From assembly GCF_002310495.1 (NCBI RefSeq), contig NZ_CP023344.1:1612001-1676000 (forward strand): a DNA stretch of 64,000 nt, given 5' to 3'. The position numbers and the translations under genes are program-made. Positions 1 to 64,000 of the stretch are shown here, piece after piece. This stretch comes from Nibricoccus aquaticus. Lineage in GTDB: Bacteria > Verrucomicrobiota > Verrucomicrobiia > Opitutales > Opitutaceae. The notes below the pieces were generated by a model. That model was given only the letters and a program-made list of their open reading frames with translations. It did not search any database and had not been told where the DNA came from. Every line of letters begins with the position of its first letter. Within the stretch, counting starts at the first letter, position 1.

Positions 1-140
1 ATCTCGCGGCAGACGAGTTCGATGTCCGTGTCGTCGAGGTGGCGCATGATCTCGGCGGCGGGCTCGGGGCCGAGCACGATGAGGAAGATCGCGAGCTTTT
101 GCTGGCGGGTGAGCTTTGTGAAATCGGGATCGGCGGCCAT
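1..140 (-). CDS. fliG: Flagellar motor switch protein FliG, N-terminal fragment
   Basis: Only the first 46 codons lie in the window; the gene runs off the left edge. The ATG is the complement of 138-140. The translation begins MAADPDFTKLTRQQKLAIFL and continues with LGPEPAAEIMRHLDD, the typical start of FliG (a helical region ending in a 'hl...ei' segment). FliG forms the switch ring on the cytoplasmic face of the MS ring and contacts the stator. It is the last visible gene of the leftward operon, 63 bases after fliF, its direct binding partner. Identity rests on this short segment plus gene order, which is strong support. Confidence 0.85.
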   Translation of the reverse strand, partial: MAADPDFTKLTRQQKLAIFLIVLGPEPAAEIMRHLDDTDIELVCRE

Positions 141-203
141 GGGGGGAGCGAGAATCGAAGGAGGAAAACGAGTGGGTTAAGAACCGTTAGCGTGCGGCGG
201 AGA

Positions 204-1772
204 TCAGCCCTTCTTCACGGCGACCCAGTCGCGCAAAGCGGTGCCGATGTTGGCGGGTTTCTGGCGGATGAGCTCGGTGAGAAGTTCAGGCGTGAGGACG
301 CCGTTATTCTGGAGAGCGCGTTGCGCGGCGTCAGGTGGAGCGGAGAGCAGCTCCATGGGGACGACCTCGAATTTTTGCTTCTTGAGCGTCTTCCAGAAGA
401 TGAAGAGGACGGCGGCAGCGATGAAGACCGCGACGTAGCGGCTGGCGGTTTCGATCCAACCCTGGACGCGGGTCTCGGTCTGGATCTGCTGAATCTGTTG
501 AGCGATTGGCTCGGTCTGGAAGGCGATCTCTTCGAGTGTGACGAGTGAGTCTACGGATACGCCGGGCGAGGCTTTGAGGCCGAGGGCGTTGATGACGATC
601 TGGCGGAGGGATTGAAGTTCTTCGGGGGTGCGCTTCATCGGTTTGCCGTCGGCGGCGACGCCGCGCTCGGCGATGAATACGGAGGCGGTGAGGTTGCGGA
701 CGGTGCCAGGCTGGCGGGTGACGTTGGTCACGCTGCGGCCGATCTCGAAGGTGGTGGTGCGGTTTTTGCGGTTGGACTCGGAGACGGCAGAGGGCGGTTG
801 CGCAGCGGCCGCGGCGGCAGGATCGCGGTCGGGAGTGTTGGCGGTGATGCCGACGGTGCCGCCGTTGCGGGCCTCGGTGGAGTTGGTGAGATCTTCGCTG
901 ACGGTCTGTGAGCGGACGACCTGGCCCTCGGGATCGTATTTTTCCTGCATCACGGTGCTGGCTTCAGAATCGATTTCGGCGGAGACGCGGACGATGGCGT
1001 TGTTGGAGCCGAGGACGGGGATCAGCATGCTTTCGATCTTTTTGGAGAAATACTCTTCGACCTGCTGGCGGTAGCGCATCTGGCTGGAGGCAGTGCCGAG
1101 CGTGGGGTCTTGCTTGAGATCTTCGGAGAGCACGCGTCCGCGGTGATCAACGACGGCGACAGCGTCGGCCTGGAGGCCTTGAACGGCGTTGGCGACGAGG
1201 TGGCGGATGGAGTTAACGGCATCAACATCGAGGCGGCTGGAGGCGAGTTCGACGAAGACAGAGGCGGTGGGCTTGATGTTCTGATCGGTGAGGAGCAGGC
1301 GGTTTTCCGGCTGCACGATCATGACGCGGGCGGAGCGGACGCCTTCGAGTTGGGAGATGGTGCGGGCGAGCTCGCCCTGGAGGGCGCGAAGGTAGTTGGT
1401 GCGCTGCACGAAGTCGGAGAGACCGAACTGGCCCTTGTCGAAAATCTCGAAACCGACGCCGTCGCCGGAAGGAACGCCCTTGGCGGCCATCTCCATGCGG
1501 AGGCGGTAAACCTGGTCGGCGGGCACATAAACGGTGGCGCCGCCGTTGGTGACTTTGTGCGGGATGTTCTGCGCCTGGAGCTGGCTCACGATGGCGGCGG
1601 CATCTTTTTCCGAGAGACGTCCGTAGAGGAGCTGGAGGTCGGGACGGCGCGACCACATGACGAGGGCCACAAGGCCGATCGTCACGACGAGGGCAGAGAT
1701 GATGATCGAAACGCGCTGGTTGAGGCCGAGCTCTTTCCAGAGAGTGACGAGAGATTGGGTGAAGTTTTTCAT
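204..1772 (-). CDS. fliF: Flagellar MS-ring protein FliF
   Basis: 522 residues, close to the usual FliF length (about 550). A transmembrane helix lies at about residues 21-38 (VSIIISALVVTIGLVALVM) and a second at 446-463 (YVAVFIAAAVLFIFWKTL). Between them is the periplasmic ring-building region, with the conserved stretch LYGRLSEKDAAAIVSQLQ near residue 50 and the RxARVMIVQPE stretch near 145. The cytoplasmic tail ends in NIGTALRDWVAVKKG, the expected FliG-binding end. FliF forms the membrane ring on which the export apparatus and the switch are built. It sits between fliE and fliG, the order found in many flagellar operons. A Pro/Ala-rich insertion near 315-325 is probably disordered. Confidence 0.96.
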   Translation of the reverse strand: MKNFTQSLVTLWKELGLNQRVSIIISALVVTIGLVALVMWSRRPDLQLLYGRLSEKDAAAIVSQLQAQNIPHKVTNGGATVYVPADQVYRLRMEMAAKGVPSGDGVGFEIFDKGQFGLSDFVQRTNYLRALQGELARTISQLEGVRSARVMIVQPENRLLLTDQNIKPTASVFVELASSRLDVDAVNSIRHLVANAVQGLQADAVAVVDHRGRVLSEDLKQDPTLGTASSQMRYRQQVEEYFSKKIESMLIPVLGSNNAIVRVSAEIDSEASTVMQEKYDPEGQVVRSQTVSEDLTNSTEARNGGTVGITANTPDRDPAAAAAAQPPSAVSESNRKNRTTTFEIGRSVTNVTRQPGTVRNLTASVFIAERGVAADGKPMKRTPEELQSLRQIVINALGLKASPGVSVDSLVTLEEIAFQTEPIAQQIQQIQTETRVQGWIETASRYVAVFIAAAVLFIFWKTLKKQKFEVVPMELLSAPPDAAQRALQNNGVLTPELLTELIRQKPANIGTALRDWVAVKKG

Positions 1773-1825
1773 CGGATACTAGCGACGGAGCTGAAAATGG
1801 GGCGGAGAAAAGTGAGTGGCGCGGA

Positions 1826-2188
1826 TCAGACCGGCATGCGCATGAGCTCCTGATAGGACTCAACGACTTTGTTGCGGACCTCGACCATGAGCTGGAAGGC
1901 GACGCCGGCTTCCTGCATCGCGATCATCGACTGGTGGAGGTTGTCGGTGTTGCCGAGGAGGACGTCGCGGGTGACGGCCTGAGCCTCCTTCTGTTTACCA
2001 TCCACTGCGGAGACGAGGTTCTCGAAAACGCTGCCGAAGCCGCCGGGCTGCGTGGCGGAGACATCGCCCGAGGGAAGCGCGATGCCGGGAAGTTTGACCG
2101 GGCCGGTGGGGGAGTCGTTCGGCGTGAGCCCGGGGAGCTTGTTGAGCAGCGGGGTCTGGAGGGTGTTGATTGAGCCGATGAGCGACAT
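1826..2188 (-). CDS. fliE: Flagellar hook-basal body protein FliE
   Basis: 120 residues; FliE is normally 100-120. The C-terminal half has the family signature: FENLVSAVDGKQKEAQAVTR, then DNLHQSMIAMQEAGVAFQLM and VRNKVVESYQELMRMPV at the very end. FliE joins the MS ring to the proximal rod and is exported by the flagellar type III system; no Sec signal is present, as expected. It lies between flgC and fliF, 53 bases before the fliF start. The first 50 residues are Pro/Gly/Ser-rich and weakly conserved, which is usual for this protein. Confidence 0.93.
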   Translation of the reverse strand: MSLIGSINTLQTPLLNKLPGLTPNDSPTGPVKLPGIALPSGDVSATQPGGFGSVFENLVSAVDGKQKEAQAVTRDVLLGNTDNLHQSMIAMQEAGVAFQLMVEVRNKVVESYQELMRMPV

Positions 2189-2260
2189 AACGGGTGGTGG
2201 CGAAGAGGGGCGTTAAGAACGTGCGGCGTAAGCGACGGTGTGAGAGGCGGCGGGGCTAAC

Positions 2261-2680
2261 TTACTTGCCAATCTCCATGGCTTTCAGGGCCATCTGGCGG
2301 GAGTTTTTGACGACGGAAAGATTGGCTTCGTAGGCCCGGGAGGCGGACATGAGATCAACCATTTCGAAGGCCATGTTGACGTTGGGCATGTTCACGAAGC
2401 CGTCCTTCTGCGCGTCGGGATGAGAAGGATCGTAAACACGCGCGCCGGGGGTGGTGTCAGGGGAGATTTTGCCCACATGCACGCTCTGGAGGGAGGCACC
2501 GCCGGCCTTGGTGTTGCGGAGGAGTTCGGTTTCGAAAGAGACGGTTTTGCGCTGGTAAGGGAGACCGTCGGGACCGCGGGTGGTCTGAGCGTTGGCGATG
2601 TTTTGCGCGACGATGTCGAGGCGGGTTTTCTGCGCGTTGAGCGCGCCAGCGGTGACGTCGATGCCGGAAAGAATGTTCAT
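2261..2680 (-). CDS. flgC: Flagellar proximal rod protein FlgC
   Basis: 139 residues, the standard FlgC size. The N-terminal rod motif is clear (LDIVAQNIANAQTTRGPDG, residues about 22-40). The C-terminal flagellar-rod helix reads NMAFEMVDLMSASRAYEANL and ends NSRQMALKAMEIGK, typical of FlgC/FlgG-type proteins. It is a structural subunit of the proximal rod, exported by the flagellar secretion apparatus. The gene follows flgB by 43 bases in the flgB-flgC-fliE-fliF-fliG operon. Confidence 0.95.
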   Translation of the reverse strand: MNILSGIDVTAGALNAQKTRLDIVAQNIANAQTTRGPDGLPYQRKTVSFETELLRNTKAGGASLQSVHVGKISPDTTPGARVYDPSHPDAQKDGFVNMPNVNMAFEMVDLMSASRAYEANLSVVKNSRQMALKAMEIGK

Positions 2681-2723
2681 GAAAACGCGGGGTTAAAAGT
2701 TGGTGATGGTTAGCAGACTGCGT

Positions 2724-3110
2724 TCAGACCATGCGGCCGCTAATGGCCATTTTCATCTGCTTGATGTTCCGGCTGACTAGTTCGGTGAGGAAGTCGTGCT
2801 CGACGGTGTTCCGATTCATCTCAAGGAGCTCTTTTTCGATTTCGACGGTATTGCCGTCGGGGCGCAGTGTGCGGGCGTGCGGATCTTCGATGAGCGACGG
2901 AGCGAGTGAGTCTTTGTTCTGCGCGAGCGTGCCGGATTCGAGTTTGGAGCGAAGCTGGGATGCGAAGTCGGCGGCGACGTCGAGGCGGCGGTAGCCGGGG
3001 GTTTCGGCGTTGGCGATGTTCGAGGCGATCGCTTCCTGGCGCAGCACGGCACCATCCAAGAGCTTCCGCGCGAGCAGGTAGTTATCGGACTGGAAAATCG
3101 GATCGATCAT
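2724..3110 (-). CDS. flgB: Flagellar proximal rod protein FlgB
   Basis: From the ATG at 3110 the protein has 128 residues and begins MIDPIFQSDNYLLARKLL. The rod motif AIASNIANAETPGYRRLDV follows. The tail carries NRNTVEHDFLTELVSRNIKQ, a FlgB signature. An in-frame TTG six codons upstream (3128) would give a longer N-terminus. I prefer the ATG because FlgB proteins usually have about 20-25 residues before the ALRQ/SNIANA region, and because the TTG coincides with the -12 element of a sigma-54-like sequence. First gene of the basal-body operon. Confidence 0.93.
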   Translation of the reverse strand: MIDPIFQSDNYLLARKLLDGAVLRQEAIASNIANAETPGYRRLDVAADFASQLRSKLESGTLAQNKDSLAPSLIEDPHARTLRPDGNTVEIEKELLEMNRNTVEHDFLTELVSRNIKQMKMAISGRMV

Positions 3111-3123
3111 TGCCCCGACATTT

Positions 3124-3139
3124 AGCAACGGCGGTGCCA
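3124..3139 (-). promoter_or_regulatory. Candidate sigma-54 promoter for the flgB operon
   Basis: Reading the minus strand, TGGCAC (3139-3134), five bases, then TTGCT (3128-3124) matches the -24/-12 consensus with the exact GG-N10-GC spacing. Sigma-54 control of rod and MS-ring genes is common in polar-flagellate bacteria. The predicted transcription start is near 3113, only about three bases before the flgB ATG, which would give an almost leaderless mRNA. That is either a real peculiarity or a sign that the match is fortuitous. Confidence 0.5.
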
Positions 3140-3323
3140 GCCGGTTTTTTAGAGCTATAGGCTAATTAAAACCAACGAGTTAAAAATTTCTAGGCGTTTC
3201 ACCCTAGACGACCCGGGCGAACACCCCAGATAGCGCTGAGCAATGACGGCAAAATTTGCCTGCCCTCCCCGGCCGCCTGAGTCGTGAGTTGGCCGGCCCA
3301 CCGCATTTCGCCGTAAAGGCATC

Positions 3324-3350
3324 TACATTCCCGGCTGAACGCGCCGATAG
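3324..3350 (+). promoter_or_regulatory. Candidate sigma-28 (FliA-type) promoter of cheR
   Basis: TACA (3324-3327), 15 bases, then GCCGATAG (3343-3350) matches the flagellar sigma-28 pattern TAAA-N15-GCCGATAA with 7 of 8 bases in the -10 element. It ends 23 bases before the cheR ATG. The rest of the 3129-3373 divergent spacer is AT-rich for this genome around 3145-3200 and shows no other feature I can name. Confidence 0.55.
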
Positions 3351-3373
3351 ATTTCTTCATTTAACCACCCCGT

Positions 3374-4207
3374 ATGATGAGGGACAGCGACTACGATTTT
3401 ATCCGCGACCTGGTTTATAGCCACAGCCGCATCAACCTCGGCCCGGACAAACGCGAGCTTGTCTCCGCGCGTCTCGGCAAGCGCCTACGCGCGACCAATA
3501 TCACCTCGATCAGCGACTATTGCCGCTTCCTCCAGCAAAAGGAGAGCGGCGACGAACTCGCCCACTTAATCGATGCGATCTCTACGAACCACACGTTCTT
3601 CTTCCGCGAGCCGCAGCACTTCGATTTCATGACGAAGACGCTCGTTCCCGAGATGGAAGCGCGTCGCGCCACAGCGAAATGGCCGTCGTTTAACGTCTGG
3701 AGCGCCGCCTCCTCCTCCGGCGAGGAGCCCTACTCCATCGCCATAGCGCTTCTCGAATATTTCGGCACCCGCTCGACCTGGCCGTGGCGTATCGAAGCCA
3801 CCGACATTTCCCACAAGATCCTCCAGAAGGCCCGTGTCGGCGTGTACCGCGAAGACGCCGTCTCGAAAGCCTCGCCCTCTGTGATTCGCACGCATTTCCA
3901 AAAAGGCTTCGGGCCGCAGGATGGAAACTACCGCGTGAAACCGCACGTGCAGGAATGCGTGACCTTCCGCCAGCTCAACCTCCTCGAAGGCACGCCTCCC
4001 TTCAACGAGCCGTTCCAGCTCATCTTCTGCCGCAACGTCATGATCTACTTCGACCGCGCCACGCAGGAAGAACTCGTTGCGCGACTCACGCGTCAACTCG
4101 TGCCGGGCGGCTATCTTTTCGTCGGCCACTCCGAAAGTCTCAGCGGCGTGAAACACACTCTGGAAACGGTCAAACCCGCGATCTACCGCCGTCCGCTCAA
4201 ATCTTGA
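3374..4207 (+). CDS. cheR: Chemotaxis protein methyltransferase CheR
   Basis: 277 residues, normal for CheR. CheR transfers methyl groups from S-adenosylmethionine to glutamates on chemoreceptors. The N-terminal helical domain (about 1-75) ends in the conserved ISTNHTFFFREPQHF. The SAM-binding domain has VWSAASSSGEEPYSIAI near residue 115 and LIFCRNVMIYFD near 218. The tail VGHSESLSG is also typical. The ATG has no Shine-Dalgarno sequence. First gene of the rightward chemotaxis set, followed 37 bases later by cheB, its antagonist. Confidence 0.96.
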   Translation: MMRDSDYDFIRDLVYSHSRINLGPDKRELVSARLGKRLRATNITSISDYCRFLQQKESGDELAHLIDAISTNHTFFFREPQHFDFMTKTLVPEMEARRATAKWPSFNVWSAASSSGEEPYSIAIALLEYFGTRSTWPWRIEATDISHKILQKARVGVYREDAVSKASPSVIRTHFQKGFGPQDGNYRVKPHVQECVTFRQLNLLEGTPPFNEPFQLIFCRNVMIYFDRATQEELVARLTRQLVPGGYLFVGHSESLSGVKHTLETVKPAIYRRPLKS

Positions 4208-4244
4208 GCCGACGCCCTCCCCTTTCCTCCCGACGACTATTCTC

Positions 4245-5492
4245 ATGAGCCTGCGCAAAATCCGCGTCCTCATCATCGACGACTCCGCCGTCATCCGCAA
4301 AGTCGTCAGCGAGGCGCTCGCCAACGATCCCGAGATCGAGGTCGTCGGCACCGCGATCGACCCCTACATCGCGCGCGACAAGATCGTGCAGCTCAAGCCC
4401 GACGTCCTCACGCTCGACATCGAGATGCCGCGCATGGATGGCCTCACCTTCCTGAAGATCATCATGGAGGAGCGCCCGCTCCCGGTGATCATCATGAGCT
4501 CGCTCTCGAAAGCCGGCTCGCACCACGCCATGGAAGCGCTCCGCATCGGCGCCGTCGATGTGCTCGGCAAACCCGGCGGCTCCTACTCCTTCGGTGACCT
4601 CGGCCCGCAGCTCATTTCAAAAATCAAAGCCGCCGCCTGCGCCCGCCTCCGCAAGCCCGCGCCGACCCGCACTCCCTTTAAGAAACCGCCCTCCACGCCA
4701 CCCGCCGATGCGCCGCTGACGCCCGTCCCTCCGCGCCCTGCTCCGGCATCCGCCGTCCCACTACAGACCCGGCCGCCCATGCCGGTGACCGGCCCGCGCG
4801 CCGCCCCCACCTACCGGCCCGCACCTCCGGCCCGCGTGCCCGTTCGCCCGCCGGTGCGCGCCGGCCTGCATCACCCGCGCCGCCTCATCCTCCTCGGAGC
4901 CTCCACCGGTGGCACCGAAGCCCTGCGCGAAGTCCTCACCGCGCTCCCCGGCGATCTTCCCGGCATCGCGATCGTGCAGCACATCCCTGCGCATTTTTCC
5001 AAAGCCTTCGCCGACCGCCTCAACACCATCTGCGCCTTCGAAGTTCGCGAAGCAGTCGATGGCGACAAACTCACTTCCGGTCTCGCGCTCGTCGCCCCCG
5101 GCAATCACCACATGATGCTCCAGTGGGCGGGCGACGGCTACCGCGTCCGCCTCTCCGATGGACCGATGGTCTGGCATCAGCGCCCCGCCGTGGATCTCCT
5201 TTTCAAATCTGCCGCCGACCTCGCCGGGCCATACGCCATCGGCGGCATTCTCACCGGCATGGGCAAAGACGGTGCCGAAGGCCTTCTGCGTATCCGTGAA
5301 AAAGGCGCCATCACCTTCGCGCAAGACGAGGCCACCAGCGTCGTCTACGGCATGCCGAAAGTCGCGTGGGAAAACGGCGGTGCTCAACGCCAGCTCCCGC
5401 TCGATCACATGGCGGACTTCATCACACAGGCCGTCGCCACCGCGCCCTCCGCGCACAACGGCGGCACGCAGCCCGCGCAAATCCCCGCGTGA
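4245..5492 (+). CDS. cheB: Chemotaxis response regulator / protein-glutamate methylesterase CheB
   Basis: 415 residues; CheB is usually about 350. An N-terminal receiver domain (about 1-125) has the acidic pair IIDDS and the phospho-acceptor Asp in LTLDIEMPRMDG. The C-terminal methylesterase domain (about 210-400) shows the catalytic Ser in LGASTGGTEALRE, His in IVQHIPAHF and Asp in TGMGKDGAEGL. The extra length comes from a Pro/Ala-rich linker between about residues 135 and 205. CheB demethylates or deamidates receptors when phosphorylated by CheA. No cheA or cheW lies in this window. Confidence 0.96.
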   Translation: MSLRKIRVLIIDDSAVIRKVVSEALANDPEIEVVGTAIDPYIARDKIVQLKPDVLTLDIEMPRMDGLTFLKIIMEERPLPVIIMSSLSKAGSHHAMEALRIGAVDVLGKPGGSYSFGDLGPQLISKIKAAACARLRKPAPTRTPFKKPPSTPPADAPLTPVPPRPAPASAVPLQTRPPMPVTGPRAAPTYRPAPPARVPVRPPVRAGLHHPRRLILLGASTGGTEALREVLTALPGDLPGIAIVQHIPAHFSKAFADRLNTICAFEVREAVDGDKLTSGLALVAPGNHHMMLQWAGDGYRVRLSDGPMVWHQRPAVDLLFKSAADLAGPYAIGGILTGMGKDGAEGLLRIREKGAITFAQDEATSVVYGMPKVAWENGGAQRQLPLDHMADFITQAVATAPSAHNGGTQPAQIPA

Positions 5493-5566
5493 GCCGCCAG
5501 CGCCTCCGTAGCGCAAACCGCATACAGCGCGCCTCCCGCGCTAACACGGGTTGACCTGCGCCCCTC

Positions 5567-5605
5567 GGGCCGCATTGCTGAATCGCGCCTTCTCGCGGCC
5601 CTTTT
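5567..5605 (+). terminator. Candidate intrinsic terminator or attenuator after cheB
   Basis: GGGCCGC (5567-5573) pairs with GCGGCCC (5595-5601), with a 21-base loop, followed by TTTT (5602-5605). It lies 16 bases before the next gene, so it may end cheB transcription or reduce read-through. The long loop lowers confidence. Confidence 0.4.
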
Positions 5606-5621
5606 CACTCCCGATTTCATC

Positions 5622-6899
5622 ATGACGCCAAACAGCGCCGCCCCTCTTCCCACGCCGTCCCTGCTCATCGTCGATGACGAACCCATCGTGCTCGGCGCAT
5701 TGAAGGAAACGCTCGAACGTGAAAAATACCACGTCGTCGCCACGACCAGCGCGCGCAAGGCCCTCGAAATTCTCCGCGAGCGCGAGTTCGCCGTCATCAT
5801 CTCCGACCAGCGCATGCCCGAGATGATGGGCCTCGATTTCCTCATCGAAAGTAAAAAACTCCGCCCCCTCTGCTCGCGCATCCTCATCACCGCCGTCCTC
5901 TCGCTACCGACCATCGTCGATGCGATCAACAAGGGTGAAATTTTCCGCTTCGTCGCCAAACCTTGGCTACGCGAGGAGCTCACCACCACGGTCAAGAACG
6001 CGATAAACCGCTACGAACTCATCGTCCAGAACGAGCGCCTCACCGCCGAAAGCCAGCGCCTCAACCAGCAGCTCACCATCGCCAACGCCGCCCTCGGCGA
6101 GCAGGTGAAAACGCTCGAGTCGCAGAAGCTCGACCTCGACAAGGCCAACCGCGAACTCGCCACCAGTTACGAGCACTCGCTCGATCTCTGCTTCCGCATC
6201 CTCGCCACCTACGATCCACTCCTCAGCGGCCAGGCCAAAACCCTCGTCGAGATCGCCCGCAAGATGAGCGAGACCGAGCACTTCACCACCGAGGAAAAAC
6301 ACATCCTCCGCTCCGCCGCCTGGCTCAGCGACCTCGGCCTCATCGGCGTCCCGCGCGAACTCCTCCGCACCTTCCGGCAAAATCCCGACAAGCTCAACGA
6401 GCGCGACCTCAACACGCTCCACAGCCACCCGATCTACAGCCAGACGCTCGCCTCCTACATCGACAGCCGCCCCGCCCTCGGCGAGACGATCCGAGGCCAT
6501 CACGAACGCTGGGACGGCAAAGGTTATCCCGACGGTCTCTCCGCGCAGTCCATTCCCTGGACCGCCCGCTGCCTCGCCGTCGCCGTCTGGTTCGTCGAAT
6601 GCGGCCTTCCCAAGGATCTCGCCATCGAAGCGATCATGACCGAGTCCGGCCGCGCGCTCGACCCCGAGGCCGTCCGCCTTTTCCTGAAAGTTACGCACCT
6701 CATCCAGCTCCCACGCCAGGTGAAGGAAATCCTCCTCGATGAACTCCAGGCAGGCATGACGCTCGCCAATGGCCTCTACAGCCCGCACGGCATGTTGCTC
6801 GTCAGCGAAGGCCAGACGCTCAGCCCCGCGATGATCACTAAGATCCAGAACCACAACCTGGTCGATCCCATCAGCCAGCGCCTGCTGGTTTATTCGTAA
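5622..6899 (+). CDS. Response regulator with receiver and degenerate HD-GYP domain
   Basis: 425 residues. The receiver domain (about 10-130) has LLIVDDEP, phospho-acceptor Asp62 in ISDQRMPEMMG and the FRFVAKPW lysine. A coiled coil follows at about 140-190. The second half aligns with HD-GYP phosphodiesterases: HSHPIYSQT, then GHHERWDGKGYPDGLS near residue 293. However, the metal-binding HD is SD (Ser236-Asp237), the GK of HDxGK is GL, and the usual VADxxDA reads VAVWFVE. It has probably lost c-di-GMP hydrolysis and may act as a c-di-GMP sensor or protein-interaction module. It sits between cheB and cheD, suggesting a role in motility signalling. Confidence 0.85.
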   Translation: MTPNSAAPLPTPSLLIVDDEPIVLGALKETLEREKYHVVATTSARKALEILREREFAVIISDQRMPEMMGLDFLIESKKLRPLCSRILITAVLSLPTIVDAINKGEIFRFVAKPWLREELTTTVKNAINRYELIVQNERLTAESQRLNQQLTIANAALGEQVKTLESQKLDLDKANRELATSYEHSLDLCFRILATYDPLLSGQAKTLVEIARKMSETEHFTTEEKHILRSAAWLSDLGLIGVPRELLRTFRQNPDKLNERDLNTLHSHPIYSQTLASYIDSRPALGETIRGHHERWDGKGYPDGLSAQSIPWTARCLAVAVWFVECGLPKDLAIEAIMTESGRALDPEAVRLFLKVTHLIQLPRQVKEILLDELQAGMTLANGLYSPHGMLLVSEGQTLSPAMITKIQNHNLVDPISQRLLVYS

Positions 6900-7215
6900 G
6901 CGCACGCGATCCGCCCGCTCCGCTCTCCCGCCGCCCGACTTGTAGGAGCGCCTTTACGCCGCGATGACGCGCATCGCACGCCTTCGGAATCGCGCCATAA
7001 TTCCGCTCCCGCGTTCGCACCCCGACAGCCCAGCACCTTTCTCAAAACTGGGTAGTTTTCCGCGCATAAATTACCTCCGGCGCATCTCAAGTTTGAGAAC
7101 GCAGAGCCGTATTTAACAACAGCCGCCCCATGACCTGCGGCGCTCTCCATGCGTCACCTCAATTTCCACCGCCGCCGCGAACATCCCCACGGCGGACCCG
7201 ACCTGCGTTAACACC
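6900..7215. other. Spacer before cheD
   Basis: About 315 bases without a convincing gene. Near 6940-6975 is a decayed palindrome-like stretch (TAGGAGCGCCTTTACGCCGC). A sigma-28-like site lies at 7087-7113, listed separately. Short ORFs across this stretch have no recognisable product. Confidence 0.5.
7087..7113 (+). promoter_or_regulatory. Candidate sigma-28 promoter of cheD
   Basis: TCAAGTTT (7087-7094), 11 bases, then GCCGTATT (7106-7113). The -35 matches TAAAGTTT at 7 of 8 bases; the -10 keeps only the GCCG core. Spacing is exact. It lies about 100 bases before the cheD start and suggests cheD is expressed separately from cheR-cheB. Confidence 0.45.
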
Positions 7216-7734
7216 ATGGCCGGCGCACCTACCGTCTCTGCTCTTTTTGCCCAACGCGTCGTCATCGGCGTCGGCGACATGGCCGTTTCCAATAACGACA
7301 TGGTCACGCTCTCGACCTATGCGCTTGGCTCCTGCGTCGGCGTCATCGCCTACGATCCCGTCGCCCACGCCGGGGGCATCCTCCACTTGATGCTGCCCGA
7401 CTCGACGATCTCGCCCGATAAAGCCTCCAAGCAACCCGCGATGTTCGCCAACACCGGTCTGCCGCTGCTCTTCAAATCGCTCATCGGCGTGCGAGCCGAT
7501 ATGAGCCGCCTCCGCATCTTTCTCGCCGGCGGAGCCAGCGTGCTCAACGGCGCCGACCCTTTCAAAATCGGTGCGCGCAACTGCGGCGCCGTCCTTCAAT
7601 ATCTAAAAACCGCCGGCTACCCCATCGCCGGCCAGGACCTCGGCGGAAACGTCAACCGCACCGTCCACCTCAAAGTCTCCAACGGCGAAGTGACCATGAA
7701 GCTTCCCGACCGCAGCGAACAATTCTCGCTCTGA
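7216..7734 (+). CDS. cheD: Chemoreceptor glutamine deamidase CheD
   Basis: 172 residues, the usual length. CheD deamidates glutamines on chemoreceptors and in many bacteria also interacts with CheC. The catalytic triad of the Thermotoga enzyme (Thr21, Cys27, His44) appears with constant offset: Thr34 and Cys40 in LSTYALGSCVGVI and His57 in AGGILHLMLPDS. The conserved LRIFLAGGASVL and GQDLGGNVNRTVHL stretches are also present. The ATG was chosen because the motif spacing to the N-terminus fits the family. Last gene of the rightward chemotaxis block; it converges with an mcp gene. Confidence 0.96.
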   Translation: MAGAPTVSALFAQRVVIGVGDMAVSNNDMVTLSTYALGSCVGVIAYDPVAHAGGILHLMLPDSTISPDKASKQPAMFANTGLPLLFKSLIGVRADMSRLRIFLAGGASVLNGADPFKIGARNCGAVLQYLKTAGYPIAGQDLGGNVNRTVHLKVSNGEVTMKLPDRSEQFSL

Positions 7735-7896
7735 CGCGCAGCGTCGGGAAACGCCCGCCCGCGGCGGCCGCGTTGCCCGGATGCAGGCGCCTCGATCGCG
7801 CGCCCCCCGTTTTCACACGCAAGCGCACATGCCTCTGGCTGCGTGCGCATTCAGATCTGGATACGGTTCACGGGAAATAACCGGACCCGTACCGCC

Positions 7897-7937
7897 TCCG
7901 AAACCCGCCTGTCGTCATCTTGACAGCCGGTTTCGGA
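7897..7937. terminator. Probable bidirectional hairpin between convergent cheD and mcp
   Basis: TCCGAAACC (7897-7905) pairs perfectly with GGTTTCGGA (7929-7937). An inner CTGTC/GACAG stem lies inside. It sits between the cheD stop and the end of the convergent mcp gene. No long T run follows on either strand, so any termination would depend on the stem or on Rho. Confidence 0.45.
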
Positions 7938-7950
7938 ACGCAACACCGCT

Positions 7951-9735
7951 TCAGGCGGCGACCAGCACGTCCTTGCGCGACGTTTTTTCCGCGCCCGGCT
8001 TACCACGCCCGATGCGACTCGGTGCGTCTGCGCCGCCCAGAGCCGTCTGCGTCTTCACACCCACCAGCACGTTCACCTGCTCGACCGCGTGCTTCAACGA
8101 GATAGCCTGCGCGTTGAGCTCTTCCGATGCGCTGGCCGTCTCTTCGGCCGCCGACGCGTTGGTCTGCGTCACTTGATCGATCTGCGAAATCGCGACGTTG
8201 ATCTGATCGATTCCTTGCGACTGCTCCCCCGACGCGCTGGCGATTTCCGACGCCAGCAAATCGAAAGAGACGATGTTTTTCTGGATCGTGGCGAAGGTGC
8301 TGGCGACCTCCGCGCTCACGCGCACCCCGACACGGCTTTTCTCAACCGAATCGCCGATCTTTTCGGCCGTTTCCCTGGCCGCGACCGCCGACCGTTGCGC
8401 CAGTGCACGCACTTCGTCGGCAACTACCGCGAACCCCGCTCCAGCCTCGCCGGCGCGAGCCGCCTCGACCGCGGCGTTGAGCGCCAGAATATTGGTCTGA
8501 AACGCAATCTCGTCGATCGTCTTGAGAATCTTGGTGATGTCCTGACTCGCCGAATTGATCGCACCGATCGAGTCCTGCATCGCCTTCATCTGCAGCTCTC
8601 CTTCGTCAGCAGACGCGCGCGTCCGCGTGGCCGCGCCCTTTGCTTCCTGGGCGTTGACCGCATTTCGTTTGGTCATGCTCGAAAGCTCCTCGATCGACGC
8701 GCTGCTTTCTTCGAGCGACGCGGCCTGCTCGCTCGCGCCCTCCGCCAGCGCTTGACTGGAGGCCGAAACCAAACCCGAAGCGGCCACGGTTTCATCAGCG
8801 CCCAACGAGATCGTCGACGCGATCTCGCGCAGCGGTCCCACAATTGAACGACTTATGATCCACGCCAGAAAAAGCCCCAAAACCACCGCCGCCAGCCCCA
8901 CGCAGACGATCGCCGTCTGCGCCTGCTGCACCTCCCGGCTGATCCGCGCGCCGGCCGCCACCTGATCCGCGACGATGTCGTGCTCGATTTTCTTAAACTC
9001 CTGATCGAGCAAGGCTCCAAACGCCCCCATCTGCTTGCTCAGCGCAGCGAGTTCGGCCCCGCCACCCGTCTTTGCCGCTCGCGTAAATGCGTCGGAGTAT
9101 TCAAGAATATGACGCTCGATTGCTGCCACCAATTCAGCCCGGTCCGGCTCGGCGATTTCCCTCTTTGCCCGCGCCAGCAACGCCATGACATGCCCCCGTT
9201 CCTGCTCGAACGTCTGCAAGTCCTCCGACACGCGCGTCACAAGAAAGTCCTTCTCCGCGACACGCATTTCCAGAAACCCGATTTCAAGCTCCGCAGCCAG
9301 TACCGAGTGCTCGGCATCCGTACGGTACTCGCGAAAACCACCGAGCGTCCCGTGCAGCGCCTCGTACCCCAGAAAACCGACTCCAGAAAGCACCGACAGG
9401 ATGCTAACGAAGCCCAGCGCCAGACGCTGCGGCACATTCCAGCGCTGCATCCGGGTGCGCGAAAAAAGCCAGGTTGCTCCCATCGACAATGCAACCGCCA
9501 GCACCGTCCCACCGATCCAGACACGCGCATCTGCACCCGTCTCCATCTCCATGCCAAGCGCATCCGTGACGGCCACCGCAGGTGTCGATGGAGTGCCAGC
9601 GTCAGGCACGGTGTCGGTAATACTATGAACAATCTCCACGCTCGCGGATGGTGGGACGAGAGGCACTGGCGATGCCGCTGCCGGCGAATGCAGCCAGATG
9701 GCGACCATGATAAAGAAAAGTGAACGCAATTTCAT
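7951..9735 (-). CDS. Methyl-accepting chemotaxis protein
   Basis: 594 residues. An N-terminal hydrophobic segment (1-21, possibly a signal peptide) is followed by transmembrane segments near 73-92 ([20 protein letters not shown]) and 101-122. A helical ligand-binding region lies at about 125-270 and a last transmembrane helix near 271-293 leads into a HAMP region. The signalling hairpin is canonical: [20 protein letters not shown], then [19 protein letters not shown]. The extra N-terminal transmembrane segments are unusual. No C-terminal CheR-docking pentapeptide is visible. It may be co-transcribed after the upstream mcp (gap about 175 bases). Confidence 0.93.
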
Positions 9736-9910
9736 AATGAGCAGGCTGGAATGCCCTGGTTTATTTTACGGCTCATCTTACCGCAGACTGGCGTCACAAA
9801 ACGGTCACAAAGCCACCAAAAGCCCAAAGACTCGCAGGACGGAGAAAGCAGCCGGCCCCACATCGCTTCGCCACGCTGCGCCGCAGCGCTGCATGACGGA
9901 CAATCCTCGC

Positions 9911-11458
9911 CTAAACCTGAGCGGGGGCCTCGACTTCGTGCGACTCGGCTTCAACGCGCGATTGCTGCACGCCCGCTTTCGCACCGGCGCGCGACGACGT
10001 TTCCCCATCGCGACGGCCGTTGACCAGCTGCTGCAAGCTGCCGAGCAGTTCGCGGAGCTGCCCCGCTTGCGAACGAAGCACCTGCACCGCCGCCTCGTGC
10101 TGATCCGCCGAACGCGAACCATCGAGCGAGTTCACCGCCGTGCTGATGCGCTGGATGTCCGTCGCCTGCGTGGCGGACGCCTGGTTGATCTCTTCGACGA
10201 GACGGTCCATCTCGCCCACCTTCGCCGCGATCGCCGCGAGGTTGGATTCAACCTTCGACGACTCAGCCAGCACGGCCTGCACGCCGGAGAAAACACGCTC
10301 GCTGCTTTCCGCGCCGCGTTTGGTCACGGCAAGCGAAGTCGCGATCATCTCGGCGGTTTCTTTCGCTGATTCGGTGCTGCGACCGGCGAGACTGCGGACT
10401 TCATTCGCCACGACCGCGAAACCGAGACCTGCTTCGCCCGCGCGCGCCGCTTCGACGGCGGCATTGAGCGCGAGCAGGTTCGTCTGAAACGCGATCTCGT
10501 CGATCGTCTTGATGATGGTGGAAATCGCCTGACTGGATTTCTGCTGCTCGCTCATCGCGCGACGCAGATCCTCAGCGGCACCGTGAACGCTTTTCAGCGT
10601 GGACTGCGTCGTCGCCATGCTGGCCACGCCTTGTTGCGCGGCCTCAAGCGTGTCGCGGGAGACTTTTTTCGCCGTCTCCACATTCTCGCCATTGCGCTGG
10701 GCCGCACCGGCGACTTCGTCGAGCGAGAGACTCGCCTCCTGGAGCGACTCGGCCATCTCGGCCGAGACAGCGGCGACACTTTCGGACGAAGCCGTGAGCC
10801 CTTGCACGGCGTCCTGCACCGGGCGTGTCACAGAGCGGCGGGTGATCAGCCAGATCACGCCGAAGCCGAGCACGATCACGACCGCGCACACGGCGGCGTT
10901 CATGAAACGCTGGCGGCGCGTGGTCTCGGAGACGTCGTTGAGCGACGTATTCAAATGGGCGGCACTCACATCCGCCGCCTGCGCGAGCAGTGCGCGGGTG
11001 CGGGTGGTGAGTTCGGAAAAATTCTGCGCCTGGGCCTGCACCTTTTCACGGGTTTCATCGGTCTGCGTGCTAAACGCGCGGTAGGTGTCGTTGCCGAGCA
11101 CACGGTGCGCGGCGACTTCCTTGGCGGCCGCTGCGAAAGGATTGTCACCGTCCGTCTGGAACGCGGCGAGCCGGGTGAGTTGAGCCACGGCCTGATCGCT
11201 TTTCTTGGATGCAAGTCCGAGCACTTCCTCGTCACCGGTCATGGTGGCGTCGGTGTAGAGCTTCGCGGCCTCGTCGAAGGTGAAGAGCGCGGTGCGACTC
11301 TCCATCGCGAGTGGAAATTGAGCGGCGGATACGTGCTGGAGCCGTGCCTCGGCGCGCATACCGGCGACAAAACTGAAGCCGATGGAGGCGAGATACCCGG
11401 CCACGAGTATCGTGACGCCGAGGAGGATTTTCTTTTCGATGCTGAGAGAGCGAAACAT
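9911..11458 (-). CDS. Methyl-accepting chemotaxis protein of the porin operon
   Basis: 515 residues from the ATG at 11458. A longer reading frame exists upstream, but [20 protein letters not shown] is a typical MCP start, a cytoplasmic stub plus first transmembrane helix. The sensory region (about 35-190) is all-helical, like a four-helix-bundle domain. The second membrane helix is near 192-212 ([18 protein letters not shown]). The signalling tip reads [20 protein letters not shown] and [18 protein letters not shown]. It lies 82 bases downstream of a small periplasmic-binding-like gene and a porin gene, so it may sense the ligand those proteins handle (inference). Confidence 0.93.
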
Positions 11459-11540
11459 GGCGGGCAGGCCTTTTGCGGGGTACCGGCTCGCGAAAGCCGG
11501 AAGGCGCGGCGGCAGGCAAACGCCGCCGCGCACGAAGCGG

Positions 11541-11957
11541 TTATTTGATCGCGATGACTTTCACTTTATCGGTGGCGCTTTCCTTCGCCACGTAACCGAG
11601 CGAGCCCGGATTTTTAGAGACGTAATCGATCACGTCCGCATCGGTCTTGGCCGAAGCGGGCGGCATGCCCTTGCCGGTGAAGACGAGCTTCTTCCAGTAC
11701 TTGTCGAACTGGTCGGCGGAGCGCTGCGTGTGGTCGCGGATGACTTTGTCGTTAACCGCGCCCTCGGTGAGGACGACGAGCTTGATCACGCCGCCGCTCT
11801 CCCACTTGGTTTTGTTTCCAAGGAGGATGGCTTTGACGTCGTCTGCGCCGAGCGAGGCATCGGTGGTGGCGGTATTCGTGATGAACACGGCGTCCTGAGC
11901 GTGAGCGGCGAGCGCCAGTCCGAAGAGGGCGGTCGCGAGCAAGAGAAGGCGTTTCAT
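11541..11957 (-). CDS. Small periplasmic PstS-like substrate-binding protein
   Basis: 138 residues with a clear signal peptide ([20 protein letters not shown], cleavage after about residue 20). The mature part has the features of small phosphate-binding-protein-like domains: [20 protein letters not shown], then [19 protein letters not shown] and [16 protein letters not shown]. It is about half the length of a full PstS and no ABC permease lies nearby. It could be a one-lobe ligand-binding protein that feeds the neighbouring chemoreceptor. The ligand is not determined from sequence. It lies 31 bases after the porin gene and so is probably co-transcribed with it. Confidence 0.75.
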
Positions 11958-11988
11958 GGAGAAATTCTTTTCTGGTTCAGGTGACGGC

Positions 11989-13263
11989 TCAGAAGCTGAA
12001 CGTGGTTTTCACCACGAAGTAGTTCCATTTGGGATCGGTGGCGCCGAGGTTACGGTCGCCGACGATGTCGAGCTTCGCGAGTCCGTCCATCGCGTGAGCC
12101 TCGATTTTGAAAAGCCAGTTGTCGGTTAGCGCGTAGCTCGCGCCGAGAGCGAGGTCATCGACGGAGGTGTATTTGTCATCAAGCGGGTCTTTGTTGTCCG
12201 GATCGAAATCGCTTTGAGCGTAGTAAACACCAACGCCGAGCTTGTCAGTCGCCTGGTAGGTGACCTGCGCGTACCAGCTCTGCTCTTCCGACTCCACGGG
12301 TGAGCGGTTCACGCCAAGAGCGGGCAGCGAGGTGACTCCCTCATTCTGAGTTAATTTGTACTCTGCGGCGGCGACCCACTTATCGCGGGTGTACTCGACC
12401 GCAAAAACCTTCACGGTCACATCGACTTCGGAGGAGCCACTCGTGCCGGCGAAAAGGCCGGAGTAATCCCACGTGCCTGCGCCGTAGAAGAAATCGATCT
12501 GGTCCGCCGCCTGCGTGGAGTAGCCGGTTTCCACAAGGCCCGCGCGGGTTTGCACGCGACTATTGAGGACGAGGCCCGGCAGATAGTTGTGCGTGTAGAC
12601 GAACTTGAGGCCCTCCAGCGGCGTGTTCCAAGTGAGTGCGCCACCGTAAACTTTGTCGAGGTCCGCGCCCTCCGCCACTGTGATGCTGGCGAGGCCCTTG
12701 GCGAAGGGAGACTCCCCATCGATGTTGCTCATCCAGCCGCCGAATACCTGATACTCAAGGCTGCCCGCCTTTCCCAGCGCGGCAGAGCCGTAAAGGCCCA
12801 GCCCATTGTAGCCCGTGCTCAACGAGCGAAGCCCGCGTGGATAAAAATTAAGAGGAAGCGAGGCAAAGGTGCGGATCTGGTCGAGATCCTGGACTTCGCC
12901 ATACATGCCCTGCGGCAGCTTGTTGCGGCCCGCGCGCAAACCGATGTATTCGCTAAACGAATAATCGAGCGTCGCGAAATCGAGAGTAAGGTCGCTGTAG
13001 CCGGCGAGATCGTAGGCATAAACCTGGGCCGCCGCGCGCAGGCCGTTTTCGAAGCGGTAGGTGCCGTTGAGCGTCAGCTCCTGGGCGATCATATCGAAGT
13101 GATCCGCGGTCTCCCCATAGTAATCATATTGGTCGGAGTAAGCGCCGGTGGCGCTCAGCGAGCCGTGAATGGCGATGCCACCGGCATCGATTGCGGAGAC
13201 CGTGCCGGTCGTGGCCAGAGCGGCCAGCGTCAGCGCGGGAAGAGAGCGGAGCGTTTTAATCAT
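11989..13263 (-). CDS. Outer-membrane porin-like beta-barrel protein
   Basis: 424 residues with a signal peptide (cleavage near residue 24, after TGTVSA). The mature protein is made of alternating-pattern strands rich in Tyr, Asp and Gly and ends in Phe (FVVKTTFSF), the signal for beta-barrel insertion. The region SEYIGLRAGRNKLPQGMYGE resembles the early strands of porin-type and alginate/phosphate-selective-type channels. I cannot assign a substrate. First gene of a leftward operon with a PstS-like protein and an MCP. The long leader carries a terminator hairpin and a flagellar-type promoter candidate, listed separately. Confidence 0.8.
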   Translation of the reverse strand: MIKTLRSLPALTLAALATTGTVSAIDAGGIAIHGSLSATGAYSDQYDYYGETADHFDMIAQELTLNGTYRFENGLRAAAQVYAYDLAGYSDLTLDFATLDYSFSEYIGLRAGRNKLPQGMYGEVQDLDQIRTFASLPLNFYPRGLRSLSTGYNGLGLYGSAALGKAGSLEYQVFGGWMSNIDGESPFAKGLASITVAEGADLDKVYGGALTWNTPLEGLKFVYTHNYLPGLVLNSRVQTRAGLVETGYSTQAADQIDFFYGAGTWDYSGLFAGTSGSSEVDVTVKVFAVEYTRDKWVAAAEYKLTQNEGVTSLPALGVNRSPVESEEQSWYAQVTYQATDKLGVGVYYAQSDFDPDNKDPLDDKYTSVDDLALGASYALTDNWLFKIEAHAMDGLAKLDIVGDRNLGATDPKWNYFVVKTTFSF

Positions 13264-13338
13264 GAGTCAGGGAAAACCTCCCCTACGTCCCGCTTTGCGC
13301 GTGACTTGAGGTAAAACAGCTCGTGTCCGCCCCGCGCC

Positions 13339-13378
13339 AAAAAAAGGCCCGGCCGCTGCTTGCGCACACGGCCGGGCT
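13339..13378 (-). terminator. Intrinsic-terminator hairpin inside the porin 5' leader
   Basis: On the minus strand GCCCGGCCG (13377-13369) pairs with CGGCCGGGC (13055-style 9-base partner at 13355-13347), with a 13-base loop containing a further TGC/GCA pairing, and is followed by seven T (13345-13339). It lies 76 bases upstream of the porin ATG and points toward that gene. No gene lies upstream on this strand for it to terminate. It is therefore either an attenuator or riboswitch-type element, or the end of a small RNA of about 120 bases. Confidence 0.7.
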
Positions 13379-13464
13379 GACCACAACACCTGCAAAATTC
13401 GCGGCTCAACGGTTGGGGCTGATCCGCGAGGGGCGACAGCATCACTTGTCGCTTTATGCAGACA

Positions 13465-13491
13465 CTATCGGCCCCTCTTGCACACGACTTG
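13465..13491 (-). promoter_or_regulatory. Candidate sigma-28 promoter of the porin/MCP operon
   Basis: Minus strand: CAAGTCGT (13491-13484), 11 bases, GCCGATAG (13472-13465). The -10 element is identical to the one before cheR and 7 of 8 with consensus; the -35 is weak (CAAG for TAAA). The implied leader is about 195 bases and includes the terminator hairpin. The remaining part of the 13264-13636 spacer shows nothing else I can support. Confidence 0.42.
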
Positions 13492-13636
13492 AGGCCCCAT
13501 TGTGAGAAAAAGTCGTGAACGATCCCCGCGCCCGATTCCCCGCCACCACCACGCCTACCCCAAATTTCGCCCGCCCCCAAATTTCTAATGTCGAATACGT
13601 GCCTCCACTTCGTTCTAGTCCCGCCCCTCCGACACC

Positions 13637-14869
13637 ATGAACGCGCCCGCCACCACTCCCTCCATCCCACTTTCCGCTCCTAGTGCCCCGGCCGCGACGC
13701 GTACCACCGATCTTGAGATCAAAGACGCCCACCTCATCTTCGAAGCCGTCTGGCAGGATCTCGAAACCGATTTCCGCCGCGAAGACCTCCGCTTCCCCAA
13801 GGAATTCATCCTCCTCGGCGGCGCACCCGGCGCCGGCAAAGGCACCAACACCGCCTTCATCCTCAAAGCCCGCGGCCTCACCTGCCCGCCCATCGTCGTC
13901 TCCGCCCTCCTCGACACCCCCGAGGCCAAACGCATCAAGGACGCCGGCCACATGGTCGGCGACCGCGAGGTCATCGGCATCCTCCTGCGCCAGCTCCTCC
14001 GCCCCGAATACCGCGACGGCGTCATCCTCGACGGCTTCCCCCGCACCAAGGTCCAGGTCGAGTGCCTCAAACTCCTGGTCAACAAACTCCACCAACTCCG
14101 CAGCGAATTCATCCACACCCCGCTCGGCATCCACTTCCGCCAGCCCACCATCCACAGTATGGTCCTCTTCGTGGACGAAAAAGAATCCGTCGCCCGCCAG
14201 CTCAAACGCGGCCGCGAGATCCGCGACCACAACGAGGAAGTCCGCCGCACCGGCGTCGGAGAACTCCAGGAAGAACGCGCCACCGACTACGACGCCACCC
14301 TCGCCCAGCGCCGCTACCGCGTATTCAAAGAGCAAACCTGGTCAGCCCTCCAGTCCCTCAAGGAGATCTACCACTACCACTTCATCAACGCCCAGGGCTC
14401 CTTTGAAGAGGTGGAGCAAAACATCCTCCGCGAGCTCAAGTACCAGAGCTCCCTCGAACTCGACCCCCGCACCTACGACCGCCTCCGCAGCCTCCCCCTC
14501 GCCAGCGACATCATCCTCCACGCCCGCCAGGAAATGGTGAAACGCCTCGACGCCTACGAATTCGAGCAGTCCGACCTCTTCGCCCGCGTCGTCACCTTCG
14601 TGGAGAAAAAACTGATGCCCATCGTGCATCGCCACGCCATCTCCGGCGTCGCCCTCATCAATACCGAGGACCCCGTGCTCGATGACTCCCTCGCGCTCGC
14701 CATGCTCATCGATATTTTCTCCGAACGCGGCTACCACGCCGTCGTCGATCTCCACCGCATCGAAGTCCCCGAAAAATTCGACCTCACCACCGGCCTCATC
14801 AAATGCCGCGTGAAAAAAGTCTTCCGCCTCCAGATCCGCTTCCACGGCTCCGAAATCCGCCGCGGCTGA
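13637..14869 (+). CDS. Adenylate-kinase-like nucleoside monophosphate kinase with long C-terminal extension
   Basis: 410 residues, about twice the length of adenylate kinase. The N-terminal half (about 50-290) has the Walker A loop GGAPGAGKGT (residues 61-70), the NMP-binding/core motif ILDGFPRT (near 130-136) and a lid-like Arg-rich region (ARQLKRGREIRDHNEE near 190). The C-terminal 120 residues do not resemble the kinase and have no family I recognise; they contain VVDLHRIEVPEKFDLTTG and end in basic residues. The likely reaction is phosphoryl transfer between ATP and a nucleoside monophosphate. The gene stands alone, so its pathway is unclear. The ATG has no Shine-Dalgarno sequence. Confidence 0.8.
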   Translation: MNAPATTPSIPLSAPSAPAATRTTDLEIKDAHLIFEAVWQDLETDFRREDLRFPKEFILLGGAPGAGKGTNTAFILKARGLTCPPIVVSALLDTPEAKRIKDAGHMVGDREVIGILLRQLLRPEYRDGVILDGFPRTKVQVECLKLLVNKLHQLRSEFIHTPLGIHFRQPTIHSMVLFVDEKESVARQLKRGREIRDHNEEVRRTGVGELQEERATDYDATLAQRRYRVFKEQTWSALQSLKEIYHYHFINAQGSFEEVEQNILRELKYQSSLELDPRTYDRLRSLPLASDIILHARQEMVKRLDAYEFEQSDLFARVVTFVEKKLMPIVHRHAISGVALINTEDPVLDDSLALAMLIDIFSERGYHAVVDLHRIEVPEKFDLTTGLIKCRVKKVFRLQIRFHGSEIRRG

Positions 14870-14872
14870 GCC

Positions 14873-14939
14873 CCACCTCCGAGGTGGAACGCGCCAGCCC
14901 CGGCGCGTTGCTCGAAGGCGCGGCACTTGGTAAGTGCCG
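14873..14939. repeat. Cluster of three short palindromes (REP-like)
   Basis: Just after the kinase stop: CCACCTC/GAGGTGG (14873-14887), AACGCGCC/GGCGCGTT (14888-14895 and 14902-14909, 6-base loop) and CGGCACTT/AAGTGCCG (14921-14939, 3-base loop). The cluster resembles repetitive extragenic palindromes and could also act as a transcription end. The rest of 14940-15012 shows no feature. Confidence 0.6.
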
Positions 14940-15012
14940 TTCCGGTGCAGAGCGTCACGCATCATTATCCCCGCGATTCTCCACCGCCCGCTTTCCTGTT
15001 AGCCGCGCCCCC

Positions 15013-15142
15013 ATCTGGCTTCTGGCTTCTGGCTTCTGGTCATTGGTCATTGGTCATTGGTCATTGGTCATTGGTCATTGGTCATTGGTCATTGGTCATT
15101 GGTCATTGGTCATTGGTCATTGGTCATTGGTCATTGGTCATT
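15013..15142 (+). repeat. Tandem heptamer array, about 18 units
   Basis: Three to four units of TTCTGGC/TTCTGGT (15013-15040) pass in phase into about 14.6 perfect copies of CATTGGT (15041-15142). The array lies in a 450-base spacer, about 180 bases before the next gene. Reading frames through it give a seven-residue peptide repeat (HWSLVIG) that is an artefact of the DNA repeat. The remaining spacer, 15143-15320, shows no other feature. Confidence 0.95.
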
Positions 15143-15320
15143 CCCGGCCGTCCGGCCGGGAACCTTCCTCATATTTATTTTACACTGATTTAACTGCGCC
15201 CGACTTTGTCCGATAAACGTAACGCACAGCCATGAACGCACCGGTCGCCCAACGCCTCCTTCCCACCACCGCCGCCCCTCCCGCCCAGCCGCCGGATTCC
15301 CGTTCACGCGCCCCGCGCTC

Positions 15321-16319
15321 GTGACCCTCCTCGCCGCCCAGCCCATGCCCGATACCACGCCCTTCGCGGATCTTCCTCCCGTGATCGTGGCCATGCTGCG
15401 CGATGAAGCCACCCTCTCCGTCGCCATCAACGTCCTCGACGACAGCCGCCGCGATAACCTTACCCGCACCGAGGAAATCAACGCCCGCAAACCCTCCTTC
15501 GGCGGCCTCCTTTCCTCGAAAAAAGACCGCGAAGATTACCACGCCGCGCTGAAAAACGTGCAGCTCCAGCTCGCCTCGATCGACGCCCTCCGCTCCCGCG
15601 CCAATCTCGCCCGCGAACGCATCCAGCCCATCCTCCGCGTCGCCCTCGTTCAACACCTCGGCGCCAGCGATCCCGCCCACCGCCAGGGCCTCCGCGCCTC
15701 CCGCTTCCACGAACACTGGCACCGCTGCCACGCCGTGGTCGGCGACCGCGTCAAAGGCTTCCTCCGCGACCTCCGCGAAGCCCAGGCCGCCTTCGCCGAA
15801 GACGCCCGCACCGCCCGCGCCCGCCCCTCGAGCAACGCCACCTGGAAACTCACCACCGTCCGCTCCGCCGCCGCCGAACTCGAACGCGCCCTCAACGACC
15901 TCAACGCCACCGCCGCCGAACACGCCGCCGCCGTCGCCAACACCCCCTTCGCCGCCAGCAGCCTCCCCGTTGTCGAGCCCTGGCACTGCATCCAGCGCAT
16001 CGATAACATCGGCGTCCGCACCATGCCCGAAGCCGCCGCCGAAGCCGCCAAAATGCTGGCCGAATTTAACGACGTGAAAAAGCCCGCCCTCGAAACCCTC
16101 GAAGGCCGCTACCAGGCCGCCGCCGTCGAACACGCCCACCTCGCCGAAACCAGCCTCCGCGCCCGCTGGAGCGAACTGCTCGTGTACGCCGAAACCCACC
16201 TCGTCACCGACGCCGAGCTCGAACCCGCTCTCGCCGACATCGAGCGCCGCCTCCTCGATTCCGAGACGGCCCGCCTTAACTCCCAGCTCGACCAGCAAGC
16301 CTTCCGCCACGAGCCCTAA
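15321..16319 (+). CDS. Hypothetical coiled-coil protein
   Basis: 332 residues from a GTG; an ATG eight codons later (15345, MPDTTPFADLPP) is an equally plausible start, as neither has a Shine-Dalgarno sequence. No signal peptide or membrane segment. The protein is rich in Ala, Arg, Glu and Leu, with long helical heptad-like stretches (for example RSAAAELERALNDLNATAAE near 180). I recognise no catalytic motif. Codon use matches its neighbours, and no comparable reading frame overlaps it convincingly, so I take it as real. It is 10 bases upstream of an acyltransferase gene, suggesting co-transcription with the polysaccharide cluster. Function unknown. Confidence 0.6.
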   Translation: MTLLAAQPMPDTTPFADLPPVIVAMLRDEATLSVAINVLDDSRRDNLTRTEEINARKPSFGGLLSSKKDREDYHAALKNVQLQLASIDALRSRANLARERIQPILRVALVQHLGASDPAHRQGLRASRFHEHWHRCHAVVGDRVKGFLRDLREAQAAFAEDARTARARPSSNATWKLTTVRSAAAELERALNDLNATAAEHAAAVANTPFAASSLPVVEPWHCIQRIDNIGVRTMPEAAAEAAKMLAEFNDVKKPALETLEGRYQAAAVEHAHLAETSLRARWSELLVYAETHLVTDAELEPALADIERRLLDSETARLNSQLDQQAFRHEP

Positions 16320-16329
16320 GCGCCGCAGA

Positions 16330-17055
16330 ATGCCCGGCCCCGCTCCCGCGCTTGCCCCGCCGCTTTCCGCGTGGATGCTCCGCCCGCGCATGACCGCCTC
16401 CGACCTCGCCCGCCTCGCCTGGCTCCGCCGCCTCCGCGCCCGCTTGTTCCGCCTCACGCACCGCACGCGTATCCGCCGTTCGGGCACCGGTCAGCGCGTC
16501 GCACTCAACGACGCCCTCCTCCACCGCTGCGACATCGAACTCTCCGGCCCCGGCCACACCCTCATCATCGAGCCCGGCGCCCGCCTCTGGGATGTCACCC
16601 TCCGCCTCATCGGTGAAAACCACACCGTCATCATCGGCTCCCACGCCCGCCTCCGCGGCGGCCACTTTCTCGTCGAAGACCGCGGCGGCCGCCTCGAAAT
16701 CGGCGGTAACACCACAATGTTCACCCCCATGGTCGTCTGCAGCGAAGGCGGCGCGATCCGCATCGGCCGCGACTGCCTCGTCGCCTACGGCCTCGACCTC
16801 CGCAACAGCGACGGCCACAGCGTCCTCGACGCCACCACCCGCCAAAGAGTCAACCCCGCCGCCGACACCACGCTCTCTGACCACGTCTGGATCGGTAACA
16901 ACTGCCAGATCATGAAAGGTGTCACCATCGGCACCCACAGCATCGTCGCCTCGCGCGCCGTCGTCACCAAAGACGTCCCGCCCTACACCCTCGCCGCCGG
17001 CCTCCCCGCCAAAATCCTCCGCGAAAACGTGGACTGGGACCCGCAACGGCTGTGA
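16330..17055 (+). CDS. Left-handed beta-helix acyltransferase (WbbJ/LbH family)
   Basis: 241 residues. The C-terminal half shows hexapeptide repeats of the LbH fold (IRIGRDCLVAYGLDLR, HVWIGNNCQIMKGVTIG, SIVASRAVVTKDVPPYTLAA) and the family ending GLPAKILRENVDW. The N-terminal part has an earlier, weaker helix region (LIIEPGARLWDVTLRLIG). Such enzymes O- or N-acetylate sugars from acetyl-CoA. The His of GHSVLD near residue 160 is the likely catalytic base (inference from family position). First recognisable surface-polysaccharide gene of the cluster. An internal ATG at 16375 or 16384 could be the true start, because the first 20 residues are Pro/Ala-rich. Confidence 0.85.
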   Translation: MPGPAPALAPPLSAWMLRPRMTASDLARLAWLRRLRARLFRLTHRTRIRRSGTGQRVALNDALLHRCDIELSGPGHTLIIEPGARLWDVTLRLIGENHTVIIGSHARLRGGHFLVEDRGGRLEIGGNTTMFTPMVVCSEGGAIRIGRDCLVAYGLDLRNSDGHSVLDATTRQRVNPAADTTLSDHVWIGNNCQIMKGVTIGTHSIVASRAVVTKDVPPYTLAAGLPAKILRENVDWDPQRL

Positions 17056-17126
17056 GCCACTCACCCCGAGACCAAAAATTAAACACCTTCCCGCACGACA
17101 CCGCCCAACGCTCATTTCCGTCGTAG

Positions 17127-17147
17127 GGCCTCAGTTCACCTGAGGCC
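17127..17147 (+). terminator. Short hairpin after the acyltransferase gene
   Basis: GGCCTCAG (17127-17134), loop TTCAC, CTGAGGCC (17140-17147); a perfect 8-base stem. It is followed by GTTGCG, not a T run. Possible transcript end or REP-like palindrome. Confidence 0.4.
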
Positions 17148-17184
17148 GTTGCGCATCAAATCACAGCCACACTCCAACAACTAA

Positions 17185-17586
17185 GTGGATGCCAACAACA
17201 CCGTCCTGCCAAAAATGAATACTGCCCCTCCTAACCTCGCCCGAGGTGAAGTGATTTCAAAGATTCATTGGGGCGCTGAGCTAGACGACGTCATCGAGCT
17301 GCTACGATCCAAGTATCACATCGTCGGCATCGAAGCCGATGCGCTGATTGAAGAGGCCATCGCTATCCGGAAAGCCGAGGTACGAAAGAAAGCAGCCGTC
17401 AGATTGGCATTCGCCCTCGTTGGACTGATTATCTCGCTCACCTATTTCGGTATTCAGTACTTCGGCGGATTTATTCGCATTGGATTTGGACTCATCCTGA
17501 TGGGCTCACTTGGGCTCACCAGTCTGACGGTCGCTTGTCGCAATATAGTCCGCGCGTTTACCGGTGAATCCTCGGGCCCTGTATGA
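17185..17586 (+). CDS. Hypothetical two-helix membrane protein
   Basis: 133 residues from a GTG at 17185; the ATG at 17215 is an alternative. The N-terminal soluble part has WGAELDDVIELLRSKYHIVG. Two hydrophobic helices follow at about 73-92 (VRLAFALVGLIISLTYFGIQ) and 98-118. I recognise no family. It is translationally coupled to the next gene by a four-base ATGA overlap, so the two small genes probably work together. Their base composition (about 50-55% GC) is visibly lower than that of the surrounding glycosyltransferase genes, which may point to recent acquisition. Confidence 0.65.
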   Translation: MDANNTVLPKMNTAPPNLARGEVISKIHWGAELDDVIELLRSKYHIVGIEADALIEEAIAIRKAEVRKKAAVRLAFALVGLIISLTYFGIQYFGGFIRIGFGLILMGSLGLTSLTVACRNIVRAFTGESSGPV

Positions 17587-17966
17587 AAAACAGAAAGAGC
17601 CCAACCAGAGGACAAACCATGCGGGCGCTGCTTCTACTACTCCTCGTCGTTTTTGCATGCGGCGGATGCCAGGAGGACTTTCAAGCCTTCGACTGCGAAG
17701 TGGAAATTCTCGGCTCATTACCGCCGACCGAATCTACGCAAGAAGCCAACGCAGTCCTCTTTCGCGTTCTGATCCCAGCCAAAGCCTCCGGGAAATACGG
17801 AGTAGCGTTCACGACGCTCAGTCGCGACGCCGTGGAGAAAAAGAAAGGCATGATTTTCAAGATCCGGCGCCTAGGGAAGTGGCGGCACCTGTTGACCGAC
17901 TCCCCTCCGACTCGCGCCTCCGTGAGCAACGGCGAGGATTTCTTCTCTACGGCAGTTCAGAAATGA
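17583..17966 (+). CDS. Hypothetical exported protein, probable lipoprotein
   Basis: 127 residues from the ATG that overlaps the previous stop (17583-17586). A basic start (MKNRKSPTRGQTMR) is followed by a hydrophobic stretch LLLLLLVVFACGGC and a Cys at about residue 29, a plausible but non-ideal lipobox. The mature part has EVEILGSLPPTES and a Lys-rich middle; no known domain. It is lower in GC than its surroundings, like its partner. The next 247 bases (17967-18213) contain no gene or structure I can support. Confidence 0.6.
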   Translation: MKNRKSPTRGQTMRALLLLLLVVFACGGCQEDFQAFDCEVEILGSLPPTESTQEANAVLFRVLIPAKASGKYGVAFTTLSRDAVEKKKGMIFKIRRLGKWRHLLTDSPPTRASVSNGEDFFSTAVQK

Positions 17967-18213
17967 AAATGCAGTCCGCCAGCAGGGATAAGATGCCATA
18001 AGAACTCCGGTCCCGCCCCTACCCCATCGCCCCCCAAAGCCCTGCCACCACAACCAGTTCACTCCCCCGGACAAAAATCTGGCCCATCCCGCGCTTTCGC
18101 GCCTTCTTCGAGCCATGTCTGCCGTCCGCCTCCATCATCACCCGCAGCCCGGCTCTGCCCGCACCAACGCCTCCCACGGCCCGCTCCTCGTCGCCACCGC
18201 CCGCGCCTGACCG

Positions 18214-19131
18214 ATGCCCACCCCGCTCGTCAGCATCTGCATCCCCGCCTACAAAGCCGGGCCCTTCATCTACGAAACCCTCCTCAGCATCCACGCGCAG
18301 ACCTTCACCGACTGGGAGGTCATCGTCATCGAAGACGGCTCCAAGGATAACACCGAGCAGATCGTCCACGCCTTCGCCGAAGCCTCCACTCAACCCGTCG
18401 GCTTCCAGCGCCACACCGTCAATCAAGGCCTGCCCGCCACCCGCAACACCGCCATCGCCGCCGCCCGCGGCGAATGGATCGCCCTCATCGACTCCGACGA
18501 TCTCTGGACGCCCCACCACCTCGAACACGCCGTCGCCCACGCCCGTAAATCCGGCGCCGACCTCGTCCACACCGGCGTCATCATGTTCGATAGCGACACG
18601 GGTAAAGACCTCGAACTCCGCGTCCCCTCCGCCGCCGCCATCGCCGCCCTCCCGCTCTCGCTCTTCCGCGGCGACTACCCGATCCAGCCTTCCTCCACGC
18701 TCATCCGCCGCGACACCCTCACCAAGGCCGGCGGCTTTGATCCAAAATGCCGATACGTCGAGGACCGCGAGCTCTGGTGCCGCCTCGCCCGCGCCGGCGC
18801 CCGCATCAGCTACGTCGATGCGCTCACCTGCCGCTACCGCCAGCACGCCGGCGCCATGACCAAAAACGCCCCCGCCATGGCCCTCGGTGTCGCCGAGGTC
18901 TTCGAGCGCAACACCGACTGGGCCGCCATCCCGCTCGAAATCCGCCGTGAACGCGCTTCCTCAGCCTGGCTCGACGCCGGCCGCCTCATCCTGCGCACTG
19001 ATCCCCGCACCGCCCGCGCCTATTTCGCCAAAGCCCGCCGCCACTCTCGCGCCCCGCGCATCCTTGCCTACAGCGCCGCCGCCTTTCTTCTCAGCCTCGT
19101 CAAAGGCAGACCGCCCCAACCGTCCTCGTGA
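18214..19131 (+). CDS. Family 2 (GT-A) glycosyltransferase
   Basis: 305 residues. The N-terminal GT2 domain is canonical: VSICIPAYKAGPFIYETLLS, then VIVIEDGSKDNTEQIV, NQGLPATRNTAIAAARGEW and the metal-binding IALIDSDDLWTPHHLE near residue 91. The second part has FDPKCRYVEDRELWCRLARA, containing the ED base motif. It would transfer an activated sugar onto a growing polysaccharide at the inner membrane; donor and acceptor cannot be read from sequence. It overlaps the next gene by four bases (GTGA), showing tight coupling. Confidence 0.92.
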   Translation: MPTPLVSICIPAYKAGPFIYETLLSIHAQTFTDWEVIVIEDGSKDNTEQIVHAFAEASTQPVGFQRHTVNQGLPATRNTAIAAARGEWIALIDSDDLWTPHHLEHAVAHARKSGADLVHTGVIMFDSDTGKDLELRVPSAAAIAALPLSLFRGDYPIQPSSTLIRRDTLTKAGGFDPKCRYVEDRELWCRLARAGARISYVDALTCRYRQHAGAMTKNAPAMALGVAEVFERNTDWAAIPLEIRRERASSAWLDAGRLILRTDPRTARAYFAKARRHSRAPRILAYSAAAFLLSLVKGRPPQPSS

Positions 19132-20072
19132 ACAACCTAAACACCATCGCCGCCTGCACGCTCTTCGAGGGCGATTACCACACCGGCGCCGGCGCGCTCG
19201 CCAACTCCCTCCACGCCTCCGGCTATCGCGGCACTTTCTGGGCCGGCTACCGCGGCGCACTCCCGCCGTGGGCCGCCACCGCCCGCGCCGACGGCCCGCA
19301 CATTCACCGCTTCACCGCCGCCCCCGATTTCGAGATCGCGTTCGTCTCCCTCGAATCCGCGCCGCATTTCGCGTATCATAAACCTGAATTCCTCCAGCGC
19401 CTCCTCCGCGAGCTCGCCCCCGAAGCCACCGCCGCGATCTACCTCGATCCCGACATCGTCGTGAAATGCCCGTGGTCGCTCTTCACCGACTGGCTCGATG
19501 GCGGCGTCGCCCTCGTCGAGGACATCAACCCGTCCCTCCCCGCCCGCCATCCGACCCGCCTCGCCTGGCTCCGCGTCCTCGCCGCCCGCGGCCTCGCCCC
19601 GCGCCGCGAACTCCACCGCTACTACAACTCCGGCTTCATCGGCCTCCCGCGCACCCACGCCGCCTTCCTCGGCGAATGGCAGCGCACCATGTCCATCGTC
19701 CGCGAAGTCCTCGGCTCTCAGCACCACCACATCAAAGCCGGCAGCGCCACCACCCTCTTCCACTCCACCGATCAAGACGCGCTCAACATGGCGCTCATGC
19801 TCACCGACACCCCGATGAACACCACCGGCCCTGAGGCCATGGATTTCGTCATCGGCGGTCATTATCTCTCGCACGCCGTCGGCACGCCCAAACCCTGGCA
19901 GGGCAGCCCGCTCCGTCAGGCCTTGCGCGGCTATCCGCCCTCCGTCTCGACCAAATCCTTCTACCAACACACCGCCGCGCCCATTGCCCTCTTCAGCCCT
20001 TCCGACCTGCGCAGCCGTCAGCGCTCCCTGTCCTTAGCCGCGCTCATCGGGCGTTTTTACCGACGCGCCTGA
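19128..20072 (+). CDS. GT-A glycosyltransferase with DxD motif (GT8-like)
   Basis: 314 residues from the GTG overlapping the previous stop. The start CTLFEGDYHTGAGALANSL and the metal-binding IYLDPDIVVKCPWSLF (near 105-118) are those of GT8-like retaining transferases, as are the YNSGFIGLPRTHAAFL and STDQDALNMALM stretches. A later GGHYLSHAVG may close the active site. The donor sugar is not evident. It follows the GT2 gene in the same transcription unit; the gap to the next gene is 64 bases. Confidence 0.82.
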   Translation: MNNLNTIAACTLFEGDYHTGAGALANSLHASGYRGTFWAGYRGALPPWAATARADGPHIHRFTAAPDFEIAFVSLESAPHFAYHKPEFLQRLLRELAPEATAAIYLDPDIVVKCPWSLFTDWLDGGVALVEDINPSLPARHPTRLAWLRVLAARGLAPRRELHRYYNSGFIGLPRTHAAFLGEWQRTMSIVREVLGSQHHHIKAGSATTLFHSTDQDALNMALMLTDTPMNTTGPEAMDFVIGGHYLSHAVGTPKPWQGSPLRQALRGYPPSVSTKSFYQHTAAPIALFSPSDLRSRQRSLSLAALIGRFYRRA

Positions 20073-20136
20073 GCATGAGCGCCTTTCAGCAAAACCCTGA
20101 GCAACGCTTTGCCATCCGCCCTGTCTGCGCGCCTCT

Positions 20137-21294
20137 ATGAATCTCCTGTTTGTGTGCACTTCCTTGGAGCCAGGTCGCGATGGCGTGGGTGACTACACGC
20201 GCCTGCTCGCCAGCGCCTGCGCCGATGCCGGTCACACGTGCGCGCTCCTGGCGATCAATGACGGACACTTGAAAGACTCCACGCCCGTCGTGCAGGAAAC
20301 CCAGTTCGAGCGCGGCCACACTTTTCCGGTCCTGCGTCTCTCGCCCGATAAACCGTGGACCGCGCGCTACGAACACGCGCAGAGCTTCGTGGCCACCCAC
20401 GCCCCCGAATGGGTGAGCTGGCAGATCGTGCCCTATGGTTTTCACCCCAAAGGAATCATCCCCGACTCCGCCTTTGAATTCGCCCGCCTCGGCGAAGGCC
20501 GCCTCAACCACCTCATGCTTCATGAGCTCTGGATCGGCCTGTCCTTGGGCGAGCCGCTCAAGAACCGGGTCTATGGATTTCTCCAGCGCCGCGCGTTGAT
20601 GGCCTTTATTCAATGCCTTGCCCCCGCTCTGATCGACACGTCCAATCCGGCGTATCGCTCGGTGCTCGTCCACGAGGGCTGCACTCCCGGCGTTCTCCCG
20701 CTGTGCGGCAACATCCCGATCGAGCCCATGCCCCCCGTGCCTCGCGGCGATGAATGGGTCGGCGGCATTTTCGGAACCGTGCACACCCAGCTCGATCCCC
20801 GTCCCTGCATCTCCGCGCTGGCCAGAGGCGCCAAGGCGTCGAAACGAACCCTGCGCATCCTGGGATTCGGAAGACTCGGGGCGTATGGCGACAAACTCTT
20901 CGCGCAGTTAAAAGACGAATACAGCCACCGCAGCATCGTGATCGAAAATCTCGGCGAGCGCCCCCAGGCCGAGGTCTCGCGGCTCCTTCAGTCCCTCGAC
21001 TTCGGCATCGGCACGCACCCGTGGGCATTGATCGGGAAAAGCGGCGCCGTCTCCGCCATGCTCGACCATGGCATCCCCGTCATCGTCCCGCGCGACGACT
21101 GGTCCCTCCGCCGTCCACCCACCCCGCCACCACTGCGGGATTCGTTGATCGTCCGTCTTTCCGATACGCCGTCCGAATTGATGGCCGGCTGGCTCTCGCG
21201 CCGCCGCCCTCCGCAATCCCGCCTGCCCGCGCTCGCCGCCGCTTTCCTCTCCCGCCTCAACCGCGTCGCCGATCCCGCGCCTCACCCGCAGTGA
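20137..21294 (+). CDS. GT-B fold glycosyltransferase (divergent GT4-like)
   Basis: 385 residues. The N-terminal Rossmann part starts MNLLFVCTSLEPGRDGVGDY, with the Gly-rich loop typical of GT4 enzymes. The C-terminal part has LRILGFGRLGAYGD and DFGIGTHPWALIGKSGAVSA followed by MLDHGIPVIVPRDDW. The usual GT4 'E-x7-E' motif is not clear, as the helix reads GKSGAVSAMLDHG, so it may be a catalytically divergent member. It overlaps the next glycosyltransferase gene by four bases (GTGA at 21291). Confidence 0.78.
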   Translation: MNLLFVCTSLEPGRDGVGDYTRLLASACADAGHTCALLAINDGHLKDSTPVVQETQFERGHTFPVLRLSPDKPWTARYEHAQSFVATHAPEWVSWQIVPYGFHPKGIIPDSAFEFARLGEGRLNHLMLHELWIGLSLGEPLKNRVYGFLQRRALMAFIQCLAPALIDTSNPAYRSVLVHEGCTPGVLPLCGNIPIEPMPPVPRGDEWVGGIFGTVHTQLDPRPCISALARGAKASKRTLRILGFGRLGAYGDKLFAQLKDEYSHRSIVIENLGERPQAEVSRLLQSLDFGIGTHPWALIGKSGAVSAMLDHGIPVIVPRDDWSLRRPPTPPPLRDSLIVRLSDTPSELMAGWLSRRRPPQSRLPALAAAFLSRLNRVADPAPHPQ

Positions 21295-22412
21295 ACCTCC
21301 TTTTCTACGTCCCCCAGATGGCCGCTTACGGCGGCATGGAACGCCACGTCTGCGTCCTCGCCCAGGAGGCCGCCGCCCGCGGCCACCGTGTCCGCTTCTT
21401 AACGACGAGCGACTCCCTCAACGCCCCCGCCCGCGCCGCCCTCGCCGCCGCCGGCATCGACTTCCGCGAACTCGCCCAACCGCGCGGCCAGGCCTCCAAA
21501 CTCCAAAAACTCCTCTGGCTCTGGCGCGAAACCCTTCGCGCCCGCTCCACGAAATGGGACCTCATCTACACCAACGGCCAGAGCGCCCTCGCCAGCATCG
21601 TCTGGAAATCCGCCCGCTCCTCCACCCGCATCGTCCATCACCACCACACCGCGGCCGACGCCGGTGAACAGGCTTCCTGGGCCCCCGGCTTCCGCCGCGT
21701 CCTCGAGCGCGCCCCCGAGATCGTCGCCTGCTCCGAAGCCACCCGCGCCGGCATCGAGCAGGCCATCAACCGCCGCACCGGCGTCCGCTTCCTCCCCTAC
21801 TTCACCGCCTGCCCCGTCGCCCGCGAACAAGTCTCCGACCCCGCTCCCGACGCCACCCGCCCGCTCGCCATCGGCTTCCTCGGCCGCCTCGTCTCCACCA
21901 AGGGCATCGACATCCTCTGCGCCCTCAGCCTCCGCCCCGAACTCGCCGGCGTCTTCTGGCACATCCACGGCGAAGGCCCCGAGTATCCGCCATCCCACTT
22001 CGAAAAATTCCCCTCCATCCGCTACCACGGCCCCTACCGCGACCTTGCCCGCCACGGCGAAATCCTCCGCTCGCTCGACGCCGTCGCCCTCTTCTCCATC
22101 CACAACGAGGGTATGCCCCTCAGCCTGATCGAGACCATGTCCGCTGGCCTCCCTTGGATCGCCACCGACCGCGGCGGCACCCGCGAGATCGCCCGCGTCC
22201 CCGCCAACTGCGTCGTCCTCGATCACCCGTGCTCCGTCGAGAGCGCCCTCATCGGGGTCCTCGAACTCGTCCGCCGCCTCCGCTCCGGCCAGACTTCCCG
22301 CCTCACGCAACGCGCCGCCTACGACGAATACTTCGCGCCGCCCGTCGTCTCCCGCCTGTGGTTTAACTATTTCGAAAAATCACCCACGTCCGCCGCCCAC
22401 TCCGGTTCATGA
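21291..22412 (+). CDS. Family 4 glycosyltransferase
   Basis: 373 residues from the GTG at 21291 that overlaps the previous stop; the open frame extends far upstream, but that part is a shadow of the preceding gene. The N-terminus LLFYVPQMAAYGGMERHV is the GT4 sugar-acceptor domain start. The C-terminal donor domain has AIGFLGRLVSTKGIDILC and the E-x7-E helix FSIHNEGMPLSLIETMSAG, with PWIATDRGGTREIA after it. Soluble or peripheral cytoplasmic enzyme of surface polysaccharide assembly. Overlaps the following gene by four bases. Confidence 0.9.
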   Translation: MNLLFYVPQMAAYGGMERHVCVLAQEAAARGHRVRFLTTSDSLNAPARAALAAAGIDFRELAQPRGQASKLQKLLWLWRETLRARSTKWDLIYTNGQSALASIVWKSARSSTRIVHHHHTAADAGEQASWAPGFRRVLERAPEIVACSEATRAGIEQAINRRTGVRFLPYFTACPVAREQVSDPAPDATRPLAIGFLGRLVSTKGIDILCALSLRPELAGVFWHIHGEGPEYPPSHFEKFPSIRYHGPYRDLARHGEILRSLDAVALFSIHNEGMPLSLIETMSAGLPWIATDRGGTREIARVPANCVVLDHPCSVESALIGVLELVRRLRSGQTSRLTQRAAYDEYFAPPVVSRLWFNYFEKSPTSAAHSGS

Positions 22413-23626
22413 ATCTGCGCGCCCACGTCATCACGCCGCTCCGCCGGAGCGCCCGCCGCCTCGCCCGCCTCCTCCGCCTCGCGCGCATCTACAGCCTCGC
22501 CGGCCCGCGCGAACTCGCTTTCACGCGCACCCGCCTTCAGCTGCCCCGCAATCAACTCTTCCCCCTGCGCTCCTCCCAGGCCGATGGCGTCTCCGTGCGC
22601 TTCGTCGAGCCCGAGGAACCGTTCACGCGCCCGCTCCCGCATATGCCGGGCGAGCCCGTGCCTCATCCTAATTTCGTCAAACACAGCCGCGGCATTCACC
22701 CCGCCTCGTTTGTTGCCGAGATCACTGGCGCTCGCATCTGGGGTTACTACGACTCCGCCGTCCTCACCGCCGATGGACGCCTCATCCCCGAACTCTCCAA
22801 AGACATGTGGGGCGACCCCGCGATTCATCCCATCTTCGCGCACGCACACTTCCCGCGCCCGCGTCAGCTGAGAGGCCGCACCCTGTCTCTCATCACGCCC
22901 GAAGCCTCCGGTAATTATCACCACTGGATGATCGACCTGCTTCCTCGCGCCGGCCTCGTTCAACGCGCCGGCTGGGATCTCAACGCCTTCGACCAGATCC
23001 TCATCAAACACCGCGGCTACCCTTTCCAAAAAGAGGTTTTCGCCCGCCTCGGCATCGACGAATCAAAGATCATCCGCGTCAACGACACCGACCACTTCCA
23101 GGCCGACTCGCTCATCGTCCCCTCCTTCCACCACGACAGCACCCTCGTCAACAAAGCCGACCTGAACTACGTCCGCAGTCTGTTCGTCCCCGCCGCCCCG
23201 CCGCCTCCGCGCCGCCGCCTGTATTTGGGCCGTCGCGACGCCGCCCACCGCCGCGTCCTCAACGAAGACGCACTCCTCGCCCTCCTCAAAACCCACGGCG
23301 TCGAAGAGGTCTCCATGTCCGGCCTCTCCATCGCCGACCAGGCCCGCCTGCTCTCCGACGCCTCCGTCGTCATCGGCCCCAACGGCTCCGCCCTCGCCAA
23401 CCTCATCTTCGCCCAGCCTTCCTGCCGCGTCATCGAGTTCTTCGCCCCCGCCTGGGTCGTCCCCTACAACTGGATGATCGCCTCCCACCTTGGCTGCGAC
23501 GTCACCGTCCTCGTCGGCAAAGGCCCGCGTCCCGATCCGAAAAACGCGCCCCCCGGCATCAAAGACGACGTCGATCTCGACCTCGACCTCCTCGAAAAAG
23601 CCCTCGCCTCGCTTCCGAAACCCTGA
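22409..23626 (+). CDS. GT61 / DUF563-type glycosyltransferase
   Basis: 405 residues, ATG overlapping the previous stop. Family features are SGNYHHWMIDLLPRAGL near residue 170, RRRLYLGRRDAAHRRVLNED near 275 and the C-terminal SDASVVIGPNGSALANLIFA near 322 with CRVIEFFAP after it. These are the hallmarks of the GT61 family found in plant and bacterial polysaccharide synthesis. The N-terminal 70 residues are basic and may associate with the membrane. Substrate unknown. The gene ends the tight four-gene run; a heptamer-repeat spacer follows. Confidence 0.85.
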   Translation: MNLRAHVITPLRRSARRLARLLRLARIYSLAGPRELAFTRTRLQLPRNQLFPLRSSQADGVSVRFVEPEEPFTRPLPHMPGEPVPHPNFVKHSRGIHPASFVAEITGARIWGYYDSAVLTADGRLIPELSKDMWGDPAIHPIFAHAHFPRPRQLRGRTLSLITPEASGNYHHWMIDLLPRAGLVQRAGWDLNAFDQILIKHRGYPFQKEVFARLGIDESKIIRVNDTDHFQADSLIVPSFHHDSTLVNKADLNYVRSLFVPAAPPPPRRRLYLGRRDAAHRRVLNEDALLALLKTHGVEEVSMSGLSIADQARLLSDASVVIGPNGSALANLIFAQPSCRVIEFFAPAWVVPYNWMIASHLGCDVTVLVGKGPRPDPKNAPPGIKDDVDLDLDLLEKALASLPKP

Positions 23627-23702
23627 CGCCGCCCTGGGAGCGCTCTTCCCTCGCCGCACCCGCCGCTCCGTATTCAAACTCCCCCGTCGCTCATCCTTCA
23701 TT

Positions 23703-23734
23703 CACTGGTCATTGGTCACTGATCATTGGTCATT
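23703..23734 (+). repeat. Short heptamer array, second copy
   Basis: Four heptamers CACTGGT, CATTGGT, CACTGAT, CATTGGT plus CATT (23703-23734), the same family as the long array at 15041-15142. It ends 14 bases before the GTG start of the next glycosyltransferase. The rest of the 23627-23748 spacer shows nothing. Confidence 0.9.
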
Positions 23735-23748
23735 TCTCCCCTTCTCCT

Positions 23749-25008
23749 GTGCTCCTCTTCACCCATCCCACCGGCAACGCCAACGTCCGCCACGCGGCCC
23801 TCGGCCTCCACCGCGCCGGCCTCATCGGTGAATTCTGGACCTGCCTCAACTACACCGGCGCCAGCCCACTCTCCAAACTCCTCCCCGGCAGCCTCCGCAC
23901 CCAGCTCGCCCGCCGCTCCTTCCCCGACGAACTCCAAAACGTCCTTCACGCCCACCCCTTCCGCGAAGCCGCCCGCCTCTTCGCCCATCGCGCGAAACTC
24001 AAATCCCTCGTCCGCCACGAGACCGGCCTCCTCAGCGTGGACGCCGTCTATCACTCCCTCGACCGTCAGGTCGCCCGCCGCCTCCGCCAGAGCGACTTCA
24101 CCGGCGTTTACGCCTACGAGGACGGCGCCGCCCTCAGCTTCCGCACCGCCAAAAAACGCGGTCAGAAAACCCTCTACGACCTCCCCATCGGCTACTGGCG
24201 CGCCGCCCGCGACGTCCTCCTCGAAGAAGCCCAACGTCTCCCCGCCTGGGCCTCCACCCTCATCGGCAACGACGACAGCCCCGCCAAGACCGCCCGCAAA
24301 GACGAGGAGCTAGCCCTCGCCGACCGCGTGTATGTAGCCTCCAGTTACACGCTGAAAACCCTCGCCTCCGCCCCCGGCTTCACCGCCCCCGTAGAGGTCA
24401 TCCCCTACGGCGCCCCCGCCCGCCTCCCCGGCGCCCCCGTCCGCACACCCCGCGACGGCACCGGCCCCCTCCGCGTCATCTTCGTCGGCTCCCTCGGCCA
24501 GCGCAAAGGCCTCTCCTACCTCTTCGACGCCTGCCGCTCCCTCGGCTCCGCCGTCGAGCTCACCATCATCGGCACCCTCCCGCTCCAGCAGTGCCCCGCC
24601 CTCGAAACCGAGCTCAAACGTGAACGCGTCCGCTGGATTCCTTCCTGCCCCCACTCGCAAGTCCTCGCCGAGATGGCCGCGCACGACGTCTTCGTTTTCC
24701 CCTCCCTCTTTGAAGGCTTCGGCCTCGTCCTCCTCGAGGCCATGGCCATGGGCCTGCCCATCATCGCCACCCCCCACACCGCCGCCCCCGACCTCATCGC
24801 CGACGGCCAGGAGGGCTTCCTCGTTCCCATCCGCTCCTCCGAAGCCATCGCCGAAAAACTTTCCCTCCTCCACCACGACCGCGAACTCATCAACACCATG
24901 GGCGCCCGCGCCGCCTCCCGCGCCGCCACTTTTACTTGGGAAAACTATGGTAAACGTCTCGCCGCGAGCGTCTCCCGGGCTTGCCAAGCCCCCGCCACTC
25001 ACGGGTAA
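23749..25008 (+). CDS. Family 4 glycosyltransferase
   Basis: 419 residues from a GTG (LLFTHPTGNANVRHAALGLH follows the start). The donor domain has VIFVGSLGQRKGLSYLFDA near 245, VRWIPSCPHSQVLAEMAAHD and the E-x7-E helix FPSLFEGFGLVLLEAMAMG near 322, then PIIATPHTAAPDLIADGQEG. Typical retaining GT4 enzyme. An ATG start is not available near the family N-terminus, so the GTG is the best choice. The gene follows a short heptamer array and precedes the polymerase/ligase-like gene by 42 bases. Confidence 0.9.
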   Translation: MLLFTHPTGNANVRHAALGLHRAGLIGEFWTCLNYTGASPLSKLLPGSLRTQLARRSFPDELQNVLHAHPFREAARLFAHRAKLKSLVRHETGLLSVDAVYHSLDRQVARRLRQSDFTGVYAYEDGAALSFRTAKKRGQKTLYDLPIGYWRAARDVLLEEAQRLPAWASTLIGNDDSPAKTARKDEELALADRVYVASSYTLKTLASAPGFTAPVEVIPYGAPARLPGAPVRTPRDGTGPLRVIFVGSLGQRKGLSYLFDACRSLGSAVELTIIGTLPLQQCPALETELKRERVRWIPSCPHSQVLAEMAAHDVFVFPSLFEGFGLVLLEAMAMGLPIIATPHTAAPDLIADGQEGFLVPIRSSEAIAEKLSLLHHDRELINTMGARAASRAATFTWENYGKRLAASVSRACQAPATHG

Positions 25009-25050
25009 TCCCGCCATGCCGCAGCCAGGTCGACCGCCCGCCTCCTTCTC

Positions 25051-26487
25051 ATGATGCCGTCCACCCGGTTCATCAAATGGGGCATCTGGGCCTACCTGAT
25101 CCTCCTCGTCTTTGAAGGCGCTCTCCGCAAATGGGTTCTCCCCGGTGCCGCCGACATCCTCCTGATCATCCGCGACCCCGTCGTCCTCGGCGTGTACGCC
25201 CTCGTCCTCGTCGAAGGCCGCTTCCCGCGTAACGGCTTCATCTCCTTCACCATTGCCCTCGCCCTCGCCTCCGGCGTCTTCGCCTTCATCGGCGGCCACG
25301 CCAACATCCTGGTCACCGCCTACGGCATCCGCACCAACTACCTCCACCTCCCCTTCATCTGGGTCATGGCCGATTACCTCGACCGCCGCGACGCCCGCCG
25401 CATGGGCTACGCCATCGTCGCCCTCGCCATCCCCATGACCATCCTGATGGTCATGCAAAACCGCTCGGGCGCAGATGCCTGGGTCAACCGCGGCGTCGGC
25501 GGCGGCGAAGGCGGCGGCATCCACGGCGCCATGGGCCGCATCCGCCCCCCCGGCTTCTTCTCCTTCATCACCGGCCCCATGGTCTTCTTCCCCGTGGCCA
25601 CCGCCTTCCTCCTCTCCTTCGTCATCGAGAAAAATAAACTCTGGACCTGGCTCTTCCTTATCACCGCCGGCCTCTGCGTCGCCCTCGCCCTCCCCATCTC
25701 CATCAGCCGCGGCGTCATGGTCATCTGCGCCTTCGTCTTCGCCGCCTTCCTCGCCTGCATCATCCTCAAAGGCGCCTTCACCGCCGCCTTCGCCCGCGCC
25801 CTTGTCGGCTGCCTCCTCGTCCTCGTCGTCCTCCGCTTCATGCCCGTCACCAGCGAAGCCTGGACCGTCTTCATGGACCGCTGGGACACCGCCGCCGCCG
25901 AATCCCAAGGCGACGCCTGGGGCAGCCTCACCTCCCGCATCAGCGCCGGCTTCACCGCCCCCTTCGACCTCATGCTCGACGTCCCCTTCTTCGGCCAGGG
26001 CATCGGCCTCGGCTCGAACGTCGCCTCCAAACTCATCTCCGGCCAGATGGGCTTCCTCCTCGCCGAAGACGAATGGAGCCGCGCCATGATGGAGCTCGGC
26101 CCCCTCCTCGGCCTCGGCTTCATCGGCCTGCGCGTCGCCCTCTGGGCCTACCTCCTCCGCCTCTCCTGGCGCGCCCTCCGCCAACGCGGTGACTTCCTCC
26201 CCATGCTCGTCACCACCGCCAGCTTCCCCCCTCTCGTCCTTCAACAATGGTCCCAAGCCACCCAGCTCGGCTTCGCCATCTTCGACGCCGGCCTCGCCCT
26301 CGCCCTCATCAACCACCCCGAACTCCCGGAATCCGACGACGACCAAGAAACCTCCGATGAAGACTCCGACGATGAAGACGATGAATCCGCCGATAACGAC
26401 TCCGACCCTCACGACCCTGACGACGACACCCCCGCCGAGCCCACCGAAGACGAAAAACGCCGCCGTCGCCTGCGAGGCCTCGCGTGA
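25051..26487 (+). CDS. O-antigen polymerase/ligase-like membrane protein
   Basis: 478 residues with about ten to eleven hydrophobic segments between residues 8 and 420. The periplasmic loop between about 270 and 350 contains GSLTSRISAGFTAPFDLML and FFGQGIGLGSNVASKL, and the region before it has ISISRGVMVICAF, features seen in Wzy/WaaL-type (PF04932-like) proteins. It would polymerise repeat units or attach the polysaccharide to its carrier in the periplasm. The last 50 residues are a strongly acidic tail (ESDDDQETSDEDSDDEDDES) ending in RRRRLRG, unusual for this family. It overlaps the following GT4 gene by four bases. Confidence 0.8.
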   Translation: MMPSTRFIKWGIWAYLILLVFEGALRKWVLPGAADILLIIRDPVVLGVYALVLVEGRFPRNGFISFTIALALASGVFAFIGGHANILVTAYGIRTNYLHLPFIWVMADYLDRRDARRMGYAIVALAIPMTILMVMQNRSGADAWVNRGVGGGEGGGIHGAMGRIRPPGFFSFITGPMVFFPVATAFLLSFVIEKNKLWTWLFLITAGLCVALALPISISRGVMVICAFVFAAFLACIILKGAFTAAFARALVGCLLVLVVLRFMPVTSEAWTVFMDRWDTAAAESQGDAWGSLTSRISAGFTAPFDLMLDVPFFGQGIGLGSNVASKLISGQMGFLLAEDEWSRAMMELGPLLGLGFIGLRVALWAYLLRLSWRALRQRGDFLPMLVTTASFPPLVLQQWSQATQLGFAIFDAGLALALINHPELPESDDDQETSDEDSDDEDDESADNDSDPHDPDDDTPAEPTEDEKRRRRLRGLA

Positions 26488-27692
26488 ACGCCCCTAAAAA
26501 AATCGTCCTCGTCGGCAACTTTCTGCCCGACCGCCAGGAAAGCATGGTCCGCTTCGAACGCGCCCTCGCCGACGGCTTCACCGCCCGCGGCTTCGCCCTC
26601 GAGGCCATCCGCCCCGAGCCCCGCTTCGTGAAACTCGGCCCCAAGTACCGCTACGGCGGCCTCCCCAAATACCTCGGCTACCTCGATAAATTCGCCCTCT
26701 TCCCCCGCCGCCTCCGCCACCTCGCCCGCCACGCCGCCCCCGGCACCGTCTTTCATATCACCGATCACGGCAACGCCGTGTACGCCCCCCACCTGCGCTC
26801 CGTCCCGCTCCTCGTCAGCGTCCACGACCTCCTCCAGATCCGCTCCGCCCGCGGCGAATTCCCCCAAAACCGTATCGGCCGCTCCGGCGCGAAATACCAG
26901 GAGTGGATTCTCCGCAACCTCGCCCGCCTCCGCGCCGCCGCCTGCATCTCGCAAAAAACCCGCTCCGACCTTCAGCAGCTCACCGGTCTGGCCGATGCTT
27001 CCGTCGCCGTCGTGCCCATGTCGCTCAATTATCCGTACCGTCCGCTGCCCTCCACCGAGGCCGCGCCCCTGCTCGCACGCGCCCTCGCCCGGCACCACCT
27101 GCGCTGGCCCGCCGCTGAATCCGCGACCCCTCCCCCGTTCCTCTTCTGCATCGGCGGAGCCCAGTGGTACAAAAACCGCACCGGCCTCATCCAGATCTTC
27201 GCCGCCCTCCGCCGCCTCCCCGGCAACCACCCCCGCACCCTCGTTTACGTCGGCCCCGCCTTCGACTCCGAGCAACAGGCCATCATCGACCAGCACTGCC
27301 TCCGCGAATCCATTATCCGGCTACCCGGCGTCGATAACGAAGAACTCCGCGCCACCTACTCCCTCGCCACCGGCCTCCTCTTTCCCTCCTGGGAAGAAGG
27401 CTTCGGCTGGCCCATCGCCGAAGCCCAGGCCTGCGGCTGCCCCGTCTTCACCACGCACCGCGCCCCCATGACCGAGGTCGGCGGTTCCGGCGCCACTTAC
27501 TTCGATCCCACCGACCCCGCCGCCGCCGCCGCGATCATCGCCGCCTCCCTCAATGATCCCGCCCCTCTTCGCGCCGCCGGCCTCCTCCACGCCCGCCGCT
27601 GGGATCTGCAGGCCATGCTCGACGCCTACCTCCATCTCTACACGCTGCTGCTGGAAAATAACGGCCGGGAGCCGTTTCCGACCGCCGCATGA
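26484..27692 (+). CDS. Family 4 glycosyltransferase
   Basis: 402 residues, GTG start overlapping the previous stop. The N-terminus (KKIVLVGNFLPDRQESMVRF) and HITDHGNAVYAPHL near 92 belong to the acceptor domain. The donor domain has FLFCIGGAQWYKNRTGLIQI, LVYVGPAFDSEQQAI and the E-x7-E helix SWEEGFGWPIAEAQACG near 305, followed by TEVGGSGATYFDP. Clear GT4 enzyme of the mannosyltransferase-like type; the sugar is not determined. Coupled by ATGA overlap to the next GT4 gene. Confidence 0.9.
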   Translation: MNAPKKIVLVGNFLPDRQESMVRFERALADGFTARGFALEAIRPEPRFVKLGPKYRYGGLPKYLGYLDKFALFPRRLRHLARHAAPGTVFHITDHGNAVYAPHLRSVPLLVSVHDLLQIRSARGEFPQNRIGRSGAKYQEWILRNLARLRAAACISQKTRSDLQQLTGLADASVAVVPMSLNYPYRPLPSTEAAPLLARALARHHLRWPAAESATPPPFLFCIGGAQWYKNRTGLIQIFAALRRLPGNHPRTLVYVGPAFDSEQQAIIDQHCLRESIIRLPGVDNEELRATYSLATGLLFPSWEEGFGWPIAEAQACGCPVFTTHRAPMTEVGGSGATYFDPTDPAAAAAIIAASLNDPAPLRAAGLLHARRWDLQAMLDAYLHLYTLLLENNGREPFPTAA

Positions 27693-28885
27693 AAATCCTT
27701 CGTGTCATCGCCACCGTCGATCCTGCCACCGGCGGCCCCGTCGCAGGGATGCGCGCGATCACCCCGCTGCTCACCAAGCTCGGCCACCAGACAGATTTCC
27801 TCACCGTCGATGATCCCTTCGCCGGCTACCTCCAAAGCTGGGTCGGCCAGACCTTCGCCATGGGCCCGGCCAAAAACAGCTACGCCTATTCCCACCGCGT
27901 CCGCCCCTGGCTCGAAAAAAACATCTCCCGCTACGACGCCGTCGTCATCCACGGCCTCTGGCAATTCCTCGGCCTCACCGTCCGCTCCATCACCCGCGAA
28001 AAAAACGTCCCCTACTTCGTGATCCCTCACGGCATGTTGGACCCCACCCTCCGCAGCACCTACCCGGTCAAACACGTCAAAAAATGGCTCTACTGGCAGC
28101 TCGTCGAGCGCCGCATCCTCCGCGATGCCCGCGCCGTGTTCTTCACCTGCCAGGAAGAGCGCCGCCTCGCCCGTAAAACCTTCCCGCTCTACCACTGCAA
28201 CGAACGCGTCATCGCCTACGGTGCCGCCCGCCCCGAAGGCTTCCCCGATAACTGGGCCGCCTCCTGGCGCACCCGCTGCCCCTCCGTCGCCGGCCACCGC
28301 TACTTCCTCTTCCTCGGCCGCATCCACTCCAAAAAAGGCGTCGAACTCCTCCTCCGCGCCTTCGGCAAAATCACCCGCACCTACGCCGTCAGCCACGGCG
28401 GCACCCCGCCCGATCTCGTTATCGCCGGCCCCTGCGTGGACGACCGCTACCTCGCCACCTTAAAAACTCTCGCCCAGGCCGAGGGCATTGGCCCTTCCGT
28501 TCACTGGCCCGGCATGTTGACCGGCGAAGCCAAATGGGGCGCCCTCGACGGCGCCGAAGCTTTCGTCCTTCCGTCATTCCAGGAAAACTTCGGCATCGCC
28601 GTCGTCGAAGCCCTCGCCTGCGGCACCCCCGTTCTCATCTCCAACCGCGTCAACATCTGGAACGAGCTCGAATCCGACAACGTTGCCCTCGTCGAACCGC
28701 CCACGCAGGAAGGCATCACCCGCCTCCTCGAACGCTGGCTCGTGCTCAGCCCCGACGCCCGCAACAAAATGGGCGAAGCCGCCAAGGCCTCCTTCGAAAA
28801 ACGCTTCGAAATCGGCTTCGCCGCCCACCACCTCGCCGACCAGCTCTCCGGCCTAGTCTCCCAACGCCACACCACCACTCGCTAG
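27689..28885 (+). CDS. Family 4 glycosyltransferase
   Basis: 398 residues, ATG overlapping the previous stop. The start MKILRVIATVDPATGGPVAG is typical of GT4 enzymes with a Gly-rich acceptor loop. FVIPHGMLDPTLRSTYPVKH near 112 is common in WbaZ/colanic-type transferases. The donor domain shows YFLFLGRIHSKKGVELLLRA and the E-x7-E helix PSFQENFGIAVVEALACG near 292. Third gene of a tightly coupled run. A 192-base spacer with a short repeat follows. Confidence 0.9.
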   Translation: MKILRVIATVDPATGGPVAGMRAITPLLTKLGHQTDFLTVDDPFAGYLQSWVGQTFAMGPAKNSYAYSHRVRPWLEKNISRYDAVVIHGLWQFLGLTVRSITREKNVPYFVIPHGMLDPTLRSTYPVKHVKKWLYWQLVERRILRDARAVFFTCQEERRLARKTFPLYHCNERVIAYGAARPEGFPDNWAASWRTRCPSVAGHRYFLFLGRIHSKKGVELLLRAFGKITRTYAVSHGGTPPDLVIAGPCVDDRYLATLKTLAQAEGIGPSVHWPGMLTGEAKWGALDGAEAFVLPSFQENFGIAVVEALACGTPVLISNRVNIWNELESDNVALVEPPTQEGITRLLERWLVLSPDARNKMGEAAKASFEKRFEIGFAAHHLADQLSGLVSQRHTTTR

Positions 28886-29000
28886 ACTAAAAACCGGCAC
28901 CGAACTCACCGGGTAAACTCAACCATTCTGCACGCAATGCCTCGCTACGATAACCGCTGTTTCGCGCAAAACCACCGCGCACGTTGTGACCTCCCGCCGT

Positions 29001-29031
29001 CTCTGTGTCCGCACTCTGTGTCCTCTGTGGC
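29001..29031 (+). repeat. Short near-tandem CTCTGTG repeat
   Basis: Three copies of CTCTGTG with variable linkers between 29001 and 29031, 46 bases before the next start codon. It resembles the other short-period repeats in spacers of this cluster. The remainder of the 28886-29077 spacer has no feature. Confidence 0.6.
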
Positions 29032-29077
29032 ACATGCCTTGGTCGGGAAACATTAAGCGTCGCCCGCTCCTTCGCAC

Positions 29078-30196
29078 GTGCGCATCACCATCGTCCAAGG
29101 CCCCTTCCTCCCAGTCCCCGCCATCCTCGGCGGCGCCGTCGAAAAGGTCTGGCACTCCCTCGGCCAGGAATTCGTCCACCAGGGCCACGAGGTCACCCAC
29201 CTCTCCCGCGCCCACCCCCAGCTCCCCCCCCAGGAAATCATCGGCGGCGTCCGCCACGAACGCTTCTCCGGCTTCGCCTCCCCCTCCTCCTTCGGCCGAC
29301 GCCTGCTCTGCGACTTCTGGTACACCCTGCAAGTCCTCCGCCGCCTTCCTCCCGCGGATATCCTGGTCACGAATACATTCTGGCTCCCCGCTCTCTCCCG
29401 CAGTCGCTCCAAAGGCATCCCCTACGCCCACGTCGCGCGCTATCCGAAAGGCCAGCTCAAGCTCTACCGCCGCGCCATCCTCCAGACCGTCTCCGCCCCC
29501 ATCCGCGACGCCATCCTCGCCGAGGAACCCCGCGCCACTGAACGCGTCCGCGTCATTCCCTACCCGCTCGCCGACCGCTACCTCCTCCCCGAAATTTCTC
29601 CCGCCGATAACACCCTCCTCTACGTCGGCCGCGTCCACCCCGAAAAGGGCGTCCGCCTCCTCATCGAAGCCTTCGCCCAACTCCCCGTCGAACTCCGCGC
29701 TCAGTGGCGCGTTAAAATCGTCGGCCCTTGGGAAACCGCTTACGGCGGTGGCGGCGAAAACCACCTCGCCGAATTGAAAGCCGCCGCCGCCCCCGTCGCC
29801 GACCGCATCGAATTCGTCGGCCGCGTCTTCGACGAAGCCAAACTCATCGAGCACTACCGCACCGCTCGCGTTTTCGTTTACCCGTCACTTGCCGAGAAAG
29901 GCGAAACCTTCGGCCTCGCCGCCCTCGAAGCCATGGCCGCCGGCTGCCTCCCCGTCGTCTCCAGCCTCGCCTGCTTCCAGGACTTCATCACCCCCGGCGA
30001 AAACGGCCTCGTCTTCAACCACCGCGCCCCCTCGCCCTCCGAGGCGCTCTCCCAAACCCTCTCGCGCATCCTCCCCGACCAGGCATCGACCGCCCGGATA
30101 CGCCAGGCCGCCTGGACCACTGCCCGCAGCTACACCCTCCCCCGCATCGCCGGCCTCTTCCTCGACGACTTCGCCAGCCTCCTCCAGAGCCGATAA
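29078..30196 (+). CDS. Family 4 glycosyltransferase
   Basis: 372 residues from a GTG ([20 protein letters not shown] follows). The Gly-rich loop [15 protein letters not shown] marks the GT4 acceptor domain. The donor domain has [20 protein letters not shown] near 182, [18 protein letters not shown] and the E-x7-E helix [17 protein letters not shown] near 275 to 290. [11 protein letters not shown] and the later [12 protein letters not shown] are also typical. No ATG is available at the right place. It precedes an acetyltransferase gene by 53 bases. Confidence 0.88.
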
Positions 30197-30205
30197 TTCC
30201 CCTCC

Positions 30206-30232
30206 CCTTTCGTACATTTCGTGCTTTTCGTG
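30206..30232 (+). repeat. Three nine-base repeats before the acetyltransferase gene
   Basis: CCTTTCGTA, CATTTCGTG and CTTTTCGTG in tandem (30206-30232), 17 bases before the ATG at 30250. Period nine, differing at two or three positions per unit. Confidence 0.6.
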
Positions 30233-30249
30233 GTTTCCCAACCGCCGCC

Positions 30250-30819
30250 ATGACCGCCCAGCCCATCAAAACCCACGCGCAAGCCACGCCGTACGACTCG
30301 CCGTGGACGCTCCGCCAGCGCATCGCCGCGCTGCTCTGGGATTACGTGTGGGCGCTGTTCTGTTCCTGGACGCCCAAACCTCTCAACCCCTGGCGCCTCC
30401 TCATCCTCCGCCTCTTCGGCGCCAAACTCCACGGCACGCCCTTCGTCCATCAACGCGCCCGCATCCAGCTCCCGTGGAATCTCACGATGCACCACCGCGC
30501 CTGCCTCGGCGACCGCGCCAACGCCTACACCCTCGCCCCGATCACGATCGGTGAAGGTGCCACCATCGCACAAGAAGCCTACCTCTGCTCCGGCACGCAC
30601 GACTTCTCCTCCCCCGCGCTCCCGCTCCAAACCAGCCCGATCACCATCGGCCGTGACGTCTTCATCGGCGCGCGCGCCATGATCCTCCCCGGCCTGACCA
30701 TCGGTGACCGCGCCATCGTCGGAGCCTGCGCCGTCCTCACCAAAAACGTCCCTGCCTCAGCCATCGTCGCCGGCAACCCCGCCAAACCCATCGGCACCCG
30801 CCCTCCTCCCTCTTCCTAA
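30250..30819 (+). CDS. WcaF-like sugar acetyltransferase (hexapeptide repeat)
   Basis: 189 residues from the ATG at 30250; the open frame continues far upstream, but only this part is coding. N-terminal [20 protein letters not shown] and [20 protein letters not shown] match WcaF-type colanic-acid acetyltransferases. The LbH repeats include [18 protein letters not shown], then [20 protein letters not shown] with the catalytic-type His, and [16 protein letters not shown]. The ending [12 protein letters not shown] is a family signature. It would O-acetylate a sugar of the exported polysaccharide using acetyl-CoA. Confidence 0.9.
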
Positions 30820-30830
30820 AACTTCGCTCC

Positions 30831-30860
30831 GACCTTCGCGTCTTAGCATCTTCGCGATTC
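30831..30860 (+). repeat. Short CTTCGCG near-repeat
   Basis: ACTTCGCTCCGACCTTCGCG (30831-30850) and CATCTTCGCG (about 30848-30857) give three imperfect CTTCGCG units, about 42 bases before the next start codon. Same style as the other spacer repeats. Confidence 0.45.
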
Positions 30861-30901
30861 ACCAAAACGTCGCCCACTTCCCGCCCGCACCTTTTCGCCT
30901 C

Positions 30902-31771
30902 GTGACCACTACCGCCAAAGTCCCCGTCTCCATCCTCATCCCGATCAAAAACGAGGCGTCCAATCTCCCGCGCTGCCTCGCCGCGCTTGCCTGGGCCGAC
31001 GAGATTTTTGTGGTCGATTCCCACAGCACCGACGGCTCCCAGGCCATCTGCGAAAAAACCGGCGCTAAAGTCGTCCAATTCGATTTCAACGGCATCTGGC
31101 CCAAGAAGAAAAACTGGGCTCTCGAAAATCTCCCCTTCAAACACGAGTGGGTTTTCATCGTGGACGCCGACGAAGTCCTCCCGCCCGAGACCGGCCCCGA
31201 ATTCGCCGCCCTCATCGCCGCCGACGGGCATGGGAAAAACGGATACTGGATCAACCGCCGCTTCATGTTCATGGGCCAGTGGCTGAAACACGCCTACTAC
31301 CCCAACTGGAACCTCCGCCTCTTTAAGCACAAGCTCGGCCGCTACGAACGCCTCGTCGCCGGCGCCACCGGCAGCGGCGACAATGAGGTCCACGAACACA
31401 TCGTCGTCCAGGGCGAGACCGGCCGCCTCAAGTCCGAGATGGATCACTACGCGTTTCCGTCGATCGATGTCTTCGTCGAAAAACATAACCGCTACTCCAA
31501 CTGGGAAGCCGCGCTCGACACCCAGGAAGGCGCCCACGCCGCACAACACCTCCAGATGGGCGGCACCAAGTTCAAACGGAAGCTCAAGCAATTCGTCCGC
31601 CGCCTCCCCTTCCGTCCGACGCTCCGCTTCGTCTACGTTTACTTCTTCCAACTCGGCATCCTCGACGGCCGCGCCGGCTACTATTTCGCGAAGCTCCACG
31701 GCTTCTACGAATTCCTCTCCGTCGCCAAAGCCCAGGAACTCCGCCGTCGGAAAAAATCCGCCACCTCCTGA
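30902..31771 (+). CDS. Family 2 glycosyltransferase (WaaE/KdtX-like)
   Basis: 289 residues from the GTG at 30902; the upstream frame is a shadow. GT2 motifs are VSILIPIKNEASNLPRCL, then ADEIFVVDSHSTDGSQAI and the metal-binding WVFIVDADEVLPPETG near 80-95. NWALENLPFKHEW between them and EVHEHIVVQGETGRLKSEMD near 165 are the pattern of LPS-core-type transferases such as WaaE. Hydrophobic residues near 240-260 (FVYVYFFQLGILDGRAGYYF) may anchor it to the membrane. Last gene of the glycosyltransferase cluster. Confidence 0.9.
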   Translation: MTTTAKVPVSILIPIKNEASNLPRCLAALAWADEIFVVDSHSTDGSQAICEKTGAKVVQFDFNGIWPKKKNWALENLPFKHEWVFIVDADEVLPPETGPEFAALIAADGHGKNGYWINRRFMFMGQWLKHAYYPNWNLRLFKHKLGRYERLVAGATGSGDNEVHEHIVVQGETGRLKSEMDHYAFPSIDVFVEKHNRYSNWEAALDTQEGAHAAQHLQMGGTKFKRKLKQFVRRLPFRPTLRFVYVYFFQLGILDGRAGYYFAKLHGFYEFLSVAKAQELRRRKKSATS

Positions 31772-32081
31772 CGCGCCCCGCGCGCCCCATTTTCCGCTTT
31801 AGGCGGGGAGTCCCCACCTCGCCGCCGCACTGTCGGTTGCCTTGAGGTAGGGCGGGGTAGCCTTAACCCCGCCGTCTGGATGCCGCCCGCGGCGTCTGCG
31901 CAAACGACTGCGCGATTAGGGTTTTACCTTCAGCCGCGCTCATCCGCGCCGATGAAGAAAATTCCTGAAAGCATCACTCACTCAGTTTCCGCCGCGCCAC
32001 TGCACGCCCGAAATCCTCGCCGCGTCCAGGCCGGACACGCTGTACCCCGCACCTCTTCCATCGCCCGCATTCTCATCGTCC
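31772..32081. other. Spacer with REP-like hairpin before the first giant gene
   Basis: 310 bases without a gene. GGCGGGGT (31851-31858) pairs with ACCCCGCC (31866-31873) around a 7-base loop. It may act as a transcription end for the glycosyltransferase cluster. No promoter for the giant gene is recognisable. Confidence 0.5.
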
Positions 32082-35000
32082 ATGAAAACCCTCTCGATCG
32101 CCTCTTTCGTCGCCCGCATCTCGCGCAACCCGATGATCGCTCTCCGCTCGCTCGTCTTCGCCTGCGCGCTCCCCGCCGCGATCCACGCTGCCGCGCCCAC
32201 CAGTGAAAACTTCGACGGCGTGACGTTGGTCAATGGTTACAGCTTGGGCACGACGGGCTTAGCGAGAGCCATCGATGACTGGACCTTCACCGTCCTCAAC
32301 GCATCGGGAACCCAGGACGCTAATACGCAGATCGACGTCACCAATCGCTCCAACGATACCTCGCTGGCAGATGATGGCTCGGACAACGCGGCACTCCTGG
32401 GCGGTAGTTACAGTGTAGCGACGGGCACCCAGGCTGCCGCGGTGTTGAAAGCGACGACAGGAGAGGAGTTTTCATTCAACTCGATTCGAGTGGAGACCGG
32501 GTATTCCGCAGGCAGCAATTACAGACTGGTCGGTTATCTCAATGGCAGCGCTGTTTCGGGCGCGACCCAGGATTTTACATCGGGGACTTACGGGTCAGGC
32601 GGGACGCTGGTCACGGTGTCGGGCTCTCAATGGCAATATGTCGATGAAGTCCGCATCGTTCGCCAGAATGGTGCCGCCGACATCTCGGTGTACATCGACG
32701 ATATCGTGGTCAGCACAGCTGTTTTGCCCTCCACCATCACCTCCGCCACCTACGACGCCTCCACCGGCGCTCTCGCCGTCACTGGCGCCAACATGACCAA
32801 CGGCGGCACCATCGACGTCACTAAACTTTCACTCACCGGCCAGGGCGGTAACACCTACACGCTGACCTCCGCCAACGTCACCGCCTCCAGCGCCACCGCC
32901 TTCTCCGTCGCCCTCAACGCCGCAGACAAACGCAACATCAACGGCCTCCTCAACAACAACGGCACCTCCTCCGTCGGCGGCACCCCCTACAACCTCGCCG
33001 CCGCCGCCAACTGGGACGCCACCGCCGCCGCCTCGGCCGATCTCACCGGCAACGGCGTCACCGTCTCCAACGTCACCTCGCCCACGATCACCTCCGCCAC
33101 CTACGACGCCTCCACCGGCGTCCTCGCCGTCATCGGCACCAACCTCGTCAAAACCCCCGGCGCGACCAACGACATCACCGTCTCCGCCCTCACTCTCACC
33201 GGCGAAGGCGGCGGGACCCGCACCCTCTCCACCTCCGGCAACGTCGAGATCGCCAGCGCCACCAGTTTTTCCATCCCGCTTTCCGGTGCCGACATCGCCA
33301 GCGTTAACTCCCTGCTCAACAAAAACGGCACCAGCTCCACCGGCGGCACCACCTACAATCTCGCCGCAGCCGACGACTGGAACTCCGTCATCACCGGCGG
33401 CAACACCGCCGACCTCACTGGCAACGGCATCACCGTCTCCAACGCCTTTCCCATCATCACCTCGGCCACCTACGACGCCTCCACCGGATCGCTCGTCGTC
33501 ACCGCAGCCAACATGGTCACCGGTGACACCATCGACGTCACCAAACTTTCACTCGCCGGTCAGGGCGGCAGCTACACCTTGACGAGCGCCAATGTCACCG
33601 CCGCCAGCGGCACATCTTTCACGGTCACACTGAACGCCGCAGACCAGCGCAACATCAACGGCATCCTCAACAAAAACGGCACCTCCGCAGTCGACACGAC
33701 AACCTACAATCTCGCCGCCGCCGCCAGCTGGGATGCCTCCAGAACCTCAGCGGCCGACCTCACCGGCAACGCCGTCACCGTCTCCAACGTCGCCGCGCCC
33801 ACGATCACCTCCGCCACCTACGACGCCTCCACCGGCGTCCTCGCCGTCACCGGCACCAACCTCGTCAAAACCATCGGCGCCACCAACGACATCACCGTCT
33901 CCGCCCTCACCCTCACCGGCGAAGGCGGCGCCACCTACACGCTCACCACCACCAGCGTCGAAATCACCTCCGCCACCGCCTTCTCCGTCACGCTCAACGG
34001 CACCGACCTCGCCGGCGTGAACCTGATCGTGAACAAAAACGGCACCAGCTCCACCGGCGGCACCACCTACAATCTCGCCGCAGCCGACGACTGGAACTCC
34101 GTCATCACCGGCGGCAACACCGCCGACCTCACGGGTAACGGCATCACCGTCTCCAACGTCGCCGTCCCCGCCATCACCTCAGCCACCTACGACGCTTCGA
34201 CCGGCGCGCTCGTCGTCACTGGCACCGGTTTCCTTTCCGCATCCGGCGTGACCAACGACATCGTCGCCAACAAATTCACGCTCACCGGCGAAGGCGGCAG
34301 CACCTACACCCTCACCGACACCGGCAACGTCGAAACCACCTCTACCACCGCCTTCACGCTCACGCTCAGCGCCACCGACCGCGCCGCCGTGAATCTGATC
34401 GTGAACAAAAACGGCACCAGCTCCACCAGCGCGACCACCTACAACCTCGCCGCTGCCGAAGATTGGGCCGCCGGCGCAGACTCCGCCGTCGTCACCGCCG
34501 ACCTCACCGGCAACGGCATCACCGCCTCCAACGTCGCCGCCCCCGCCATCGCCTCCGCCACCTACGACTCCTCCACCGGCGTCCTCACTGTCACCGGCAC
34601 CGGCTTCCTCAAACGCACCGGCGCGACCAACGACATCGACGTCTCCAAACTCACCCTCTCCGGCGACTCCACCGCTTACACACTCACCACGACCAGCGTC
34701 GAAATCACCTCCGCCACCAGCTTCTCCATCACCGTCAACGGCACCGACAAATCCGCCCTCGTCTCCCGCCTCAACAAAAACGGCACCAGCTCCACCGGCA
34801 GCATCACCTACAACCTCGCCGCCGCCGAAGACTGGGCCGCTGGCGCCGACTCCGCTGTCGTCACCGCCGATCTCACTGGCAACGGCATCACCGTCTCCAA
34901 CATCATCACCGTCCCCGGCGCGCCCACCGGCGTCAGCGCCGTCGCTGGCGATACTCAGGCCACGATCTCCTTCACCGCTCCCGTCAGTAACGGCGGCTCA

Positions 35001-38000
35001 GCCATCTTCAGCTACAACGTCACCTCCAGCCCCGGTAATCTGACCGTCTCCGGCACCGCCTCGCCCCTCACCGTCAACGGACTCACCAACGGCGTCAGCT
35101 ACACCTTCACCGTCACCGCGGAAAACTCCGCCGGCAACAGCGCCGCCTCGTCCGCCAGCAATGCCGTCACCCCGTTCAGCACGCCCACCATCGCCACCGG
35201 CGGCGGCGCACCATCGGTGCAAAACACCAACACCCCCGTCATCGTCGATGGCGCTCTCACGATCGGCGGCGGCTCCATCAACGGCGCCCTCGTCTCCATC
35301 GATAACAAAGCCCCGGGCGACGTCCTCGCCTTCAACGCCGCCTTCCTCCCCGGCGGCGTGACCGGCTCCTACAACTCCAGCACCGGCGTGCTCACCTTCA
35401 CGGGCTCCGCGACCGCCGCCCAGTGGCAGGCCCTCCTGCGCACCGTCACCTTCGCCACCGACTGGAACACCACGCTCGGCGCACGCGCCATCACCTTCAG
35501 CCTCGGCACCGCCTCCATCTTCTGGACCAACGGCCACTACTACGAATTCGTCGCCTCCACCGGCATCACCTGGACCGCCGCCAAAGCCGCCGCTCAAAGC
35601 CGCACCTTCTACGGGATGCAAGGCTACCTCGCCACCGTCACCACCACTGCCGAAAACACCTTCATCGCGTCCAAGCTCTCCGGCCAGGGCTGGATGGGCG
35701 CGTCCGACGCTGCCCAGGAAAGCATCTGGCGCTGGGTCACCGGCCCCGAAGGCCTCGAAAACTCCGGCGCAGGCCGTCACTTCTTCACCCAAAACAAAGC
35801 GCACCCCCTCAGCCCCAGCTACGTATCCGTTTACGCCAGTCAGAGCGGCAGCGGTGGCAATGCCATCGGCGGTTACTACAACAACTGGCCAGGCGGCGAA
35901 CCCAACGACGCCAACGCTCTCCATGAAAACTACGCCCACTTCTTCGTCGGCGGCTCATGGAACGACTATCCCGACAGCGTGCCCAGCATCACCGGCTACG
36001 TCGTCGAGTACGGCGGCATGCCCGGCGATCCCACCCCCACCATCGCCGTCACCACGACCCTCACGGTCACCGATACCACCGCCCCCGTCGTCTCCAGCGT
36101 CACAGCTCCAGCCGACAGCATTTCCAGCGTAGGCTCCGCGCTCGATTTCACCGTCATCTTCAGCGAAGGCCTCACCATCGACACCACCGGCGGCACGCCC
36201 TACCTCCCCATCACCCTGAATACCGGCGGCACCATCTCCGCCCCCTGCCTCAACGGCTCCGGCGGCACCACTGTCGTTTTCCGCTACACTGTCGCCTCGG
36301 GCCACCTCGATCTCGACGGTGTCACCGTGGGCTCGGCCATCGTCGCCAATGGCGCCACACTCCGCGACGCCGCGGGCAACAACGCCGTCCTCACACTGAA
36401 CAACGTCGCCAGCACCACCGGCGTCAAAGTCGACACCATCGCCCCGCTCGTAACCTCCATCCTCCGCAAGACCCCCGCGACCCAGATCACCTCCTCCTCC
36501 ACGGTCGTCTACGAAGTCACCTTCTCCAAAGCCGTGCAGAACCTCGAAGCCAGGATGTTCGCCGTCACCGCCTTGAACGGCAGCACCATCGTCGGCTCCG
36601 TCACCGCCCTCACCGGCGGCCCTTCCGTGTACGACGTGACCGTGACTCTCTCCTCCGGCACCGGCGACTTCCGCCTCGATCTGGTATCGGGCGCCACCTC
36701 GCAAGTCCCACCCGGCACGACCCCGACCAACTACCTTTCCAGCGTCAATACGCAGACCCTCGCCTTCAACAGCGCGGACGAACTCTACATCACGGATGCC
36801 AATACCGGCGAAATCCACCGTGTGAACGGCCTCGAAAGCACCACCCTCTTCGTGACGCTGTCCGGCGGCTTCACCGGCTCGACCTTCGACAGCGCGGGTA
36901 ATCTCTACCTGGTCGATCAATGGGACTCTACGTTGAAAAAAATCACGCCCGGCGGAGTCGTCTCCACGCTGGCCTCTGGCTTCAACTATCCGTACGCCGT
37001 CGTCTGTGACGCCGCTGACAACCTTTACGTCACCGATGCCAACGACAACGCCGTGATCAAGGTAACCCCCGCCGGTGTCACCAGTGTCTTCGCCTCGGGA
37101 TTGGGTGCTCCCTACGGCCTCGCCATCGACTCCACCGGCAATCTCTACGTTTCAGATTTCGCCACCGAAAACATCGTCAAAATATCTCCCTCCGGCGTCA
37201 CCAGCGTCTTCGCCTCATCCGCGGGCATTGCCTACGGACTCGCCTGCGATGCCTCCGATAACCTCTACATGGCGGAGCTCAACACCTCTTCAGTGATCCG
37301 CATTTCCGCCGACGGCACCACGGTCACCACTATCGCCAGCTCCGGGCTCGGCTACATCACCGCCCTCGCCGTTGACAATGCCGGCCGTCTCTTCGCCGCA
37401 GACGCAGGCTCCGGCCGCACTCTCCTCCTCGACGTTGGCCGTGTCAAAGACCTCGTCGGCAACGACCTCACCAGCCTGCCCTACACCAGCGGCGAGCTCT
37501 ACACCTACGCCACCAATCCCTTCGTCACCGGCGTCACCTCCTCCTCCGCCAACGCCACCTACAAAATCGGCGACATCGTTAAAGTCGAAGTCAGCTTCAG
37601 CGCCTCGGTGGACGTCAACGCCACCGGCGGCACCCCCGCCATTCTCCTCGAAACCGGTGCCACCGATCGCAACGCCCTCTACGCCTCCGGCAGCGGCTCG
37701 AACTCCCTCACCTTTAACTACACCGTCCAAAGCGGCGACCTCACCGCCGACCTCGACTACGCCAGCACCGGCGCACTCGTGCTCAACGGCGGCATCATCC
37801 AAGGCACCTCCAACAGCCTCGCCGCCTTCCTCACGCTTCCGGCCATCGGCCACGCCTCATCCCTCGCCGTACAAAAAGCCCTCGTCATCGACGGCATCCG
37901 CCCCACCGCCGGCATCGTCGTCGCCGACAACGCGCTCACCACCGGCGAAACGTCCCTCGTCACCTTCACATTCTCCGAAGCGGTGAACAACTTCGCCAAT

Positions 38001-41000
38001 AACGATCTCACCCTCGCCAACGGCACCCTCTCCAACGTCGCCTCCTCCGACGGCGGCATCACCTGGACCGCCACCTTCACGCCCACCGCCGGCGTCGAAG
38101 ACTCCTCCAACGTCATCACCCTCGCCAACACCGGCGTCACCGACCCCGCCGGCAACACCGGCACCGGCACGACCGACTCCAATAACTACACCATCGACAC
38201 CCAGCCCCCTAGTGCTCCGGCAGCCTTTGCCGCAGTCGCCAGCGCCAGCAGCATTTCCCTCAACTGGACCAATCCCACCGCCGGCGACTTCGCCTCGATC
38301 ACACTCCGCCGCTCCACCACGGCCTATCCCACATCCGTGACCGACGGCACCGCGATCGCTTCCGGCCTCACGAGCACGACCTATCAGCAAACCGGCCTCG
38401 CCGACGGCACCTACTACTACGCCCTCTTTGCCCTCGATACCTCGGGTAATATCTCCGTCGCCGCCACCGCCACCGCCACGGTCGATACCGTCGCCCCCGT
38501 CGCGCCTTCAGCGCCCGACCTCGCCACCGCGAGCGACTCCGGCAGCTCCAACACCGACAACATCACGAGTGTCACCACGCCCACCTTCACCGGCACCGCC
38601 GAAGCGAACAGCACGGTTGAACTCCTCCGCGGCGGCACCACCTCCCTCGGCACCGCCACCGCCAACGGCTCCGGCAACTGGACGCTCGCTCTCGGCACCG
38701 CTCTCGCCCAAGGCACATACAGCATCACCGCCAAAGCCACCGACTCCGCTGGTAACACCGGCGCAGCATCGAGTGCGCTGAGTGTCACCATCGACACCAC
38801 CGCCTCGGCCGCTCCCGCGCTCACCGCGATCACGAACGACACCGGCGCCAGCGCCACCGACCGTATCACCAGCGACACCACGCTGATCCTCTCCGGCACC
38901 GGCATCGCAAACGAAACGATCACCGTCTTCCGCAACGCCGCCCAGATCGGCACCGCCACCGTGAACGGCTCCGGCATCTGGTCCTTCGACTACACCGCCA
39001 CCACGCTCGCCGCCGGCACGCACACCTTCACCGCGACCACCACCGACATCGCTGGCAACACCAGCGTCCTCTCCGCCGCTTTCCTCGTGGAGATCGATAC
39101 CGCCACGCCGTCCGCCCCCGTCATCACCACGATGAGCAACGACACCGGCGCCAGCGCGACCGATGGCATCACCAGCGACAACACGCTCGTCTTCGGCGGC
39201 ACCGCCGAGGCCAATGCCACCGTCACCCTCTCGCGCAGCGGTCTCGGCGTGATCGGCACCACCACCGCCAACGGCAGCGGCGCCTGGGTCTTCGACTACA
39301 CCGCCATCACCATCCCCAACGGCACCTACCTCTTCACCGCCTTCGCCAGCGACACCGCCGGCAACACCAGCGCCGTCTCCTCCGACTTCCCCGTCACCAT
39401 CGACACCACCGCGCCAGCGATCACCACGCAACCCGCCGGCGGCACGTACATCATCGGCAATTCCTTCACGCTCACCGTCGCAGCAAACGATGCCACGACG
39501 ATCGCCTATCAGTGGTCGCGCAACGCCGGTACGCTTACCGATTCGACGGGCCGCACTGGCTCGACGACCGCCTCGCTCGCCCACTCAAACATCACGCTGA
39601 CCGGCTTCGAAGGTGTCTACACTGTCCGCCTCACCGACCTCGCCGGTAACGTCACCACGAGCAACGTCGCCACGGTGATCGTGAACAAGATTCCCGCCAC
39701 CGTCACCCTCGGCGGCCTCGCGCATACCTACGACACCACGGCGAAATCCGCCACCGCCACGACCACACCCTCCGGCCTCGCCGTCACGTTCACGTACGAC
39801 GGCTCCGCCACCGCTCCGACCAACGCCGGCAGCTACGCCGTCGTCGCGACCATCAACGACGCTACCCGCACCGGCACCGCCAGCGGCACACTGGTCATCG
39901 GCAAATCCACCCAGACCATCTCATTCACCGCGCCCTCCTTCGTCACTCTGGGCGTGCCCACTACGCTGACGGCAACCGCCAGCACCGGACTGCCCGTGAC
40001 CTTCTCCGTCCTCAGCGGCCCGGCCACGATTTCCGGAGCCGCGCTCACGGCCAGCGGTCTTAATCCGATCACGGTGCGGGCCACCCAGTCGGGGGACTCT
40101 AACTACAACGCGGCCAGCGCCGACCAGGTGATCTCCCAGATCATCACCAACTACCCCGCACCCGCTCCCGACGGCTTCGCTGTTTCCGTCACCGGCGGCG
40201 CGGGCACCGGCTCGCAGGCGGTCGTGGTCACGACAGCCGCCGACTTCCGCACCCACGCCGAATCCACCGACATGAAGGTCATCACCGTCGTCGGTATCCT
40301 GAACCTGGGCACGACTCCGGTCGCCGTGAAGTCCAACAAGACCCTCCAGGGCGCCGACGCCAGCGCCACTCTCGTCGGCAACCTCAACCTCGGCACCGGC
40401 GTGAACAACGTCATCATCCGCGGCCTCAACCTCACCAACCCCGCCGCCTCGCTCACCGGCCTCACCGACACCAACAACGCCGTCACCCTCGCTGGCGCGC
40501 GCGGTGTCTTCATCACCCACTGCTCGTTCTTCGACGCCGCCAACCACGCGCTCAAGATATCGACTGGCTCGGACAACGTGACGGTTTCCTGGAGCGAGTT
40601 CTACAACACTCTAGGCGCGGTGACCACCGGCTCCGGCACCGTCATCGGCAGCACCACCGAGACCGCGCCGATCCGCGTTTCCCTCCATCACAATCTCTGG
40701 AGCGCCGGCATCGTGCAAAACATGCCCGCCGCGACCTACGGCCAGGTTCACCTCTACAACAACGTGTTCAACGCCACCGGTAACACGACCGGCACCGAGG
40801 CACTCGATCAGTCTCAGCTCCTGAGCGAGCGCAACGTGTACACCGGCGTCGCCAGCCCGATCACCCGCCGCCACGTGAACACCGCGCTGCCCATCGGCCG
40901 CATCCTCGCCATCGGTAACACCTACACCGCCACGACCGGCACCGCACCCTACGCCGATCTCGATCAGGTCTTCACGCCGTCGTATTCCTACGAAGCGCTG

Positions 41001-41468
41001 CCCGTCTCCGACGTTGTGACCGTCGTCACCGCCCACGCCGGCAACAACACCGGCGCCAACTACACCGACGATGCGACTGGCACCGCGACCATCACCGGCC
41101 CCGGCGCGCCCGTGACCCCCGGCACCGCACTCGCGCTCAACGCAGTCGCCAGCGGCTTCACGCCTGCGACGTATCAGTGGCGCAAGAACAACATCGCCAT
41201 CACCGGTGCCACCTTTGCCACCCACAACATCGCCTCCGCCGGCGAGAGTGATGTCGGCACCTACACCGTCGCCATCACGATGAGCACCGGCGACACCGTG
41301 GTCAGCCGTCCGCTTGCGATCACCCTCAACGCCATCCCCGTCACCCCCGCCAACCTCCAGCTCCAGGTCAACGGCGGCGGCGGTGGCGGCTCCCCCTCCA
41401 CCTGGTTCCTCGGCGCCCTCGCCCTCCTCTGCGCAGCCCGCGCGATCACCCGCCGCCACGCGCGCTGA
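32082..41468 (+). CDS. Giant exported multidomain protein with C-type lectin, NHL and pectate-lyase-like domains
   Basis: 3128 residues. Signal peptide about 1-43 (cleavage after AIHA). An N-terminal beta-sandwich precedes six tandem repeats of about 110-120 residues (about 218-943), each opening [11 protein letters not shown]. Then come a fibronectin III domain (about 945-1030), a C-type-lectin-like domain (about 1146-1310; [26 protein letters not shown]), NHL-like propeller repeats (about 1563-1787; [20 protein letters not shown]), several Ig-like domains, an MBG-like domain (about 2535-2610), a PL1 beta-helix (about 2690-2970), an Ig-like domain and a Gly-rich C-terminal anchor ([19 protein letters not shown], then Arg). 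The PL1 domain reads QNMPAATYG where RxPxxR is expected. Probably a surface polysaccharide-binding or adhesive protein, not an active lyase. Confidence 0.85.
32733..34905 (+). repeat. Six in-frame tandem repeats (about 330-390 bases each)
   Basis: Six consecutive copies of a coding unit opening with [11 protein letters not shown] and closing with [12 protein letters not shown]. Units alternate between a form with [15 protein letters not shown] and one with [19 protein letters not shown], so the array looks built from duplicated pairs. Long stretches are nearly identical at DNA level (for example the [18 protein letters not shown] segment in units two and four), favouring recombination. Confidence 0.9.
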
Positions 41469-41485
41469 TCGCTCCTCGTCAGCAC

Positions 41486-41522
41486 CTGACATCGCTGGAG
41501 CCGTTCGCTCCAGTGATGTCAG
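41486..41522 (+). terminator. Long hairpin 18 bases after the first giant gene
   Basis: A 16-base stem (41486-41501 with 41507-41522), one G-T wobble, loop CGTTC. The arm CTGACATC and its partner GATGTCAG are perfect. No T run follows (AGGGACG), so it may stabilise the 3' end or act with Rho rather than as a classical terminator. Confidence 0.55.
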
Positions 41523-41533
41523 GGACGCATCCT

Positions 41534-41557
41534 GGAGGGACGACCTCCGTGTCGTCC
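41534..41557. repeat. REP-like palindrome, copy 1
   Basis: GGAGGGACGACCTCCGTGTC followed by GTCC: the stem GGACGAC/GTCGTCC has a 6-base loop. An identical 25-base sequence (including the preceding T) occurs at 61676-61700. Confidence 0.85.
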
Positions 41558-41660
41558 ACGCTCGTCACGATCCCCGGCGTCCATCCCCAGCGCCCGGCCT
41601 TTTCTGAAAACACCTGGCCGCTGCTATCCCTCGGCGCTGCTGGGGAAACAACGCCTCCTT

Positions 41661-41684
41661 GGAGGGCGGCGCTTCGTCGCCGCC
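41661..41684. repeat. REP-like palindrome, variant
   Basis: GGAGGGCGGCGCTTCGTCGC followed by CGCC: the stem GGCGGCG/CGCCGCC with a 6-base loop has the same GGAG lead and 7-6-7 geometry as the copies at 41534 and 61677, with compensatory changes in both arms. The rest of the 41469-41979 spacer (510 bases) shows no gene or clear promoter. Confidence 0.7.
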
Positions 41685-41979
41685 GTTCGCCTCGCACGCC
41701 CGATCGACTCCTCTCCCACGCTCGCGCCTCGCCTCCGTCAGCGCGTCCGCCCGCCCTCACCCCGAGTTTACGGGACATGACCGCCGCGGCCTTACCCGAT
41801 AGTCTCCGCCGCCCCGCAGCAAGACTACCCCTGCTGTAAGTCCACACAGCCCCCACGGTCCCGAAGCCTTCGCCCCTCAGCATTCATCGCACAGCCGCCC
41901 TGCACAGCGGCCGTCCGGTGCGGTTGGGCCGCGAAGCCATTTCGGTGCGCCGCCCTCAACACAAACCAAGTAAACCCGC

Positions 41980-44900
41980 ATGCACCACCATCCCGCCCGT
42001 CAGCCAGGAGCGGCGCTCCTACGCCACCTCCAGCGACTGAAAGCCGTCTCGCTAGCCGCCCTCCCCGCAACCCCCGTCCTCCGCCTGGCAGCGTGCTCTG
42101 CCATCGCTCTCGCCACCCCCATCGCCCCGCTCCACGCCCAGGAAAACGCCACCGGCACCATCACCGGCCGCGTCTTCAATGTGAACAGCGGCACCTACCT
42201 CACCAACGCCCGCGTCACCGTCGAGGGAACCTCGATCCAGGCGTTCACAGACGACAGTGGCACCTACTTCCTCCGCAACGTCCCGGCGGGAGAGAACAAA
42301 ATCGTCATCAGCTACACCGGCCAGGACAACATCGTGAAATCGGTGAAAGTGGATCAGGGCGGCACGGCCCGGATCGACGCCAACTTCAACGCGGGCACCG
42401 ACGGCGAAGCCGTCACACTCGACACTTTTGTCATCGAAGCAGCCCGCTACCGTAACGCCCAGGAACTCGCGGTTAACGAGGAACGCGTCTCGAACAATAT
42501 CAAATCCGTCGTCGCCCTGGATTCCCTCGGCTACGTCGCCGACGGCAACGTCGGTGAGTTCGTCCGCTACCTTCCAGGCGTCGACATCAGCGAAGGCGGC
42601 GCGCAAGACACCAGCAACCCCACCAACGCCACGACCGTCGGCGTCCGCGGATTTGGCGGCAGCGATACCGACATCACCATCGACGGCATGCCCATCGCCA
42701 GCGGCGCCGGCTCCCTCACCCGCGCAGTCCAGCTCGACGGCCTCTCAGTGAACAACGCGAGCCGCCTCGAAATCATCAAGGTGGCCACACCCGACATGCC
42801 GCAAAACGCTCCCGGCGGCTCGATCAACTTGATCACCCGCGGCGCCTTTGAAGCCAGAAAACCAAGCTACGACATCACCACCACGCTCATCGGAAACACC
42901 AACGAGCCAAACGTCTTCAAGAAAGAACCCGGCCCCGATGGCCCGATGTTCAAGACCCGCACCAGCGTGCGCCTGTCTGCGACCATACCGATCTCCAACA
43001 CCTTCGGCCTCTCACTGTCCGCGTCCAACGATCCCAAATACACGATGTACCGCACGGGCAACCTGCGCGACTATCGCTACACGGCGAATTCGACCACCGT
43101 AGGCGGTGTCGCCACCCCGACCACGAATGCCCTCGGCGGCATCCGGCTCGATAACCCGCTCGCCTTCCGTTACGAGCTCCGCGACCAGCAGTGGGTCGAA
43201 GACCGCCAGTCAGGCTCCATTCGCGCAGACTGGCGTCCCTTCCCCTCATTGGAAATCCGCGCGGGCGGCACCTACTCCCAGCAGGAGAGCAAAGCCGTCA
43301 TTCGCCGCACCCAATGGCAGTTCAGCAATAACGGCCGCGATGTCTCCGACTGGGGCAATGGCTTCGTGCGCAGCCGCCCCAACACCCCGCACAGCGTCGA
43401 TCAAACCGTCGATGCCCGCGACAAAGAAGGCTTCACCACCCAGGCCAATCTCAGCGTCGCCTACAAAAAAGGCCCGTGGAAAGTGGACCTCAAGGCATCC
43501 GCCTCCGAGTCGTACCACACGCTTCCCGACACTCAGAACGGCCACTTCTCCACACTCGATGCGCGCCTCAGTGTCGCCCGCATGAGCTGGGAAGGCATCA
43601 CCGACGGCAAGGTCGGCCAGATCCTCGTCTGGGACGCCAGCGGCAACCCGATCAACTACCAGGACATCTCCAAATGGGGCGGCATCGGCTCCGATGCGGA
43701 AATCCGTTCCAGCCAAAACTCCAGCCGCGACCTCAAGCGTGACTACAAGTTAGACGTCTCCCGCGAATTGGATTTTCTCCCCTTCCCCGTCACGATCAAA
43801 GCTGGCGTCAACCAACGCGAACAAAGCAATCGCCGCTGGGGCCGTGGCGACACGTACAAAATGACCTACATCGGGCCCTCCATCCCGGCCGCCTCGGTTG
43901 CCTCCGAGTTCACCACCGAAGCCAAGTACGGTTACACGAACGACCAGCAATGGGTCGATACCTACAAACTCTTCGAAATCTACAAACAGCGCCCCGACTA
44001 CTTCAGCGACACCTTCCGCAGAGATGCCGTCCTCGATGGCGGCGGCGGAAATGTTGACCGCAATATCGGCAACTACCTCGCCCGCGTCGGCACGAAAAAA
44101 GGCGTCACCACCACCGACAAAGACTGGTACGGCATGCTCACCGCCAGCTTCTTCAATAATCGCCTCACCGTGGTCACCGGCGGCCGCCAGTCGCGCAAAG
44201 AAGTCAACGGCTACAACGTCTTCAACGACCCCCGCGCTCCCTTCGTGCGCATGGCCGACGGCTCCATCTACACCGACAGCATCTACACCAAGGGCGTCCG
44301 GTTCGATGGCGGCCTCAACACCGGGTACACCACCCCGAGCATGAACAGTCGCTATGCTGTCCTCAACGATACCGCCCTGCGCTCACGCATGGCCGCAGCC
44401 GGAGTCGCTTATCTGCCCAACGCGCTCGCGCTGGGTTACGCCTCGCCAGCCGCCGATGTCGCCAACCCCAATGCGAACAAGGCTCTCGATCAAAATGGCA
44501 TCTGGCGCTACCCCGGCACCGGCTCGGAAGGCAACGGCGCCAACATGCTGCTGGCCCAGCTCACGCGCTACACTCGCGACATCAACACCGCGCGCACCCA
44601 GCCGTTCCAACCCCAGCTCCAAGTGGCCTACAACATCACCGACAGTCTGAAGCTCCAAGTCGCCTACTCGAAAGAAACCCGCATGCCCGACTTGGATGGC
44701 ACGAATGGTATTCTGAACGGAGGCTCGTTCACCATTTCGCAGAACGCCGACTGGTACGATGGCGCTCCCGACGAAGTGCTCCAAGGCCGCGTCACCGTGG
44801 GTAACTCCAAGAATCAGCCCGAGGTGAATCACTCGTTCAACGGCAAGCTCGCATACTATGCCAAATACGGCCGCTACTCTATTTCCTACTACCACAAGTA

Positions 44901-45564
44901 CGTGGAAAAAGCGTGGCGCACCGAGATCATCAACAACGACGACTCCGAGTACGGCACATTCATGTCCGCCCTCGGCTTGGACCCAACCGAGTACTATAAT
45001 TACGAGATCCAGACGATCGCCTCCACCGGTGAAAAAGCCATTCGCAAGGGCTTCGAACTCGAGGTGACTCAAAACCTCGGATTCGTCGGAGCCTGGGCCA
45101 GCGGCATCGACTTCTTCGCCTCTTACACCCGGCGCCCCACCGTCGCTCGCACCGAAAACAACTCCATCCGCGGATATATCAGGCAGGATCCTGTCCGTGC
45201 CAAATACACGGGCGGCCTTTCTTACAGCCGAAGCCGCTTTTCCATTCAGTCCAAATTCACCTACGTGGAGCAGGACCCCACGCAGAACAGCGGCTCCATC
45301 AGCGCCAATCTGCCCGACATGGGAACGACGGCCTTTAACGTCGCCACCTTTAATCCCAACTATAACCCCGCGACGGTGTCACTTCAGGCCAACTACATCC
45401 TCAACAAGTACCTGAAGTTCTTCGTCTCCGGTAATCGCATCCTGGAGAGCAAAAAACAGGTCCGCACGATTGATTCCATCGGCGTCATGCCTGAATGGGC
45501 GACCTACCGCCAATTCACCGAACAAGGCGTACAGATTGCCGCAGGCGCCACCCTGTCCTTCTAA
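41980..45564 (+). CDS. TonB-dependent outer-membrane receptor with carboxypeptidase-regulatory-like domain
   Basis: 1194 residues. A long N-terminal region with a signal peptide ends at about residue 53 (APLHA/QEN). A CarboxypepD_reg-like domain (about 56-135; GTITGRVFNVNSGTYLTNAR) precedes a possible TonB box (LDTFVIEA, near 146-153). The plug domain shows VGEFVRYLPGVDISEGG, GVRGFGGSDTDITIDGMPI and NAPGGSINLITRGAFEARK. The rest is a large barrel ending in GVQIAAGATLSF with terminal Phe. It would import a ligand, probably a carbohydrate given the neighbours, using TonB/ExbBD energy. The first 20 residues contain a small palindrome (AGGAGCGGCGCTCCT), so the true start may be uncertain. A strong terminator follows. 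Confidence 0.93.
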   Translation: MHHHPARQPGAALLRHLQRLKAVSLAALPATPVLRLAACSAIALATPIAPLHAQENATGTITGRVFNVNSGTYLTNARVTVEGTSIQAFTDDSGTYFLRNVPAGENKIVISYTGQDNIVKSVKVDQGGTARIDANFNAGTDGEAVTLDTFVIEAARYRNAQELAVNEERVSNNIKSVVALDSLGYVADGNVGEFVRYLPGVDISEGGAQDTSNPTNATTVGVRGFGGSDTDITIDGMPIASGAGSLTRAVQLDGLSVNNASRLEIIKVATPDMPQNAPGGSINLITRGAFEARKPSYDITTTLIGNTNEPNVFKKEPGPDGPMFKTRTSVRLSATIPISNTFGLSLSASNDPKYTMYRTGNLRDYRYTANSTTVGGVATPTTNALGGIRLDNPLAFRYELRDQQWVEDRQSGSIRADWRPFPSLEIRAGGTYSQQESKAVIRRTQWQFSNNGRDVSDWGNGFVRSRPNTPHSVDQTVDARDKEGFTTQANLSVAYKKGPWKVDLKASASESYHTLPDTQNGHFSTLDARLSVARMSWEGITDGKVGQILVWDASGNPINYQDISKWGGIGSDAEIRSSQNSSRDLKRDYKLDVSRELDFLPFPVTIKAGVNQREQSNRRWGRGDTYKMTYIGPSIPAASVASEFTTEAKYGYTNDQQWVDTYKLFEIYKQRPDYFSDTFRRDAVLDGGGGNVDRNIGNYLARVGTKKGVTTTDKDWYGMLTASFFNNRLTVVTGGRQSRKEVNGYNVFNDPRAPFVRMADGSIYTDSIYTKGVRFDGGLNTGYTTPSMNSRYAVLNDTALRSRMAAAGVAYLPNALALGYASPAADVANPNANKALDQNGIWRYPGTGSEGNGANMLLAQLTRYTRDINTARTQPFQPQLQVAYNITDSLKLQVAYSKETRMPDLDGTNGILNGGSFTISQNADWYDGAPDEVLQGRVTVGNSKNQPEVNHSFNGKLAYYAKYGRYSISYYHKYVEKAWRTEIINNDDSEYGTFMSALGLDPTEYYNYEIQTIASTGEKAIRKGFELEVTQNLGFVGAWASGIDFFASYTRRPTVARTENNSIRGYIRQDPVRAKYTGGLSYSRSRFSIQSKFTYVEQDPTQNSGSISANLPDMGTTAFNVATFNPNYNPATVSLQANYILNKYLKFFVSGNRILESKKQVRTIDSIGVMPEWATYRQFTEQGVQIAAGATLSF

Positions 45565-45590
45565 CCCTCGCTCAATTATCGAACCGTTCA

Positions 45591-45620
45591 AAGCCGGGCC
45601 CATCACGGGCCCGGCTTTTT
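45591..45620 (+). terminator. Strong intrinsic terminator of the TonB-dependent receptor gene
   Basis: AAGCCGGGCCC (45591-45601), loop ATCAC, GGGCCCGGCTT (45607-45617): a perfect 11-base stem running into TTTTT (45616-45620), C and TTTT. It lies 27 bases after the stop codon. Confidence 0.93.
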
Positions 45621-45675
45621 CTTTTCTACACGCCTCATTCAACCGCTCTCCTGAAACCTGGCGCTGATTCCCCCC

Positions 45676-46821
45676 TCACCCCACCCGCCCCACCGACCCC
45701 CGCTCGATCACCACCGGCTCGACCGACAGATTCAACCAGTCCCCATCCTCGACCGGATTGCGCATCCGCATCAGCAACTGCTCCACCGCCCGCCCGCACA
45801 GCGCATCGAAACGCAGATCGATCATCGTCAGCCGCCCCCCCGGCTCCACCACCCGCTCCGGCATGCACGTAAGCAACCCCACCCGCATACCCGCGCGCGC
45901 CAGCAACCCCGAAAACTGCGCGGCCACATCGTACGACGGCACCAACAAAGCCGTCGGCCTCAGCCCCTCCTCCACCTCCAGGAAAAACTCGTACAACCGC
46001 TCCGCATCCACCGCCGGCCCATCCGCCGCATCCGCGAATACCAAATCCAGCAACGACGACTCCATCGCATTCACCCGCGCCCCCGCCGAAAACGCCGCAC
46101 GCAACGACCCCGCATCGCCCAGCCCCGCCCCCGCGCAAAAAAATCCCACGCGCCGGTGCCCGCGTTCAGCCAGATAATCCGCCGCCAGAAACCCCGCCCG
46201 CCTCACATCCGGCCCGCACAGATCCCCCCGTGCCACCGCCGGCCGCGCCTTCAGCCACACATGCGGAAACGCCCGCACGCTCGCATACGCCTCCTTCAAC
46301 CAGCGCGGCTCATGCCTGTCGAAACCCAGATTGATCAACAACAGCCCGTCCACGCGCCGCCTCGTCAAAAAATGCGGCACCAGCATTTCCCGCGACACCC
46401 GCCCCACCACCAGACTGTGTCCCTTCAACGCCAGCTCCCGCTCGATCCCCTGCAACATCCCCAACGCATCCGCCCGCCCCAGCGCGTCCTCTCCTCCCCC
46501 AAAAAACAACACCCCCACATCCCCGCCCGCCTTCTCCGCCTTCCGCCCGCCCGCGCCCACCCGCACCCGCCCGCTGTGGACATACCCCGTCATCCGCACC
46601 GCATCCATCACCCGCCGCACCAGCTCCGCCCCCACATCCCGCCGCAAATTGAGCACCCGCGAAACCGTCCCCGCCGCCACCCCCGCCTCCCGCGCGACAT
46701 CGATCAACCGCACCCGCTTGCCCGCGCCACCTCCAGCCGCCGCCCGCGTCACCTGCTCCGGCGATTCCAAAACCACACGCACGCTCACGACACGCTCCCC
46801 CGCCAGCGCCCATGACGGCAT
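45676..46821 (-). CDS. LacI-family transcriptional regulator
   Basis: 381 residues from the ATG at 46821; the open frame extends further upstream through a low-complexity stretch that I take as non-coding, and a GTG a few codons later is also possible. The LacI helix-turn-helix is VRLIDVAREAGVAAGTVSRV with VLNLR after it. The ligand domain follows: VGVLFFGGGEDALGRADALG, then RRVDGLLLINLG, DYLAERGHRRVGFFCAG and the C-terminal LTMIDLRFDALCGRAVEQLL. Such regulators respond to sugars or sugar phosphates. It is convergent with the TonB-dependent receptor gene and divergent from the sensor kinase gene, and may control one or both. Confidence 0.88.
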   Translation of the reverse strand: MPSWALAGERVVSVRVVLESPEQVTRAAAGGGAGKRVRLIDVAREAGVAAGTVSRVLNLRRDVGAELVRRVMDAVRMTGYVHSGRVRVGAGGRKAEKAGGDVGVLFFGGGEDALGRADALGMLQGIERELALKGHSLVVGRVSREMLVPHFLTRRRVDGLLLINLGFDRHEPRWLKEAYASVRAFPHVWLKARPAVARGDLCGPDVRRAGFLAADYLAERGHRRVGFFCAGAGLGDAGSLRAAFSAGARVNAMESSLLDLVFADAADGPAVDAERLYEFFLEVEEGLRPTALLVPSYDVAAQFSGLLARAGMRVGLLTCMPERVVEPGGRLTMIDLRFDALCGRAVEQLLMRMRNPVEDGDWLNLSVEPVVIERGSVGRVG

Positions 46822-46867
46822 ACTGGACGCACGGATACGTCCGCTCCCTCCGCGCGCGCGCCCGCCA

Positions 46868-46901
46868 GGAGGCATACCCGGTGTGCAGACGGGCTGCCTC
46901 C
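46868..46901. repeat. Hairpin in the divergent regulator/kinase spacer
   Basis: GGAGGCA (46868-46874) pairs with TGCCTCC (46895-46901), with an inner CCCG/CGGG stem. It lies just upstream of the LacI-type gene and may be a REP-like palindrome or a leader structure. The 46822-47177 spacer shows no recognisable LacI-type operator. Confidence 0.5.
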
Positions 46902-47177
46902 CTGCGCGCACAGTGCGTACGCCCGCCCGTTCCTTGCCGGAATTGGCTGAGAGGCTGGGTGTGAGGGATGCAGGGGAGAAAACGCCCGCCGCCACTGGCG
47001 CGACACGGGCCTCACGCACACTAACAAACCCACCCCGCCCCGTCTTGTAACTAGAACTCGGGACACTCCCCGCCGCCACATCCAGCCCCCCGGGCTTCCA
47101 CCGCCCCCGGCACTTGCATTAACCTTCCCCCACCTCACTTCTTACGCGCGTCTCCCGTCACGCGTCTGCCAACGTCC

Positions 47178-50138
47178 ATGCCGCGCACCCTCTCATTTTT
47201 CCGCCCAGCCGCCCTCGCGCTTCTCCTCCTCGCCGCCACCGCCGCCCTCGCGCAGCAAAAAATCATCCCCGATTTCTCCTGGCGCGTATGGACCCAGCGC
47301 GACGGCCTCCCCAGCAACGAAATCACCAGCCTCGGCCAGAGCCACGACGGCTACCTCTACATCGGCACCCCCGCCGGCCTCGTCCGCTTCGACGGCAAAA
47401 ACTTCACCCCCTCCCTCCCGCTCGAGCGCGGCCCCACTGCGCTCGCCAAGGCCCCCGCGAACGACGACCTCCTCATCGCCCCCCGCTCCGGTGGCATCGC
47501 CCGTCTCACCGGCAACGAACTCATCCCTCAAAACCTCCCGCCCGCCCTAGCCCAAACGCCCGTCGAATCCGTCTTCCGTGAAAACGAACGTGCCTACTGG
47601 ATCGGCTTCCAAGGTGGCATCGCCCTCCGCGTCGAAGGCAACACCCACCTCGTCTTCGACACCACCCACGGCCTCAGTCCCGACGATCCCATCCAGTTCG
47701 CCCGTGACGGTGCCGGCCGCGTCTGGCTCGCCGGCGGCACCTTCCTCGCCCGCTACGAAAACGGTGCGATCCTCCGCGTCCCCATCGGCTCCGGCAAAGA
47801 GCGTCTCCGCATCGCCTCCTCCCGCACCGACGGCCCCTGGATCGTCGCCGACGAACACCTCACCAAATTCAAGGACGACGCCGTCACCCATATCGACAAA
47901 GTTAATACAAGCACCGGCGCCCACTTCCTCCAGGCCCTCCTCGAAGATTCCACCGGCACCCTCTGGCTCGGCACACGCTCCCGCGGCCTCCGCCGCTGGA
48001 CGCCCGACGGCGAAACCGTCCGCCTCATCCAGGTCCCCGAAGACATCTCCGCCCTCCTCGAAGACACCCACGGCAACATCTGGGCCGGCACCAACGGCTC
48101 CGGCCTCCTCCGTGTCTCCCCCGGCACCATCGCCACCTTCAACCGCGCCAACGGCCTCCTCGAAAACCACAGCCTCGCCGTCTGCGAAGATCCCGACGGA
48201 CGCATCTGGTTCGCCAACCGCGACGGCGGCGTCTCCGCCCTCACCCCCCAAAACCGCGCCACCATCGTCGCCCGCCCCCGCGAATGGGAAAACTTCAGCG
48301 CCCTCTCCGTCGCCCCCGCCAAAGGCGGCCGCGTCTGGGCCAGCACCCCCTACGGCATCCACTTCATCACCGGCGCCGGCATCAAACACACCATCAACGA
48401 TGAACGCCTCACCGGCGAAAACGCCCCCCGCGTCCTCTTCGCCACCCGCGACGGCGACCTCTGGTTCGCCCTCCCCCGCGGCGCCATCGGCCACCTCCGC
48501 AACAACGCCGTCAAACTCTTCACCCACGCCGACGGCCTCTCCCCGTCCCGCGTCGGCACCTTCGCCGAAGACGCTCACGGCCGCCTGTGGACCGGCTCCG
48601 AAGACGGCTCCCTCCACCGTCTCGATGGCGAAAAATTCCTCCCCGTACCCGCCTCCGCGCTCGCCATCGCCGGCGCCATCCAATCTATCCACTTCGACCG
48701 CGCCGGCACCGCCTGGATCGGCACCAGCCGCGGCGGTATCGTCCGCTTGGATGCGCAAGGCGCCCGCGCCCTCTCTACTCGCGATGGCCTCCTCTCCGAT
48801 AACATCACCCAGATCGTCTCCGACGACACCGGCGACCTCTGGCTCGGCTCACCCACCGGCATCTCCCGCCTCGACATCCGCGAGATTGATGACCGCCTCG
48901 CCGGCCGTATCGACCGCCTCCAGCCGTCACCCATCGGCCTCGACGACGGACTCGACGAAGCCACCTGCCTGAGCACCCACCAGCCCGCCGTCTGGAAAAC
49001 CTCCGCCGGCATCCTCCTGTTCACCACACGCCAGGGCGTCGTCGCCATCGACCCCGCCAAAGTCCGCGCCGCCCGCACCTCCCTGCGCACCGAGATTCAC
49101 TCTCTGGCCAGCGACGGCCTCCAGCTCGACTCCTCGCGCACGCCCCGCCTCCCGCCCCGTCCACGCCTCGTCTCCATCCGCTACTCCGCCCTCTGCCTCG
49201 CCACTCCCGGCCGCGTCCAGGTCCGCCACCGCCTCACCGGCTTCGACGACAACTGGACCGAGGCCGATACCGGCAGCCTCGCCGAATACCCCCGCCTGCC
49301 CCCCGGCAAATACACCTTCGAAGTCTCCGCCCGCATCGCCGGTCTCCCCGGCAGCGAGTCCCGCTCCACCCTCGCCTTCACCGTCGCGGCTGCCTGGTGG
49401 CAGACACTGTGGTTCTACCTCGCCGCCACTGCGCTCGTCGTCGCCGCCATCATCTTCGCCGTCCGCCGCTGGTCCCACCGCCGTCTGCACAACAAACTCC
49501 TCCGCCTCGAACGCGATTCCGCCCTCGAACAGGAACGCGCCCGCATCGCCAAAAACATCCACGACGACCTCGGCGCCGGCCTCACCCGCATCAGCCTCCT
49601 CACCCAGTCCGCCCAAAAAAACGAGGGCGAGGCCCAGCTCGATAAAATCTACCGCACCGTCAGCGACCTCACCCAGTCCATGGACGAAATCGTCTGGGCC
49701 GTGAACCCCAAGAACGACGACCTCGAAAGCGTCGCCAACTACATCGTCGAATTCGCCCAGAGCTACCTCTCCGACGCCGGCCTCCGCTGCCGTGTCCTCA
49801 TTCCTGAGACGCTCCCCGCCCGCGTCATCACCGCCCAATTTCGCCACCATCTTTTTCTCACCTGCAAAGAGTCGCTCAACAATATCGTGAAACATGCCCG
49901 CGCCACCGACGTCGTCATAGAACTCGATGTCCGCGGCGACGATCTCACCCTCACCATCACCGACAACGGCATCGGCCTTCTCACCACCACCGAAACCCCT
50001 TCCCGCCGCAACGGCCTCAAAAACATGCGCTCCCGCATGGAGTCCATCGGAGGCTCCCTCGCCCTCTCCGCCGCCGAACCGCGCGGCACCCTCGTCACCC
50101 TCACCGCCCGCCTCTCCCACGCCTCCATCACGCCATGA
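47178..50138 (+). CDS. Two-component sensor histidine kinase with periplasmic propeller (Reg_prop/Y_Y_Y)
   Basis: 986 residues. Signal peptide about 1-25. The periplasmic part (about 28-640) is built from Reg_prop-type propeller repeats: WTQRDGLPSNEITSLGQSHD, then DGYLYIGTPAGLVRFDGKNF, and many WxGTxxxGLxR units. A Y_Y_Y-like domain follows (about 665-740; RLPPGKYTFEVSARI). One transmembrane helix is near 745-768. The cytoplasmic kinase has a HisKA_3 dimerisation domain with His795 in RIAKNIHDDLGAGLTRISLL and a HATPase domain near 890-980 (TLTITDNGIGLL, NGLKNMRSRMESIGG). It overlaps the next gene, its probable partner, by four bases. Such sensors often detect oligosaccharides. Confidence 0.94.
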   Translation: MPRTLSFFRPAALALLLLAATAALAQQKIIPDFSWRVWTQRDGLPSNEITSLGQSHDGYLYIGTPAGLVRFDGKNFTPSLPLERGPTALAKAPANDDLLIAPRSGGIARLTGNELIPQNLPPALAQTPVESVFRENERAYWIGFQGGIALRVEGNTHLVFDTTHGLSPDDPIQFARDGAGRVWLAGGTFLARYENGAILRVPIGSGKERLRIASSRTDGPWIVADEHLTKFKDDAVTHIDKVNTSTGAHFLQALLEDSTGTLWLGTRSRGLRRWTPDGETVRLIQVPEDISALLEDTHGNIWAGTNGSGLLRVSPGTIATFNRANGLLENHSLAVCEDPDGRIWFANRDGGVSALTPQNRATIVARPREWENFSALSVAPAKGGRVWASTPYGIHFITGAGIKHTINDERLTGENAPRVLFATRDGDLWFALPRGAIGHLRNNAVKLFTHADGLSPSRVGTFAEDAHGRLWTGSEDGSLHRLDGEKFLPVPASALAIAGAIQSIHFDRAGTAWIGTSRGGIVRLDAQGARALSTRDGLLSDNITQIVSDDTGDLWLGSPTGISRLDIREIDDRLAGRIDRLQPSPIGLDDGLDEATCLSTHQPAVWKTSAGILLFTTRQGVVAIDPAKVRAARTSLRTEIHSLASDGLQLDSSRTPRLPPRPRLVSIRYSALCLATPGRVQVRHRLTGFDDNWTEADTGSLAEYPRLPPGKYTFEVSARIAGLPGSESRSTLAFTVAAAWWQTLWFYLAATALVVAAIIFAVRRWSHRRLHNKLLRLERDSALEQERARIAKNIHDDLGAGLTRISLLTQSAQKNEGEAQLDKIYRTVSDLTQSMDEIVWAVNPKNDDLESVANYIVEFAQSYLSDAGLRCRVLIPETLPARVITAQFRHHLFLTCKESLNNIVKHARATDVVIELDVRGDDLTLTITDNGIGLLTTTETPSRRNGLKNMRSRMESIGGSLALSAAEPRGTLVTLTARLSHASITP

Positions 50139-50767
50139 AACTCCGAGTCTCGATCGTCGATGACGATGAACCCACCCGCCAGATCCTCAAAGACCTGATC
50201 CAGCAAAGCGACCAGCTCGAGTTCGTCAGCGAACACCCCGACACCGAGTCCGCCCTCGAACACATCCCGCAAAATAAACCCGACGTCGTCCTCATGGACA
50301 TCAACGTCCCCCTCCTTAACGGCATCGAGTGCGTCCGCCTCCTCAAACCCCAGCTCCCCGGCACGCAGTTTCTCATGCTCACCGTGTACGCCGACGCCGA
50401 CCACATCTTCGCCGCCCTCTCCGCCGGCGCCACCGGCTACCTCCTCAAAGGCACCCGCCGCACCCAGCTCCTCACTGCGATTAAACAAATCTCCCAAGGC
50501 GGCTCCCCCATGAGCTGCGCCATCGCCCGCAAGGTCGTCCAATCCTTCACCAAGACATCCGCCGTCTCCGAACGCACCGACATCGAAGTCCTCTCTCCGC
50601 GCGAACGCACCGTCCTCGACCTCCTCGCCAAAGGCTACCTCTACAAAGAAATCGCCGAGTCCCTCAGCCTCAGTGTCATGACCGTGGATACCTACGTCCG
50701 CCGCGTGTACGAAAAGCTCCACGTCAACTCCCGCTCCCAGGCCATCGCCAAGTACCTCCAGCGCTGA
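50135..50767 (+). CDS. NarL/LuxR-type response regulator
   Basis: 210 residues, ATG overlapping the kinase stop. Receiver domain about 1-120 with SIVDDDEPTRQIL and phospho-acceptor Asp55 in PDVVLMDINVPLLNG, then SAGATGYLLKGTRRTQLL containing the conserved Lys. The C-terminal LuxR helix-turn-helix (about 145-205) reads LSPRERTVLDLLAKGYLYKE and LSLSVMTVDTYVRRVYEKLH. It is the cognate regulator of the upstream kinase. Its targets are likely the neighbouring receptor and giant-protein genes (inference). Confidence 0.95.
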   Translation: MKLRVSIVDDDEPTRQILKDLIQQSDQLEFVSEHPDTESALEHIPQNKPDVVLMDINVPLLNGIECVRLLKPQLPGTQFLMLTVYADADHIFAALSAGATGYLLKGTRRTQLLTAIKQISQGGSPMSCAIARKVVQSFTKTSAVSERTDIEVLSPRERTVLDLLAKGYLYKEIAESLSLSVMTVDTYVRRVYEKLHVNSRSQAIAKYLQR

Positions 50768-50936
50768 CCACCCTCGCTGACGTCGATTTCCACCTGCGGT
50801 TAATCCGTCCGCCAGGACTCATGAACTCTTTTTATGCCGGTTCTAAGCCAGCACACCGATCCTAGGGAATCTCCCCTCAATCTTTTACATATCCACCCGA
50901 TACGGAAGTCCGGCACGTCCACGCCGCTCAACTTCC

Positions 50937-53900
50937 ATGCATCTCCCCACCCGGCTTCGGTTTTCACGGCTTCAGAATTTCGCCTGCTCGTTTCTGGCTC
51001 TCTTCAGTTTAAGCGCTCTGGCCGCCGTCGCCGCCCCACCCGCTCTCCAAACGCAGTCATCCACGCGTTACGTCACGGAAAATTTCGCGACCACCAACGT
51101 CGATCACGACATCTACCTCAATGACGACAGCTCCGGCATAACCAGCGCGACGGTCAGCATCACCAGCAACTACCAGAACGGGCAGGACGTCCTGGAGTTC
51201 ACCAATCAACTCGGGATCACCGGCAGCTGGAGCGCCGGCACCGGCGTACTCACCCTGTCAGGCGCAGCCTCGACTAACGACTACCAGACCGCGCTGCGCG
51301 CCGTCCTCTACAAGAACGCCAGCGAAAATCCCGCCGACATCACCCGCACCGTGACCTTTGCGGTGACCGACAGCGATGGAGAAACCGGCAGCGCCACCCG
51401 CGACCTCCACATCTTCCCGACCAACGATTCCCCGGTGAACACCGATCCCGGCCCGCAGGCCATCGATGAAGACGACACCCTCTATTTCTCCTCGGGCATG
51501 GGCAATCAGATCCAGATCTCCGACGTCGATGCCAGCAGCGGCGCGATGAAAATCACCCTCTCCGTCACTCGCGGCACACTCACGCTCGCCGGCACGACCG
51601 GACTCTCCTTCACCACCGGCGACGGCACCAGCGACGCCTCGATGGTCTTCACCGGCACATTGACAAATATCAACAACGCCCTCGCCACGCTCACCTATCA
51701 CCCGGTGCTGGACTACTTCGGATCGGACACGCTCACCCTCGTCACCAACGACCAGGGCAACACCGGCTCCGGCGGTGCCAAAAGCGACACCGAAAACATC
51801 AGCATCACGGTGAATCCCGTGAACGACGCCCCCGTCGCCAACGACGACCTCGCTTCCACGGCAGACTTAACGCCGCTCGATATCTGGGTGATGAACAACG
51901 ATCGCGATCCCGACAACGAGTTCCACGAACTGACCGTTACCATTCTCAGCAACACCCTAGGAAGCTCTGCCACAGTCAATCCCGACAACAGCATTAACTT
52001 CGATCCAGGTGCCAACAGCGGCGTGCAGACAGTCACCTACCAACTCACTGATCCTGACGGCCTCACGAGCAGCATCGCCACCCTCACGATCAACGTCGGC
52101 CCCAACACTCAACCGGGCACCAGCAGCACGTCCGTGACCACCGATGAAGACACGCCCTACACATTTCAGGCGGGTGACTTCCCGTTCAGCGATCCGGATG
52201 GCGGGCAAACGCTGGCCGGAATTATTATCCACAACATCCCTGCCGATGGCACCCTCACGCTCTCCGGCATTCCGGTGCATAACAGCCAGACCATCTTGGT
52301 CGGCGACATCGGCTCCTTGGTGTTCACCCCCGCGTCCGGCGCCAGCGGCACGCCCTACACCAGCTTCACCTTCTCCGTGCAGGACAACCTCGGCGCCTAC
52401 AGCCCCTCGCAAACCTTCACCATCAACGTCGCCGACGTGAACGATGTGCCCACCGAGATTTCGCTGAGCAAAACGAAACTCTTCCAGACCGCCGGCCTGA
52501 ACGCCGTTGTCGGCACGCTTTCGACCGTCGATTCCGACGACGTCTCCTTCTCCTACACGCTCGTCGCTGGCGCGGGTGACACCCACAACGCATCCTTCAA
52601 CATCGCCGGCTCTTCGCTACGCGCGAACGACGCCAGCGCGTTAACCGCCGGCACTTACTCCGTCCGCATCCAGACCGATGACGGTCGCGGCGGCACACAC
52701 GCCCAGTCGTTTTCCATCACCGTCTCCGACGGTGTCTTCACGTGGAGCGGCCGAGGCTTCCATCGCGATTGGTCCATCCCGGAAAACTGGGAAGGACTCC
52801 GCATCCCGGAGCCAGGCGGCAACCTGGTCTTTCCTCCAAACGTCGCGACCGGAGAAGGCAGAAACAATCTCGGTCAGGGGATCGTTTACCACTCCATCAC
52901 GATCGCCGCCGGCGGCTACGATCAAGGTCAGGACTCCATCCAGCTCGAAGCCGGCGTCACGACGACCAATGGCGGCGGCGGCTGGCTCGGCATGGATATC
53001 ACCCTGCTCAACGCTCAGTCGTTCGACGTCTCAACCGGCGGCACGCTGCTCCTCGTCGGCAAAATTTCTGGATCTCAAGCCCTGACAAAAACCGGCGCAG
53101 GCACTCTCGCCCTGATCAACGGCACCGATCACGACTACACCGGCACCACTAACGTTGACGAAGGCACCTTGCTCCTCGCCGCGCGCAACAACGCCGTCGC
53201 CGTAGGCACCGCGCTCAACATCGCAGCCGGCGCCACCGTCAAGTTCGCCGAAGATGGCTTCGCCGGTGAAACCATCACCGACGGCCAGATCGACGCCTCC
53301 GTCTCCGTCACCATCGATGAAGGCGGCACCCTCGACCTCAACGACCGCGCCGGCACGATCAACGGCCTCACGCTCAAAGGCGGCAGAGTCCTCACAGCCA
53401 CCAGCGGCGAATTGGTGCTCGGCGGAAATATTACGTCTCAAACCACTGCCAGCGACGTCAGTTCAACCATCGAAGGCTTCGGCACGCTCAATTTCAACGG
53501 CAACATCGTCGAGGTCTCCGTCTCCGACGACATCGACGTCGCCGACGATCTCAACATCAGCGCCACCATCGCCAACGGCACGCTCTACAAAACCAGCTCC
53601 GGCACCCTAACACTCGCCGGCACCAACATGTACACCGGCGGCACAACCGTCAGCGCCGGCACCTTGAATGTAACCGGCAGCACGGCCAGCGGCGGCATCG
53701 TCGTTGCACCTGCCGCAGCGCTCGGCGGCACCGGCACGATCGCGGGCCACGTCACCATCAACTCCACCGCGACTCTCTCACCCGGCGTCGATGGAGCAGG
53801 CACGCTGACGATGGACTCTCTCACGCTCTCCTCCGGTTCGATCATGAAGATCGACATCAACGACACCACCCCCGGCACCGACTTCGATCAAGTCATCAGC

Positions 53901-56900
53901 CTCGGCGCCGTGGACCTAAGCGGCGCCGTGCTTCAAGTGGCCCTCGGCTTCACCCCGCCGCACAACGGCTCCGCCTTTCAACTCATCTCGGCAGGCGGCG
54001 GCGCCATCTCCGGCACATTCACCGGCCTCAGCCAGGGCGCCATCACGACGATCAGCGGCGAAAAATTCGCCGTCAGTTACACCGGTGGCGATGGCAACGA
54101 CTTCGTCCTGACCGGCAACACCGCACCCACCGGTACAAATAAAACCATCACGACCAACGAAGATACCGCCTACACGTTCGTCGCCTCCGACTTCGGCTTC
54201 AGCGATGCCGACAGCGGCGACTCACTCAGCGCCGTCCGCATCAATTCGATTCCCAGTGATGGCAGCCTGACTCTCTCGAGCGTCGCCGTGACGGCCTCTC
54301 AAGTCATCGTCGCCGCCGACATAGGCAATCTCGTCTTCACCCCCGCGGCCAACGCCAACGGCAACGGCTACACCGGCTTCAGCTTCAGCGTCCGCGATCA
54401 AAGCTCCACTTACGATCCATCGCCCAACGCGATCACGATCAATGTGACTGCGGTGAACGATGCTCCCTCGGGAGCGGATAAAACCATCACGACCGACGAG
54501 GACACCGCGCACACCTTCTCCGCCTCCGACTTCGGCTTCAGCGATATCGATGGTGGCGACACACTCAGCGCCGTCCGTATCGATACACTTCCCGGTGCAG
54601 GTAGCCTGACTCTCTCCGGCGCCGCCGTCACCGCCTCTCAAGTCATCGTCGCTGGAAACATCGGTAATCTCCGTTTCACTCCCGCGGCCAACGCCAGCGG
54701 CGCCAGCTACGCCAGCTTCACCTTCAGCGTCCGCGACCAGAGTTCCGTTTACGATCCATCGCCCAACACCATCACGATAGACGTCACCGCGGTGAACGAC
54801 ACCCCGACCTTCCTCTCACTTTCACCCTCAACGGTGAATCAATCCAGCGGCACCAATGCCGTCATCGGCACCTTCACGACCACCGATGTGGACGACAGCA
54901 CATTCACCTATGCGCTGGTTTCTGGCGGCGGCGACACGGACAACGCATCCTTCAACATCTCCGGCTCCACCCTCCGCGCCAACGATGCCCTCGCTCTGCC
55001 CGGCGGCATCTACGCCGCCCGCTTCAGCACGACCGATAGTAGCAATGCCACCTTCGAGAAGAACTTCGTCATCACCGTAGTTGACGACGTCGCACCGAAC
55101 GCGCCGACCGCATTCTCCGCGACACCCAGCGGCACGACCGTCGCACTTGCGTGGACGAACCCCGTCAGTGATTTCCACTCGGTCACTATCCGTCGCTCCA
55201 CATCAGGCTACCCGTCCTCCGCCTCCAACGGCACCGCCGTTGCATCCGGCGTAACCACCACCACTCAAAATGAAACCGGCCTTGCCGACGGTGATTACTA
55301 TTATGCGATCTTCGCCCGCGACGCCGCCGGTAATTTCTCAACCGCAGCCACCGCGACCGCCACAGTCGATACCACGCCGCCCACCACCACGATAGCCTCC
55401 GCATCCCTCTCGTCCGACACCGGCTCCAGCGCGACTGACCTCATCACCGCGACCCCAGCACAAACGATCTCCGGCACACTAAGCGCCAATCTCCTCGCTG
55501 ATGAGACCGTGCAAGTGTCCCTCGACAACGGCTCCACCTGGTCATCCGCCGCCGCGAGCGTCGGCTCTAACACCTGGTCCCTCGCCGGCCAGACCCTCAC
55601 CGGCAGCAACACGCTTCAAGTCCGCGTGATCGATGCCGCCACCAACGCCGGCATCGCTTTCACCCAGCCCTACGTCCTCGATACGACTGCGCCGATCACG
55701 ACAATCGCTTCCGCCGCGTTCTCCGCCGACACCGGCACGAGCTCGACTGACTTGATCACACGCACCGCCTCACAAACCCTCTCCGGCACGCTAAACGCCA
55801 ACCTCGCCGCCGGCGAAATCGTCGAAGTCTCCATCGACAACGGCTCCACCTGGACCACGACAACGAGCACCGTTGGCATGAACTCCTGGTCCCTCTCCGG
55901 ACAAACGCTCACCAGCAGTAACACGCTAAAAATCCGCGTCACCGACACCGCTGGCAACAACGGGACAACCTTCAGCCGGGCCTATGTCCTCGACACGACT
56001 GCTCCCACCGCAGAGATCGCCTCCGCCGCTTTCTCCGCTGACACCGGCCTGAGCTCGACCGACTTTATCACCGCCACCGCTGCTCAAACCATCTCCGGCA
56101 CTGTGAGCGCCAACATGGTTTCAGACGAAATCGTCGAGGTCTCCCTCAATAACGGCTCCACCTGGACCACCGCTACATCCAGCGTCGGCAGCACCCTGTG
56201 GTCGCTCAGCGGCCAGACCCTCACCGGTAGCGACACGCTCGCAATCCGCGTGGCGGATACCGCCGGTAATATCAGCACCACATTCAGTCATGCCTACGCG
56301 CTCGACACCTCGGCACCAAACGCCCCCTCCACGCCGGACTTGGACAGCGGCTCCGACACTGGACTGTCGAACACCGATAACATCACCTCCGACACGACTC
56401 CGACTCTCTCCAGCACCGCCGAAAACAACGCCACCGTCACGCTGTACGATACCGATGGCACCACCGTGCTAAACACCACCACCGCCAACGGTAGCGGCAA
56501 CTGGTCAATCGCCTCTTCCACGCTTTCATCCGGTGCCCACACCATCACCGCCAAAGCCACCGACACCGCAGGCAACGTCTCGTCCGCATCGCCCGGCCTC
56601 TCCATCACGATCGACACCACATCTCCCGTCGTGACGAGTGCCTCCGTTCCTGCGAACGCCTCGTACGGCATAGGCCAGCACCTGGACTTCACGGTTAACT
56701 TTGCCGAAAACGTCACCATCGACACCAGCGGCGGCACGCCCTCACTCGCCCTCTCGCTCGATACCGGCGGCACCGTAAACGCGTTCTACCTCTCCGGCAG
56801 CGGCACCTCCGCACTCGTTTTCCGCTACACGGTGGCAAGCGGCCATATCGACTCCGACGGCGTTACACCCGCCGGTTCGATCACAACCAACGGCGGCACC

Positions 56901-59900
56901 CTCAGCGACACCGCCGGCAACTCCGCCACACTCACGCTCAACAGCGTCGGCAGCACCACAGGTGTGCTCGTCGATGGCGTCGCCCCCACGATCTCCTCGA
57001 TCGTGCGCACGGGCGCCAGCGCGACCATCAACGCCGCCAGTATCGATTACACGGTGACCTTCTCCGAAACCGTCACCGGCGTGGATACGAGCGACTTCTC
57101 GCTCACGCCCTCAGGCACAGCTGCCGGTGCGATCGCATCGATCTCAGGCAGCACCAGCACCTACACCGTGACCGTTAACAGTGTCACCGGCGACGGCACG
57201 CTGCGCCTCGATCTGAAGAGCTCCGGCACCGGCATCGCCGACTCCGCGACCAATGCGATCAGTGGCGGCTACACGAGCGGCCAGACTTACACGATCGACT
57301 CCACCGCCACGTCCGCTCCGACAAATTTCTCCGCAGTGGCTAACGGTTCCACCATCGCGCTCACCTGGACCAATCCAGCCGCAGGCGACTTCGCGTCCTC
57401 CACGCTCCGTCGTTCCTCCACCGCCTATCCGACCTCGGTCACCGACGGCTCATCGGTCGCCTCCGGCCTCACCGGCACCAGCCACAACGACACCGGATTA
57501 TCCGACGGCGCTTACTACTATTCCCTCTTCGCACTCGATACCGCGGGCAACATCTCCGGCGCCGCTCAAGCCACCGCGACAGTCGATACCGTTGCGCCCA
57601 CCGCGCCCGTGATCGTCGCCATTTCCGACGACACCGGCACGAGCAACAACGACCAGATCACCACCGACACCACGCTCTCGCTCTCCGGCACCGCCGAGGC
57701 CGGCAGCACCGTCAAAGTCTATCGCAACACCACGCTGATCGGCAGCACCCCCGCCGACGGCACCGGCGCATGGACCTTCGACTACACCGGCACCACGCTC
57801 GCAGGCGGCACGCACAGCTTCACCGCGACGAGCACCGACGCGGCGAACAATATCAGCATCGAGTCCACCACCTTCCTCGTGGAGATCGATACCGCCACGC
57901 CATCCGCTCCGGTCATCACAGGCATCAGCAACGACACCGGCGCCAGCGCGACCGACGGCATCACCAATGACGCCACGCTCGTCTTCACCGGAACCGCCGA
58001 AGCGAACACCAAAGTAACCCTCTCTCGCAACGGCCTCGGCGTCATCGGCACCGTCACCGCCACCAGCGGTGGCGCATGGACCTTCGACTACAGCGCAACA
58101 ACGCTGCCCGACGGCACCTATCTCTTCACCGCGTTCGCGAACGATACCGCTGGCAACACCAGCACCGCCTCCGCCGACTTCCCGGTGACGATCGACACCT
58201 CCGCGCCAGCCATCGGCACGCAGCCCGTCGGAGGCACTTACACCGCGCTCGGCTCCTTCGCACTTAGCGTCACCGCCACCGATGCTACCGCGCTCACGTA
58301 TCAATGGTACCAAGGCGCCACCGCCCTCACCAACAACGCCAACCGCACCGGCTCCACGACTGCTGCGCTCAATCACACGAACATCAGCCCCGTCGGTTTC
58401 CCCGGCAGCTACACCGTGGCGATCACCGACCTCGCGGGTAACACCACGACCAGCACCGCCGCCGTCATCGTCGTTAATAAGGCCGATCAAACGATCACCT
58501 TCCCCGTCATCGCCGATAAGCTCACCACCGCCGCTCCTTTCGCGCTCACCGCAACAGCGAGCAGCAGCTTCACCGTGACATATGCCGTCACCTCCGGCCC
58601 CGCCACCATCGCCGGCAACACCGTCACAATCACTGGCGCCGGATCGGTGACCATCCGCGCAAGCCAGGCCGGCGATGTGAACTACAACTCCGCGTTCACC
58701 GACCGCACCTTCACAGTGACCAAGGCCGTCGCGACGGTCGTGATTCTCTCTACACCCAACACCTACGACGCGCTCGCCCACACGGCTCTCACGGCAACAA
58801 CCCCAGGCGGCCTCACCGTCGCCGTGACCTACGACGGCAGCAGCACTGCTCCAGTAAACGCCGGCACCTACGCCGTCGTCGCCACGATCAACGACGCCAC
58901 CTACCAAGGCACCGCATCCGGCACACTGACCATCGCGAAGGCTGATCAACTCGTCACCTTCCCGTCCGTCGGCACCCTCACCGTCGGCACGCCCGTGACT
59001 CTCACCGCCACGGCCAACACCGGCCTGCCCGTCACGTTCTCGGTCGTGAGTGGTAACGCCACGCTCTCCGGCACGAGCCTCACCGTCCACGACGCCAACC
59101 CACTCCTGCTTCGTGCGACTCAGTCGGGAAATACCAACTACAACCCCGCCACCGCCGACCGCGCCGTCACGAACATCGTCAAACTCTCGCAGACGATCAC
59201 CTTCGCCGCGCTCGCCGATAAATCGCGCACCGCAGCTCCGTTCGCGTTGAGCGCGACCGCGACAAGCTCTCTACCCGTTTCATTCACCGTCCAGAGCGGA
59301 CCGGCCACGCTCTCGGGCAACACGCTCACGCTCACCGGTGCAGCCGGCGTTGTCACCGTCGTCGCCCATCAAACGGGTAACGACGCCTACTCCGCCGCGA
59401 CCGACGTCAGCCGCAGCTTCACCGTCAGCGCCGACTACCCGGCACCGGTCGCCGACGGCTTCGCCGCTTCGGTCACGGGCGGCGCGGGCTCCAGCTCACT
59501 CGCTGTCACTGTTTCGACGGCCGCAGACTTCCGCACGCACGCCGAAGCCACCGCGCCCGCCGTCATCACCGTCGTCGGCACGCTCAACCTCGGCGCCTCC
59601 ACCGTCGCCGTGAAATCCAACAAGACGATCCAGGGCGCCGACGGCAGCTCCACGCTCATCGGCAACCTCTCGCTCTCGAGCGGCGTGAACAACGTCATCG
59701 TCCGCGGGCTCAACCTCACCAACCCCGGCACGACGATCACCGGCAACGCGTATTCTGATGGCGGCGACGCGATAACCCTCACCGGCGCGACCGGCGTGTT
59801 TATCACGCACTGCTCGTTCTTCGACACCGCTGACCACGCGCTCAAGATCACCGGCGGCTCCAACAACATCACCGCCTCGTGGAACGAATTCTATTACACG

Positions 59901-60773
59901 TCCGCGCAGACCGTTCATCGCCACAGCGTGCTCATCGGCGCCGCCGGTTCCGAGTCCGCCCCGCTGCGCGTCTCGCTCCACCACAACTACTGGTCCACCG
60001 GCGTCACCCAGAACATGCCCGCGGCGACCTTCGGCTATGTTCACCTCTACAACAACGTGTTCGCCACACCGGGCAACACGACGGGCACCGAGGCACTCGA
60101 CCAGTCGCAGCTGCTCAACGAGCGCAACATCTACACCAACGTCGCCAGCCCGCTGACGCGCCGCCAGGTGAACAGCGCGCTCGCGATCGGCCGCATTTTG
60201 GCCATCGGCGATTCCTACACCGCACCCTCCGCATCGCCCGGCACCGCGCCATACGGCGGCATGGATGCCGTCTTCACGCCGGGTTATTCGTACGAAATGC
60301 TGCCCACCAGCGACGTCGTCACCGTGGTCACCGCCCACGCCGGTAACAACACCGGTGCCAACATCACCGACGCCGCTACCGGCTCCGCCACGATCACCGG
60401 CCCGACCGCAGCGATCACCGCAGGCAACGCACTGACGCTCACTGCGGTTCCGTCCGGCATCACGCCGACCTCCTATCAATGGCGCCTCAACAACGTCACC
60501 ATCTCCGGAGCCACCTCCGCGACCTACACCACGCCGAGCGCGCAAGAGTCCCACGCGGGCATCTACACCGTGGCAATCAGCCTGGCCACCGGCGACCTCG
60601 TCATCAGCCGGCCCTTCATCGTCACCATCAATCCGGCCCCAGTCACACCGCCTCCCACTCCTGCCTCTAGCGGAGGTGGCGGCTCTCCGTCATGGGGCTT
60701 CCTCGGCGCACTGCTCCTGCTGAGCGCCCATCGTCTCCACCAGCAGCGCCGCCAGACTCCCGTAAAGTCCTGA
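50937..60773 (+). CDS. Giant exported multidomain protein with cadherin-like, autotransporter-type repeat and pectate-lyase-like domains
   Basis: 3278 residues. Signal peptide about 1-33 (SALAAVAA). Cadherin-like domains (about 60-600; NDAPVANDD, TTDEDTPYTFQAGDFPFSDP) lead to two autotransporter-associated strand repeats (about 718-760 and 883-978; KTGAGTLALINGTDHDYTGT, YTGGTTVSAGTLNV). Two further cadherin-like domains, fibronectin-like domains, three copies of an IASAAFSADTG-type Ig-like domain (about 1480-1790), further Ig-like and MBG-like domains follow. At the end are a PL1 beta-helix (about 2832-3130), an Ig-like domain and the C-terminal signal SGGGGSPSWGFLGALLLL plus Arg. The last 1100 or so residues are paralogous to the other giant. 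The PL1 motif reads QNMPAATFG instead of RxPxxR, so lyase activity is doubtful. Confidence 0.85.
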   Translation: MHLPTRLRFSRLQNFACSFLALFSLSALAAVAAPPALQTQSSTRYVTENFATTNVDHDIYLNDDSSGITSATVSITSNYQNGQDVLEFTNQLGITGSWSAGTGVLTLSGAASTNDYQTALRAVLYKNASENPADITRTVTFAVTDSDGETGSATRDLHIFPTNDSPVNTDPGPQAIDEDDTLYFSSGMGNQIQISDVDASSGAMKITLSVTRGTLTLAGTTGLSFTTGDGTSDASMVFTGTLTNINNALATLTYHPVLDYFGSDTLTLVTNDQGNTGSGGAKSDTENISITVNPVNDAPVANDDLASTADLTPLDIWVMNNDRDPDNEFHELTVTILSNTLGSSATVNPDNSINFDPGANSGVQTVTYQLTDPDGLTSSIATLTINVGPNTQPGTSSTSVTTDEDTPYTFQAGDFPFSDPDGGQTLAGIIIHNIPADGTLTLSGIPVHNSQTILVGDIGSLVFTPASGASGTPYTSFTFSVQDNLGAYSPSQTFTINVADVNDVPTEISLSKTKLFQTAGLNAVVGTLSTVDSDDVSFSYTLVAGAGDTHNASFNIAGSSLRANDASALTAGTYSVRIQTDDGRGGTHAQSFSITVSDGVFTWSGRGFHRDWSIPENWEGLRIPEPGGNLVFPPNVATGEGRNNLGQGIVYHSITIAAGGYDQGQDSIQLEAGVTTTNGGGGWLGMDITLLNAQSFDVSTGGTLLLVGKISGSQALTKTGAGTLALINGTDHDYTGTTNVDEGTLLLAARNNAVAVGTALNIAAGATVKFAEDGFAGETITDGQIDASVSVTIDEGGTLDLNDRAGTINGLTLKGGRVLTATSGELVLGGNITSQTTASDVSSTIEGFGTLNFNGNIVEVSVSDDIDVADDLNISATIANGTLYKTSSGTLTLAGTNMYTGGTTVSAGTLNVTGSTASGGIVVAPAAALGGTGTIAGHVTINSTATLSPGVDGAGTLTMDSLTLSSGSIMKIDINDTTPGTDFDQVISLGAVDLSGAVLQVALGFTPPHNGSAFQLISAGGGAISGTFTGLSQGAITTISGEKFAVSYTGGDGNDFVLTGNTAPTGTNKTITTNEDTAYTFVASDFGFSDADSGDSLSAVRINSIPSDGSLTLSSVAVTASQVIVAADIGNLVFTPAANANGNGYTGFSFSVRDQSSTYDPSPNAITINVTAVNDAPSGADKTITTDEDTAHTFSASDFGFSDIDGGDTLSAVRIDTLPGAGSLTLSGAAVTASQVIVAGNIGNLRFTPAANASGASYASFTFSVRDQSSVYDPSPNTITIDVTAVNDTPTFLSLSPSTVNQSSGTNAVIGTFTTTDVDDSTFTYALVSGGGDTDNASFNISGSTLRANDALALPGGIYAARFSTTDSSNATFEKNFVITVVDDVAPNAPTAFSATPSGTTVALAWTNPVSDFHSVTIRRSTSGYPSSASNGTAVASGVTTTTQNETGLADGDYYYAIFARDAAGNFSTAATATATVDTTPPTTTIASASLSSDTGSSATDLITATPAQTISGTLSANLLADETVQVSLDNGSTWSSAAASVGSNTWSLAGQTLTGSNTLQVRVIDAATNAGIAFTQPYVLDTTAPITTIASAAFSADTGTSSTDLITRTASQTLSGTLNANLAAGEIVEVSIDNGSTWTTTTSTVGMNSWSLSGQTLTSSNTLKIRVTDTAGNNGTTFSRAYVLDTTAPTAEIASAAFSADTGLSSTDFITATAAQTISGTVSANMVSDEIVEVSLNNGSTWTTATSSVGSTLWSLSGQTLTGSDTLAIRVADTAGNISTTFSHAYALDTSAPNAPSTPDLDSGSDTGLSNTDNITSDTTPTLSSTAENNATVTLYDTDGTTVLNTTTANGSGNWSIASSTLSSGAHTITAKATDTAGNVSSASPGLSITIDTTSPVVTSASVPANASYGIGQHLDFTVNFAENVTIDTSGGTPSLALSLDTGGTVNAFYLSGSGTSALVFRYTVASGHIDSDGVTPAGSITTNGGTLSDTAGNSATLTLNSVGSTTGVLVDGVAPTISSIVRTGASATINAASIDYTVTFSETVTGVDTSDFSLTPSGTAAGAIASISGSTSTYTVTVNSVTGDGTLRLDLKSSGTGIADSATNAISGGYTSGQTYTIDSTATSAPTNFSAVANGSTIALTWTNPAAGDFASSTLRRSSTAYPTSVTDGSSVASGLTGTSHNDTGLSDGAYYYSLFALDTAGNISGAAQATATVDTVAPTAPVIVAISDDTGTSNNDQITTDTTLSLSGTAEAGSTVKVYRNTTLIGSTPADGTGAWTFDYTGTTLAGGTHSFTATSTDAANNISIESTTFLVEIDTATPSAPVITGISNDTGASATDGITNDATLVFTGTAEANTKVTLSRNGLGVIGTVTATSGGAWTFDYSATTLPDGTYLFTAFANDTAGNTSTASADFPVTIDTSAPAIGTQPVGGTYTALGSFALSVTATDATALTYQWYQGATALTNNANRTGSTTAALNHTNISPVGFPGSYTVAITDLAGNTTTSTAAVIVVNKADQTITFPVIADKLTTAAPFALTATASSSFTVTYAVTSGPATIAGNTVTITGAGSVTIRASQAGDVNYNSAFTDRTFTVTKAVATVVILSTPNTYDALAHTALTATTPGGLTVAVTYDGSSTAPVNAGTYAVVATINDATYQGTASGTLTIAKADQLVTFPSVGTLTVGTPVTLTATANTGLPVTFSVVSGNATLSGTSLTVHDANPLLLRATQSGNTNYNPATADRAVTNIVKLSQTITFAALADKSRTAAPFALSATATSSLPVSFTVQSGPATLSGNTLTLTGAAGVVTVVAHQTGNDAYSAATDVSRSFTVSADYPAPVADGFAASVTGGAGSSSLAVTVSTAADFRTHAEATAPAVITVVGTLNLGASTVAVKSNKTIQGADGSSTLIGNLSLSSGVNNVIVRGLNLTNPGTTITGNAYSDGGDAITLTGATGVFITHCSFFDTADHALKITGGSNNITASWNEFYYTSAQTVHRHSVLIGAAGSESAPLRVSLHHNYWSTGVTQNMPAATFGYVHLYNNVFATPGNTTGTEALDQSQLLNERNIYTNVASPLTRRQVNSALAIGRILAIGDSYTAPSASPGTAPYGGMDAVFTPGYSYEMLPTSDVVTVVTAHAGNNTGANITDAATGSATITGPTAAITAGNALTLTAVPSGITPTSYQWRLNNVTISGATSATYTTPSAQESHAGIYTVAISLATGDLVISRPFIVTINPAPVTPPPTPASSGGGGSPSWGFLGALLLLSAHRLHQQRRQTPVKS

Positions 60774-60784
60774 CGTCCACTCCA

Positions 60785-60818
60785 TCACCCATAACACCCT
60801 TACCGGGCTTATGGGTGA
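60785..60818 (+). terminator. Hairpin after the second giant gene
   Basis: TCACCCATAA (60785-60794) pairs perfectly with TTATGGGTGA (60809-60818), with an inner CCC/GGG stem. It lies 12 bases after the stop. No T run follows; candidate 3' end structure. Confidence 0.6.
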
Positions 60819-60911
60819 AATGACCGCCCGTACTTTGCGCTCACACCCCGCACCGTCCCCGCAAAAATGCCGTGGACAACCTCCCGCCCGCCGCCTTTTT
60901 TCCCATCCATC

Positions 60912-61151
60912 ATGGCACAGCCCGAAAAGAAATCCGCCGTCACTCCTGTCAGCCTCATCGTCGATGCGATCCTCGTCGGTGGCTTCTTCGTTCTGATGTT
61001 CTCGTTGTTCCGTATCCACGTCCCCTCGAACGACCCAAAGATGATCACCCTCTGGGCCGCCCTCGCCGCCGCGTGCATCAGCGGCGTCTTCTGGCTGGCG
61101 ATTCAGATGTTCCGAGTCGTGTACCGCGCGCAAAAAGAAGCCGGTAAATAA
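60912..61151 (+). CDS. Small two-helix membrane protein, unknown function
   Basis: 79 residues from the ATG at 60912; an ATG 15 codons earlier (60867) only adds a Pro-rich stretch. Two transmembrane helices: VSLIVDAILVGGFFVLMFSL (about 13-33) and TLWAALAAACISGVFWLAIQ (about 45-65). Short charged tail RVVYRAQKEAGK. No family recognised. It is followed 54 bases later by the MntR-like gene and may share its transcript. Confidence 0.65.
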   Translation: MAQPEKKSAVTPVSLIVDAILVGGFFVLMFSLFRIHVPSNDPKMITLWAALAAACISGVFWLAIQMFRVVYRAQKEAGK

Positions 61152-61205
61152 CCTGACCGCCCGGGCGGGCGTTCAGTTGTTCGCAAGGCCCGGAGCACTT
61201 CTTCT

Positions 61206-61643
61206 GTGGCCGACAAATCCCCCAGCTCCCAGCCCCCGCGCACCACCGCCGCGGTCGAGGACTATCTGGAACGCATCCGGGAGCTGATTCAGAAAAAAGG
61301 CTACGCGCGCGTCGTGGACATCGCCGCCGAGCTGAAGATTTCCCAGGCCAGCGTCACCACCATGATCCAGCGGCTCGATGCCGAGGGCTTGGTGAAATAT
61401 GAAAAATACCGCGGCATGGTCCTCACCACCGCCGGCGAAGAAGTAGCCAAGCGCATCGCCCACCGCCACGAACTCCTCACCAATTTTCTCCGCCAGTTCG
61501 GCATCGACGAAACTGTCATCGCCCACGACGTCGAAGGCATGGAGCACCATGTGAGCCCCGAGACCTTCAGCGCCATCGAAGCGCTCAGCCGCTACCTCAC
61601 CGCGAATCCCACCGTGGTCGCGAAGATCAAAAAAGACCTCTGA
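61206..61643 (+). CDS. mntR: MntR/DtxR-family metal-dependent transcriptional regulator
   Basis: 145 residues from a GTG. The winged helix (about 15-75) reads VEDYLERIRELIQKKGYARV and LKISQASVTTMIQRLDAEGL, then the wing VKYEKYRGMVLTTAGEEVAK. The dimerisation/metal domain follows with HRHELLTNFLRQFGIDETVI, then AHDVEGMEHHVSPETFSAIE, including the His/Glu/Asp residues that bind Mn(II) in MntR. It lacks the C-terminal SH3-like domain of DtxR, as MntR does. It likely represses a manganese transporter when Mn is high; no such transporter is in the window. Confidence 0.9.
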   Translation: MADKSPSSQPPRTTAAVEDYLERIRELIQKKGYARVVDIAAELKISQASVTTMIQRLDAEGLVKYEKYRGMVLTTAGEEVAKRIAHRHELLTNFLRQFGIDETVIAHDVEGMEHHVSPETFSAIEALSRYLTANPTVVAKIKKDL

Positions 61644-61676
61644 GCAGCCCGCCATCGTCGCCGGCTCCGATCCCAT

Positions 61677-61700
61677 GGAGGGACGACCTCCGTGTCGTCC
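61677..61700. repeat. REP-like palindrome, copy 2
   Basis: Identical over 25 bases (61676-61700) to the element at 41533-41557, 20 kb away. Located 33 bases after the mntR stop. Hairpin stem GGACGAC/GTCGTCC. Confidence 0.85.
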
Positions 61701-61733
61701 GCTTCCTTCTCTCCCTCAATCACGCCCGACCAC

Positions 61734-61809
61734 AAAAAGGCCCGGCGTGTTCTCACGCACGCCGGGCTCACCTGATACTAACCATTACCCGGCACCCCTA
61801 ACGGTGCCG
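61734..61809 (-). ncRNA. Two-hairpin RNA module with terminator, copy A
   Basis: Minus strand, 5' to 3': hairpin CGGCACC/GGTGCCG (61809-61790), linker containing TATCAGGTGA, then terminator GCCCGGCGTG/CACGCCGGGC (61767-61740, 8-base loop) followed by TTTTT (61738-61734). Closely similar to the module at 61957-62040. It lies downstream of the PL1-type gene on the same strand; it could be a tandem 3' terminator of that gene or a separate small RNA. Confidence 0.6.
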
Positions 61810-61956
61810 AAGATCGGACGGTGAACAGCGGGACGTTCACCACACCCAGATGCAATACAGGACACAGGACGCTGCATCGATCGGGGTAACATTTACGAAA
61901 TCAGCAGCACGACGCGGAAAGTCTAACCACGCGGCTGTTGACAGTCCTTCTGGCCC

Positions 61957-62040
61957 AAAAACCCGGCGTGTTCTCACGCACGCCGGGTTCACCTGATAAC
62001 TAACCTGACAACTAACCAATGCCGGCACTCGAAAGTGCCG
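61957..62040 (-). ncRNA. Two-hairpin RNA module with terminator, copy B
   Basis: Minus strand: hairpin CGGCACT/AGTGCCG (62040-62023, loop TTCG on this strand), linker with GGTTAG and TATCAGGTGA, then terminator ACCCGGCGTG/CACGCCGGGT (61988-61961, 8-base loop identical to copy A) and TTTTT (61961-61957). Arm changes between the copies keep the pairing. About 170 bases downstream of the PL1 gene stop. The remaining bases of the 61644-62208 spacer show no gene. Confidence 0.62.
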
Positions 62041-62208
62041 AAGCGGGCGAACGCGCGCTGGCGCATTCAAAATCTGGAAACGGGAGCATCGGGGATGGGC
62101 GGCAACCAAAACAAAGGACGCCTCCACCCGATGGGCCGCACCGCCCATCGAGGCGACATCCCTGGCGTGCGCATCGTTGCATGAGCCGCTCCGGCATGGC
62201 CCGGCCGC

Positions 62209-64000
62209 TCACGTGGACGCTCCGCGTGATGCCCTCCGTGAAAATCCCCGGCGCGCCACCGCGAGCAGCGCCAGCGCGCTGACGAACCAGAGCGAGGGCG
62301 AGCCGCCGCCACCACCGCCCGATGGCGGCGTGGTCGACGGCACAGCGTTCACCGTGAGCGTCGCCGCGTTGCTGGTCACCGAACCGCCGTCGTTGGTGAC
62401 GACCACGGTGTATTGGCCCGCGTCCGCCGCGGCGGTGGCGGCGATGCTGTAGCTCGCCGAGGTCGCGCCAGTGATGCTCACACCGCCCTTGCGCCACTGG
62501 TACGTCGGCGCAGGGCTGCCAGTCGCGACAACCGAGAACGACGCAGAAGCCCCCGCCGTCACTGTGACGTTAGCGGGCTGAGTCGTGATCGACGGCGCGA
62601 TCAGCGGATCGAGCGTCGTGACACGCGGGGCGCTGATCACCGTCTCACCATTGGCCAGTGTGATCGCCACCGTGTACGTGCCCGTGTTCGCCTGGCCCAT
62701 GCTCGGGATTTCGTATGTCGCGGACGTCGCTCCCGTGATGAGGAAATTATTCACGCGCCATTGGTAGGACGCCGCCGTGAATCCGGTGAACGATGCCGTG
62801 AGACTGAAAAAGGAACCCGCCGAGGGCTGCCAGGTTGTGACGCCACCGGCTCCGCTGCCCGGAGGCAACGGAAGCGAATCGCGCGGGCTGGTGATCGTCG
62901 CGGTCAGCGCTGCGGGAGAAACCGAGTTCAAGCCCGCGATGTTTCCGGCGTGCGCCAGCACGAGCGTCTTCACATCGAGGCCCGCCGTGCTGGTGACCGG
63001 CTGGAGTTTGTACGAGTACGCCGGGACGAACACCGCATCGGTGCCGGGATCGACGACCGTGCCTGTGATATTCACGTAGCGGTTGCCGATCGCACGGATG
63101 AGTCCGTTGGCGAGCAGGGCGTTGTTGTCGCTCTTCGCGAGTGGGCTGTTCACGTTTTCATACGTGTTATGCTCGGCGAAGAACTGCGCCATGTCTCGCG
63201 CCACGGAGGCATAGGAATTCCCCGGCGTGTTCCAGTAGTTGTTATAGAGATGGATGTGCCCGTTGGTGCTCGACGGCATGCGCTGGTCGCAGCGATCGGA
63301 CCACCAGTTGTGATGCATCGTGATGCGCAGTGGCGCACCGGCCGAGATGACGGCGTCGGTGATGGGATCGCGGTTGAGCAGGCCGTCGGAGATCATCGTG
63401 AACCGGTGATCGAGCTGGGCTGCCGTGTAGTAGAACTCGCACCACGAGATCGTCACGAGGTCGGCGCCAAGACGCGTGTCGATCATGCCGTCCGCGCAAT
63501 CGAAGAGCGTGCAGTGCGTGATGAAGACATTTCGCGCTCCCTCGATGGCGACAGCGTCACCGCCGTCGGTGTAGCGGCCGTCCGTGCCGAGGATCGTGCC
63601 CGGATTCGTGAGGTTGAGCCCGCGCAGGATCACATTCTCGACCCCGCTGCCGATGTTGATGTTGCCGATGATCGTGGCGTTGGCGTCGGCACCCTGGATC
63701 GTCTTGTTGGACTTCACGCGGATGTTGCCGCCCGAGCTGGAGAGATTGATCACACCCGAAACCGTGATCACCGCAGGGCTCGTGGATTCCGCCGCCGTCT
63801 TGAGCGCGGCCGCAGTCGTCACCGTGACCGGTGTAGCGGAGCCGCCACCCGTTGCGACATTCGCAAAGCCATCAGGCGCGGTGACCGCAAAGCCCGGCTG
63901 GCTGACCGTGAGCGTGACGGTGGAACTGGTCGCCGTGCCCGCGCCATTGGTGACGATCACGCGATAGCCGGCAGCATCGGCCCACTGTGCAGCGGTGATG
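62209..64000 (-). CDS. Exported pectate-lyase-like (PL1) protein with Ig-like domains, 5' end cut by window
   Basis: The frame is open to the right edge (codons through 63999); the visible 597 residues are the C-terminal part. It opens in an Ig-like domain (ITAAQWADAAGYRVIVTNGA), then a PL1 beta-helix (about 300 residues) with IRVKSNKTIQGADANATIIG, NVFITHCTLFDCADGMIDTR and ITMHHNWWSDRCDQRMPSST. Two Ig-like domains follow (AASYQWRVNNFLITGATSAT; APTYQWRKGGVSITGATSAS). The end is [19 protein letters not shown] plus Arg-rich tail. It keeps the DG...D metal-ligand region better than the giants, but RxPxxR is RMPSST, lacking the second Arg. Two terminator modules lie downstream. Confidence 0.85.
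   Translation of the reverse strand, partial: ITAAQWADAAGYRVIVTNGAGTATSSTVTLTVSQPGFAVTAPDGFANVATGGGSATPVTVTTAAALKTAAESTSPAVITVSGVINLSSSGGNIRVKSNKTIQGADANATIIGNINIGSGVENVILRGLNLTNPGTILGTDGRYTDGGDAVAIEGARNVFITHCTLFDCADGMIDTRLGADLVTISWCEFYYTAAQLDHRFTMISDGLLNRDPITDAVISAGAPLRITMHHNWWSDRCDQRMPSSTNGHIHLYNNYWNTPGNSYASVARDMAQFFAEHNTYENVNSPLAKSDNNALLANGLIRAIGNRYVNITGTVVDPGTDAVFVPAYSYKLQPVTSTAGLDVKTLVLAHAGNIAGLNSVSPAALTATITSPRDSLPLPPGSGAGGVTTWQPSAGSFFSLTASFTGFTAASYQWRVNNFLITGATSATYEIPSMGQANTGTYTVAITLANGETVISAPRVTTLDPLIAPSITTQPANVTVTAGASASFSVVATGSPAPTYQWRKGGVSITGATSASYSIAATAAADAGQYTVVVTNDGGSVTSNAATLTVNAVPSTTPPSGGGGGGSPSLWFVSALALLAVARRGFSRRASRGAST

Follow-up and report, generated by a model that had tools for sequence, protein, structure and literature searches.

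The C-terminal part of a 3128-residue protein from Nibricoccus aquaticus contains a domain, here called D1, that has the predicted fold of a pectate lyase of family PL1 and lacks the residues with which such enzymes cut. Our best reading is that D1 is a catalytically dead PL1 beta-helix and the penultimate module of a set of rhombosortase-sorted surface proteins. Taken together, the non-catalytic readings of the domain are highly probable, and we give a probability of about 0.5 to a display or stem role as its main function. The window that we analysed is a stretch of 64,000 nucleotides (NZ_CP023344.1, positions 1,612,001 to 1,676,000).

Fold and active-site positions of D1

The features of the D1 gene are as follows.

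32082..41468, + strand: open reading frame of the giant secreted-type protein that carries D1, 3128 aa (ORF list; Pfam families Big_13, Big_12, fn3, NHL and Ig)
40161..41045, + strand: PL1-like beta-helix domain D1, residues 2694-2988, catalytic residues gone (Pfam, alignment, model and tree)
40476..40478, + strand: N2799, at the first calcium-Asp position of PL1 (alignment)
40542..40556, + strand: NHALK, with N2821 and K2825 on the calcium-ligand positions of DG..D (alignment)
40719..40736, + strand: N2880, at the catalytic-base position (R279 of B. subtilis), to T2885, at the second Arg of RxPxxR (alignment)
41106..41324, + strand: Ig-like domain between D1 and the tail (PF13895, residues 3009-3081, below the curated cut-off; Foldseek also matches the model, less strongly, to Ig domains)
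41364..41465, + strand: C-terminal tail, made of GGGGGGSPS, a hydrophobic stretch and a basic end (tail model, E 5.4e-17, the tail itself being a member of that model)

The N terminus of the protein, judged by eye, looks like a Sec signal peptide. When the C-terminal 522 aa were searched on their own, PF00544 (Pectate_lyase_4) matched with an E-value of 6.5e-17 and 62 bits against a cut-off of 24, and D1 given as a fragment scored 62-65 bits, likewise over the curated family score of 24. PF00544 was absent from the 13 families found by a Pfam scan of the full-length protein. An earlier, sequence-only reading of this DNA had aligned the region with pectate lyases through its helix region, a 19-residue stretch at 40329-40385, and the assignment holds both for the Pfam score and for the superposition of a structure model on PL1 enzymes. 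The other motifs that it quoted were also located, with ITHC at 40512, NHALKI at 40542-40559 and QNMPAATYG within a 30-residue stretch at 40680-40769.

In an alignment with PL1 enzymes of known structure, QNMPAATYG falls on RxPxxR (QRAPRVRFG in B. subtilis 3krg and QRMPRIRFG in Thermotoga 3zsc). This confirmed the claim that both arginines of the motif are lost, with Asn2880 and Thr2885 in their places. The accompanying statement that the second Arg is the catalytic base had to be corrected: by our count on the aligned 3krg sequence, R279 of B. subtilis Pel corresponds to the first of the two arginines in RAPRVR, and a review assigns the role of base to Arg279 in this enzyme and to Arg218 in PelC (PMC10992409). 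Lyases of the PL1 fold can do without the second Arg, as seen in VexL, which aligns with the motif QRNPRAQ and is described in part of a structural paper as a lyase with bound product (PMC11229556). The calcium positions are altered as had been proposed (N2799, N2821 and K2825), and Ser2851 replaces the lysine of PL1 enzymes (K247 in B. subtilis Pel). Compared with active PL1 enzymes, D1 thus misses the base Arg, which is also Asn in its window paralogue D2 (below), and the calcium-Asp set. Since pectin lyase is given in the same review passage as using an Arg instead of calcium (PMC10992409), loss of the calcium-Asp set alone would not rule out activity.

The fold of D1 and its Ig-like neighbour was modelled with AF2 from 18 aligned rows, all of them window and related-locus sequences, at a mean pLDDT of 86.3. 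The best PDB match of the D1 model in Foldseek was 7xks (E 2e-14), and VIA-align gave Z scores of 36.2 to 3zsc (2.2 A over 282 aligned residues), 31.8 to PelC, 28.3 to PfPL1 and 21.5 to PfbA; the sequence-only reading had proposed the PelC superposition as a check. A right-handed parallel beta-helix of pectate-lyase type is therefore predicted to be intact in D1 despite the loss of the catalytic set. A second domain of the same kind, from another Opitutaceae MAG (L050), has Ser at the base position and P, S and H at the Asp positions; its protein has no PF00544 match at 1e-5, and its model (pLDDT 93.3) reaches a Z of 38.5 to the pectate lyase 7bbv. Both models share their alignment with true PL1 enzymes, which may have pulled them towards the PL1 fold.

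Further upstream, the D1 protein contains a C-type-lectin-like stretch (35520-36017, + strand; PF00059 on residues 1163-1235, E 0.023, below the cut-off). The motifs GGEPND (35892) and GSWND (35952) come after this match.

Paralogues, phylogeny and residue loss

There are three PL1-like domains of the D1 kind in the window, and thirteen in the genome. The two others in the window belong to the following features.

50937..60773, + strand: D1 paralogue of 3278 aa with the same C-terminal module and the motif QNMPAATFG (ORF list, Pfam)
59445..60347, + strand: PL1-like domain D2 of this paralogue, 70% identical to D1 (alignment)
60654..60755, + strand: C-terminal tail of this paralogue (tail model)
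62941..63882, - strand: PL1-like domain D3 in the C-terminal part of its protein (motif QRMPSST; catalytic Arg and Asp positions kept; alignment)
62227..62331, - strand: C-terminal tail of the D3 protein (tail model, TIGR03501)

Within the window, the D3 protein occupies 62209-63960 (- strand), and its 5' part lies beyond it. The complete frame of 2362 aa (L112:213-7298, - strand) contains a pectinesterase, an intact PL1 domain at residues 1333-1617, the D3-type PL1 domain, Ig domains and the tail, and may possibly be a one-chain surface pectinase; a second protein of this layout is present at L113. Between the two giant genes, at 41980-50767, lie a TonB receptor with a carboxypeptidase-regulatory domain (+), a LacI regulator (-), a propeller/Y_Y_Y histidine kinase (+) and a LuxR-type response regulator (+), a gene set like that of a polysaccharide locus. 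We considered a link between D1-type proteins and the TonB receptor (a SusD-like role) and set it aside, as the window receptor matched only the window locus in phmmer searches at E up to 1e-8; most loci reach 1.5 kb past the match, which makes this a weak negative. Relatives of the sensor kinase were seen near one paralogue (L115) and in one further locus (L053), and are not general.

In the whole genome (4.73 Mb, one contig), PF00544 has 19 matches at E up to 1e-3, and 13 of these belong to the D1 subfamily. Their RxPxxR motifs form a graded series. Two are intact (QRMLACR and QRMLADR), others keep the base and have lost the second Arg (QRMPSGS, QRMPSST, QRMPVTT and QRMPFSS), and a third group has lost the base (QSMPVTT, QSLPATT, QQQPDST, THMPETT and QNMPAAT). 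Directly after nine of the 13 subfamily domains there is an Ig-like domain, or a pair of them in the D3 protein, followed by a tail of glycines with SPS or APS, a hydrophobic stretch and a basic end.

We then followed the subfamily into other genomes. The own-genome profile matched 11 of 100 family genomes, our own included, at E up to 1e-30. Domains with the tail architecture were found in eight of the 100 (G000, which is our own, G002, G009, G045, G050, G076, G079 and G099), and the G013 contig ends too soon for an assignment. A profile search of a wider contig set gave 62 loci, among which L050 and L051 are of the tail type and L052 meets its contig end before the tail. In a phylum sample of 387 genomes, searched at E up to 1e-18 with at most six candidates scored per genome, six genomes matched and no further tail-type genome was found. 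From these sources 66 unique domains were extracted and 62 were placed in an IQ-TREE tree; L067, L068, L144 and L145 were left out of both tree and counts, and L052 is in the tree and outside the tail counts.

The domains that stand directly before a tail form a clade of 31 rows with support of 100/99, or of 33 rows with D3 and L052 at 99/96. On the 62-domain tree the tail architecture changes once, and the base Arg four times if L029, where the Arg is present only through a gap and is hence ambiguous, is counted as having it. The catalytic Arg is present in 29 of 29 domains that are not directly before a tail (28 without L063, which was set to Arg by hand because its GRNP is one column off), compared with three, plus the ambiguous one, of 32 that are. 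The second Arg shows the same division, at 20 of 29 versus 0 of 32. At the calcium-Asp positions the non-tail and tail domains differ as 25/29 and 7/32 for the first, 28/29 and 19/32 for the middle, and 28/29 and 4/32 for the last (D or E); the middle position, still Asp in 19 of the 32 tail domains, counts against reading the module as dead. Combined into a five-site score, 28 of the 29 non-tail domains reach 4-5 and 26 of the 32 tail domains reach 0-1. These counts describe related rows nested in one clade in which the tail arose once, and not independent events.

Five of the 29 Arg-bearing domains sit elsewhere within tail-bearing proteins (L112_1333, L113_1190, L024, L025 and L033, the last three assigned by equal frame length), so that the loss goes with the position directly before Ig and tail rather than with mere presence in a tail protein. 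This suggests that catalytic loss came when a PL1 domain became fixed as the last large module before a membrane-sorting tail. A profile search for homologues with the same substitutions had been proposed as a check. D2 reads QNMPAATFG, and the catalytic Arg is missing from 28-29 of the 32 domains that share this architecture, which makes the loss in D1 more than chance or a sequencing slip. PF00544 at E 0.01 matches 22 of the 30 domains in the tail-type alignment (29 with a tail; L023 ends with its contig).

Among the columns of the alignment, D2759, N2783, T2902, Q2912 and D2961 (window 40356-40964) are conserved residues enriched in the tail set; judging from sequence, they could possibly form an interface with the Ig domain or the export machinery. 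A new active site was also sought among the conserved residues and rejected, as the columns in which one polar or charged residue reaches at least 70% are mostly common outside the tail set and look structural. Judged from the column list, no catalytic-looking residue set is present among the tail-set columns conserved at this level.

C-terminal tails and rhombosortase genes

The tail of the D1 protein is tripartite, with Gly-rich, hydrophobic and basic parts in that order at the C terminus. To find similar tails we used a model of 36 positions built from 16 tails, nine of them from our own genome, which therefore score well by construction. In our genome it gave ten matches at E <1e-8 and one at 1.64. 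Nine of the ten strong matches are exactly the nine own PL1-like tail proteins, and the tenth protein has, by eye, NHL-like repeats. Because those nine tails are in the model, the informative result is the near absence of other matches in the genome. The published GlyGly-CTERM model, TIGR03501, places three of the nine tails over its cut-off (including D3) and three under it (including D2), and does not list the remaining three at E up to 10 (including D1); it is over cut-off in one of 14 control genomes.

Two rhombosortases in our genome score over the TIGR03902 cut-off, compared with none in the 14 control genomes. One of them (2277943-2278404, - strand) lies 174 bp from the tail of a pseudo-PL1 protein (L003), in tail-to-tail orientation. 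Its product contains GLSG and, later, a His in AHIGG, which we take to be the catalytic residues. The other (G000:C1:279000-281559, L205) lies directly after a protein ending in GGGGGGGAIDGG and a hydrophobic stretch, a tail of the GlyGly type, and this protein may belong to the inter-alpha-trypsin-inhibitor-like type that the 2011 survey of the system mentions. At E up to 0.1, our genome also has six matches to the exosortase family (L128-L133), one of them over the TIGR02602 cut-off, so from sequence it may sort by exosortase as well as by rhombosortase.

Rhombosortases over cut-off are present in 53 of the 100 family genomes, and 17 have at least two matches at E up to 1e-18. Seven of the eight genomes with tail domains have one and six have at least two, kinship between the genomes being ignored in this count; the exception, G099, is 68% complete. 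The two genes can be close, with six tail-rhombosortase pairs at distances of 89-672 bp in five genomes (G000, G014, G059, G073 and G095). In G002, G009, G045, G050, G076 and G079 the rhombosortase adjoins no tail among the matches listed. Tail matches were found in 11 of 18 chosen genomes, again among the matches listed, and five of the seven without one (G003, G005, G022, G028 and G033) have a rhombosortase over cut-off.

We also examined which domains precede the tail elsewhere. Among the 29 best-scoring tail proteins from other genomes, eight have a PL1-like domain and about 12 end, by eye, in NHL-like repeats. The tail is thus not tied to PL1 in other genomes, and PL1 is not required for sorting. 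Hidden PL1 domains were looked for in the others and discounted: the own protein without one (L162/L201) and 21 of the 29 sampled gave no match to the PL1 tail-type model (--max, E up to 10). In this sample L192 fell under the score filter, and the matched segment of L177 is not at the frame end. The NHL-like repeats before the tail (L171-L201) appear by eye to be a second recurrent penultimate module. Twelve tail proteins of other genomes were scanned for N-terminal partners, which included RCC1 (3), metallophosphatase (2) and NHL (1), several frames being cut by the locus end.

Proposed role and relation to known systems

From these data we infer that D1 has lost lyase activity, that its protein is cut by a rhombosortase and located at the surface, and that the domain serves there as a stem or display element rather than by binding a specific ligand. 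The giant protein would be exported by Sec, and its Gly-rich, hydrophobic and basic tail would anchor the C terminus in the inner membrane. Cleavage at the tail glycines by a rhombosortase would follow and the protein would reach the outer surface, where the beta-helix and Ig pair could present the variable N-terminal domains as a display head or rigid stem. The RCC1, metallophosphatase and NHL partners seen in other genomes suggest that such a stem is generic.

The leading alternative is that D1 is a pseudo-lyase that binds glycans, its former substrate groove being retained, in the manner of a lectin or CBM, to hold pectin or some other polysaccharide at the cell surface beside active enzymes. 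We consider this possible, although less probable than a stem. It is consistent with the pectinesterase domains (PF01095) in three of the nine own tail proteins, two of which have an intact R..R PL1 domain ahead of the degenerate one, and with the C-type-lectin-like stretch of the D1 protein (PF00059, below cut-off as noted above). A lyase-like beta-helix of Streptococcus pneumoniae, PfbA, is moreover discussed by its authors as carbohydrate-recognising in the part of their report that we cite (PMC3718772). However, the D1 and D2 proteins themselves have neither a pectinesterase nor a second PL1 domain by Pfam. The median number of basic residues is 11 in the tail-clade domains and 20 in the others (median lengths 280 and 289), and the net charge is -7.5 compared with -3; together with the loss of two calcium-Asp positions in most of them, this is a poor basis for holding a polyanion. 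No specially conserved groove residue capable of contacting a ligand was found.

The sequence-only reading had left a choice between a structural or carbohydrate-binding pseudo-lyase and a domain that uses a different active site. The first is favoured by the intact predicted fold, the missing catalytic set, the clade-wide loss and dN/dS values below 1 (given below), while the second found no support. A relocated site, for example with Lys2825 at a former calcium-Asp position or other residues acting as base or charge neutraliser, is improbable. It draws on pectin lyase, tabulated in the review passage with Arg176 as a neutraliser that replaces calcium (PMC10992409) and near the same region by alignment, on the Lys at the 2825 position that D1 and D2 have in common (2 of 32), and on VexL, which acts without the second Arg (PMC11229556, in part). 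Within the clade, however, the 2825 position varies (S 10, T 7, D 3, K 2 and others; n=32), and no new basic or acidic set is conserved. The base position, invariably Arg outside the tail context (29 of 29), is equally unsettled within it, with D 12, N 5, A 4, S 3, G 2, H 1, Q 1 and R 4, one of these ambiguous.

Neutral decay of a redundant enzyme copy into a functionless one is the least probable reading: many paralogues with stepwise loss in one genome (QRMLACR, QRMPSST, QSMPVTT, QNMPAAT) could be taken that way, but dN/dS (NG86) is 0.44 for D1 versus D2 and 0.20-0.54 across eight chosen close pairs of tail domains, the loss is common to at least four genera, the fold is retained in both modelled domains as far as the predictions go, and the frames are long and open.

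The best reading of these values is that D1-type domains are kept by selection, and display or adhesion, not cutting, is the most likely task of D1. As a tentative scenario that we hold to be doubtful in its full form, a PL1 domain was exapted once in an Opitutaceae-type lineage into a sorting cassette of dead PL1 helix, Ig domain and rhombosortase tail. The active site would then have been lost through several substitutions, with some members falling below Pfam detection, and the cassette would have acquired unrelated N-terminal cargo (phosphatases, RCC1 propellers and Ig/cadherin stalks) and its own second rhombosortase.

These observations matter in three ways. Pfam still labels D1 and D2 "Pectate lyase", and genome-based pectinase counts would include such very probably non-cutting proteins. 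The series of intact motif, Arg kept and Arg lost within one genome is a natural experiment in the passage from enzyme to surface module. Finally, the tail proteins offer candidate substrates for a second rhombosortase among Verrucomicrobia-type bacteria; for Opitutus terrae, the 2011 survey has one target (PMC3237569).

Two components of this proposal are already known, namely lyase-derived beta-helices without detected activity (PfbA) and the GlyGly-CTERM/rhombosortase system. Among the matches listed in a search of the open-licence PMC literature, covering titles and the starts of abstracts, no work joined an inactive PL1 clade to a rhombosortase tail, and the word "pectate" is absent from the text of the 2011 GlyGly-CTERM paper (PMC3237569).

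D1 is like the PL1 enzymes (PF00544; PelC, B. subtilis Pel, Thermotoga 3zsc, pectin lyases and VexL) in its Pfam match and parallel beta-helix. It differs from them in having other residues at every position of the base Arg, the second Arg, the Lys and the calcium Asps, and in its giant N-terminal repeats and its C-terminal Ig domain and sorting tail. PfPL1, of PL1 subfamily 2, has the PL1 fold in common with D1 (Z 28.3), but keeps two catalytic arginines according to the section of its report used here (PMC11229556). The closest precedent is PfbA, described in part of its report as a surface beta-helix with a proposed polysaccharide-lyase ancestry, no detected lyase activity and a C-terminal LPXTG anchor (PMC3718772). 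The likeness to the D1 model (Z 21.5) is one of fold only and does not imply adhesion by D1; PfbA also differs in its LPXTG/sortase anchoring, its Gram-positive host and its more distant fold, and its origin from PL1 is not established.

In the tail, our proteins resemble the GlyGly-CTERM/rhombosortase system (TIGR03501/TIGR03902) in the Gly-rich motif, the hydrophobic stretch, the basic end and, for some, the adjoining rhombosortase genes. They differ in that the glycines are mostly followed by SPS or APS, and no more than three of the nine pass the published model. In published work on VesB, a rhombosortase cleaves the GlyGly-type tail, and the protein stays attached to the cell surface once type II secretion has exported it (PMC6219818); in our genome no GspD over the curated cut-off was found, the best match scoring 273.6 bits against 351.35. 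The dedicated pairs reported in the 2011 survey include one in Opitutus terrae, where a single GlyGly-CTERM gene adjoins a rhombosortase gene (PMC3237569).
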